Assembly (NCBI GenBank): GCA_018818785.1
Contig: JAHIRF010000003.1
Location: forward strand, 1 to 38,460
Direction of reading: 5' to 3'
Origin: Thermoplasmatota archaeon
GTDB lineage: Archaea; Thermoplasmatota; Thermoplasmata; UBA10834
Length of the DNA: 38,460 nt
Positions 1-38,460 of this stretch are shown here, one piece after another; within the stretch, counting starts at the first letter, position 1, and each line of letters starts with the position of its first letter. Below the pieces are notes generated by a model. The model was not told the DNA's origin and did not search any database. It saw only the letters and a list, made by a program, of their open reading frames with translations. A program made the position numbers and the translations under genes.

Positions 1-233
1 CAGGAGGGAGGGTGGTTCACGAGGACCTCCTCCCATACCCGAGGTTCCTGGCCATGCCCCCGTATACCCTCGAGAGGAAGTACGAATTCATACTGGATGT
101 CGAAGTGCCGGAGGAAAAATCAGCTGCTGGCTCAAGGAGGATGTGGTTACGAACTACTGAATTTGACAATTGGTTGGTCTCACCTGGTTGGACCTCTGAT
201 GAGATGAGCATTGTGTACGGGACCTTTTTCTAG
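1..233 (+). CDS. C-terminal end of an unrecognised protein (5' truncated by window edge)
   Basis: An open frame enters from the left edge (codons in phase from base 3) and stops with TAG at 231-233. Roughly the first 35 codons use the GC-rich codons typical of the rest of the window, for example in the stretch reading ERKYEFILDVEVPE. After about base 110 the composition becomes AT-richer and the residues look less like a conserved domain. I do not recognise the family. The stop lies inside the next frame, which could start at 211 or 262. The end may be a native C-terminus or a tail altered by a nearby recombination junction; the sequence alone does not decide. Confidence 0.4.
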   Translation, partial: GGRVVHEDLLPYPRFLAMPPYTLERKYEFILDVEVPEEKSAAGSRRMWLRTTEFDNWLVSPGWTSDEMSIVYGTFF

Positions 234-1275
234 CTATTCGTTATTACATATCCGTGATGAGGTGACAAAAGTTGGCGAATTATCGGTGTTAATGACGGTT
301 AAGAATGTCATTAGCACAATAGAGAAATGTCTGGATTCAATCGAGAGTCAGAAGTGTCAACATGATTATGAAATCATTGTCATAGATGCAGCATCGACCG
401 ATGGGACTACTGACTACCTGAAACGAAGAGCCAGTTCTAATCGGAACCTCCGCCTGTTTGTGAAGGAATCCTCACAGCCAGAAGCTCTTTCCTATGCCTT
501 CAATGAGCGATTGGTCACGTCCAAGTACGTTGCTCTGATCGATGGAGACGTCGTTGCAGACGAGAACTGGTTGAATGAGCTCTTGGCTTCGATGAGGAAG
601 GGGAATGTTGTTGCTGGAGGCCCATGTCTTACTCCGAAAGGCGTAAACCTGCTTCAGAGATTGATCGGATATGATTTGGATCTGAGATTCATGAAAATGG
701 TAGAGGGAGAAGTAACCCGATTGCCCAACATGAACCTCTGCGTTGACAGGGAATTCTTTGCTAGCGTTGGCTTCGATCTCTCTTTTCCGTTGGCATATGA
801 CATGGAGTTCGGTCACAGGCTAAGCACCATTGGAAAGAGAATCTATTTCAATCCTAGAGCTGTGGTTTGGCACTATCACAGGTCCTCCCTCAAAGCGTAC
901 GTCAAACAACAAGTGCATGGCTCTAAGCACGCTTTACGCGTATTTCACAAACATCCAAATTCTATGTTCGGGGACAACATCAATCCGTTAAGGATGCTCG
1001 CAGATGCGCCATTCCTTTTCCTTTTGTTTCTTTCCGTCTTTCTTATTCCATTTAGCTTCCTTTTCATCATCACGGCATTCTTGGCTTCTGCATGCCTTCT
1101 TGTATCCGTTTCATCTAAGACCTGTGAATTGGCGCTGAGGTTTGGAAAAGGCGAGACTGTCTTGTGCGCGATTCTATACCTTGTCCGGTCCGAGTGCTGG
1201 TTGATTGGATTGTTGTGGAGTATCCCAGAATTGCTGAGGAGTCATCGTGCAAGAAAGTTGGAATCCCAATCTTAG
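211..1275 (+). CDS. Family 2 glycosyltransferase with C-terminal membrane segments
   Basis: A GT-A fold glycosyltransferase that would transfer a sugar from a nucleotide donor at the cytoplasmic face of the membrane. The N-terminus has the GT2 signature (LSVLMTVKN, then EIIVIDAASTDGT near residues 60-75). A D-G-D metal/nucleotide site follows in ALIDGDVVADENW. Motif YDMEFGHRL at mid-protein matches the acceptor-side region of GT2 enzymes. Residues about 265-310 are strongly hydrophobic and likely form two membrane helices. ATG 211 gives 354 aa; GTG at 262 is an alternative start closer to the conserved domain. Codon use is AT-richer than in the genes downstream of 2450. The gene is convergent with the next glycosyltransferase (10-bp gap). 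Acceptor and sugar cannot be told from sequence; a role in surface glycan or protein glycosylation is inferred from the neighbours. Confidence 0.85.
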   Translation: MCTGPFSSYSLLHIRDEVTKVGELSVLMTVKNVISTIEKCLDSIESQKCQHDYEIIVIDAASTDGTTDYLKRRASSNRNLRLFVKESSQPEALSYAFNERLVTSKYVALIDGDVVADENWLNELLASMRKGNVVAGGPCLTPKGVNLLQRLIGYDLDLRFMKMVEGEVTRLPNMNLCVDREFFASVGFDLSFPLAYDMEFGHRLSTIGKRIYFNPRAVVWHYHRSSLKAYVKQQVHGSKHALRVFHKHPNSMFGDNINPLRMLADAPFLFLLFLSVFLIPFSFLFIITAFLASACLLVSVSSKTCELALRFGKGETVLCAILYLVRSECWLIGLLWSIPELLRSHRARKLESQS

Positions 1276-1285
1276 ACAGATTCTT

Positions 1286-2368
1286 CTATAGTCCTTTCTG
1301 CTCCAATCTTGCGGCAAGCGATTGGATGGAATTCAGTATGAGGCCACCGAACATCATGAGCGTGCCCACGTAGACCAGAATCGCGGCAATGATTGTCGGT
1401 CCGAAAGGAAGGTACCTTGAGTCGAAGTATGAATTAATCGAATACACCCCGAACGCCAGGCCAGCCGAAATGAAGATGAGACTCCCGACCCCGAATATCA
1501 ACAGAGGGTGTTCATCCTTTAGCTTCCGAAGGACATAATTCACCAGTTCCATGCCATGCTTGCCAGGAGTCATAGTTGAAGAATATCCGCCGTACTTCAC
1601 TGATACTGGAACCTCTACAAGTCTGAGCTTGTGCTTCTCAGCTTCGTCCAGGATCTCAAGACTCGCACTCATATTCGACTCCCTGATGTCTATCGTATCG
1701 ATAGCTGCTCTCGAGTAGGCTCTGAAACCACACTGAGTATCAGTCACTGGTTCACCGCCTGCAATCTTCCACGCCTTATTGACTACTCCAATTCCGAATC
1801 TCCTATATTTGGGAATTGCAGTCTGGTCAGCATCAATGAACCTTGAGCCAATGACTATATCTGCCTCTCCAGCAATTATTGGTTCTGTGAGTCTAGGAAT
1901 TTCTGCTGGATCGTGTTGTCCATCCGCATCCAGAACGACCATTATGCTCGTGCCATTTCCCTTAACGTACTTGAATCCCGAAGCCAGCGCAGAGCCATAG
2001 CCGACGTTCTTCGGATGCTTGATGACCATAGCACCTGATTCGGTAGCAATCCCAGCGGTTCCATCCGTGCTTCCATCATCGACAACAACAATCTCATTGA
2101 CAAAGGGCTTCACCTGACCGATGATCCGACCGATGGTATCTGCCTCATTATATGCAGGCAATACCGCAGTTATCTGCCATTGAGCACCTTCTGTCATCCT
2201 GATTGTCTCCGAATTCTCATGAACGATTTTCTCCAGAACCGCGAGGTTCCTCTTATCTACGGCGCGATTCTTAAGCTTTATCTCGGAATCATCCTTTTTG
2301 CTTAACGTCATTATGTCTGTGTCGAACAGAACCACGCAACAAGTCAGTATCTTCTCGGACCTATTCAT
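1286..2368 (-). CDS. DPM1/AglJ-like polyprenyl-phosphate glycosyltransferase
   Basis: A family-2 glycosyltransferase of the dolichyl-phosphate mannose/glucose synthase group, which loads a sugar onto a polyprenyl phosphate carrier. Visible motifs: ITAVLPAYNEADTIG, the donor site VVDDGSTDGT, DADGQHDP with its metal-binding Asp residues, GSRF, and QCGFRAY in the acceptor loop. Two membrane helices follow at the C-terminus (LLIFGVGSLIFISAGLAFGV and PTIIAAILVYVGTLMMFGGL), as in archaeal enzymes such as haloarchaeal AglJ. ATG 2368 is preferred. An in-frame TTG lies two codons upstream, and ATG 2311 or the later Met before the domain are alternatives. About 60 residues precede the catalytic domain, which is longer than usual. 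It shares a divergent promoter region with the membrane protein at 2453. A role in N-glycan assembly on the surface proteins next door is inference. Confidence 0.88.
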   Translation of the reverse strand: MNRSEKILTCCVVLFDTDIMTLSKKDDSEIKLKNRAVDKRNLAVLEKIVHENSETIRMTEGAQWQITAVLPAYNEADTIGRIIGQVKPFVNEIVVVDDGSTDGTAGIATESGAMVIKHPKNVGYGSALASGFKYVKGNGTSIMVVLDADGQHDPAEIPRLTEPIIAGEADIVIGSRFIDADQTAIPKYRRFGIGVVNKAWKIAGGEPVTDTQCGFRAYSRAAIDTIDIRESNMSASLEILDEAEKHKLRLVEVPVSVKYGGYSSTMTPGKHGMELVNYVLRKLKDEHPLLIFGVGSLIFISAGLAFGVYSINSYFDSRYLPFGPTIIAAILVYVGTLMMFGGLILNSIQSLAARLEQKGL

Positions 2369-2401
2369 CGTCAATCAGCGACCCAATGAGACTTGCCAAA
2401 G

Positions 2402-2409
2402 TTTATTAC
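2402..2409. promoter_or_regulatory. Shared divergent TATA element
   Basis: TTTATTAC on the plus strand reads as GTAATAAA on the minus strand. It sits about 50 bp before the TTG start at 2453 and about 35 bp before the ATG at 2368, so one AT-rich element could serve as TATA box in both directions. The position is inferred from the usual ~25-bp TATA-to-start-site distance in archaea. Confidence 0.4.
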
Positions 2410-2452
2410 CCCATGTGGGATTCAAAAGAAGTTGGCTGGGAGGTCCTGTGAA

Positions 2453-4063
2453 TTGCGGAAACACCAGATTCTTGGCGTGTTGTGCCTGTTGTTCATCGCA
2501 GCGATTTCCATCCGTGTGCTTCCTCTTGCGTGGGCACCTCTTCCCAACAATATCGATGGGCTGAGTGAACTCAGAGTCAGCCAAGATATTTTCCTTACTG
2601 GCCATCTCGATTTCTCGGTCGGTTCGTCTCAAATAGACAGCTATGTGGTCGACATGCCCATCCTCGGCCTGGTCATCTCATTCATATGCTCCACAATCGA
2701 CCTCGACCCGGTCACATCCACTCAATGGATCACCTCGGTCATCGGCTCCATTGCCGTAATCCTAGGATTCGCCTTGGCTCTTCACATGTGGCGGATCCAT
2801 CGCCCCTCGGTCTCGACAGGTATCGTTCTCGCGTTCATCGGCTCCTTCGTCTTCGTCACTGGATGTGTATGGAAGGAGACGCTCGGATTCGTCCTGCTCT
2901 TTCTTATCCTGTTCGCGTTCGTGAAGAGGTCAGAACCTCGATACCGACTGCTGATGACCATCCCCCTGCCATTCCTCGTCTTCACCCACCACCACACGAC
3001 CGTGGTGGCGTTCATCATACTGACCTTCGCCATCGCCTTGGATTCGATACGCTCCATCCGAAGCAGATCGATATCAAAGAACACATACGCCGATATCGTC
3101 ACGATCGCAGGTTCCTGGTTGCTCGCAGCAGCCTACTACAACTATGTCAGTCTGCCGTACCTCGACTACCTCTCCCCCGGAACCGACCTCTATCTCTACC
3201 TCGCGGTCGCCGTCTTGATGCTGCTGACCGCCTTATGGATGTCATCCCGCAGAGCGTCAATGACCAAGCTTCCATTCGGTCTGATAGTCCCTGCAATAGG
3301 ACTAGGCCTCCTCGTGATGAACTATTACACACCCATCTTCCCAGGCATTCCCGCTCCATCGGCACTCCTCATTGTCCCGATGGCCGCATACGTCATACTC
3401 ACAGCCCCTGCATGGTTGGGCGCCAAGCTCGCCTTCTCGGACATCGGTCCCTCCAAGAACCTGCTGCTAGCGCTGATCTTCGGTCCGCTCTCGTTGATCC
3501 TGTTCGGTTTCCTACGCGCGAACGATGCCACATCCCACATGATCATCTACCGCACATTCGACTTCCTCATGCCCGCCTTCGCCATCCTCATCGGTCTCGG
3601 GTTCGCGTACATGGTCAAGGGTCGCGAGAAGCTAGGCATGGCTGTCGCAGCCTCTTTCATTATCATACTCGCCTCCACGCTCCCGATCGCCTATAGCAGT
3701 CAGGAACTGTTCGGCGTGCAGAACCAGACGTACGAGTTCGAGTACGACGCGGTCGAATGGTTCTCGGAGAACGGAGTGTCATCATATACATCCGACCAGA
3801 GGCTGGGCGAGACCGGATGGCGCCTGTTCGACATAGATTACGATCGTGGGCTGCCTTACGACCTCAGGGAGGGCATCGCCCTGAACGCATCCTCATTCTA
3901 TGTCCTCGAAGGTCAATGGGCTACCAAAGGGGCCCAGGAGTACCCGTTCGGAGTGGTCCAGATAGATATGATCATCATTGATGAAATCCTGTCAACGAAC
4001 AGCGTCTTATATCTCGGTGGCTCAACGGACAACCAGCTGGTCCTCTTCAGCACGGGCCCCTGA
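2453..4063 (+). CDS. Multi-pass membrane protein, glycosyltransferase-C/PMT-like
   Basis: An integral membrane protein of 536 aa with roughly ten or more hydrophobic helices up to about residue 430, then a hydrophilic C-terminal extracellular domain of ~110 aa. The start is set at TTG 2453 because GGGAGGT at 2438-2444 lies 8 nt upstream. A longer frame from TTG 2393 would begin between the TATA box and the predicted transcript start. The first helix is followed by an acidic loop (PNNIDGLSELRVSQD), and a THHHTTVV cluster sits between later helices. This topology resembles GT-C/PMT-superfamily or oligosaccharyltransferase-like membrane enzymes, but no diagnostic catalytic motif was identified. 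Context (two glycosyltransferases upstream, giant N-glycosylatable surface proteins downstream) fits glycan transfer or flipping. Function is inference. Confidence 0.75.
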   Translation: MRKHQILGVLCLLFIAAISIRVLPLAWAPLPNNIDGLSELRVSQDIFLTGHLDFSVGSSQIDSYVVDMPILGLVISFICSTIDLDPVTSTQWITSVIGSIAVILGFALALHMWRIHRPSVSTGIVLAFIGSFVFVTGCVWKETLGFVLLFLILFAFVKRSEPRYRLLMTIPLPFLVFTHHHTTVVAFIILTFAIALDSIRSIRSRSISKNTYADIVTIAGSWLLAAAYYNYVSLPYLDYLSPGTDLYLYLAVAVLMLLTALWMSSRRASMTKLPFGLIVPAIGLGLLVMNYYTPIFPGIPAPSALLIVPMAAYVILTAPAWLGAKLAFSDIGPSKNLLLALIFGPLSLILFGFLRANDATSHMIIYRTFDFLMPAFAILIGLGFAYMVKGREKLGMAVAASFIIILASTLPIAYSSQELFGVQNQTYEFEYDAVEWFSENGVSSYTSDQRLGETGWRLFDIDYDRGLPYDLREGIALNASSFYVLEGQWATKGAQEYPFGVVQIDMIIIDEILSTNSVLYLGGSTDNQLVLFSTGP

Positions 4064-4083
4064 GACGGTCGCCAGTGCCGATT

Positions 4084-4095
4084 CCTTTTTCTTTT
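4084..4095 (+). terminator. T-rich transcription terminator
   Basis: A pyrimidine run (CCTTTTTCTTTT) starts 21 bp after the stop of the membrane protein. Oligo-T tracts are the usual archaeal intrinsic stop signal. It is immediately followed by an A-rich stretch and the TATA box of the next gene. Confidence 0.5.
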
Positions 4096-4107
4096 GAAAA
4101 AGGAGGG

Positions 4108-4116
4108 TATAAATAA
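4108..4116 (+). promoter_or_regulatory. TATA box of first giant surface protein gene
   Basis: TATAAATAA is the best archaeal TATA box in the window. The expected transcript start is near 4137, which rules out the upstream TTG at 4094 and supports ATG 4181. The 5' leader would be about 45 nt and contains the hairpin at 4144-4163. Confidence 0.7.
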
Positions 4117-4143
4117 TCCACAGATGGATGACTCGCCGATAAA

Positions 4144-4163
4144 CTGCCAGGGGGACCTGGCAG
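4144..4163 (+). promoter_or_regulatory. 5'-leader RNA hairpin, CTGCC/GGCAG type (first copy)
   Basis: Arms CTGCCAGG (4144-4151) and CCTGGCAG (4156-4163) form a perfect 8-bp stem closed by a GGGA loop. It begins about 32 bp from the centre of the TATA box, so it would lie within the first nucleotides of the mRNA. A hairpin with the same CTGCC/GGCAG base and the same TATA spacing precedes the paralogous gene at 9128. Confidence 0.5.
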
Positions 4164-4180
4164 AAGACCGGTGTTTGAAC

Positions 4181-7100
4181 ATGATCCCCCGCAAACTATC
4201 AGCATACGTGCTAGTCCTACTGATGACCACCACTGCGTTCGCCTTCGTATCGTGGCCCGCAGGCGCCTCGGAGGGCGGCGCGGACGCATACGGCTATACT
4301 TGGACGGACTCCAACTCACCAAACCCCACCGTGTCGTTCAACTGGATTGACATAAATTCCACCGGCACGGACGTGGGCTTCTACAGCTACTTCGAAAATG
4401 ACGTCTCATCGGAGATCAGCATAGGGTTCAGCTTCCCGTTCTATGACGATGTCTACACGAGCGCATATGTGTCCACGAACGGCTTCATATCGTTCACATC
4501 GGCCTCATACGAATACTGGAACTATCCCATCCCCGACTACTACGACCCCAACGCCTTGGTCGCACCATACTGGGACAATCTGGTCGTCTTCTACCCGGAC
4601 TATAACTCCGGTGCCGTGTTCTATGAGACCATCGGAACTGCCCCTGACCGTCAATTCGTGGTCCAGTGGGACGAGATAACCAGGGGATACAACTACGACC
4701 GGATGACATTCGAGCTCATCCTGAACGAGACGGGAGAGATATGGTTCCAGTACCTCACCATGAGCGGTCTGGACGGCTCCTCCGCGACCATAGGTATCGA
4801 GAACTCGGACGGTACTTATGGGTCCGAATACGGATACAACGAGGCGGTCATCACGGACGGCCTCGCCATCATGTTCGAGCAGGGGCCGATCGGCTTCGGC
4901 CCCGACCAGCAGTCGTACGGTGATCCAGGCGATTATGTCTCCTACGACCTCAGCATCAGGAACAACGGTCTGACCACGGAATCCTATGATATCGAACTCG
5001 ATTGGAGCGATCTAGGATGGAACGTGGAAATGTACGATGCCGTATATTCGGGTCTGGCGGACAACAACGGGAACAGCCTCCCGGACACCGGGGACCTGCT
5101 CCCAGGCGAGGAGTACTGGATGATCGTCGAGGTACTCATCCCGGATACGCCGACCTCGTTGTTCGAGACCACCGTGCTGAAGGCATCAGCGTACTCCGAC
5201 CCGACCGTGAACGACACCGCGACCCTGGTGACACAGTCGGCATCCATCGTCTACGTACCACCCCACAGCGATTCCGTATACGATAGCGACTCCGATGGCG
5301 ACTACGATTACCTCGTCGTGAACATATCCATATGGTCGTTCCAGGACCAATCAGCGTATCTGTACTTGTCCCTTTACTCGCCGTCTTTGTACTACTTGTT
5401 TGGGAGTACAGACTATGTGTATGTGCTAGAAGGTTTCTCGAACATCACCTTGTACCTGCCCAGTGAGAATATCTATGACTCTCATGAGAACGGGTCGTTC
5501 TATGTGTCGCCTTTCCTGTACGATGCCGAGTGGAACTCCATCGGCTATTCGGACTTCTACACATCGTCCTATAACTACGACGACTTCGACCCTCCAGGGG
5601 TGCTGTTCAGCACGCCCTATTCGGATCACGGGCTCGATATCGACGGTGATTCATACTACGACGAACTCGTTGTGAACATAACGCTGCAGGTCTTGAAGGA
5701 TGGTTACTACACCATCGAGGTGTATGTGGACGATTATTACGGTGACTACATCACCTATTTGACGGATGGCTGGGACCTATCGACAGGGGAGACCGTGGTG
5801 CAGCTGTCCATCCCAGGATCGGACATATATGATTCAGGCCTGGATGGTCCGTACAACCTGTACTTGTACCTGTACGACGACTCCAACAGCACGGACTCTG
5901 ATTTCTATGAGACCGGCGCGTATAGCTGCACCGACTTCGACGGTCCTGACATAATGTTCGCGCCTCCGCATGAAGACTACGCGGTGGACACGGACGGCGA
6001 CTTCTACTTCAACGAGGTCGTGATCGAGGTGTACATCGACTGCCTGTCTGCCGGGTACTACGACCTGGTGATATACATCTATGACTACTGGTACTACGAG
6101 TTCGACTATATCGACGAGACGCTGTACTTCGATGCTGGCGTGTCTACCTACTATGTCGTGCTCGATTCCTATTCGATCATCACGAACGGCGTTAGCGGAG
6201 AGTTCTATCTGGAAATGCACCTTGCAGATTCTTCCACTTTCGAGGAACTGGACTACAACTACTACTCCACCGGCTACTACTACCTGAGCAACTTCGACCC
6301 TCTTGGGGCGTACTTCGAATCGCCGCATGACGATTATGGCAGGGACGACGACAGCGACGGACTGTACGACTACCTCGTGTTCGCCATCAATGTACGCGCA
6401 TCGTACACTGGCTGGTACGTCATAGAAGCTTACATCTACGACCCTGACTGGAACTACGAATTCATGACCGTAGACATCTACCTCGAGGAGGACGTGTTGA
6501 CGGTCGTGGAACTGGAAGTGGATTCCTATCGGGTGTGGGAAGCTGGCTATGACGGCTATTGGTATGTCTACCTGGACATGTACGACTACTACTCATACGC
6601 GTACTACGATTCAGACTACTACTACACCGACGACTACTACATGGTGGACTTCGACCCGCTGCCCGTGGTGTTCAGCTATCCGCACTACGACTACGCGCTG
6701 GATGTCGATGATGATTATCTGTACGACTATCTCATAGTGGACGTGCTGCTCGAATGCTACGAGAGCGGCGAATACACCCTGTGGGCGGATCTGTACGACC
6801 CATGGGGATACTACATCACCACCGTGTCGGTGACTGAGAGCTTGTCCATCGGGACCAGGACGGTCGAGCTCACATTCGACGGTTGGCTCCTGGGGATGAG
6901 CGGTGTAAGTGGTTACTACTATCTCGAGATGTGGATCGAGGACGAGGGCGGATACACCCTCGATTACGACGAATACTACACGGACGACTACTACTACTGG
7001 TACGATTTCGCGGGGATCCCAGCCGAGTTCTCCCCGCCGCACTCTGACCACGCAGTCGATTCAGACGGCGACTTGTTGTACGAGTTCCTCGTGGTGACCG

Positions 7101-8983
7101 CATCCGTCGAGTCGTATGTGTCCGGTGAGTACCTCGTCTATGGAGTGCTCTATGACGAGTACGACGACCCGATCGATGTGGTCTTCGTCGAGGTCCAGCT
7201 CGATGTCGATGTCTACGAGGTAGAGCTGTGGTTCGATGCGTGGACCATAGCGGTAGCTGGTGGCGATCCCTGGTATGTCAACCTCGTGTTGGCCGATTCG
7301 AACGAGAACACCATGGACTCAGAGAACTACTATCTCGGCGCGACATACTACAGCACCGATTTCGACCCGACCGTCCCATCGATGGAATCCGGCTGGGCTT
7401 ACGAGCCACCGGTCGTGGACGGTGCAGTGTCCGCAGATGAATGGTTCGGCGCGGGCGTCATCGATTTCGTCATCGTCGATGCGATGAACGAGGTCGCGGC
7501 CAAGATGTACATCCTGAACGACGATGCCAACCTCTACATCCTGATAGATGCGACCGGGGACACGACGGAGACATACGGCGATGGCGCTTCGGTAGCCTTC
7601 GACACCGATGACGATACTATCGCATCGGACGGTCGCGAAGACCAGTTCGTGCTGGAGGCCACCGAGTTCGGGACGGACTCCTATCACCTGGTCTTCGACT
7701 CGTACTATTGGGACTGGATCACCGATTGCGCGCCATTCGACGAGCTCCTCACGGACCATGACGGCCTCGCGGGAGCAATAGGCTTCAACTCCAGCCCGGA
7801 CTCGTCGACGGCGCACAGGATATACGAGTTTTCGATACCGCTGGCCCTTCTGATGCTATCGCCAGGTGATCCGATCGGCTTCGCCGCCTTGAGCAGCATG
7901 GACCCCGGAGTGTACGACGCCTCGGATAGCGTGTACAGCACATGGCCTGCGTTCTTCTGGGACGAACCGGAACTGGACATGTACGGCACTCTGACATTGT
8001 CGGAGGAGCCCCCGCTCACCACGGTCGATCTAGCAGGCACCGAAGGTGAGAACGGCTGGTACATCTCAGATGTCGAGGTCACCTTGACCGCTGCCGGAGG
8101 CACTGGCGGAGTGAACTCGACCTATTACTCCCTCGATGGAGGTGCGTGGACCGAGTACACTGATTCGTTCACGGTCACCGCAGATGGAAGTCACACGCTC
8201 CGATACTACTCTGACGACATGGCGGGCAACGAAGAGCCTGTGCGCACCGTCAAGATCGGAATAGACAGGCATGCGCCGACTGCGACCGCGGCACCATCCG
8301 GAACCGTGGGAGACAATGAATGGTACACTTCCGGGGTGTCTGTCGTCCTTGCAGGTTCGGACCCATCCGGCTCAGGTGTTTCAGTCCTGCGCTACAGGAT
8401 TGATGGCGGAGCGTGGGTGAACTATACGTCTGCGATAAGCATCAGCGATGATGGCGAGCACACGATCGAGTTCTTCGCGATAGATGTCGCGGGGAATGAG
8501 GGGAGCACGAACGAGCTGACCTTCAATATCGATACTGTCGCGCCTGAGACGACCGCAACGGTGTCAGGTTCGACCGTTACGCTCACGGCATCGGATGGTA
8601 CGAGCGGCGTGAATGTCACCATGTACAGGATAGACGGTGGCGAGTGGGTGGTATACACAGCGCCGTTCGAAGTGACCGGTTCTGGCAACCACACGGTCGA
8701 GTTCTACTCTACCGACGACGCAGGCAATGCCGGCGAGATCGAGCTCATATATCTCGAGAACGCCTCGGGCATCTTCGGTCTGGAGTCAACCGTGTTCTTC
8801 CTGCAGATGGCTTTGCTGGCGATGATCGTCGCTATCATCGTGATAGTCCTCATCGTCATGCGCAACAAGAGGAAAGGCGCAGGGCCAACTCAGTTCCACG
8901 ACTCGTCGATACCAGCCGATCAAGTCGACGGCAGCCAACCAGCTGGACCCGATCAGGAGTTGCCGCCTCCCCCAGAACAATAA
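4181..8983 (+). CDS. Giant Asp/Tyr-rich repeat surface protein, paralogue A (1600 aa)
   Basis: An exported, membrane-anchored surface protein. Order (residues from ATG 4181): signal peptide 1-28 ending WPAGAS; nidogen-like domain about 30-235 (STNGFISF, APYWDNL); NEW3/DUF11-like adhesion module about 236-355 with NNGNSLPDTGDLLPGE; six tandem ~118-aa repeats 356-1065; a CBM9/DOMON-like domain about 1066-1275 opening VDGAVSADEW; three Ig-like domains about 1277-1525 with the DGGxW and DxAGN signatures; one membrane helix about 1537-1560; then a basic stop-transfer NKRKG and a proline-rich cytoplasmic tail ending ELPPPPEQ. Several N-x-S/T sequons (NSTG, NETG, NITL) could be glycosylated. The TATA box at 4108 makes the upstream in-frame TTG impossible as a start. 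It is a tandem paralogue of the next gene. Possible roles are an S-layer or matrix component, or an adhesin; none is proven. Confidence 0.85.
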   Translation: MIPRKLSAYVLVLLMTTTAFAFVSWPAGASEGGADAYGYTWTDSNSPNPTVSFNWIDINSTGTDVGFYSYFENDVSSEISIGFSFPFYDDVYTSAYVSTNGFISFTSASYEYWNYPIPDYYDPNALVAPYWDNLVVFYPDYNSGAVFYETIGTAPDRQFVVQWDEITRGYNYDRMTFELILNETGEIWFQYLTMSGLDGSSATIGIENSDGTYGSEYGYNEAVITDGLAIMFEQGPIGFGPDQQSYGDPGDYVSYDLSIRNNGLTTESYDIELDWSDLGWNVEMYDAVYSGLADNNGNSLPDTGDLLPGEEYWMIVEVLIPDTPTSLFETTVLKASAYSDPTVNDTATLVTQSASIVYVPPHSDSVYDSDSDGDYDYLVVNISIWSFQDQSAYLYLSLYSPSLYYLFGSTDYVYVLEGFSNITLYLPSENIYDSHENGSFYVSPFLYDAEWNSIGYSDFYTSSYNYDDFDPPGVLFSTPYSDHGLDIDGDSYYDELVVNITLQVLKDGYYTIEVYVDDYYGDYITYLTDGWDLSTGETVVQLSIPGSDIYDSGLDGPYNLYLYLYDDSNSTDSDFYETGAYSCTDFDGPDIMFAPPHEDYAVDTDGDFYFNEVVIEVYIDCLSAGYYDLVIYIYDYWYYEFDYIDETLYFDAGVSTYYVVLDSYSIITNGVSGEFYLEMHLADSSTFEELDYNYYSTGYYYLSNFDPLGAYFESPHDDYGRDDDSDGLYDYLVFAINVRASYTGWYVIEAYIYDPDWNYEFMTVDIYLEEDVLTVVELEVDSYRVWEAGYDGYWYVYLDMYDYYSYAYYDSDYYYTDDYYMVDFDPLPVVFSYPHYDYALDVDDDYLYDYLIVDVLLECYESGEYTLWADLYDPWGYYITTVSVTESLSIGTRTVELTFDGWLLGMSGVSGYYYLEMWIEDEGGYTLDYDEYYTDDYYYWYDFAGIPAEFSPPHSDHAVDSDGDLLYEFLVVTASVESYVSGEYLVYGVLYDEYDDPIDVVFVEVQLDVDVYEVELWFDAWTIAVAGGDPWYVNLVLADSNENTMDSENYYLGATYYSTDFDPTVPSMESGWAYEPPVVDGAVSADEWFGAGVIDFVIVDAMNEVAAKMYILNDDANLYILIDATGDTTETYGDGASVAFDTDDDTIASDGREDQFVLEATEFGTDSYHLVFDSYYWDWITDCAPFDELLTDHDGLAGAIGFNSSPDSSTAHRIYEFSIPLALLMLSPGDPIGFAALSSMDPGVYDASDSVYSTWPAFFWDEPELDMYGTLTLSEEPPLTTVDLAGTEGENGWYISDVEVTLTAAGGTGGVNSTYYSLDGGAWTEYTDSFTVTADGSHTLRYYSDDMAGNEEPVRTVKIGIDRHAPTATAAPSGTVGDNEWYTSGVSVVLAGSDPSGSGVSVLRYRIDGGAWVNYTSAISISDDGEHTIEFFAIDVAGNEGSTNELTFNIDTVAPETTATVSGSTVTLTASDGTSGVNVTMYRIDGGEWVVYTAPFEVTGSGNHTVEFYSTDDAGNAGEIELIYLENASGIFGLESTVFFLQMALLAMIVAIIVIVLIVMRNKRKGAGPTQFHDSSIPADQVDGSQPAGPDQELPPPPEQ
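5246..7375 (+). repeat. Six tandem ~118-aa coding repeats
   Basis: Repeat starts at 5246, 5600, 5951, 6308, 6665 and 7022, giving periods of 354, 351, 357, 357 and 357 bp. Each unit opens with a (P)PHxDxxxDxDxDGxxDxLVV block, has a central G-x-Y and L-Y-D block, and ends with DxxxYxTxxYxxxDFDP. The D-x-D-x-D-G pattern resembles calcium-binding loops such as EF-hand, dockerin or TSP type 3. Units 3-5 are exceptionally rich in Tyr and Asp. I recognise no named domain for the full unit. Confidence 0.85.
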
Positions 8984-9002
8984 ACCTCTCGATTTATTAT
9001 CA

Positions 9003-9038
9003 CCGGGCCAAGAACGGCCCGGCAGCTTCTCTTTTCTC
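9003..9038 (+). terminator. Hairpin terminator after paralogue A
   Basis: Arms CCGGGCC (9003-9009) and GGCCCGG (9016-9022) form a perfect 7-bp stem with loop AAGAAC, followed by a pyrimidine-rich tract (CTTCTCTTTTCTC). It lies 19 bp after the stop codon. The descending arm and following T-rich tract resemble those of the structure after paralogue B. Confidence 0.6.
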
Positions 9039-9055
9039 GATGTTCCCAAAGAGCG

Positions 9056-9064
9056 TTTTAATAT
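9056..9064 (+). promoter_or_regulatory. TATA box of paralogue B
   Basis: TTTTAATAT lies upstream of the second giant gene, with a predicted transcript start near 9086. Together with the terminator at 9003-9038 it indicates that the two paralogues are separate transcription units. Confidence 0.55.
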
Positions 9065-9091
9065 CAATGAACCCGATTCACTCATTCGTAA

Positions 9092-9109
9092 CTGCCCCTA
9101 ACGGGGCAG
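9092..9109 (+). promoter_or_regulatory. 5'-leader RNA hairpin, CTGCC/GGCAG type (second copy)
   Basis: Arms CTGCCCC (9092-9098) and GGGGCAG (9103-9109) form a perfect 7-bp stem with a TAAC loop. As in paralogue A, it begins about 32 bp from the TATA centre. It ends just before an ATG at 9110 and 18 nt before the preferred ATG at 9128, so it could affect ribosome access. Confidence 0.5.
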
Positions 9110-9127
9110 ATGTGGATGGGTGTCGAT

Positions 9128-12100
9128 ATGATTCTGCGAAAGCTGCTAGCAATCGCGATTGTGACTGTGATGACCGCCACCGTGTTCTCCGTGATCTCGA
9201 TCACTGGCAGAGCGGAAATGGGTCCTGTTGACGCCTACGGCTACTGCTGGTTGGATTCCAACGCGCCAGACCCGACGGTCCCCTTCGACTGGATAGACAT
9301 AAGCGGGACCGGGACCGATACCGGGATCGACGGTGACGATGACTATGGCGGCCCGTTCCCGATAGGTTTCGATTTCTCCTATTACGGCAACACATACGGG
9401 ATGTTCAATGCCTCGTCGAACGGTTTCATCATGTTCGATGGCAGCGGCTACTATCTGTTCAATTACGAGATACCGAACATATTTAACCCGAACAACATAG
9501 TTGCCATCTACTGGGACGATCTGTATGTGGACCATACATACAACCTCGCCTCGATACGCTACGAGACCATAGGGCTGGCGCCCGAGCGGCAGCTGGTCGT
9601 GGAGTTCGAGAACATCTGCGAGCTCGGCTCGTCCGACCTCATGACGTTCGAGATAATCCTCAACGAGACCGGGGAGATATGGTTCCAGTACGGTCCTATG
9701 AACGGCAATATGGCCTCAGATGCCACCGTAGGGATCGAGAACGACGACGGAACGATGGGCTCCGAATACTCCTACTATTCCGATTCACTCAGTGACGACC
9801 TCGCGATCAGATTCTCCGCTGTGGACTTCTTCATCGGCCCAGAACAGGAATCCGAGGTCATCCCAGGCGATTATATCGAATATCTGCTCACAGTGACAAA
9901 CGACGGCCTGGCAACTGATTCCTTCGATATCACTTGTCTCTCGAGCGCTGATTGGGTGATCGAGCGCCTCGACGCCATTTTGAACCCGCTCGGGGACGAT
10001 AACCTGAACGGCATCCCGGATACAGGAGATATAGCTCCTGGTTCGAGCGTCGATATAATCATACGCGTGAATGTGCCTGGGACCCCGGCATCTTTCGAGG
10101 ATACGACCACGGTCTTTGCCACATCATACGAAACCTCCTCGATCGCGTCGGTCTCCCTGACCACTACCGTGCTCGAAGCGGTTTTCGCACCGCCCCATAG
10201 CGATTTCGTCAACGATACGGACATCGATGGCCTGTTCGACACGCTCTCGTTCAATGTATCTTTGGAAGTATACATCCCAGGTGCCTATGGTATCGACGCG
10301 GTGCTCTCCATACCGCCCTATGACCATGTCGCATCGGCTGGTGCATGGGCGGAATTGGAGGCCGGTCCTCATATATTCCGTCCATCATTCGATGCGAGGA
10401 TAATCAACTCGTACGAGATCGACGGCCCTTACACGGTAGAATTCCTACTGTATTCCTCAGCTACGGGCAACTTGTCCACAGACAGCTACATCACCTCTGC
10501 ATATTCGTGGACCCAATTCGATCCACCGGAGATCAGGTTCAACACACCTTTCGCAGATTATGGATACGATAGCAATGGGGACACCCTCTTCGAGGATTTG
10601 GTCCTCGAGGCCACGGTCGATGTCATCTTGGAAGGCGACTACGAAATGCACGCCTCCCTATGGGATGTCTATGACTCCCATGTCGATTGGCTGACGAACT
10701 ACACTCATCTCACGGTAGGCACCCATGTGGTCGAGTTCAGGTACGATGGTTCAGAAATCTGGCATGACTACCGCGACGGGCCGTTCGAGGTGTACCTGTA
10801 CGCGTACAACGACGCGCTGATCAGGTTGGACCAGTACGAATACACCACCACCTCATACACCTACGACGAGTTCCAGCCCTCCGGAACTCTCTCACCGCCC
10901 TATTCAGACTACGGATATGATGACAATGCCAACGGATTGTTCGACTATCTTGTCGTGGAAGTGCCAGTCGATGTGTCCGTGGGTGATATTTACCTATTCG
11001 ATGCTGACCTCTCAGATGCCGGAATGGCCGTGGTGGACTACTATTCAGGCTATGTTTCGCTGGATGCAGGGGCACAAGTGGTCGAGCTCTGGTTCGATGG
11101 AGAGATCCTGAGAGCTAACGGCGTGGACGGGAATTACACGGTGGACTTCTTCTTCATGGATGATACCTACAGATACATCGATGGCGATTCCTACGAGACG
11201 GATTGGTACGGATACAACGAGTTCGAAGGTTCGGCCCGTATCATCCCTCCACATACCGAGTACACGATCGATGCAGACAGCGACGGACTGTACGACAGCT
11301 TCGTGATCACGATCGATCTGGAGGTCTCCACTGCTGGTTACTACCTCCTCTATGTCTTCCTATATGATAGCTATGGGACGATCATAACGTATGTTTCCAA
11401 TATCGCGTACTTTGCGATAGGTTTCGCGAGCATCGACGCGATCTTCGCGGGATTTGTCTTCCAGAGTGGCGGCTTTGATGGGCCTTACGAGGCATATGCG
11501 GAACTGACCGATCCGTACGCTGGCACGACGATTGATGAATACGGTTTCTTCACCGAATCGTACGCGCACGATGATTTCGAGACGCCTTCCGAATTGACGC
11601 CGCCACACACGGACCACGGTTACGACGCCAATGATGACGGGTTCTATGACTATCTCGTCATCGAGGCAACCGTCAACATCACATCCGCAGGCGAGTACAC
11701 CATCGAGGGATGGTTGTGGGATGAATGGGGATCCTTTGTCTGCATCGCGAGTGACACGGCCTCCCTGGACCCCGGCGTCCAGACATTCGACCTGCGCTGC
11801 GATGGTCAATCGATTCATGATTCTGGATTGAATGGCCCGTATACTGTGGATCTCTACCTCGAATACGAAGGATGGGGCTACACAGACTTCGAAGAGTATG
11901 TGACGGGTTCCTACACATACGACGAGTTCCAACCACCACCGTCATACTTCTCGACCACCTTCTGGGACTTCCCTGTCGATGCCACTGATGACGGTCTATA
12001 CGAGTACCTCGTGGTCGTGGCAACGGTAGAGGTCACCGTGTCCGGAGAATACACGGTCTCGGCGGACATGTACGACCCATACTGGTACTACGTCCAATGG

Positions 12101-14599
12101 ACTGAGAACACGAGCTATCTCGAAGCTGGCATTCAGGAGGTGGAACTCTGGTTCTACGGCCCAGGGATTCGTGCATCCGAGAGGGATGGCTATTATCGTG
12201 TCGATATGTCTCTCTACGATGCCGAGATGGACGCACTGGACGACCATCTGTACTATACGGCCTCCTATTCCTGGGACGAGTTCCAATCCGCTGCATTGTT
12301 CTCCCCTCCTCACAGCGACCACGGCTATGACGAGAACGACGATTCGATCTATGAATACCTCGTGATCGAAGTCAACATTGAAGTGTTCATGAGCGACGAG
12401 CTCTCGGTCCGAGTGTACCTCTTCGACGAGTACTGGAATACAATCGCCTATGTCGAGACGACCCAGTACTGCGAGGAAGGATTCGTGGTGATAAGCGTCT
12501 ACATCCCAGGCTGGGATATACTGGAGAACGGCATCGACGGACCGTACTATGCGGATCTATATCTCTACCACGATGGCGATTTGATCGAGAGCGGCTACTA
12601 CACGACATCCGATTATGCGTTCAACGAGTTCTCGCAGATACCCGCGCAGTTCGGGGCGCCGCACTCCGACTATGGATACGACGATGACGGGGACCTGCTG
12701 TACGAATATCTCGTGGTCGAGGTCCGTGTGAATGTGACCATCGAAGGGACATATCTCATACAAGCGGAGCTGAGAAGCTTCACTTTCGTCTCCATCGACT
12801 CGGTTTTGGTCGAGGCGACGCTCTCCGAGGGGATGCAGACGGTCGAGGTCATGTTCGATAGCTGGCTTATCGCGGCGCATGATATCGATGGCCCATACGA
12901 GGTGAGGCTGAACCTGTTCATGGATGACTTGACCTTCTTGGACTACGAGACGTATGAGACGGAATCTTACTTGGCATCTGAATTCGACCCTGCCGTCCCG
13001 ATGATATATTCGTACTGGGCGTCGGAAGAGCCCACGATAGACGGTGTCTATTCTGCGGGCGAGTGGGAGGACGCAACCTGTGTCTCCTTTGTCTTGGTCG
13101 ATCCGTTGAGCGGGCTCGACTTGGTCATGCTGGTCCTCAACAACGGGACCCATCTATTCGTATGCTACGATTTCGTCGGGGATCTCACAGAGGACGATAA
13201 TGATGGCGCTATCGTCTGTCTCGACACCGGGAACGATGGCATCCTGACGCCCGAGCACGAGGACAGATTCATAATCATGGGCGAAGGCTCACAGGTCCAT
13301 CAGACATATGAGTTCTATAGCACATGGAGCACCCATTGCTCTCCATTCGACCCACTCCTGCCATACCATGATGGCCTCTGGGCCGCAGCGGGGTTCGGAT
13401 CGAGCGATCAGCTCGCGGATGACCACAGGGTGTATGAGTTCTGCATACCGCTCGACCTGATCCTCGCCTCCGCAGGCGACATCCTCGGGTTCGCGGGCGC
13501 CGCTCTGGATCGTTCAACCGAGACATACGGTTACTGGCCTCTGATCGATGAGATGCTTTCCACGCCATCGTTGTATGGGGACCTCGTGCTGTATTCCAGC
13601 GCTCCCCCCGCAACGACGCTCGACCTGTCCGGCACCGAGGGTTCGAGTGGATGGTACACATCCGCGGTCGAGTTCACGCTGACCTCAGAAGACGATGATG
13701 AAGGCGTCAACTACACACGTTACAGGCTGGACGGCGGCGAATGGTCGGATTATACATCTGCCGTAACGGTGTCCGCGGAAGGTTCGCACGCGCTCGAGTT
13801 CTATTCCGTAGACCTCGCTGGGAACGCGGAGAACATCCAGTCGGCATCAATCAATATCGACATGACTGCACCAGAGGCGACGGCCGCTCCTTCAGGGACC
13901 TTGGGTGAGAACGGCTGGTACAGATCGGATGTCACGATCTCTCTCCAAGGTGACGACGGGACCATTGGCTCCGGCATCGCAAACTTCACCATTAGGATCG
14001 ACGGAGGACCTTGGGTCGACTATGCCTCCTCGTTGAGCATATCAGAGGATGGCGTGTTCCTGCTGGAGTACTACTGCACGGATGTCGCGGGCATATCGGC
14101 CGATATCCAGGAGCTGACCGTGAAGGTGGATGCGACGGCTCCTGAAACAACGGCATCCGTGGATGGCTCGACTGTGACCCTGTCCGCGACGGATCCAACC
14201 AGTGGCGTGCTGATGACGAAGTACAGGGTCGATGGCGGGGAGTGGATGAACTACGCCGTGCCATTCGAGGTTCCAGGCTCGGGCAACCATACAGTCGAGT
14301 TCTATTCCATAGACAACGCGGGCAACGCGGGTGACATCTCCCTACAGCTCCTCGACAACGGCTCGGGCGGGACCACAGTGTTCGGCGTGGACTTGTGGAC
14401 GTTGATCATCGTCCTCCTGATCCTCGCGATCATTGTTGGCATCTCCATCCCGCTCATCTACGGCATGAGGCGGAAGGCGAAGGTGTCGGATGCGAAGGCG
14501 GTCATGAAGGATGCAGTGAGCCCCATAGCGCAGCTGTACGACGAACCTTCACCGCCACCGCCCCCTGCGGACGAGACGCCACCTCCGAAGAAGGATTGA
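9128..14599 (+). CDS. Giant Asp/Tyr-rich repeat surface protein, paralogue B (1823 aa)
   Basis: It has the same architecture as paralogue A: signal peptide 1-27; nidogen-like domain about 32-236 (SSNGFIMF, AIYWDDL); NEW3/DUF11-like module about 237-351 with NLNGIPDTGDIAPG; eight ~118-aa repeats 352-1289; CBM9/DOMON-like domain about 1290-1493 opening IDGVYSAGEW; three Ig-like domains about 1494-1742 (DGGEW, DNAGNAG); membrane helix about 1755-1779; then basic MRRKAK and a tail rich in PPP. ATG 9128 aligns with the start of paralogue A (MILRK versus MIPRK). ATG 9110 abuts the leader hairpin and would only add six residues. Two more repeats than paralogue A indicate unequal recombination or slippage since duplication. 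Surface-layer, adhesive or polysaccharide-binding roles are plausible inferences. Confidence 0.85.
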   Translation: MILRKLLAIAIVTVMTATVFSVISITGRAEMGPVDAYGYCWLDSNAPDPTVPFDWIDISGTGTDTGIDGDDDYGGPFPIGFDFSYYGNTYGMFNASSNGFIMFDGSGYYLFNYEIPNIFNPNNIVAIYWDDLYVDHTYNLASIRYETIGLAPERQLVVEFENICELGSSDLMTFEIILNETGEIWFQYGPMNGNMASDATVGIENDDGTMGSEYSYYSDSLSDDLAIRFSAVDFFIGPEQESEVIPGDYIEYLLTVTNDGLATDSFDITCLSSADWVIERLDAILNPLGDDNLNGIPDTGDIAPGSSVDIIIRVNVPGTPASFEDTTTVFATSYETSSIASVSLTTTVLEAVFAPPHSDFVNDTDIDGLFDTLSFNVSLEVYIPGAYGIDAVLSIPPYDHVASAGAWAELEAGPHIFRPSFDARIINSYEIDGPYTVEFLLYSSATGNLSTDSYITSAYSWTQFDPPEIRFNTPFADYGYDSNGDTLFEDLVLEATVDVILEGDYEMHASLWDVYDSHVDWLTNYTHLTVGTHVVEFRYDGSEIWHDYRDGPFEVYLYAYNDALIRLDQYEYTTTSYTYDEFQPSGTLSPPYSDYGYDDNANGLFDYLVVEVPVDVSVGDIYLFDADLSDAGMAVVDYYSGYVSLDAGAQVVELWFDGEILRANGVDGNYTVDFFFMDDTYRYIDGDSYETDWYGYNEFEGSARIIPPHTEYTIDADSDGLYDSFVITIDLEVSTAGYYLLYVFLYDSYGTIITYVSNIAYFAIGFASIDAIFAGFVFQSGGFDGPYEAYAELTDPYAGTTIDEYGFFTESYAHDDFETPSELTPPHTDHGYDANDDGFYDYLVIEATVNITSAGEYTIEGWLWDEWGSFVCIASDTASLDPGVQTFDLRCDGQSIHDSGLNGPYTVDLYLEYEGWGYTDFEEYVTGSYTYDEFQPPPSYFSTTFWDFPVDATDDGLYEYLVVVATVEVTVSGEYTVSADMYDPYWYYVQWTENTSYLEAGIQEVELWFYGPGIRASERDGYYRVDMSLYDAEMDALDDHLYYTASYSWDEFQSAALFSPPHSDHGYDENDDSIYEYLVIEVNIEVFMSDELSVRVYLFDEYWNTIAYVETTQYCEEGFVVISVYIPGWDILENGIDGPYYADLYLYHDGDLIESGYYTTSDYAFNEFSQIPAQFGAPHSDYGYDDDGDLLYEYLVVEVRVNVTIEGTYLIQAELRSFTFVSIDSVLVEATLSEGMQTVEVMFDSWLIAAHDIDGPYEVRLNLFMDDLTFLDYETYETESYLASEFDPAVPMIYSYWASEEPTIDGVYSAGEWEDATCVSFVLVDPLSGLDLVMLVLNNGTHLFVCYDFVGDLTEDDNDGAIVCLDTGNDGILTPEHEDRFIIMGEGSQVHQTYEFYSTWSTHCSPFDPLLPYHDGLWAAAGFGSSDQLADDHRVYEFCIPLDLILASAGDILGFAGAALDRSTETYGYWPLIDEMLSTPSLYGDLVLYSSAPPATTLDLSGTEGSSGWYTSAVEFTLTSEDDDEGVNYTRYRLDGGEWSDYTSAVTVSAEGSHALEFYSVDLAGNAENIQSASINIDMTAPEATAAPSGTLGENGWYRSDVTISLQGDDGTIGSGIANFTIRIDGGPWVDYASSLSISEDGVFLLEYYCTDVAGISADIQELTVKVDATAPETTASVDGSTVTLSATDPTSGVLMTKYRVDGGEWMNYAVPFEVPGSGNHTVEFYSIDNAGNAGDISLQLLDNGSGGTTVFGVDLWTLIIVLLILAIIVGISIPLIYGMRRKAKVSDAKAVMKDAVSPIAQLYDEPSPPPPPADETPPPKKD
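10181..12996 (+). repeat. Eight tandem ~118-aa coding repeats
   Basis: Units start at 10181, 10532, 10886, 11237, 11591, 11942, 12296 and 12644 (periods 348-354 bp). They share the PPHxDxGYDxxxDGLYxYLVVE opening and the YxTxSYxxDEFxP ending with paralogue A. The copies are divergent, so this is an old tandem array. The terminal Asp block here is usually DEF rather than DFD. Confidence 0.85.
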
Positions 14600-14621
14600 A
14601 CAAACCCGTTCTGGCTCCACT

Positions 14622-14653
14622 GCTGGGTCGACGACGGCCCGGCATCATCCTTT
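14622..14653 (+). terminator. Hairpin terminator after paralogue B
   Basis: Bases 14622-14630 pair with 14635-14643 in a 9-bp stem (two G-T wobbles) with an ACGA loop. A pyrimidine-rich ATCATCCTTTTCC follows. It shares the CGGCCCGGCA segment and following T-rich stretch with the terminator of paralogue A. Confidence 0.5.
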
Positions 14654-14795
14654 TCCACAATCTGTCGTGCGTAGAGCGGTTCGCCCCATCCTTCTTAGAT
14701 GGTCTTGCTTACGGCAGATCGCAACCCCTGACTATGAACGATTGGCAAGCATCGATGATATCATGCCTGACTGGTCGGCCCGTGTACAGGTGAAA

Positions 14796-14804
14796 GGATA
14801 AAAT
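14796..14804 (+). promoter_or_regulatory. TATA box of the soluble sensor kinase gene
   Basis: GGATAAAATAG lies about 55 bp before ATG 14855, placing the transcript start near 14827. It marks the kinase as a unit separate from paralogue B. Confidence 0.45.
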
Positions 14805-14854
14805 AGTTCGCAAATCAGATTATCTCCCGAAGGTCAGTACTTACGCAGAAATCC

Positions 14855-16696
14855 ATGGGGTGGCCCCCTACACGCAGTGAAGTGTCGGCTGAAACAGCCT
14901 ACACGGGCATCACCGTTCTCTGTGTGGATGATGAGCCGATCTTCCTAGAGCTGATGAAGGCATACTTGACGCGGGACGAAAGACTGACCGTCGAGTGCGA
15001 ACCATCTCCCGAGGTAGGGCTAGAGAAGCTCAAGACACACAAGTACGACGCGGTAGTCAGCGACTTCGACATGCCCGTCATGAACGGAATAGAGCTCCTG
15101 AAGTCGATCCGAGCGATGGGCTTGGACATACCGTTCATACTGTTCACGGGAAAAGGTAGGGAATCGATCGCAGTGGATGCGCTGAACAACGGTGCCGATT
15201 TCTACATTCAGAAGAGCACGGATGCCAAGTCCCAGTTCGAGGAACTCGACCATCTTATCCACAACCTGGTCGAATCAAGACGTGCCAAGGCTGCTGGAAG
15301 ACAGCACCTCGAGCTATTGGAGCGGGTGATGGACACCAGCATCGTCGGCGTGCTCGCATTCGATAGAGACTTCCGCATAAGCATCTGGAACCCCGGGATG
15401 GTGCGGATCACCGAGCTCAGCGAGTCGCAGGCCCTCGGGCGGAACGTGTTCGACATGGTCCCTTCTCTGGACACATCCGATCAGGACGCTCGCATCAAGG
15501 GGACGATCAAGGGTGAGGCGACCGAGGCGGACGATGTCCCATTCTTCGTGCCTGGCTCCGGCAAGGATCTCGTAGTTGAGCTCTACAGCTCCCCGATCTA
15601 CGATGCCTTTGGGAATATAGTGGGCGGCCTGTCCGTGGTGATAGATCGCACCAAGAGGCATGACGCCTTGGATGCCTTGGTGATGACGAGCAGGAAATAT
15701 TCCACCCTCTTCCAGCATCTTGGAGACCCCGTGTTCGTCACCGACCTGAACGGTTGCATCATGGAAGTGAATGATGCGGCGACCGAGCACCTGGGATACT
15801 CGAGGGGCGAGCTCCTCGGAATGACGATCTCATCATTCACCACTCCTCAGTTCGCCATGACGATCACCGTGAGGGTCCGCACCCTACTGAGGCAGAGTCA
15901 TGCCATCTACGAGAGCGAGCACATCCGGAAGGATGGCTCAGTCGTTCCGGTCAGGATCAGCAGCAGGGTGGTTGACTTCGGCGGTGAGAGCGCGATCCTG
16001 TCCACGGTCAGGGACGTGTCGCATACAAAGAAGACCCAGGCGGATCTTCAGTTGGCACAGAAGAAGCTCGACCTGCTGGGCAGGATCACCAGACACGATA
16101 TCAGGAATCACGTGACGATCCTTTCGGCGAATCTGTTCCTTATCGAGGAGAGCCTCAAGGATTCTTCGGTGGGGAAGTACTTGGAGAGTGCGAGGGCGGC
16201 TTACATGAGGATCGTCACTCAGCTCGACTTCGCAGGACAGTATCAGAAAACAGGCACGTTGGAGCCCGCATGGGTAGACTTTAAGGACGCCCTGGCCAAA
16301 GCGATGGTCTCGGTCGATTTGGGCACTGTGCAGGTCGAGGAAGATCTGGGCGGACTCGAGATGCTCGTCGATCCGATGTTCGAGATGGTATTCTCCAATC
16401 TCATCGTCAACTCGCTCAAGCACGGTGAACGCGTCAAGAACATCGTCATATCCCACGAGTTCGTCGGGGACAGTCTCGTAGTCGTCTATGAGGACGACGG
16501 CATCGGGATAGACCTCGCGGTGAAGGATAGGCTGTTCGAGCTGGGTGGGGCGAGAGCGGGCGGCATGGGTATGTTCCTGATAAAGGAGATACTGGGGATA
16601 ACTGGCATATCCATCCTCGAGAACGGAGAGCCTGGCAATGGCGTGCGGTTCGAGATGATCGTGCCCAAGGGAAGGTTCAGGCAAAAGACAATATGA
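14855..16696 (+). CDS. Receiver-PAS-PAS histidine kinase, cytoplasmic
   Basis: A hybrid sensor kinase of 613 aa without membrane segments. The receiver domain (about 17-135) has the acidic pair in CVDDEP, phospho-acceptor Asp70 in SDFDMPVMNG and the Lys of FTGKG. PAS 1 (about 145-265) and PAS 2 (about 280-395) follow, the latter with VTDLNGCIMEVNDA. The dimerisation helix carries the archaeal-type H-box RHDIRNH with His414. The ATPase domain has the N-box NLIVNSLKHGE, the G1 box EDDGIGI and a G2 box GGMGMFL. A receiver at the N-terminus suggests it takes phosphate from, or is tuned by, another kinase; the membrane kinase at 24483 is a candidate only by proximity. It is convergent with the third giant surface protein (42-bp gap). 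The PAS ligand is unknown. Confidence 0.9.
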   Translation: MGWPPTRSEVSAETAYTGITVLCVDDEPIFLELMKAYLTRDERLTVECEPSPEVGLEKLKTHKYDAVVSDFDMPVMNGIELLKSIRAMGLDIPFILFTGKGRESIAVDALNNGADFYIQKSTDAKSQFEELDHLIHNLVESRRAKAAGRQHLELLERVMDTSIVGVLAFDRDFRISIWNPGMVRITELSESQALGRNVFDMVPSLDTSDQDARIKGTIKGEATEADDVPFFVPGSGKDLVVELYSSPIYDAFGNIVGGLSVVIDRTKRHDALDALVMTSRKYSTLFQHLGDPVFVTDLNGCIMEVNDAATEHLGYSRGELLGMTISSFTTPQFAMTITVRVRTLLRQSHAIYESEHIRKDGSVVPVRISSRVVDFGGESAILSTVRDVSHTKKTQADLQLAQKKLDLLGRITRHDIRNHVTILSANLFLIEESLKDSSVGKYLESARAAYMRIVTQLDFAGQYQKTGTLEPAWVDFKDALAKAMVSVDLGTVQVEEDLGGLEMLVDPMFEMVFSNLIVNSLKHGERVKNIVISHEFVGDSLVVVYEDDGIGIDLAVKDRLFELGGARAGGMGMFLIKEILGITGISILENGEPGNGVRFEMIVPKGRFRQKTI

Positions 16697-16738
16697 GATA
16701 CGGAGTGGCTCTTGCAGATGGATCTCTGGGGTTCGTGC

Positions 16739-19700
16739 CTAATCCTCAGGCGGTGGCGGGAGCTTCGGTTTCCTAACGACCCAATCCTTGTCGCCCTTCT
16801 TGTCATGGGAGTGGTTCTTGGCCTTGCTGTGGTCGTTGACGAACCCTTCCAGTAGCAGGCCAATGCCCGCGAAATCGACATCCATGTCTCCTGTCCAGTT
16901 CTCTATCCTCTTGCGGTAGATCTTCTCGATCTTCACCAGGAACTCCTCGAGCGCCCGCTCTATATCGTCTGGGGCGTCACCAGTGAACACCACCGCGACA
17001 TAGGTCATCTTGCCCCTCTGGACCAGCACCTTGTACTCCGCGAACCCGAAGCTCTTTAGCGAGTCCTGGCTGGATGCCATCGAGTCCTCCACGAAATTCA
17101 GGACAGCAGTGAGCATGCCGCTCAGGACGTCCTCGTCGATCTCGCCCTGCCGCCCTTCGATGGCCCTGCCGATGAGGAAGCCGTCGTTGTGTATGAGCAT
17201 CATGTCCCTGATCTCGAACGGCCGCTTCCGCATGCCCATGGCTATCATGAAGAATCCCAGCGCGCTGCCGCTCATGATGAGCATCGCGACGAACATCCAC
17301 GGGTTCTCGTCCAGCGATGAGGCGCTCTTGTACACGGTTATCCTGAGCATAGTCGAGTCCGTGAGCCCCTCAGAGTCGGCCACTATGACGATTATCCCGA
17401 GATTCACCGAGCTGTCGCTCCTGAGGATGTAGTTGACAGGGAACTCTATCATCAACACGCTCCCAGTGACGGTTATGTACTCGCTGCCCTCGCCCGTGAC
17501 CGTGAAGACCATATCGAACATGTCCGTGTCTGGGTCGTACACATACGGGCTCAGGTCGAACGGCAGCCTCTCGCCCACCTGCAGAGTGGCATTGGTCGGT
17601 ATGTACATCATGGGCGCGTCGGGTACCGATATGATCGTCAGTTCGGTGGTCGACTCCGCGATGCCTCCTGTGGAGTCCGTTGCCCTGATCGTGAACATGA
17701 CCACGCCGTAGAAGTTGTTCTCAGGGTGGAAGATCACGACCCGGTCCTCCTGGCCGTCGTTGCCGACCTCCATGGTCACTTGCTCCGAGGATGAGAACAC
17801 ATCGTACGCCAGGGTCTCCTGGCCCTCGTAATCGTAGAAGTAATCCTCTATGGAGCCCGTGGCTGGGAACATGGTGGGTCTGTCCTCGTGGAACGTATGT
17901 TTGGGCAGTGGCAGAGCCGTGGGCGGCGAATCATCCGATATGGTCACATTGATCATGGTCCAGTCCAACAACTCTCCGTCGCTGACCGAGATGTTCAGCT
18001 GCACCGTCTCGCCCAACATCTCCGTCGGATACAGGATGGACAGCACCAGACCTACCGCGACCGCATGGTAATCATCGGTCTGCACGTTAAGCGCGTCCAG
18101 ATTGTTGTCGGGATCGGTTATGTAGCGCGTGAGGTCGAATTCGTACCTCTCGCCAGCCTTGACCGTGAGGTTCGGGACATCCTCTATCTTCGGAGGCTGG
18201 TTCACGTGCAGCACCTTCACAAGGGCGACGCTCTCGACCCTCGCACCGCGCGGGTCGGTCGCCTTGAATATGACATACTCCTCACCGTACCAGTCGAACG
18301 GCGCGAAGAAGCTCACCTCGTTCCCAGGATTGATCTCGAGGGACACGTGTTGGTAGCCGTATGCGTAGTACAGCATCTCATCGTCAGGGTCTATGAAGTA
18401 ATCGTCAAGGTCGAACAGGTTTAGCGAACTCTCCCCCTGGTACAGCTCCACCGTCGGGAGCACGTCCAGCGATATAGGGACGTTATCGTCCGTCACCGAC
18501 ACGAATATCGTGGTCGATGCGGACAGGTCCCCGTCAGTCACGGTCACGAATATAGTCTGGATCGTGCCGTTCAGCACCATAGGGTACTGGATGGCCAGAG
18601 TCTGCTTCTCCACATCCACATGCTCTTCGCTCATGTAGTCCACCCTGACAGTCAGCTCGTCGAGAGTGTTGTCCACATCATGGATGTAGTACTTCAGGTT
18701 GTAAAGGTAGACCATGTCGTAGTGCACGACCAATGGGTCTATATCGTCGATCGTCGGGCCGTCGTTGACCGGGGTGATGTTCAACTTGACCGTGGTGGAC
18801 CCACTCAGACCCTCCTGGTCCACCAGGAACAACTTGAGGTCGTTCACGCCCCACGCATCTGCCTTCGGAATGAATGTAATGACCATGTTGCCCGTCTTGT
18901 TCTCTCCGGAGACGGTGACGAGCGATTCGTTCGTTGTGTACCATCTGAGTTCGCTCGTCAGGTGATACTCATCATAGATGTACGATGTGATATCCAACTC
19001 CCAGCTCTCGCAGTCCTCCTCCTTGTCCTGAACGGGCATGGATCCGGTGAATGCCGGGTTGTGCGCGGTCCTGACAACAGATATCTCCTTGGACGTGGAG
19101 ACGCCGTTCGTCGCGACGGTGATCTCGCCTGTGGTCGCGTATTCGCCAGCGGTGAATGTGACCGATGACCCTGTCGTCGAGCTCAACGATCCGATGGAGG
19201 GATCGACGGACCATGTGAAACTGGCGTTGGAGATCGTGTTACCATACCCATCGTAGGCCATCGCGCTGAACGAATTTGATGAGTGTTCGAAGACCTCGCT
19301 GATGTCGGGTGATATGACTATAGTCGCGACAGGCCCGGGGACGACCTGTATGAGGTCGCTGTATCCATAGATGCCCTGTGCGGACGCCCGTATCCTGATG
19401 GTCTCGGCCATGAAGTACCTCTCGTTCGCGACGGTGACATACCCGCCGCTCGTGATGTACGCGGTGCCCACCGTCAGCACCCCTGACGCGGCACCTAACC
19501 CATAACTGTCGGTCGCCGTGAGGTTCACAGGCCCGCTCCAGTGGACCATCGTGGTGTTCGAGCTGTCCTTCGCGTATATCATCACTTCGAAGTACTGCCC
19601 GGCGACGACCTTCTCCGGAGCAACGACATACATGCCTATCAGAGCGGTCCCGAAGACCGCCGTGACGGAATCGACGGTAGGCGTGGAGAGGGTGTCATAT

Positions 19701-21727
19701 GTCTCCAGGCCCACCCTGATCCTGAGGGATTGTATGGTCGACGATATCGAATATGAGCCGCCTGTGCCCGCATAGATCCAGTTGAGGCCATGATCGTACG
19801 AGTACCAGTACCTGACCGCTCCCGAAGTATGATCATCGACCGTCGTGAGCGTGTACCACATGCTGAAGTCTGCCGGAACCACATCCTCGGATTCTATGTA
19901 TCCTACAGGCAAGTAGCGCTCGTCATGACAGGTGAATGAATCGAATGACGGTGTGTACCATGAATAATCAGTCTCGAAGTATGCCCGGTACTGCAGATAC
20001 TTCGAATCGACACCGAGGACGACCGAAGGACCGAGTATAGCAGAGCCCCAAGCCTCCCACGAGGGGTCGGCGAACGAGGTGGAGTTGCCAGTCCTTATCC
20101 TCATCTCCAATGGTAGATAGGATACGGGGACCACTCTAAAATAATCGAAGTCCACGACCGGGGTCGATGCGGAGTTGGAATAGACGAAGAGGCCGATGTC
20201 GAGCGACATCATCATCTTGGCCGAGGTCTGGTTGTAAACCTCGACGAATGACCCCCCGTCCTGGCTCGCGAGTATCCAGATGCCCGTCGAGTTCCTTATC
20301 ATCTTGAGATATGCGTTGGATAATCCCGTCCAGTCGTAGTTCTTGACCACCGTGCTCACGCCTGCAACGCACGAGGTGACCAGTATCTTCCCGGACGTGC
20401 CTGGGTCCGCCTTGGCGACCGATATCCATTCCATGGGGCTTTCGACCAGCAGTATGCCCGCGCCCATGGCGCTGAGCGTGAAAGAATCCGATAGAGAGAC
20501 GGTCGCCTCGAACTCACCCACGACATTCTGATGCAGGTAGTTGGACCCGATGTTCGTGTTCAGGTTCTGTGCGTTCGATTCCCCGACCACATGCAGCTTC
20601 CCGGGCGTCGTCACGCCGACATTGTATGCCCCTCCTCCATCCGCGGGATCGTTGAACCATGTCCACTTCGAGGAGAGCGCCGTCCCCGAGAACTCGTCGT
20701 TCAATCGTGAAGTCAGACCGGAAGACCATTCGCAGAGTGTGAACGTGGAATTGGTGCCTGGCCCCATGGGCTCAGATTCGTAGACCCCCATCCCTCCCTG
20801 GATGGTGTAGTTGATGGTCAGCTTCGGAGCGTACTGTGGGTTGGATGTCTGGTCCGAGCTCTGGAACAGCTTGACCGCATCCCCACCGACGGGTATCGGG
20901 AATATGATGATGCCCTTGTTCTCGCCAGGGTCTTTCACCCACTTCTCCACGAGTTTGGATATCTCCATCCCGTACCAGCCAACGACATACGGTAATGTCC
21001 CAGAGGCGTACGGATAAGGATCGAAATCGCCACCAGGCACTGCCCAGCCACTAGCCGAATCGTTCATGAGCCATGACGCACCGTCTTCGGTGAAGCCTAC
21101 CGTCAGGGAGTGAACGGTATAGTCGACGGGCGTGCTCTTGCCGCCGGATATCTGCCAGATGTACACGACCGCTTCCTCGATCACCGCGTTTGATGGTATG
21201 CTCGAAGTATCGAACGCGAGGATTATGTGATGTTTCTTGCTGATCTCAGAATCCAGCCTGAGTTCCTTGTCCTGGCCGTAGTTGTCGTCGTCCCTGTCCT
21301 GGGCAAGATAGGTGTCCTTGCTGACATCTGCCGCGGGTTGAATAGTCACGCTGCAACTGTTCTCGGTGGAATCGAGCGCCATATATCCTGGCCATGTGGT
21401 CGCATCGATGTTGGCCATATCCCCGGTGGAGAAATCATCGTAGGAGTCCTGGGTCGAGGACTCGTTCACCTGGTCCAGCATGCCGAGACCTTCATCCATT
21501 TCGGTGTTCGTCATCGTATAGTTGTCCATCGACGAGAAGTCCCATATCAGGTAGCCAGTATCGTCGGGGTTATCCACAACGGTCGGGTCGGATGCTGCTG
21601 GACCGGCGAAGATCAAGAATGGCGCTGCGAGGAAAAGAAGGGCGATGAACACGGTCCACAATCTCCGGCCGTGCTCGTCCTGAGGATGTTGTGGTTGGAT
21701 GATTGCGCGCGAAGAGCCGAAAGGCAT
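16739..21727 (-). CDS. Giant multidomain surface protein with folded cytoplasmic domain (1662 aa)
   Basis: A type-I membrane surface protein. Order: long-n-region signal peptide 1-46 (helix about 23-43); DNRLRE-like domain about 128-305 (KDTYLAQD, then LVEKWVKDP); a concanavalin/xylosidase-C-like domain about 340-530 (LNDEFSGTALSSKW, then DFDYFRVV); two short sheet modules to about 690; Big/invasin-like domains about 695-885; a string of cadherin/Ig-like domains about 890-1465 with ITPVNDGP, HVNQPPKIEDVP and DPDxD motifs; membrane helix about 1474-1498; cytoplasmic domain 1499-1625; and a Lys/His-rich linker ending KLPPPPED. The cytoplasmic part (FEIRDMMLIHNDGFLIGR, then a helical half and RGKMTYVAVVFTGD) looks like a compact alpha/beta signalling domain, perhaps roadblock/longin-like. 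A TATA box at 21779-21786 supports the ATG at 21727. Its cytoplasmic tail resembles those of the two giant proteins on the other strand. Confidence 0.85.
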   Translation of the reverse strand: MPFGSSRAIIQPQHPQDEHGRRLWTVFIALLFLAAPFLIFAGPAASDPTVVDNPDDTGYLIWDFSSMDNYTMTNTEMDEGLGMLDQVNESSTQDSYDDFSTGDMANIDATTWPGYMALDSTENSCSVTIQPAADVSKDTYLAQDRDDDNYGQDKELRLDSEISKKHHIILAFDTSSIPSNAVIEEAVVYIWQISGGKSTPVDYTVHSLTVGFTEDGASWLMNDSASGWAVPGGDFDPYPYASGTLPYVVGWYGMEISKLVEKWVKDPGENKGIIIFPIPVGGDAVKLFQSSDQTSNPQYAPKLTINYTIQGGMGVYESEPMGPGTNSTFTLCEWSSGLTSRLNDEFSGTALSSKWTWFNDPADGGGAYNVGVTTPGKLHVVGESNAQNLNTNIGSNYLHQNVVGEFEATVSLSDSFTLSAMGAGILLVESPMEWISVAKADPGTSGKILVTSCVAGVSTVVKNYDWTGLSNAYLKMIRNSTGIWILASQDGGSFVEVYNQTSAKMMMSLDIGLFVYSNSASTPVVDFDYFRVVPVSYLPLEMRIRTGNSTSFADPSWEAWGSAILGPSVVLGVDSKYLQYRAYFETDYSWYTPSFDSFTCHDERYLPVGYIESEDVVPADFSMWYTLTTVDDHTSGAVRYWYSYDHGLNWIYAGTGGSYSISSTIQSLRIRVGLETYDTLSTPTVDSVTAVFGTALIGMYVVAPEKVVAGQYFEVMIYAKDSSNTTMVHWSGPVNLTATDSYGLGAASGVLTVGTAYITSGGYVTVANERYFMAETIRIRASAQGIYGYSDLIQVVPGPVATIVISPDISEVFEHSSNSFSAMAYDGYGNTISNASFTWSVDPSIGSLSSTTGSSVTFTAGEYATTGEITVATNGVSTSKEISVVRTAHNPAFTGSMPVQDKEEDCESWELDITSYIYDEYHLTSELRWYTTNESLVTVSGENKTGNMVITFIPKADAWGVNDLKLFLVDQEGLSGSTTVKLNITPVNDGPTIDDIDPLVVHYDMVYLYNLKYYIHDVDNTLDELTVRVDYMSEEHVDVEKQTLAIQYPMVLNGTIQTIFVTVTDGDLSASTTIFVSVTDDNVPISLDVLPTVELYQGESSLNLFDLDDYFIDPDDEMLYYAYGYQHVSLEINPGNEVSFFAPFDWYGEEYVIFKATDPRGARVESVALVKVLHVNQPPKIEDVPNLTVKAGERYEFDLTRYITDPDNNLDALNVQTDDYHAVAVGLVLSILYPTEMLGETVQLNISVSDGELLDWTMINVTISDDSPPTALPLPKHTFHEDRPTMFPATGSIEDYFYDYEGQETLAYDVFSSSEQVTMEVGNDGQEDRVVIFHPENNFYGVVMFTIRATDSTGGIAESTTELTIISVPDAPMMYIPTNATLQVGERLPFDLSPYVYDPDTDMFDMVFTVTGEGSEYITVTGSVLMIEFPVNYILRSDSSVNLGIIVIVADSEGLTDSTMLRITVYKSASSLDENPWMFVAMLIMSGSALGFFMIAMGMRKRPFEIRDMMLIHNDGFLIGRAIEGRQGEIDEDVLSGMLTAVLNFVEDSMASSQDSLKSFGFAEYKVLVQRGKMTYVAVVFTGDAPDDIERALEEFLVKIEKIYRKRIENWTGDMDVDFAGIGLLLEGFVNDHSKAKNHSHDKKGDKDWVVRKPKLPPPPED

Positions 21728-21778
21728 TTGGAATCCCCGAGCCCCCTATGGGCATTAGAGAAAAACGCTGCTGGTTAG

Positions 21779-21786
21779 TATATATA
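21779..21786 (-). promoter_or_regulatory. TATA box of the third giant surface protein gene
   Basis: TATATATA lies about 55 bp upstream of the ATG at 21727 on the minus strand. The predicted transcript start near 21756 leaves a leader of about 29 nt. Confidence 0.65.
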
Positions 21787-21799
21787 CAGACTCCGCAAA

Positions 21800-21817
21800 G
21801 TTATCGAAATTGATAAC
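21800..21817. promoter_or_regulatory. Inverted repeat next to TATA box, possible operator
   Basis: Arms GTTATC (21800-21805) and GATAAC (21812-21817) flank GAAATT, placing an 18-bp dyad just upstream of the TATA box at 21779-21786. That is the position expected for an activator or repressor site in an archaeal promoter. Confidence 0.4.
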
Positions 21818-21819
21818 GC

Positions 21820-21879
21820 GCCCGCCAGTATGGTCCATGCACCCATATCGTGGCCCATGGTAGCCAGATGCCCGCCAGT
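21820..21879. repeat. Direct repeat of GCCCGCCAGT, 50 bp apart
   Basis: GCCCGCCAGT occurs at 21820-21829 and again at 21870-21879, both followed by a purine-pyrimidine pair and GG. The segment between holds ATGG/CCATG inversions. It lies in the 195-bp gap upstream of the giant surface protein; the purpose is unknown. Confidence 0.4.
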
Positions 21880-21922
21880 GCGGACAACTCTTAAATACTT
21901 ACAATGCGGCCCGCAGAGCCCT

Positions 21923-22471
21923 TCACTTCCCTCGTCTGGGTAGCAGGTCCAGGAACACCCGGAAGGCCTCCTTGAGTGCCTCGTAGGCCTCCTTCCTGAA
22001 GACCGCGACAGTGAGGATTCCTAGGAATATGAGCGCGAAGCCAGTATCTGACAGCAGGCTGGTCGTGCCCATCTCGGACAGCTCCCTCATGCCGTAGTCG
22101 AGCGTGAAGCCTATGTCGAACCCGTCCGATGCCGCGAACGTTATCCCCGGTTCGAAGTAGAACTGCTCGGGCACGATGGGCCACAGGAAAGCGACTCCTC
22201 CTAGGTCTAGGATGACATGCGACGCAAGGTAGAATTGCACCAGCAGGGCGCCGAAGAGCCACTCGGGTTTCTTGAATTTGGAATAGGCGATGAGGATCAT
22301 CGGGACGACCAGGATAGGTATGAAGCTGTGTCCGAGCGCCCTATGAAGTCCAAAGAGCGCGTCGAAGTCGGGTAGTATGGCGATTGGAGCAAAAAGGAGC
22401 GCTTTCTTAGGCTCGATCCTCAGTGCTAGAAGGAACAGCAAAGGGAACACTAGGTGCATCAGAGGATCCAT
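21923..22471 (-). CDS. YdjM-like (DUF457) inner membrane putative metal-dependent hydrolase
   Basis: A 182-aa membrane protein with four to five hydrophobic segments. It carries the conserved His/Asp pattern of the LexA-binding, inner-membrane-associated putative hydrolase family (YdjM/DUF457): HLVFP near the start, LPDFDALFGLHRALGHS at about residues 33-50, and SHVILDLGG at about 84-92. The family is predicted to bind metal and act on membrane-derived substrates, but its biochemistry is not established. The ATG at 22471 is preceded on the minus strand by an AT-rich TATTTGATT element about 35 bp away, fitting a short leader. It is divergent from the rubrerythrin gene. The C-terminus is basic and cytoplasmic. 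Confidence 0.7.
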   Translation of the reverse strand: MDPLMHLVFPLLFLLALRIEPKKALLFAPIAILPDFDALFGLHRALGHSFIPILVVPMILIAYSKFKKPEWLFGALLVQFYLASHVILDLGGVAFLWPIVPEQFYFEPGITFAASDGFDIGFTLDYGMRELSEMGTTSLLSDTGFALIFLGILTVAVFRKEAYEALKEAFRVFLDLLPRRGK

Positions 22472-22577
22472 GCGTTCAACCTAAAGCCCTTCGGCCTAAT
22501 CAAATAATCTGCGTTTGTCGCGAATGGTCCTTTCCGGATATGTGTCAAGGCCCAAGAACGGTCGACGGGGCAAACTC

Positions 22578-22585
22578 TTTATTTT
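22578..22585 (+). promoter_or_regulatory. TATA-like element of rubrerythrin gene
   Basis: TTTATTTT at 22578-22585 fits a transcript start near 22608. The same TTTATTTTG string recurs at 22639-22647, just before the ATG at 22654. The second copy is too close to act as TATA box for this start. Confidence 0.4.
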
Positions 22586-22653
22586 GACTGGTAATTCCGC
22601 ATCGATGTGGTTCCATTTTACTGGGACAAGGATAGTGGTTTATTTTGCATAAG

Positions 22654-23148
22654 ATGACAGAACGCAATCTGGACGAAGCCTACGCCGGCGAGAGTATGGC
22701 GTACATGAAGTACACAATCTGGGCGGACAAAGCTGAGGCCGAGGGCAAGAACGGTGTCGCCAAGCTGTTCCGAGCCGTAGCTGCTGCGGAGAAGGTGCAC
22801 GCCACGAATCACTGGAAGGTCCTGGGGAACGTTCAGGACAGCGCCGCCAACCTCCAGCACGCGATCGACGGCGAGAACCACGAGATAGATGAGATGTACC
22901 CTGCGTTCAAGGCGGTCGCGGAGCATCAGGCGGAGAAGGGCGCCACGAGGACTATGCACTTTGCGCTCGAGACGGAGAAGATACACACGAACATGTACCA
23001 GAAGGCCCTCGATTCCGTCAATGCTGGCAAGGACGCGGAGGTCGGGGATGTATACGTCTGCCCTGTCTGCGGCTTCACGATGGAGGGCACCGTCCCGGAC
23101 AATTGTCCCGTATGCAACGCGAAGAAGGAGAACTTCAAGAAGTTTTGA
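22654..23148 (+). CDS. Rubrerythrin
   Basis: A 164-aa non-haem iron peroxidase that reduces hydrogen peroxide in the cytoplasm of anaerobes. The N-terminal four-helix ferritin-like domain has the di-iron ligands in AGESMAY (Glu13), AAEKVHA, DEMYPAF and LETEKIH. The C-terminal rubredoxin-like knuckle carries two Cys-x-x-Cys pairs (YVCPVCGF and NCPVCNAKK) for electron entry. Length and layout are typical of the short rubrerythrin form. ATG 22654 is chosen over TTG 22645 because it starts MTERNLDEAYAGES, as in family members. The gene ends with a strong hairpin terminator, so it is monocistronic. Confidence 0.95.
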   Translation: MTERNLDEAYAGESMAYMKYTIWADKAEAEGKNGVAKLFRAVAAAEKVHATNHWKVLGNVQDSAANLQHAIDGENHEIDEMYPAFKAVAEHQAEKGATRTMHFALETEKIHTNMYQKALDSVNAGKDAEVGDVYVCPVCGFTMEGTVPDNCPVCNAKKENFKKF

Positions 23149-23194
23149 GCGCTCCCATGGTTGCAGCTTGTGGCTCGTCGAGAAACCATTCCCT

Positions 23195-23228
23195 GCAAGT
23201 GCGTCAGCGCACTTGCCATTCTTTTCAA
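23195..23228 (+). terminator. Strong hairpin terminator after rubrerythrin
   Basis: GCAAGTGCG (23195-23203) and CGCACTTGC (23208-23216) form a perfect 9-bp stem with a TCAG loop, followed by CATTCTTTTC. It is 46 bp after the stop codon. Confidence 0.65.
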
Positions 23229-23272
23229 TCTCATCCCGTTCAAAGCTTGTTTTGAAAGTGTCCACATCTAAG

Positions 23273-23280
23273 AATAAATA
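23273..23280 (+). promoter_or_regulatory. TATA box of the binding protein-kinase operon
   Basis: AATAAATA lies about 92 bp before the ATG at 23365; the predicted transcript start is near 23303. The leader of about 60 nt contains a small GGCGG/CCGCC hairpin (23322-23336). Confidence 0.55.
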
Positions 23281-23364
23281 CTATCCAGAATAATACTAGT
23301 GCAAGTGTGGTTCGAGTTCTTGGCGGCCGTTCCGCCTGGACCTCGCGAATGTGAGGCAGTCTCC

Positions 23365-24495
23365 ATGCAGAATGCAGAGCCTGTGAAGAAACGTGTTTCC
23401 AGGAAGCTCATCTCGATCGCAATCGCGGTCATCGTGCTTGCGGTAGCGCTCCTCTCATGTTCACTGATCAATCCTCAAGAGGAGTCTGTCAAGATATGTG
23501 CCATAATACCGCTCTCGGGACCGTATGCCTATATGGCCGAGATCAAGGACAACCTGCAGATGGCGATCGACAAGATCAACAAATGGTCCGGCCTCAACAA
23601 CCGTCCGATAGAGCTGATAGTCGCGGACTGCGAATCCGATCCGGCTGTTGCAGTCGAACTGTTCAACGAACTTGAGGACGATCATCATCCGCTGGCATAT
23701 ATCGCCGTCACGAGCACCATCTACATCGCCCTGGCACCTCTGGCGGATGAGGCCGAGGTGGTCTTGATGGGGCTGGCAGTGGCCGTCCCAGACGTCACTG
23801 TCGGGCATGATTGGTGCTTCAGATATTACACAACGACCGAGATCGAGACCGCATGCATTGTGAATATGATCGAGGATACTCTCTCGACCAAAGTCGGTCT
23901 GATATATACCGATGACGCGTATGGAGCTTCATTCGCAGGTGATATCGAGAACATAGCCACATCGTGCGGCTGTACCATCATGTCTGAGGCGGTGACATTC
24001 TCGGACACCGATTTCAGCGAAGAGGTGGGGAACCTATCGCTTTGTGATGTGATCGTGGCTTTCGGGGTCCGAACCAGCCTGATCAATATGCTGACTGAAA
24101 TAGACGATAGCGGGTACGACGGGTATGTGATGGCTGGCAGCGGCGCATCCGCACCTTCGGTGAGAGAGCTCCCCGTTGCGGATGGCGTATACGTCGCTGC
24201 CCCTCTAGTGTACAAGGAGAGCAATGTCCTCGCATCGAGATATGTCAGCGACTTCGAGACCACATATGGCTACTCGCCCTCGCACATGGGCATCACCGGC
24301 TACGATGGCATGATGCTGATATGGGGGTTGATGGCCGACTCCGAACTCACCAGGGAGAATCTGAGGAGCAACTTGCATTCCGGATATGCCTTCAGCGGCG
24401 TCCTCGGAAGCATGAAGGTGCCTCTTGGGGACCATGAGATCAATTTCCCCTTGTTTCCAGCAGTCATAGACGGAGGCGACCTATGGTTCCTATGA
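23365..24495 (+). CDS. LivJ-like periplasmic ligand-binding protein (signal-anchored)
   Basis: A 376-aa type-I periplasmic binding protein of the branched-chain amino acid/amide receptor family. The N-terminus (about 1-32) is a basic region plus a hydrophobic helix ending LLSCSL; the Cys may be a lipid anchor, or the helix may stay in the membrane. The mature part starts VKICAIIPLSGPYA, the usual opening strand of the family, and includes EIKDNLQMAIDKIN, VGLIYTDDAYGASF (lobe 2) and GYDGMMLIWGL. ATG 23365 has GAGG 8 nt upstream and is preferred over GTG 23299, which would coincide with the predicted transcript start. It overlaps the following kinase gene by 13 nt, and no ABC permease or ATPase is nearby. 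I infer it presents a ligand to the sensor kinase rather than to a transporter. Confidence 0.85.
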   Translation: MQNAEPVKKRVSRKLISIAIAVIVLAVALLSCSLINPQEESVKICAIIPLSGPYAYMAEIKDNLQMAIDKINKWSGLNNRPIELIVADCESDPAVAVELFNELEDDHHPLAYIAVTSTIYIALAPLADEAEVVLMGLAVAVPDVTVGHDWCFRYYTTTEIETACIVNMIEDTLSTKVGLIYTDDAYGASFAGDIENIATSCGCTIMSEAVTFSDTDFSEEVGNLSLCDVIVAFGVRTSLINMLTEIDDSGYDGYVMAGSGASAPSVRELPVADGVYVAAPLVYKESNVLASRYVSDFETTYGYSPSHMGITGYDGMMLIWGLMADSELTRENLRSNLHSGYAFSGVLGSMKVPLGDHEINFPLFPAVIDGGDLWFL

Positions 24496-26417
24496 TCGAT
24501 GGAATAAGAGCATGGTCTGTCTCCAGACTCGGTGCCAAGCTGGTGGCGCTGGGCGTGGCGGTCATTCTCATATTGACCATGTTGACTGCCTGGTCCGTCG
24601 AAATGGGTGGGGAGTCCCTGAGGGATGCGATAGGTGGCGACAGCGCATATCTTGCCAGCCTTATCTCGACCTCCATCGACCGAGGCATCTACCTGAAGTA
24701 TCACGAGATGACGATACTCGCCCTTGGACTGGTGGTTCGGGAAGCGCTCGAAGAATCCAATACGATCTTCGACGCGATGGATGATCCTTACGGATACATC
24801 AACGAGACCAATGACGAATGGATCGCGATCCCGATGCAGGAGATGAATCCATTCATGGAGCAAATGATCAACAACAACCTCTCAAGCAACCTATCATACC
24901 GGCTCGACGAACACTACACGATCGAGCATGGCATCGACATGTACGGCGAGATACTGGTGACAAACAAGTACGGTGCCCTTGTCGCCATGACCACGCGTTC
25001 CGTCGATTACTTGAAGTGGGACAAGGACTGGTGGAAGTCGACCTTGGCGAACGGTTTCTCCATAGATGATATGTCATACGACCCATGCTCCGATATGTAC
25101 GGGGTATCTGTCTGTCAGACCGTATACAGCTACTCGGGCGAGTTCGCTGGTGTGATCCGCGGGTTCATCAATGTCATAGCCATCGCAGAGGAGGTGGGGC
25201 TGTTCGAGCATAGGTATGAGTCGGAGGACCTCAGGATAATCACCCGTCATGGCGCCTTGATCTATTCGTCCAGAGCCTTCATCATCATGGATGACTCCTC
25301 TGACAAGAACTACTATCTGAAATCTATTGATCAATCTGGATATTTCACTGCCGATGAGGCCGAGCGGTCCAGGCTGTACGGCTATTATCATTCCACGGGG
25401 TACCTCGACTACGAGGGTCATGATTGGCTGGTGCTCGTGAGCTACGACTACGCTGAGATAATGCAGCCGTTATCCGATCTTCGCACGAACATCCTCATCT
25501 TGGCGATCATCCTCGCTGCTGCCAGCGTGCTCGTCACGTACGTGCTGGCGGGATCCATCACCACGCCGGTCAGGCGGCTCACGCGTGCAGTGGTAGACGT
25601 GTCTGCAGGCAAACTGGACCGGCGCGTCGACATCCATCGGAAGGACGAGATCGGACAGTTGGCCCAAGCATTCAATGACATGGCAGAAGAGTTGGATGAT
25701 TTGTATAATGGTCTCGAAACGAAGGTCGCGACCAGAACAGCGGAGCTGCAGGTCGCCAACAAGAAACTCGGAATCCTCGGGTCGATAACCAGGCATGATG
25801 CGCTGAACCAGCTGACAGTCCTGCGCGGCTGGCTGAGCATGGCACAGGAGACGGTGAAGGGCGAGGCGACCCGTCAGTATCTCCACAAGGTCGAGTTGGC
25901 ATCCGAGAACGTTGCGTCGTATCTGAATTTCACTGGGGAATACGAAAAGGTCGGGATCAAGAGCCCGGAATGGCTGTCGGTGAGCGAATCATATGTGACC
26001 AGTACATTCGGCCTGAACCTCGCAGGCATCGAAGTCAAGACGGTCCTGGACCTGCTGGAAGTGTACGCGGACCCTATGTTCCCGAAGGTTATCAGGAACC
26101 TCGTGGACAACTCGCTCAAGCACGGTCGCAGCGTGACCAAGATATCCTTGAACTACTCCGAATCGTCCGATGGCCTGACGCTGGTATACGCGGACAACGG
26201 GCAGGGAGTGCCGATCGAAGAGAAGGGGAAGATATTCGAACGCGTTCCTCGGGACGGGAGAAAGAGTTACGGTCTGTACCTGTCCCGAGAGATACTGCTC
26301 ATGACCGGTCTGACGGTCAGAGAGACTGGGACTCCAGGAGAAGGCGCAAGGTTCGAGATATCCATACCTCGGGGCAAGTACAGGTTCGCGGACGATCGGT
26401 TCAAAGTGGCCAAGTAA
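24483..26417 (+). CDS. Membrane histidine kinase with Cache-like sensor and HAMP
   Basis: A 644-aa transmembrane sensor kinase. TM1 is about residues 17-42. The extracytoplasmic domain, about 45-335, is of Cache type by size and position, with YGEILVTNKYGALVA and a conserved DWW. TM2 is about 340-362 (ILILAIILAAASVLVTYVLA). HAMP follows about 363-415 (TTPVRRLTRAV, then DEIGQLAQAFNDM), then a dimerisation helix with ITRHDALNQL (His438). The ATPase domain has NLVDNSLKHG, ADNGQGVP and SYGLYLSR. ATG 24483 is chosen because GGAGG at 24472-24476 is 6 nt upstream; ATG 24492 would give a classical ATGA overlap. Either start overlaps the binding protein gene, so the two are translationally coupled. 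No receiver domain is fused, so its partner response regulator is elsewhere; the receiver-PAS kinase at 14855 is one guess. Confidence 0.9.
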   Translation: MVPMIDGIRAWSVSRLGAKLVALGVAVILILTMLTAWSVEMGGESLRDAIGGDSAYLASLISTSIDRGIYLKYHEMTILALGLVVREALEESNTIFDAMDDPYGYINETNDEWIAIPMQEMNPFMEQMINNNLSSNLSYRLDEHYTIEHGIDMYGEILVTNKYGALVAMTTRSVDYLKWDKDWWKSTLANGFSIDDMSYDPCSDMYGVSVCQTVYSYSGEFAGVIRGFINVIAIAEEVGLFEHRYESEDLRIITRHGALIYSSRAFIIMDDSSDKNYYLKSIDQSGYFTADEAERSRLYGYYHSTGYLDYEGHDWLVLVSYDYAEIMQPLSDLRTNILILAIILAAASVLVTYVLAGSITTPVRRLTRAVVDVSAGKLDRRVDIHRKDEIGQLAQAFNDMAEELDDLYNGLETKVATRTAELQVANKKLGILGSITRHDALNQLTVLRGWLSMAQETVKGEATRQYLHKVELASENVASYLNFTGEYEKVGIKSPEWLSVSESYVTSTFGLNLAGIEVKTVLDLLEVYADPMFPKVIRNLVDNSLKHGRSVTKISLNYSESSDGLTLVYADNGQGVPIEEKGKIFERVPRDGRKSYGLYLSREILLMTGLTVRETGTPGEGARFEISIPRGKYRFADDRFKVAK

Positions 26418-26480
26418 CGCATCCGCTCATCCTGAGAACTGCTTTCCCATGCCGTAGTGTGCGGGCTGGTTCCGGCCTAC

Positions 26481-27941
26481 TTACTTGTGCGGTATGTTGA
26501 TATCCGCCTCTGCCACGAGCGCTTTGAGCTTCTTGGAGATGTCAGCGTCCAACGGCTCGGGCAGATGCGTCTTCAGTATCTCCTTCGCCTTCTCCCTCGC
26601 ATGGTCGACCGCGTTCTTGCCGCCCGCGTCCTTCCATGTCCTGTAGGTCTGCCCGTCCGTCACCATCGGCTGCCACATGCTCCTGAAGTGATCGAGCGTG
26701 TGCTTCTTGCCCATGTAGTGTCCCTCGTGCCCGACATCCATTATGACATCCAACGGCATCGAGTCGTCATCGACAGGGAAACCTTTCAACATGTCCGCCA
26801 TCATCGTGAACATCTCGTGGTCGATGATGAGCTGCTCGAACGAGAGCACCGTCCAGTTCTCCAACAGTCCCGGTCCGGAGGTGATGTCCGCTCCTGAGAG
26901 ATACGCGATGAACGCGGAGAACGCCTTCTCGTACCCCGCCTGCACATCGGGCGCTTTTGAACATGAGCCCCAGCCTCCGATGAATATCGGGATGTCGTAG
27001 TGCTTAGCCATCTGTACATGGGCTGCACGCACCATGTTCGCGGCTGGGAACAATCCCTCGAACAGACCGCTCTGGACATCCATCGCCATGGGCTCCGAGC
27101 TGTAGCAGAGTGGGGACCCAGGGGCCGCGAGTTGCAGCACGGTCGCGAGCGCTATCACCTGCGCGTTCCCGAGCAGTACGGCACCGGCAACGGTCATCGG
27201 AGCCGTCGCGCCTATCAGTGGCATGGCCATCAACAGTGGCGGACAGCCCGCCCGCGAGAACTCTATCGCGGCATCCGTCGTCATGCCAAGGACCATCGGC
27301 GATGTGGTGCATGTGAGGTTGGAGATGATCGGTCTGCGCCTCAGCTCCTTGTATCCGCCCACGACCTCCGCGGCCATCTTGATCTCGTACTGCGCCTCCT
27401 CCTTCTGGTAGGTCGAACCGGTCGTGAAGTGCTTCTCGCAGTTCTCCAGCGCTGCCATGAACTCGTGCACCGTGTGCGAATGCTTCGGCACGTCGAGCGG
27501 CGTCACGATCGGGTTGTACATGTGGATCATCGGCAGATGGTCCACTATCTTCGCGGAGTCGGCCACATCTTTCAACGTCGACCCTCGCCTCTCCCCTGAT
27601 TCGAGGTCGATGGTCGATAACCCCACACCATCAGTACACGCGAAGCAGTGGTCCCCGTCCAGGACGAAGTCGTATTCCGGGTTCCGTCCAGCTATCTTGA
27701 CGGGCCTCTTGCACCTGCGGATGGATTCATCGACGAGGTAGCTCGGGATCCTGCAGATCTTGGTCTTCTCGTCCACATCCGCGCCCGCCTCCTTGAGCAG
27801 CCTCCTGCCTTCGTCGCTGACCACCTTGATGCCCATGTGCTCGAGCAGATAGAGCGAGTTGACGTGTATCGCCTCGGCATCGTTCTGTTCCATCACCTCG
27901 AGCCGCTTCATGCCGAACTCGCCTGCCTTGAATCCAGACAC
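26481..27941 (-). CDS. MttB-family corrinoid methyltransferase, non-pyrrolysine
   Basis: A member of the trimethylamine:corrinoid methyltransferase (MttB) superfamily, 486 aa, with a TIM-barrel layout. The frame contains no internal amber codon, so it belongs with the non-pyrrolysine relatives such as MtgB (glycine betaine) rather than true MttB. Recognisable stretches include GDHCFACTDGVG, the YNPIVTPLDVP loop, SNLTCTTSPM, a Gly-rich GATAPMTVAGAVLLGNAQ, CYSSEPMAMD and MDVGHEGHYMGKKHT near the C-terminus. It would transfer a methyl group from a quaternary or methylated amine to the Co(I) of the corrinoid protein encoded 4 nt upstream. GTG 27941 has GGGAG upstream; ATG 27911 is an alternative start. 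It is the second gene of a corrinoid-methyltransferase operon, convergent with the kinase at 24483. The substrate is not determinable by eye. Confidence 0.9.
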   Translation of the reverse strand: MSGFKAGEFGMKRLEVMEQNDAEAIHVNSLYLLEHMGIKVVSDEGRRLLKEAGADVDEKTKICRIPSYLVDESIRRCKRPVKIAGRNPEYDFVLDGDHCFACTDGVGLSTIDLESGERRGSTLKDVADSAKIVDHLPMIHMYNPIVTPLDVPKHSHTVHEFMAALENCEKHFTTGSTYQKEEAQYEIKMAAEVVGGYKELRRRPIISNLTCTTSPMVLGMTTDAAIEFSRAGCPPLLMAMPLIGATAPMTVAGAVLLGNAQVIALATVLQLAAPGSPLCYSSEPMAMDVQSGLFEGLFPAANMVRAAHVQMAKHYDIPIFIGGWGSCSKAPDVQAGYEKAFSAFIAYLSGADITSGPGLLENWTVLSFEQLIIDHEMFTMMADMLKGFPVDDDSMPLDVIMDVGHEGHYMGKKHTLDHFRSMWQPMVTDGQTYRTWKDAGGKNAVDHAREKAKEILKTHLPEPLDADISKKLKALVAEADINIPHK

Positions 27942-27945
27942 AGGC

Positions 27946-28602
27946 TCACGCTCCCTTGCCCATGAGGTCCTTCGCGGCGCTCACCGAGCTGCCAGCATCG
28001 GACACGTAGTTAGCTCCTATCTCCGCGGCCCACTCTTCGCTGACTGCTGCTCCACCGACCATGAGCGGCGTCTTGATACCCGCGGACCTCAACGCGTCGA
28101 CGAGCTCCTTCTGGCCGTCGACCGTCGTGGTCATGAGCGAGGACGCGCCAATCAGCGACGCGCCGACCTCCTTCGCCTTCTCGACGAAGCACTCAGTGGA
28201 TGCGTCCTTGCCGATGTCATGGACCTCGAACCCGCCAGCCTCCAGCATTATCCTTACCAGGTTCTTTCCGATGTCGTGGATGTCGCCCGCGACCGTGCCC
28301 AGCACGACCTTCCCGAGGACGTTCCTCTGTCCAGCGACCTTCTTCAACTCGGGTTCCAGGACCTTGATCGCGGCTGCCATGATCTCCGCTGCGTAGATCA
28401 GCTCTACGACGAACATCTCCTTGCGGGAGAACTTCTCGCCGACATCGCGTATACCCTTCGCGAGTCCCTCCTCGATAGCCTCGACAGGGTTTATGCCTGC
28501 AGCGAGCGCCTTTTCAGCGGCTGCGACTGCGACCTCCTGTTTCAAGGTCTTGACTCCGTTCTCTAACTCGCTCAATATCGCCTGTTTGTCCTCTCCAGAC
28601 AT
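27946..28602 (-). CDS. Corrinoid (cobamide-binding) methyl carrier protein
   Basis: A 218-aa corrinoid protein of the MttC/MtbC/MtgC type. The N-terminal helical cap (about 1-90) contains IEEGLAKGIRDVGEKFSRKE and MAAAIKVLEP. The B12-binding Rossmann domain carries the base-off motif GDIHDIGKN, in which His is the lower cobalt ligand, followed by LIGASSLMTTT and MVGGAAVSEEWA, where the nucleotide loop is buried. The ATG at 28602 is preceded by GGAGGAGGGA on the minus strand, a strong ribosome site. It is translated just ahead of the MttB-like gene (4-nt gap) and is its expected methyl acceptor. A methyl acceptor enzyme (MtbA-like) and a corrinoid reactivator (RamA) are not in the window. Confidence 0.93.
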   Translation of the reverse strand: MSGEDKQAILSELENGVKTLKQEVAVAAAEKALAAGINPVEAIEEGLAKGIRDVGEKFSRKEMFVVELIYAAEIMAAAIKVLEPELKKVAGQRNVLGKVVLGTVAGDIHDIGKNLVRIMLEAGGFEVHDIGKDASTECFVEKAKEVGASLIGASSLMTTTVDGQKELVDALRSAGIKTPLMVGGAAVSEEWAAEIGANYVSDAGSSVSAAKDLMGKGA

Positions 28603-29028
28603 GATTTCCCTCCTCCGTGTGATTTCGAATCCTATTGAAAGAAAGACTTGGCCGCATCAGAAGCGTCCTGTTGGGTTTCGAGAGCGCGTCGCGTGTAGCG
28701 CGCATTCAGAGAATCAGAATCCGGATCTTCCTACCTGAAGACCAGCACCGAGGTGGAGCAGCAATCTCATCATGACCTGGTCCGTGTTCATCACATGCCT
28801 GTGACAATCTAGTTTGTCACAGAATCCATCGGACGTCACGTGTTTGGTCAGGACCACGACTGCTCCCCCTATGAGCCTCCGCGAACCGGAAGCGCCACTA
28901 CGGGTATCGTCGGTAGGCTACTTAAGATTCACGAATTCAACACATAAAGACTATCGCAAAACGATATTAATCGCAATCGTCATCCCCCGGATGGTCCGGA
29001 CAGAGGGTCGGGCTGGAGGTGGCATCCG
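28603..29028. promoter_or_regulatory. 426-nt divergent control region between methyltransferase units
   Basis: No coding sequence is supported here. The region holds the 24-bp palindrome at 28799-28822, a GCGCG/CGCGC hairpin at 28684-28703, and AT-rich promoter-like elements at about 28920-28970, including GATATTAA at 28963-28970 about 60 bp before the ATG at 29029. It is long for an archaeal divergent spacer, which suggests regulation or a structured leader. Confidence 0.5.
28799..28822. promoter_or_regulatory. 24-bp near-perfect palindrome, likely operator
   Basis: CTGTGACAA (28799-28807) and TTGTCACAG (28814-28822) are perfect 9-bp arms around TCTAGT, whose centre CTAG is itself palindromic. 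The dyad lies between the corrinoid operon and the second MttB-like gene, as expected for a dimeric regulator. It could also form an RNA hairpin, but no T-tract follows. Confidence 0.55.
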
Positions 29029-30462
29029 ATGGCTGTTGCAAGATTGAGGTTTTTGGACAAGGATGAAGAGGATTTCGTGCATGCTAAGAGTGTCGAGTGG
29101 CTCGAGGATATCGGCGTGATGGTCAAGAGTCAGAAAATCGTTGAACTCCTGGCAGCCGAGGGTGCCGTCGTGGACAAGTCGAAAGGCATAGTGAAGCTCC
29201 CGGAGGACATGATCAAGGACGCGGTCGCGAAGGCCCCGAAGAAGATCATGCAATGCGGTCGGGATCCGAAGAACGACCGCGAGATACCCGTGAAGACCCA
29301 TCCTCTGATGGCGACGACCGGCCTCGCAGTCTACACTCTGGACATGCAGACCGGGGCGAGGAGGCCTACGACCAACGCGGACTTGGCCAACTTCTCCAGG
29401 TTGGCCGATGCGATGGACGCGGTGGACATCTGCTGGACAACGGTCACTGCGAGCGATGTGCCTCAGAATGCCCTGGCGCTGCACTCGCTCTGGACCGCCT
29501 TGCAGAACACGACCAAGCACATTCATGTCATACCGACCCCGCGGGATGCGACCGAGGCGAGGAAGCTGATAGAACTCGCATCTCTCGTCGCTGGAGGGGA
29601 GGAGCAGTTGAAGAAGAGGCCGTTGTTCTCCGTGGTCAGCTGTCCTATCGCCCCGTTGGCGTTCGAGAAGGCGTCTCTGGAAGGACAGATCGAGTATTCC
29701 AAGGCCGGGATACCAGTGATATCCATGTCCATGTCCTTGAGCGGGATGTCCAGTCCGGTCACGACATGCGGGACCATCGTCAACATCAACGCTGAGAACC
29801 TCGCGAGCCTCACGATGTCGCAGGCTCTAGCACCAGGAGCACCGTCGATCTACAGTTCAGAGTCGGCGCCGATCGACATGACCACCGGTGTGATGGACTA
29901 CACATCTCACAACCTTCCACTGATAAGCGCGGGTGCCTCTCAGATGGCGAAGAGATACGGCCTTCCATCCATGGTCGCGAACTGGGGCATCGAGACGAAG
30001 AACCCCGGCGTGGAGGCGACCTTCAGCGAACTGATGGCGACCACATTGGCCTCGACTTCTGGCTCCGACCTGATATCCGGCGCCGGAAGCCTGGACTCCG
30101 CCAAGGGAGCCTCGCTGGAACAGGTCGTCATCGACTCGTACCTGTGGGAGGATATCAGGTCGTTCATGAGGAGCTACGAGATATCCGATTCCACAGCCGT
30201 GACGGACGTCGTCAAGGCGGTCGGGCACGGGAACACCTTCCTGAGACACATGCACACCGCTAAGAATTTCAAGAACGAGATAATATTCAGGGACCAGAAG
30301 AAGAAGTCGTGGCAGGCGACCATGTCGACCAAGATGACCCCCGAGGCGAAGGAGATCGCGAAGATGATATTATCCGAGCACAAGGTGCCCTCTCTGGACA
30401 AGTCCACCCTCGAAAAGGGCGACAGGCTCGTGGACGATCATGTGCGATCGATAGGTGCATGA
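29029..30462 (+). CDS. Second MttB-family methyltransferase, non-pyrrolysine
   Basis: A 477-aa MttB-superfamily protein, divergent in sequence from the one at 26481-27941. ATG 29029 has GGAGGT at 29015-29020, 8 nt upstream. Visible blocks include EWLEDIGVMVKS near residues 24-35, PLMATTGLAVYTLD, NTTKHIHVIPTPRDATEA, a Gly-rich MSSPVTTCGTIVNINAENLAS, IYSSESAPIDMTTG and AVGHGNTFLRHMHT. These align with the central and C-terminal blocks of the other MttB-like protein. No in-frame TAG interrupts it. It has no corrinoid gene of its own here, so it may share the divergent one or one elsewhere. A different amine or betaine substrate from the first enzyme is a reasonable inference, not a demonstrated fact. 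Confidence 0.88.
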   Translation: MAVARLRFLDKDEEDFVHAKSVEWLEDIGVMVKSQKIVELLAAEGAVVDKSKGIVKLPEDMIKDAVAKAPKKIMQCGRDPKNDREIPVKTHPLMATTGLAVYTLDMQTGARRPTTNADLANFSRLADAMDAVDICWTTVTASDVPQNALALHSLWTALQNTTKHIHVIPTPRDATEARKLIELASLVAGGEEQLKKRPLFSVVSCPIAPLAFEKASLEGQIEYSKAGIPVISMSMSLSGMSSPVTTCGTIVNINAENLASLTMSQALAPGAPSIYSSESAPIDMTTGVMDYTSHNLPLISAGASQMAKRYGLPSMVANWGIETKNPGVEATFSELMATTLASTSGSDLISGAGSLDSAKGASLEQVVIDSYLWEDIRSFMRSYEISDSTAVTDVVKAVGHGNTFLRHMHTAKNFKNEIIFRDQKKKSWQATMSTKMTPEAKEIAKMILSEHKVPSLDKSTLEKGDRLVDDHVRSIGA

Positions 30463-30504
30463 AGAGCACCCCCGAGGCGATGTACGGCTCCTTGAGGGCA
30501 AACC

Positions 30505-30510
30505 CTATAT
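30505..30510 (+). promoter_or_regulatory. TATA-like element before membrane protein
   Basis: CTATAT within CCCTATATCTC is about 31 bp before the ATG at 30539. The transcript would start only a few bases before the start codon, giving a near-leaderless mRNA. This favours ATG 30539 over the GTG at 30455. Confidence 0.4.
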
Positions 30511-30538
30511 CTCACCCACATCATGCGACGTCAGTACA

Positions 30539-31285
30539 ATGCCTGACAGCCATGTGGGAAGCGTATCGAGGACGGATAACATACAGCGTTTCAATCAGCG
30601 TATGCTCGAGCTCGAATCCCGCAGGGCGAAGGCAGCGGATGTTGTCCCAGAACGCAGGTCGGTCCTTTCCTGGTTGGACTTCCCATTCGCATCCGTCTCC
30701 GTGATCGTCGTGCTCCTGTCGCTCTTCTCCCTTTCCATGTACCTCGGCGGATGGACCTGGTCTTCGTGGACCTATGCGCTATCCCTCTTCATCGTGTTCC
30801 CGCTCGTGGCGATCGAGATCAAGAGGAAGGCCGTCATCACCGGGGGCGCGGCGATCCTGCTCGTGTTCACGGTGATCATAGACGCGGGCCTTCCGCAATA
30901 CTTCGGCTACTCGCCATCGGACATGTCTTGGTACGACCTCACAGCCCACTTCCTCGGCGCGCTCGTGCTGACGATCTTCCTATGGTCAGTATTGTGCTGG
31001 ACGGTCAGCCCCTCAGGACCACCCAAGGAGAACGGGAGGAGGAAGATCGCGGTCGCCGTCGTGGCCATACTCCTCGTCTCGTTCATATTCGAGTTCATGG
31101 AATTCATGACGGACTTCTTCTTCGGCTGGAGGAACTTCCATCCCGGTATAGACACGCTCGGAGACCTGATATTCGATGTCGCAGGCGTGATCACCGCTGC
31201 GTTCTTGATATCCCGTCACAGGGTAAGCGCGATAAAGAGACCGTTCTGGCATTCAGAAGGATCATCGAATCTTGCCAATGCCTGA
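30539..31285 (+). CDS. YjdF/DUF2238-like polytopic membrane protein
   Basis: A 248-aa membrane protein with about six hydrophobic segments after a 40-residue basic N-terminal tail. The second half has an arrangement seen in the YjdF/DUF2238 family: an aromatic-His motif DLTAHFLGALVLTIF, a Glu-rich helix FEFMEFMTDFFFG, and IDTLGDLIFDVAGVITA with Asp residues facing the membrane. These polar residues in helices suggest a binding or transport site, but no function is established for the family. A longer frame from GTG 30455 overlaps the end of the MttB-like gene and is less likely because of the TATA-like element at 30505. Assignment to the family is by motif pattern only. Confidence 0.65.
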   Translation: MPDSHVGSVSRTDNIQRFNQRMLELESRRAKAADVVPERRSVLSWLDFPFASVSVIVVLLSLFSLSMYLGGWTWSSWTYALSLFIVFPLVAIEIKRKAVITGGAAILLVFTVIIDAGLPQYFGYSPSDMSWYDLTAHFLGALVLTIFLWSVLCWTVSPSGPPKENGRRKIAVAVVAILLVSFIFEFMEFMTDFFFGWRNFHPGIDTLGDLIFDVAGVITAAFLISRHRVSAIKRPFWHSEGSSNLANA

Positions 31286-31536
31286 ATCCACGGCAGGATC
31301 TTCAGGTCAACCTCTTCACAGATGGATGTCTATTCGATACGAGTTCCGGTCCTCTCCATTCGGTCGGCCAAGGTTCCTAATGGCATCCAAAGTGAACGAA
31401 TTCACAATATGATTCTAAACTGCGAATTCCCCGGTCGGAACACTTCGGCTAGAACACAATCCGAGCAGCGAATCATATGCTTCATGCATGTCGCATGTAG
31501 ACATCGGACATAAGACTAGGGACTAATCTCAATGAC

Positions 31537-32412
31537 ATGATGTGCGGATGCAATGTAGGATTGATATCAAAGCCCGCCCATTTCACAAATAGGATGATTC
31601 CGGATCTCTGGAGCTCGTATAAGAAATTCTGCGACATTCGCGATGAAACCTTGCGCGAAGATATCTTGGACATGAGCGGCCTGTCTTGGATACATCTAAT
31701 GACTCTCCAACCCTTAGTCGGCCATATAATGAGTAGGGATGATGATCTCAAGGCATACAGGCCACCAAGAAACGAGCAGGTCGCCTCTTACATCCGATTG
31801 ATGCTGAGCAAGCCGCGAGATTTATCATCGCCAGAGAAGACATACGTGCCAAATTTCCTTCTGACGCGCAATCAATCCGATGCGAACAGGGTGATTTCGC
31901 GACTATGCGAGCTTCAGGATAACGGTAGAAGTCTTGGCGGGCGGAATGTCTTCATGTACCTCTTGGGAGAACTGATCGACAACATCTATGAACATTCGAG
32001 TTTCGTCAATGCGATGGTTGCCGCTCAACGCTACGATAAGGCGGGCTTCGTCGAGGTGTCATTCTACGATGATGGTATCACTATCGCTCGAAGTCTGCGC
32101 GATGCAGGGCATGTTATGCCTACTGATTGCGAGGCGATAAGAATGGCAGTCGTTCATGGTCTGTCTAGCAAGAAGGATGTCGAACGTGGTTATGGTCTCT
32201 ATACGAACATGAATCTATGCACCAGCATGAGCGGTCTCGCTGGCAAGGTGTTGATCGTTTCAGGAAAGGGGGCAATCGGTCACGGTCCTGAGATGTCAGA
32301 CCGATACGTATTTAACTTCAACAACAACTATTATTGGTTGTCGGGAACGCTGGTCAGTATCAGGATTCCCTTTACATCCAAGGAGGTAGATCTATACGAT
32401 TTCACAGGCTAG
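31537..32412 (+). CDS. GHKL ATPase-domain protein with N-terminal STAS-like segment
   Basis: A 291-aa soluble protein with a Bergerat-fold ATPase domain at about residues 105-275. The N-box is FMYLLGELIDNIYEHS, the G1 box is SFYDDGITIARSL, and the G2-like box is ERGYGLYTN. It has no His dimerisation domain or sensor domain, so it is not a normal histidine kinase. It resembles anti-sigma-factor-type (SpoIIAB/RsbW-like) ATPases. The N-terminal stretch containing LDMSGLSWIHLMTLQPLVGHI reads like a STAS strand-helix unit. The STAS-like gene at 32426 follows after 13 nt, so they form an operon. Codon use is AT-richer than in the neighbours, which hints at transfer. Two adjacent ATGs (31537, 31540) could start it. 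The target of the switch is unknown. Confidence 0.75.
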   Translation: MMCGCNVGLISKPAHFTNRMIPDLWSSYKKFCDIRDETLREDILDMSGLSWIHLMTLQPLVGHIMSRDDDLKAYRPPRNEQVASYIRLMLSKPRDLSSPEKTYVPNFLLTRNQSDANRVISRLCELQDNGRSLGGRNVFMYLLGELIDNIYEHSSFVNAMVAAQRYDKAGFVEVSFYDDGITIARSLRDAGHVMPTDCEAIRMAVVHGLSSKKDVERGYGLYTNMNLCTSMSGLAGKVLIVSGKGAIGHGPEMSDRYVFNFNNNYYWLSGTLVSIRIPFTSKEVDLYDFTG

Positions 32413-32425
32413 AGAGATACGCCTA

Positions 32426-32710
32426 GTGGAGATACTATCTCCCAACCTCGCACTCAGAAGCAATGCGTGCGAACTATTCCGGTCCTTCGAGAGATACTCG
32501 GGTAAGGAGATAATAATCGATTTCTCCGAAATCAGAACGATGACGCGATCGTTCGCGCACGAATACTATCAGAGAAAGAATCGTTCTTCGAGGACGATTG
32601 TCGAAAGGAACCTGCCCGAGAATATCCGGAAGATGCTTCTGGTCGTTCGATCAACATCGAAGAGGAACGCACTTTCTGAGATCGATGCGACCCCTGTAGT
32701 GACCCTCTGA
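32426..32710 (+). CDS. STAS-like protein (DUF4325 type)
   Basis: A 94-aa protein starting at GTG 32426, 13 nt after the GHKL ATPase gene. It has the compact STAS-like order: a short strand, a helix (SNACELFRSFERY), the strand EIIIDFSEIRTMTRSFAHEYYQ with the D-F-S turn and following helix, and a C-terminal helix (NIRKMLLVVRST). This matches the STAS-like DUF4325 proteins often found beside GHKL ATPases. In partner-switch systems the ATPase phosphorylates or sequesters the STAS protein; whether the Ser after Asp-Phe is the target is unknown. It shares the AT-rich codon use of its partner. Confidence 0.72.
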   Translation: MEILSPNLALRSNACELFRSFERYSGKEIIIDFSEIRTMTRSFAHEYYQRKNRSSRTIVERNLPENIRKMLLVVRSTSKRNALSEIDATPVVTL

Positions 32711-32795
32711 CGAAGGCTGCATTCCGCCTACTATGAACATCTGTTCTCTTATGGGCTCACCATCGTTGCGCGGCAGTTTCAGACGCATGCTTGAT

Positions 32796-33587
32796 TCAGA
32801 TGCCTTCGTCCCGGGACAGGTCCCTCGGGAACAACTTGAAAGTGCATGCGGGTTTGTCCTGTGCCATGCAGCTCTCCTCGACCGCGAGCACGGACCTACC
32901 GAACGATTTCAGACCGACCGTCTCCATTATCCCACACAACGGGGTGCACATCGGAGATTCGCAATGCCCCATCGAACGTGAGAGGAGCGATGTGGTCTCC
33001 ACCTTCGCCATGGCCGTCTTCTCGTCGAAGAATTTGACATCATAGGTCGTGATCCACCCGACATCGTTGATGACCTGCAGGCCGTTGTCGAATGTCTTGG
33101 ACGGCTCCTTGTCTGCAGGCATCTGCATCAGCCTGTCGTGAAGGTCGACCAGTCCGGCGAACAGGTTGCTCAAGTGGCTCTGCATCTCCTCGTCCCCGCG
33201 CAAGAACTTCATGACCGACACGGTCGACCAGATGCCCTCCTCGGACGATATGCGCTCCACGAACCTTGGCCGGGGTTCTTGCGGCTTCTTAGCTCCCTGG
33301 ATGGCCGCACCTTTCTGGTCCTTCGTGAAGGTCTTCGTGCCCCCTATCTGCGAGATCTTGCCCTCGCGCCTCACGCGCCCCTTCTCCTTGCCGAACGCGT
33401 ACCTGCGCTTGACGACATCCTGTATCTCCAGATCCTGGGCCTCCTGCATCATGTGTCTCAGTTCGGCGTTCACCCAGCCGACGTTCTCTATGTGTCCGTG
33501 CTCACCGACCTCCAATCCCAGCTCGAAAGCAGCTTTCACTAGTTTCGTCTTCGCGAGGTCGTCCAGGTAGTCCTTTCGATGAAGCAT
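32796..33587 (-). CDS. V4R-like (4-vinyl reductase) ligand-binding domain protein
   Basis: A 263-aa soluble protein. The C-terminal third has the Cys arrangement of the V4R small-molecule-binding domain: SMGHCESPMCTPLCG, then VLAVEESCMAQDKPACTF, likely a zinc or ligand site. The middle (about 110-200) reads SEEGIWSTVSVMKFLRGDEEMQ, followed by a helix-rich part. The N-terminal 60 residues are helical (LVKAAFELGLEVGEHGHIENVGW), and a Lys/Arg-rich linker separates the two. V4R proteins commonly act as sensors for hydrophobic ligands. ATG 33587 is chosen because GGAG lies 9 nt upstream; GTG 33593 is an alternative start. It is transcribed just after the 144-aa gene (28-nt gap). The identification rests on the Cys pattern and is moderate. 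Confidence 0.6.
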   Translation of the reverse strand: MLHRKDYLDDLAKTKLVKAAFELGLEVGEHGHIENVGWVNAELRHMMQEAQDLEIQDVVKRRYAFGKEKGRVRREGKISQIGGTKTFTKDQKGAAIQGAKKPQEPRPRFVERISSEEGIWSTVSVMKFLRGDEEMQSHLSNLFAGLVDLHDRLMQMPADKEPSKTFDNGLQVINDVGWITTYDVKFFDEKTAMAKVETTSLLSRSMGHCESPMCTPLCGIMETVGLKSFGRSVLAVEESCMAQDKPACTFKLFPRDLSRDEGI

Positions 33588-33615
33588 CGTCACAGCTCCG
33601 CGGGATCAAGAGGTT

Positions 33616-34050
33616 TCATGGCAGTTCGAAAGCGGTCGAGAATGGGCGTATCATGTCCTTCGTGAGTCCGTCGCTCATGAGGTGTTCGTAGAGCTCGAAT
33701 GCGATATTTCTCCTCTTCAACGGATCCTCCTCGGTCGCAATGTTCGAGACCAAGGTCGATAATGATCTCCTCGTGTCGAACCCTAACAACGACATCCTGG
33801 AACAGAGGTCGGACAGGGTGTCGAACTGAACATCCGATAACCGTCCTTCCTTCGCGGCTGTTGTCACCAACTCTCTCACTCCCGCCTGCTCGGGGGCGAC
33901 AACGCCCTGACATCGGTCCGCCTTTCCTACATTCAAATCGAGAAACAAAACCGCCTTCTTCTCGTCTTTCCGGGAGGGCTTCCCGCTCTTTATTTCCCCA
34001 GATTTTCCCATGCGACGATCCCATCCGCGGCGAAGAGCCGTTGCACTCAT
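33616..34050 (-). CDS. Small helical protein of unknown function (144 aa)
   Basis: I do not recognise this family. The first ~35 residues are basic and likely disordered (MGKSGEIKSGKPSRKDEKK). After that comes KKAVLFLDLNVGK and a helical body (VRELVTTAAKEGRLSDVQFDTLSDLCSRM, then AFELYEHLMSDGLTKDMIR), giving a plausible 110-residue fold. ATG 34050 has AGGACGG just upstream; ATG 34008 is an alternative start. A minus-strand TATA-like TATTTGTAC overlaps the AGTAC repeat element at 34082-34097, so this gene is a likely target of the divergent RHH regulator. It would be cotranscribed with the V4R-like gene. Confidence 0.6.
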   Translation of the reverse strand: MSATALRRGWDRRMGKSGEIKSGKPSRKDEKKAVLFLDLNVGKADRCQGVVAPEQAGVRELVTTAAKEGRLSDVQFDTLSDLCSRMSLLGFDTRRSLSTLVSNIATEEDPLKRRNIAFELYEHLMSDGLTKDMIRPFSTAFELP

Positions 34051-34081
34051 CCGTCCTAAGCATTGACGAGGCAGACATTGT

Positions 34082-34097
34082 AGTACTTTTGGAGTAC
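34082..34097. promoter_or_regulatory. AGTAC-N6-AGTAC element, site 1
   Basis: AGTAC occurs at 34082-34086 and 34093-34097, exactly 11 bp apart, followed by AAA. TTGTA and TACAA at the outer edges add weak dyad symmetry. It overlaps the promoter of the 144-aa gene and lies 137 bp before the GTG of the RHH gene. The same arrangement is found at site 2. Confidence 0.5.
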
Positions 34098-34154
34098 AAA
34101 TAGGTTTTCAACGGGCGGCCCTCACTGTTGGGTTTATGAACCCTTTCCGATAGA

Positions 34155-34162
34155 ATAAAAGC
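34155..34162 (+). promoter_or_regulatory. TATA box of first RHH regulator
   Basis: AATAAAAG about 60 bp before GTG 34219 gives a predicted transcript start near 34187. This excludes the longer frame from TTG 34183 and supports GTG 34219. Confidence 0.5.
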
Positions 34163-34218
34163 TAGGATGCAAGTTCCAGAGCTTGTTATCACGTTTGATA
34201 TCGAGGGAGAGGCAGATT

Positions 34219-34446
34219 GTGGACGGAAAGGGGAAGAAATCGAAGAAAGATGACCGCATCACGATAAAGATCGATAGGGCTTTAGGAAATGCGATCGGAA
34301 AGATGATTCAAGAACATCCCGAATGGGGAATAGGTTCCGTTTCTGAGTTCATACGCAGGTCACTGGACCGCGAGATGGAGTACAGGCGCAGCATCGGTGA
34401 TAGGAAGGTTGTCGAGATAAACCTCACACCTGGACGTTCTCGTTAG
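34219..34446 (+). CDS. Ribbon-helix-helix (Arc/CopG-like) DNA-binding regulator 1
   Basis: A 75-aa protein with a basic N-terminal tail (KGKKSKKDD), the DNA-contacting strand DRITIKIDRAL, helix A (GNAIGKMIQEHPEWGI), and helix B ending in the SVSEFIRRSLDREME motif typical of RHH dimers. GTG 34219 is preceded by GAGAGG at 34207-34212. It shares the core EHPEWGI...SV.EF.RR with the paralogue at 37029. The C-terminal end overlaps the small Cys protein gene on the other strand by 23 bp. RHH proteins bind short repeated half-sites 10-11 bp apart, and the AGTAC repeats near both genes match that geometry. Autoregulation or control of the divergent gene is inferred. Confidence 0.82.
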   Translation: MDGKGKKSKKDDRITIKIDRALGNAIGKMIQEHPEWGIGSVSEFIRRSLDREMEYRRSIGDRKVVEINLTPGRSR

Positions 34447-34609
34447 GACAGCCCCTGCAGATGGATTGTACGTGTGGGGCCTTCGCCAAGTCCTCGAAGC
34501 TCTTGACCAGAGATTTGGTGTCCATTCTGCAATTCTTGGGCAGGATGACGACTATCTTTATGCAATCCTTGCAGGTCGTCAGATTAGTGATCGTGTGAAC
34601 CTCTTCCAT
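34424..34609 (-). CDS. Small Cys-rich protein (61 aa), possible metal-binding
   Basis: A short minus-strand gene with start ATG 34609, which follows a GGGGAT run a few bases upstream, and a TATA-like TGTTTATC on the minus strand at about 34665. It has two Cys-x-x-Cys pairs (Cys13/Cys16 in TTCKDC and Cys51/Cys54 in SICRGC) and Cys27, separated by a helical stretch MDTKSLVKSFEDLAKAPHV. This spacing suggests a zinc or iron-sulphur site. I do not recognise a family. It overlaps the end of the RHH gene tail-to-tail by 23 bp. Coding status is supported by motif regularity and promoter but not proven. Confidence 0.5.
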   Translation of the reverse strand: MEEVHTITNLTTCKDCIKIVVILPKNCRMDTKSLVKSFEDLAKAPHVQSICRGCPNENVQV

Positions 34610-34684
34610 CAAAATCCCCAAGTGTCTATGCCTGATCGGGGAAGATGACTGCCCTGTTGATAAACAAACACCCGAACGCGGAGG

Positions 34685-35764
34685 TCACTTTCCTCTTTCC
34701 AATTCCTCGATGGCTCTCAGCACATCGGAGGGTTTCGGTTTGTCCGGCATGTTCTTCGCGTTGTGGTCCTTCTCACAGGCGTAATCGACGGCACGCTTAA
34801 GAGCCGTCTTGTCGACGTCCCCCAGCATGGACAATCTGGTCGGGAGGTCGACGCTGTCGCACCACGAGACAAGACCGGCGACCTCTTCCTTCTTCCTTCC
34901 CTCGTAGGCCGCCTGGACTATGGTGCAGTACGCGACGATCTCGCCATGCTGCGACTTCATCGTCCCCGTCCTCGTGAGGCCGTTGTGCAGGGCATGTGCG
35001 AGGGCACATCCCGTGTTCTCGAACGCCATCGCGGACGACAGTTTGACAGCCTCTATCACCTCGTCCACATCCGCGGAGCATATGCCGTTCCGCACATGCC
35101 TCACCGCATTGAGGCCGTGTTCCATCAGACTTTTGTAGCAAGCGTCCGCGAGTGCTAGCGCAGCTCCGGTCGGCACGGGGCCGTCCTTCTTCCTGTCCCT
35201 CGCCTTCGCATACGCCTCGCTCTCGAATTTGCACGATAATGCGTCTCCCATGCCCCATACCAGATACTTGTATGGCGCCTTGCACAGGATGTCCGTATCC
35301 TCTATCACTATCACGGGGTTCCTCGGAAGGACGATTGATTCCATGAACTTGTGATCCTCGGTGTAGATCACGCTCTCCGCGCTCGTATCTGCGTTCGTGG
35401 CGCACTGCGTGCCCACGATAATCGAAGGGATCTTCAGCTTCCACGCGACCGCCTTGGCCGTGTCGACCGCCTTCCCTCCGCCCACGCCGACCACGAAGTG
35501 AGGATGGACCTCCCTCCCCTTCTCCGCGAGCTCGTCAATCTTGCCCTTCGTGCATTCCTTCACGGTCGAGTCCCACAGCGATACATCTATCCCGTTCGAT
35601 TCAAGGGACTTCCTAACGCTGTCCCCGGCCACCGAAAGGGCTGTCTCACCTCCGACCACAAACGCCTTGTTCCCGTAGGCGACGGCCTTCTGACCGAGGT
35701 AGTAGACCACTCCCTTCCCCTGAAGGTAGAGCGATGGTGTCGTCATTCTTCTGATTGGATCCAT
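34685..35764 (-). CDS. gldA: Glycerol dehydrogenase family (iron/zinc-containing) alcohol dehydrogenase
   Basis: A 359-aa NAD-dependent polyol dehydrogenase related to bacterial GldA. The Rossmann half has the GVGGGKAVDTAKAVA nucleotide motif, and the middle has IIVGTQCATNADTSAESVIYTED, as in GldA. Metal ligands are visible as the Asp in WGMGDALS, the His in CALAHALHNGLT and the His in SQHGEIVAYC. Archaeal glycerol-1-phosphate dehydrogenase is a relative, but the SVIYTED and GMGDALS blocks fit GldA better. A GAGGAGAT ribosome site on the minus strand supports ATG 35764. It likely oxidises glycerol to dihydroxyacetone or reduces a similar carbonyl; the substrate is inferred. It is divergent from the methyltransferase gene and shares an AT-rich promoter region with it. 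Confidence 0.88.
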   Translation of the reverse strand: MDPIRRMTTPSLYLQGKGVVYYLGQKAVAYGNKAFVVGGETALSVAGDSVRKSLESNGIDVSLWDSTVKECTKGKIDELAEKGREVHPHFVVGVGGGKAVDTAKAVAWKLKIPSIIVGTQCATNADTSAESVIYTEDHKFMESIVLPRNPVIVIEDTDILCKAPYKYLVWGMGDALSCKFESEAYAKARDRKKDGPVPTGAALALADACYKSLMEHGLNAVRHVRNGICSADVDEVIEAVKLSSAMAFENTGCALAHALHNGLTRTGTMKSQHGEIVAYCTIVQAAYEGRKKEEVAGLVSWCDSVDLPTRLSMLGDVDKTALKRAVDYACEKDHNAKNMPDKPKPSDVLRAIEELERGK

Positions 35765-35823
35765 ATCGTCATCTCCTCGAAATCGAACTCATAAAAGCTG
35801 GTATCTACTGAAACCGTAAGCGG

Positions 35824-35847
35824 CTATAAAAAACAAGTCTATAATAA
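35824..35847. promoter_or_regulatory. Divergent TATA elements between gldA and methyltransferase
   Basis: CTATAAAAAA (35824-35833) and TATAATAA (35840-35847) are TATA boxes facing the methyltransferase. The first also reads TTTTTTATAG toward gldA, about 60 bp before its ATG. Confidence 0.5.
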
Positions 35848-35877
35848 CCAACGAGGACAATCCATACTCCAGAGATA

Positions 35878-36618
35878 GTGTGGGTGGTCCATCTGGAACA
35901 ATGCAATCAACCCTCGTGCGAGGATTCGGATTCCATCAAGAAGAGCACCATGGAATCCTATGACCGTCAATGGATGAGGCAAGACGAGGATGCAGCCGCC
36001 GAGAGACGCAGGCGCTTGTCCTCCATCGCGGACCCGCTCCTCTCGATGGTGAACCCTCTATCGGGCAAGGTGGTGCTCGACCTCGGCATCGGCACGGGCA
36101 GCCTAGCTTTCCGCGCGCTCGAGCTGTCGCCACCTAAGGCGATGATAGGGGTCGATTTCTCAGGGCCAGGACTGCGCGTCGCCCGCACCATATCCAAGCA
36201 TGCTAAATTCAATGACATGGACGTCGAGCTGGTCCGAGCGGACCTCGAGAGGATGCCTATCGCCTCCAGATCCATCGACGTCGTATTGAGCCAAGCCACG
36301 CTTAACCTGTTGCCGGACAAGCGCGCGGTGTTCAGCGAGATATCGAGGGTGTGCAAGTCTGGGGCCAGGATCGCGGTGTCAGATGCGTTCAAGACGTCCT
36401 TCTCATCGTCTGAAGGTTCATGGGAGCAATGTATCGGCGGCACCATCACCGTGAGCGAGTTCTCCACGTTCGCCCTCAACGCAGGGCTCATAATACTGGG
36501 ACAGACAGACCTCACAAAGGCCGTGAAGGAACTCATATCCTCTGGAAAATGGGATTGGCCTGAGTTCCTGGAATACAACATGGATTATAGGGCGTTCATG
36601 ATGATGAAGAGTGGATGA
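35878..36618 (+). CDS. Class I SAM-dependent methyltransferase
   Basis: A 246-aa soluble methyltransferase with a Rossmann-like fold. Motif I is VVLDLGIGTGSLAFRAL (about 66-82), with the acidic end of the second strand in IGVDFSGPGL. Motif II is RADLERMPIASRSIDVVLSQATLNLL, motif III is ISRVCKSGARIAVSDAF, and the tail FLEYNMDYRAFMMMKSG resembles the C-terminal lid. The first 24 residues contain CNQPSC and may be a small metal site or an unneeded extension; ATG 35950 (MESYDRQWM) is an alternative start closer to the fold. The gene has its own promoter. Arsenite, ubiquinone/menaquinone-like or small-molecule methylation cannot be separated from sequence alone. Confidence 0.82.
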   Translation: MWVVHLEQCNQPSCEDSDSIKKSTMESYDRQWMRQDEDAAAERRRRLSSIADPLLSMVNPLSGKVVLDLGIGTGSLAFRALELSPPKAMIGVDFSGPGLRVARTISKHAKFNDMDVELVRADLERMPIASRSIDVVLSQATLNLLPDKRAVFSEISRVCKSGARIAVSDAFKTSFSSSEGSWEQCIGGTITVSEFSTFALNAGLIILGQTDLTKAVKELISSGKWDWPEFLEYNMDYRAFMMMKSG

Positions 36619-36740
36619 TCGGTCAGAAAAAATGTGCGTACATGGTATGTCGGCCGGCCCCGGTACGGTCTCTTCTCCAGGAGAGGCAAAGAGGGGAGTA
36701 TCTCCGCGGTATTCGAGGCCAGCCTTTTATTGCTAATCCA
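36619..36740. other. Intergenic segment, no clear gene
   Basis: A 122-nt gap between the SAM methyltransferase and the Cys-rich minus-strand frame. I see only small GC-rich inverted stretches (CTCTTCTCC/AGGAGAG near 36671-36687) and no supported coding frame. Confidence 0.3.
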
Positions 36741-36882
36741 TCAGGCATCGATCGGTTCTATGGGGAGTTCCTTCCTCAGGACGTTTCCGCATCGAGGGCA
36801 CCTCTCGATGTTGTGCGGCAACTTGAGGGCGCATACCATGCATGTCTTCTGCTCCTTGCATACACATTCTTCGATCTGCCAT
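36741..36882 (-). pseudogene. Zinc-ribbon-like small protein, frame broken near its start
   Basis: One minus-strand frame, from about 36863 down to TGA at 36741-36743, encodes EECVCKEQKTCMVCALKLPH and then ERCPRCGNVLRKELP. It carries a set of Cys-x-x-Cys-like pairs that read as a zinc ribbon. No ATG, GTG or TTG opens this frame before the first Cys; it starts right after a TGA. In another frame an ATG at 36882 begins MADRRMC, and a single-base shift between about 36865 and 36870 would join the two into a protein of about 47 aa. It may be a true frameshift, a sequence error, or a start I cannot see. It lies directly beside AGTAC site 2. Confidence 0.4.
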
Positions 36883-36894
36883 CACCCCGATTGG

Positions 36895-36910
36895 AGTACA
36901 GTAATAGTAC
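36895..36910. promoter_or_regulatory. AGTAC-N6-AGTAC element, site 2
   Basis: AGTAC at 36895-36899 and 36906-36910 repeats with the same 11-bp period as site 1 and is followed by AA. It is 13 bp upstream of the minus-strand ATG 36882 and 134 bp before the second RHH gene. Confidence 0.5.
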
Positions 36911-37028
36911 AACGCTACATTAAGATGCCGGAATTCCCGGTCTGGACCATAGTTCGATGAAAGGTCGTGGCGGCTGCATGCAATCACAAGATGCATTAAA
37001 TCGTACATCGATTAACCTCTGGAGTAAA

Positions 37029-37232
37029 ATGGCGAAGGATGATAGAGTCACGATGAAGGTGGATCGTGCTCTCTGGAGTAGCGTCAGTGCGCTGATCAAA
37101 GAACATCCTGAGTGGGGAATATTATCTGTGCCAGAGTTCGTGAGGCGTGCGATAGACAGCGAGATACGCGCTCGAAAGGAGGCGGGGAACAGCACCGTGA
37201 TCGACCTCCCGCTCCGTTCGAAGTCGAGGTGA
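37029..37232 (+). CDS. Ribbon-helix-helix DNA-binding regulator 2
   Basis: A 67-aa paralogue of the regulator at 34219. It opens MAKDDRVTMKVDRALW (strand), then SSVSALIKEHPEWGI (helix A) and SVPEFVRRAIDSEIRARKE (helix B). It lacks the Lys-rich extension of regulator 1. ATG 37029 has GGAG at 37021-37024 and a TATA-like CATTAAAT about 38 bp upstream. A longer frame from ATG 36957 is unlikely because the extra residues do not align with the paralogue. It is convergent with the symporter gene. The strong similarity of the recognition strand suggests both paralogues read the same or similar AGTAC half-sites. Confidence 0.82.
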   Translation: MAKDDRVTMKVDRALWSSVSALIKEHPEWGILSVPEFVRRAIDSEIRARKEAGNSTVIDLPLRSKSR

Positions 37233-37235
37233 AGC

Positions 37236-37250
37236 GGGTCCGCTGGACCC
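37236..37250. terminator. Small hairpin between convergent genes
   Basis: GGGTCC (37236-37241) and GGACCC (37245-37250) form a 6-bp stem with a GCT loop between the RHH stop (37232) and the symporter stop (37258). It could serve transcription in both directions. No strong T-tract is present. Confidence 0.35.
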
Positions 37251-37257
37251 CCTCGTC

Positions 37258-38460
37258 TCACCCATCGACGTGTTCTGTCACGCCACCTTCCGGTTCGTCC
37301 GCGCTACCAGCTTTCTCGCCGCGGTTCGTAGCCAAGGATACCAGCACGAGCGTGGCTATCGCAGCGATCATCACAGGCACAACTGACAGGAACCCTCCGG
37401 TCCATTCTCCTGGAAGCACCTTGAAGTAGAAGCCGACGTAGACGAGTTCACCCGCGAGTATCGATGCCATGCATCCCCATTTCGTAGCCCTGTTCCAGTA
37501 GAGCGCGGCGACGGTTGTCGGGAACAGCACCGCCAGTCCTGTGAAAGTGGTCTTCGTGAGCGTCTCGAATAGTGTCTCGACCGAGCTCAGCGCTATGGCG
37601 AGGCTGACGAGTGCGAGGATCACGACGAATATCTTGCCGACCACGAACTCCTGCAGGCCAGTGGCGTTCCTCTTGAACCATCTCTTGTACACATCCCTGG
37701 TGAGCATGGAGCTGAGCACCAGGAGCTGCGAGTCCGCGGTGGACATGAGCGCGGCGAAAGCGCCTGAGAGCATGATGCCCAAGACCCATGCGGGGGCGAA
37801 CTCGCCTATCATGAGGGGCATTATGTTGTCGCTCGCGGAACCCGTGAGCCCGGGGAATTCCAGCCTGCCCCATGCGCCTATGAGCACCGGGCAGAGGAAG
37901 ACCGCCGCGGTTATCGGGGCGTACATTATCATCGAGAACTTGATCGACTTCTCGTCCCTCGCGCTGTAGAACCTTGAGAACAGCTGAGGGAACATCGGGT
38001 CGCAGAACAGCCACAGGATCATGTAACTCATCCAGATCTGGGGCGTGAAGAAGTCATTTCCACCTGGCCTGGAGAACAGCTCTGGAAACTCCTCGAAGAG
38101 ACGTGTGTTCGCCTCGGTGAATCCACCTAGTCCGACGGAGACTATCCCCACGGCCGCCACGAGCGTGACGAGCATCATTATGCCCTGCATCACATCGGTG
38201 TACGCGTCACCTCTCATGCCTCCGATCGTGACATATGCCAGGATGACCAAGGTGACTACGACGGCGCCGATCTCGTACGACACCTCTCCATCCGTGAGCA
38301 TATTGAGCGCGATGCCTCCTCCGATCGCTTGCGTGGCGATGTACGGAAGGGTGAACACGACCATGATCGCCAGGAATATCATGCGCAGCGAATCCGATTT
38401 GAACCGGTCGCCTATGAGTTCGGGCGGGGTTATGTATCCGTGTTTCTTGCCTAGCTGCCA
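37258..38460 (-). CDS. Sodium:solute symporter (SSS family), N-terminus outside window
   Basis: The C-terminal 400 residues of a sodium-coupled transporter of the SSS/SLC5 (LeuT-fold) family. The frame is open to the right edge, so the start is missing. Visible parts are GYITPPELIGDRF, the helix MIFLAIMVVFTLPYIATQAIG, AYVTIGGMRGDAYTDVMQGI (the conserved sodium-site helix), WMSYMILWLFCDPMFPQLFSRFYSARD, AFAALMSTADSQLLVLSSMLTRDVYKR (the highly conserved TM8 motif with Ser/Thr sodium ligands) and GLAVLFPTTVAALYW. At least eight membrane helices remain. Members carry proline, pantothenate, sugars or other small solutes; the substrate cannot be assigned here. It is convergent with the second RHH gene. 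Confidence 0.9.
   Translation of the reverse strand, partial: WQLGKKHGYITPPELIGDRFKSDSLRMIFLAIMVVFTLPYIATQAIGGGIALNMLTDGEVSYEIGAVVVTLVILAYVTIGGMRGDAYTDVMQGIMMLVTLVAAVGIVSVGLGGFTEANTRLFEEFPELFSRPGGNDFFTPQIWMSYMILWLFCDPMFPQLFSRFYSARDEKSIKFSMIMYAPITAAVFLCPVLIGAWGRLEFPGLTGSASDNIMPLMIGEFAPAWVLGIMLSGAFAALMSTADSQLLVLSSMLTRDVYKRWFKRNATGLQEFVVGKIFVVILALVSLAIALSSVETLFETLTKTTFTGLAVLFPTTVAALYWNRATKWGCMASILAGELVYVGFYFKVLPGEWTGGFLSVVPVMIAAIATLVLVSLATNRGEKAGSADEPEGGVTEHVDG

Follow-up and report, generated by a model that had tools for sequence, protein, structure and literature searches.

Tandem Ig-like domains with a putative calcium loop as a candidate stalk in two giant surface proteins of a Thermoplasmatota archaeon

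Two adjacent genes of a Thermoplasmatota archaeon encode giant paralogous surface proteins built around the same tandemly repeated unit of 117-119 aa. We consider it likely that these units are Ig-like domains homologous to Pfam DUF4785_3rd, each with a Ca2+ loop, and that six or eight of them line up in an extended stalk accompanied by a NIDO-like tip, a CBM9-like domain and a membrane anchor. The window, i.e. the whole stretch of DNA analysed, comprises 38,460 nucleotides (positions 1 to 38,460 of contig JAHIRF010000003.1, assembly GCA_018818785.1). The two proteins and the domains flanking their arrays are located as follows, with the evidence for each in parentheses.

4094..8983, + strand: giant surface protein 1, 1629 aa, 6 units (ORF, domain searches, TM)
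4259-4879, + strand: N-terminal NIDO-like domain of protein 1 (Pfam NIDO over cut-off, 27.4 bits, cut-off 25)
7388..7993, + strand: CBM9-like domain of protein 1 (about 40-41% identity to the protein 2 copy, fold match via that copy)
9110..14599, + strand: giant surface protein 2, 1829 aa, architecture of protein 1 but with 8 units (ORF, domain searches, TM)
9215..9814, + strand: N-terminal domain of protein 2, NIDO-like counterpart (51% identity to the protein 1 copy)
9815..10183, + strand: DUF11/NEW3-like Ig domain of protein 2 (weak Pfam match, below cut-off)
13010..13594, + strand: CBM9-like domain of protein 2 (top Foldseek match 7nwo/7nwn, pLDDT 55 model)
13604..14359, + strand: three OmpL47-type Ig-like domains of protein 2, approximate outer limits (NCBIfam NF047446, E=2.5e-45)

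According to the ORF calls the two genes lie on the same strand, 126 bases apart; the start codon of protein 1 is uncertain, an alternative internal Met being present at aa 30. Protein 1 runs from a signal segment through the NIDO-like domain, a weakly matched DUF11/NEW3-like domain, the six units, the CBM9-like domain and three OmpL47-type Ig domains (NF047446, E=1.9e-53) to a TM helix and a Pro-rich tail. In both proteins the signal segment is hydrophobic, and the C-terminal membrane helix is followed by a short tail rich in Pro. The initial annotation had described two paralogous giants with six versus eight repeats and flanking domains matching one-to-one; both arrays were indeed found, and the percent identities listed above for the N-terminal and CBM9-like domains bear out the correspondence of the flanks. 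The single span proposed for the repeats, 5246-12996, has array limits that are right within about 13 bases, but it also takes in the non-repeat region 7388-10189, which comprises the end of protein 1 beyond its array, the gap between the genes and the beginning of protein 2. The domain after the array gave no match to the Pfam CBM9 sequence profile and is therefore called CBM9-like rather than assigned as a CBM9 member. The name comes from the low-confidence model of the protein 2 copy, for which the CBM9 modules 7nwo/7nwn (E=9e-5) are among only three Foldseek matches under 1e-3; ethylbenzene dehydrogenase chain C and cellobiose dehydrogenase come next.

Several other genes in the window may be mentioned here. 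Directly upstream of protein 1 (211-4063) lie two GT2 glycosyltransferase genes and a gene for a multi-TM-looking protein with no Pfam match, and the GT2 genes would fit a locus for surface glycoproteins. On the - strand, 16739-21727 encodes another giant surface protein, the third (1662 aa). Besides a membrane helix and a cytoplasmic domain it carries a DNRLRE/CBM96 domain (DNRLRE E=2.6e-19) together with GH43_C2-like and cadherin-like tandem-95 domains, and the LPPPPED at the end of its tail resembles the LPPPPEQ of protein 1. Short cytoplasmic tails rich in PPP/PPPP recur among unit-bearing surface proteins of several genera, being found in proteins 1 and 2 and in the relatives L060, L061, L063, L065, L067, L073 and L086. 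When the window's genome was scanned with a simple pattern, such a Pro-rich C-terminal tail turned up at only four gene ends, and the reversed control gave 0. Further along, a receiver-PAS histidine kinase gene lies at 14855-16696, and at 23299-26417 the genes for a Peripla_BP_6 ligand-binding protein and a HAMP histidine kinase overlap, these two being likely a sensor pair. In the region 26481-30462 a corrinoid protein gene accompanies two others, one for an MttB-family methyltransferase (486 aa) and a second for a methyltransferase-like protein (477 aa); since both methyltransferase frames are open without an in-frame stop, they are probably of the non-pyrrolysine kind.

The units themselves were delimited by unit alignment together with a genome profile search; unit 5 of protein 2 is backed by the model and the DUF4785_3rd match (residues 19-84) as well, and unit 6 of protein 2 by the model.

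5258..5611, + strand: protein 1 unit 1
5612..5962, + strand: protein 1 unit 2
5963..6319, + strand: protein 1 unit 3
6320..6676, + strand: protein 1 unit 4
6677..7033, + strand: protein 1 unit 5
7034..7387, + strand: protein 1 unit 6
10190..10543, + strand: protein 2 unit 1
10544..10894, + strand: protein 2 unit 2
10895..11245, + strand: protein 2 unit 3
11246..11599, + strand: protein 2 unit 4
11600..11953, + strand: protein 2 unit 5, the most typical unit and first half of the AlphaFold model
11624..11650, + strand: putative calcium loop of protein 2 unit 5, residues 9-17 (DANDDGFYD), between strands 4-8 and 18-27 (sequence and predicted secondary structure)
11954..12304, + strand: protein 2 unit 6
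12305..12655, + strand: protein 2 unit 7
12656..13009, + strand: protein 2 unit 8

The array thus occupies aa 389-1098 (nt 5258-7387) of protein 1 and aa 361-1300 (nt 10190-13009) of protein 2. Pairwise identity among the 14 units is 22-40%, and D9, Y105 and F110 are invariant in all of them. A profile of the unit run against the 1.97-Mb genome returned exactly these 14 places with E values of 1e-29 to 1e-42, and no further copy elsewhere in the genome even at E<=10. At the DNA level no tandem repeat was found in the arrays and the longest word common to two units is 21 bases, indicating that the arrays and the duplication are old.

The unit had been presented as novel, a claim that a wider survey shows to be overstated: at E<=1e-5, 57 of 300 genomes in the class Thermoplasmata have it, as do 22 of 91 genera (at E<=1e-3, 10 of 19 in the family), and the named relatives are Thermoplasmata/Euryarchaeota MAGs, one Calditrichota MAG and Cellulomonas cellasea. 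The contig scan for relatives worked with a five-unit alignment containing the conserved GVDGPY stretch, while protein 2 as query found none. Other genera of the family share the architecture of proteins 1 and 2. Elsewhere in the class, different giant proteins, with PKD, MG2, Y_Y_Y or Big domains, carry the unit close to their N-terminus, and in the Calditrichota relative it is fused to a predicted alpha/beta hydrolase. The unit is a mobile building block. On one contig of 19.5 kb (L072), three consecutive unit-bearing genes lie on one strand, one of them coding for 3421 aa with MG2, Y_Y_Y and PKD-like domains.

Comparing copy number between related genomes, a check that had been proposed at the outset, gave five to eight units across family members and the window: full-length family members have 5, 5, 6, 6 and 7 units and a contig-cut member of the same genus 7, next to the 6 and 8 of the window. 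In a tree of 57 units, in which many deep branches are unresolved, the units of protein 1 group by position with those of L062, L063 and L064 (unit 1 with support 100/99, units 3/4 with 99/98, the last unit with 100/95), and the five-unit arrays of L060 and L065 likewise pair by position. The units of protein 2 do not pair with those of protein 1, and the two paralogs have no unit-to-unit alignment. An additional unit in L063 and L064 branches as sister to the entire unit 3 group; as this unit is, by the tree, older than their split, its absence from the six-copy arrays of the window and L062 would reflect a loss. This is the one gain or loss event that could be identified (6 versus 7 copies). 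The idea that the array expands and contracts is thus right in that copy number differs between relatives, but orthologous arrays match unit by unit and array turnover is slow.

An AlphaFold2 model of units 5 and 6 of protein 2, built with 41 aligned pairs, is all beta and forms a chain of two Ig-like beta-sandwiches with a mean pLDDT of 95.6; the relative orientation of the two units is less certain, given a pTM of 0.75. At E<=1e-3 Foldseek matched the model to 259 PDB chains. GH2 enzymes and transglutaminases head this list, and the Legionella DUF4785 structure 4kh9 occupies ranks 7 and 12 (E=1.3e-6 and 1.5e-6, prob 1.00), a match that is not specific because many other Ig-like domains match too. 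VIA-align, whose rows mainly cover the second unit (113-224), gave Z up to 11.9 over about 102-107 residues, and the neighbours in both searches are the sandwich domains of GH2 glycosidases, transglutaminases and the DUF4785 protein 4kh9.

Judged from sequence profiles, the core of the unit is homologous to Pfam DUF4785_3rd (PF20943). Against this profile the whole of protein 2 scores 43.9 bits (E=2.8e-11), over the curated cut-off of 24.5 bits, and the two-unit fragment 26.5 bits; relatives from Thermoplasmata (L071, L086, L088) and Calditrichota (L092) are likewise over the cut-off with 25-55.6 bits. Single units score lower, 18.7 bits for unit 5 of protein 2 alone, with two of the 14 window units matching at E<=1 and 15 of 60 units at E<=0.05 (best 5.2e-8), and protein 1 gave no match at E<=1 in Pfam hmmscan. 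A PF20943 search of the own genome returned nothing at E<=0.001, but its controls were also silent, so that it carries no weight against hmmscan. In sequence searches of the PDB a 14-unit query gave a chance match only; a 60-unit query had 4kh9 as top match at E=0.26, which is suggestive only. The Pfam match aligns about residues 17-95 of the unit to profile positions 13-95 (residues ~19-84 in unit 5), and all HMM matches begin at profile position 13-15, just past the Asp loop; both this loop and the C-terminal TxxYxxxDF end lie outside it. NCBIfam offered no clear family for the unit and PHROGs one weak match only; viral contigs and phage and plasmid collections gave no sequence match, and a viral fold search generic matches only, with low TM-scores. 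As a prior description, the repeats of Adindla et al. 2004 (RIVW, LGxL, LVIVD, LGFP) are ruled out by their length of 42-54 aa, as given in the part of PMC2447325 drawn on here. The initial annotation's statement that no named domain matches the whole unit therefore holds to the letter, since the loop and the C-terminal end are uncovered, but the profile search it suggested places the core in a described domain.

The Asp run that opens the unit fits, by its sequence, the known Dx[DN]xDGxxD calcium loop. All 14 window units have D9, [DNT]11, [DN]13 and [DNE]17 at the ligand positions, and in the model residues 9-17 form a loop between two strands. Of 117 units from the window and from relatives in many genomes, 110 keep all four ligand positions and the other seven each lose only one. 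According to Rigden et al. 2011 (PMC3123361), Dx[DN]xDG, in which ligands at positions 1, 3 and 5 are joined by an acidic residue further on, is well established as a calcium loop in at least 16 structural contexts; it occurs in many folds, mostly extracellular, and accepts N, S or T at position 3. Since the conserved ligand positions match this motif, calcium binding is likely, and the loop most likely binds one Ca2+ per domain. The proposal that a calcium loop is repeated 14 times is accordingly sustained as far as the four ligand positions go, but the Gly of the motif (position 6) is present in only seven of the 14 window units (53% in the wider set). Together with the few units elsewhere that lack one ligand, this might suggest a degenerate site, metal-free under physiological conditions, in an array acting as a passive spacer; such decay is improbable in view of ligands kept throughout the window at only 22-40% identity and of the substitutions that known loops accept at position 3.

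Another explanation starts from the acidity of the two ectodomains, which is extreme (D+E 276 vs K+R 20 in protein 1, 310 vs 32 in protein 2), and from the Asp and Tyr content of the units, 22-31% of residues. The repeats could then primarily make a surface coat, S-layer-like or polyanionic, or reflect salt or metal adaptation, and the Asp loop would just be part of a general acidity. We find this hard to credit because the acidity sits at fixed positions: alignment columns 9, 15 and 19 are 99-100% D/N/E over the 117 units against a median of 13% per column, and the strict loop pattern occurs in 105 of them versus 1.2 expected from composition-preserving shuffles (maximum 5 in 200). Moreover, the bacterial relatives retain the loop.

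We favor a model in which each unit is an Ig-like beta-sandwich whose first two strands are connected by the Dx[DN]xDGxxD loop, which would hold one Ca2+. Six or eight units in a row, joined by short proline-containing linkers, would make an extended stalk placed between the NIDO-like N-terminal tip on one side and the CBM9-like domain, the three OmpL47-type Ig domains and the C-terminal membrane helix on the other. By folding or stiffening the domains, Ca2+ would keep the tip away from the membrane, where it may bind a surface or a glycan. The array is best read as a stalk, by analogy with known adhesins, and its role is probably adhesion or glycan binding. It might also be the repeat domains themselves that bind a ligand, lectin-like, with avidity set by copy number: sandwich domains of this kind often serve as accessory modules in carbohydrate enzymes, and Tyr, Trp and Asp are abundant in the units. 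Yet the solved domains that match best are not lectins but connector Ig-like domains from GH2 enzymes, and the binding-type folds (NIDO-like, CBM9-like) sit outside the array, which makes a lectin function of the units unlikely. It is also improbable that the units are a distinct, unnamed archaeal family of calcium-dependent Ig-like domains, employed in the manner of cadherins, in which the loop lets the giant proteins switch between collapsed and extended states with external calcium.

The surface proteins of the many uncultured Thermoplasmata are poorly annotated, and a profile of the unit would allow a recurring stalk module to be annotated in roughly one in five of the sampled genomes. The unit also yields a simple prediction, calcium-dependent folding, and our results suggest that Pfam DUF4785_3rd be extended towards archaea.

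Adhesins are well known to use Ig-like calcium domains in tandem, and the arrays leave this general picture unchanged; they are best read as a widespread form of a known surface stalk rather than a new system, with a unit that as a whole is unnamed. The OmpL47-type Ig-like domains (NF047446) and CBM9 correspond to flanking modules of proteins 1 and 2, not to the repeat unit. The unit shares its sandwich core and Ig-like fold with DUF4785_3rd, the third domain of Legionella NttD/lpg0956 (PDB 4kh9), its upstream putative calcium loop and its C-terminal end lying outside the Pfam match; the Legionella protein is secreted as a type II substrate (PMC6617341), whereas here 6-8 tandem copies occur in a membrane-anchored archaeal protein. 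With the Dx[DN]xDG loops, e.g. those of 'calcium blades', the unit has in common the 1-3-5 spacing and a later acidic residue beyond two intervening ones, but its loop lies between the first two Ig-like strands, a context that finds no mention in the part of PMC3123361 drawn on here, the full list being in its supplement. The RTX adhesins serve as a functional comparison only, as the archaeal proteins lack an RTX C-terminus: Pfam and NCBIfam searches detected no RTX family, and in place of RTX nonapeptide repeats and a type I secretion signal the C-terminus has a membrane helix and Pro-rich tail. The extenders of MpIBP, MhLap, AhLap and SiiE, which belong to another sequence family and are anchored differently, are tandem beta-sandwiches of ~100 aa between a distal tip and a membrane anchor, and Ca2+ renders the chain rod-like so that it projects the binding tip (PMC7493085). 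The archaeal arrays resemble them in that tandem beta-sandwiches separate a membrane anchor from a presumed binding tip at the far end; in the RTX extenders Ca2+ is located in the inter-domain linkers, whereas in the archaeal unit it is predicted within each domain.
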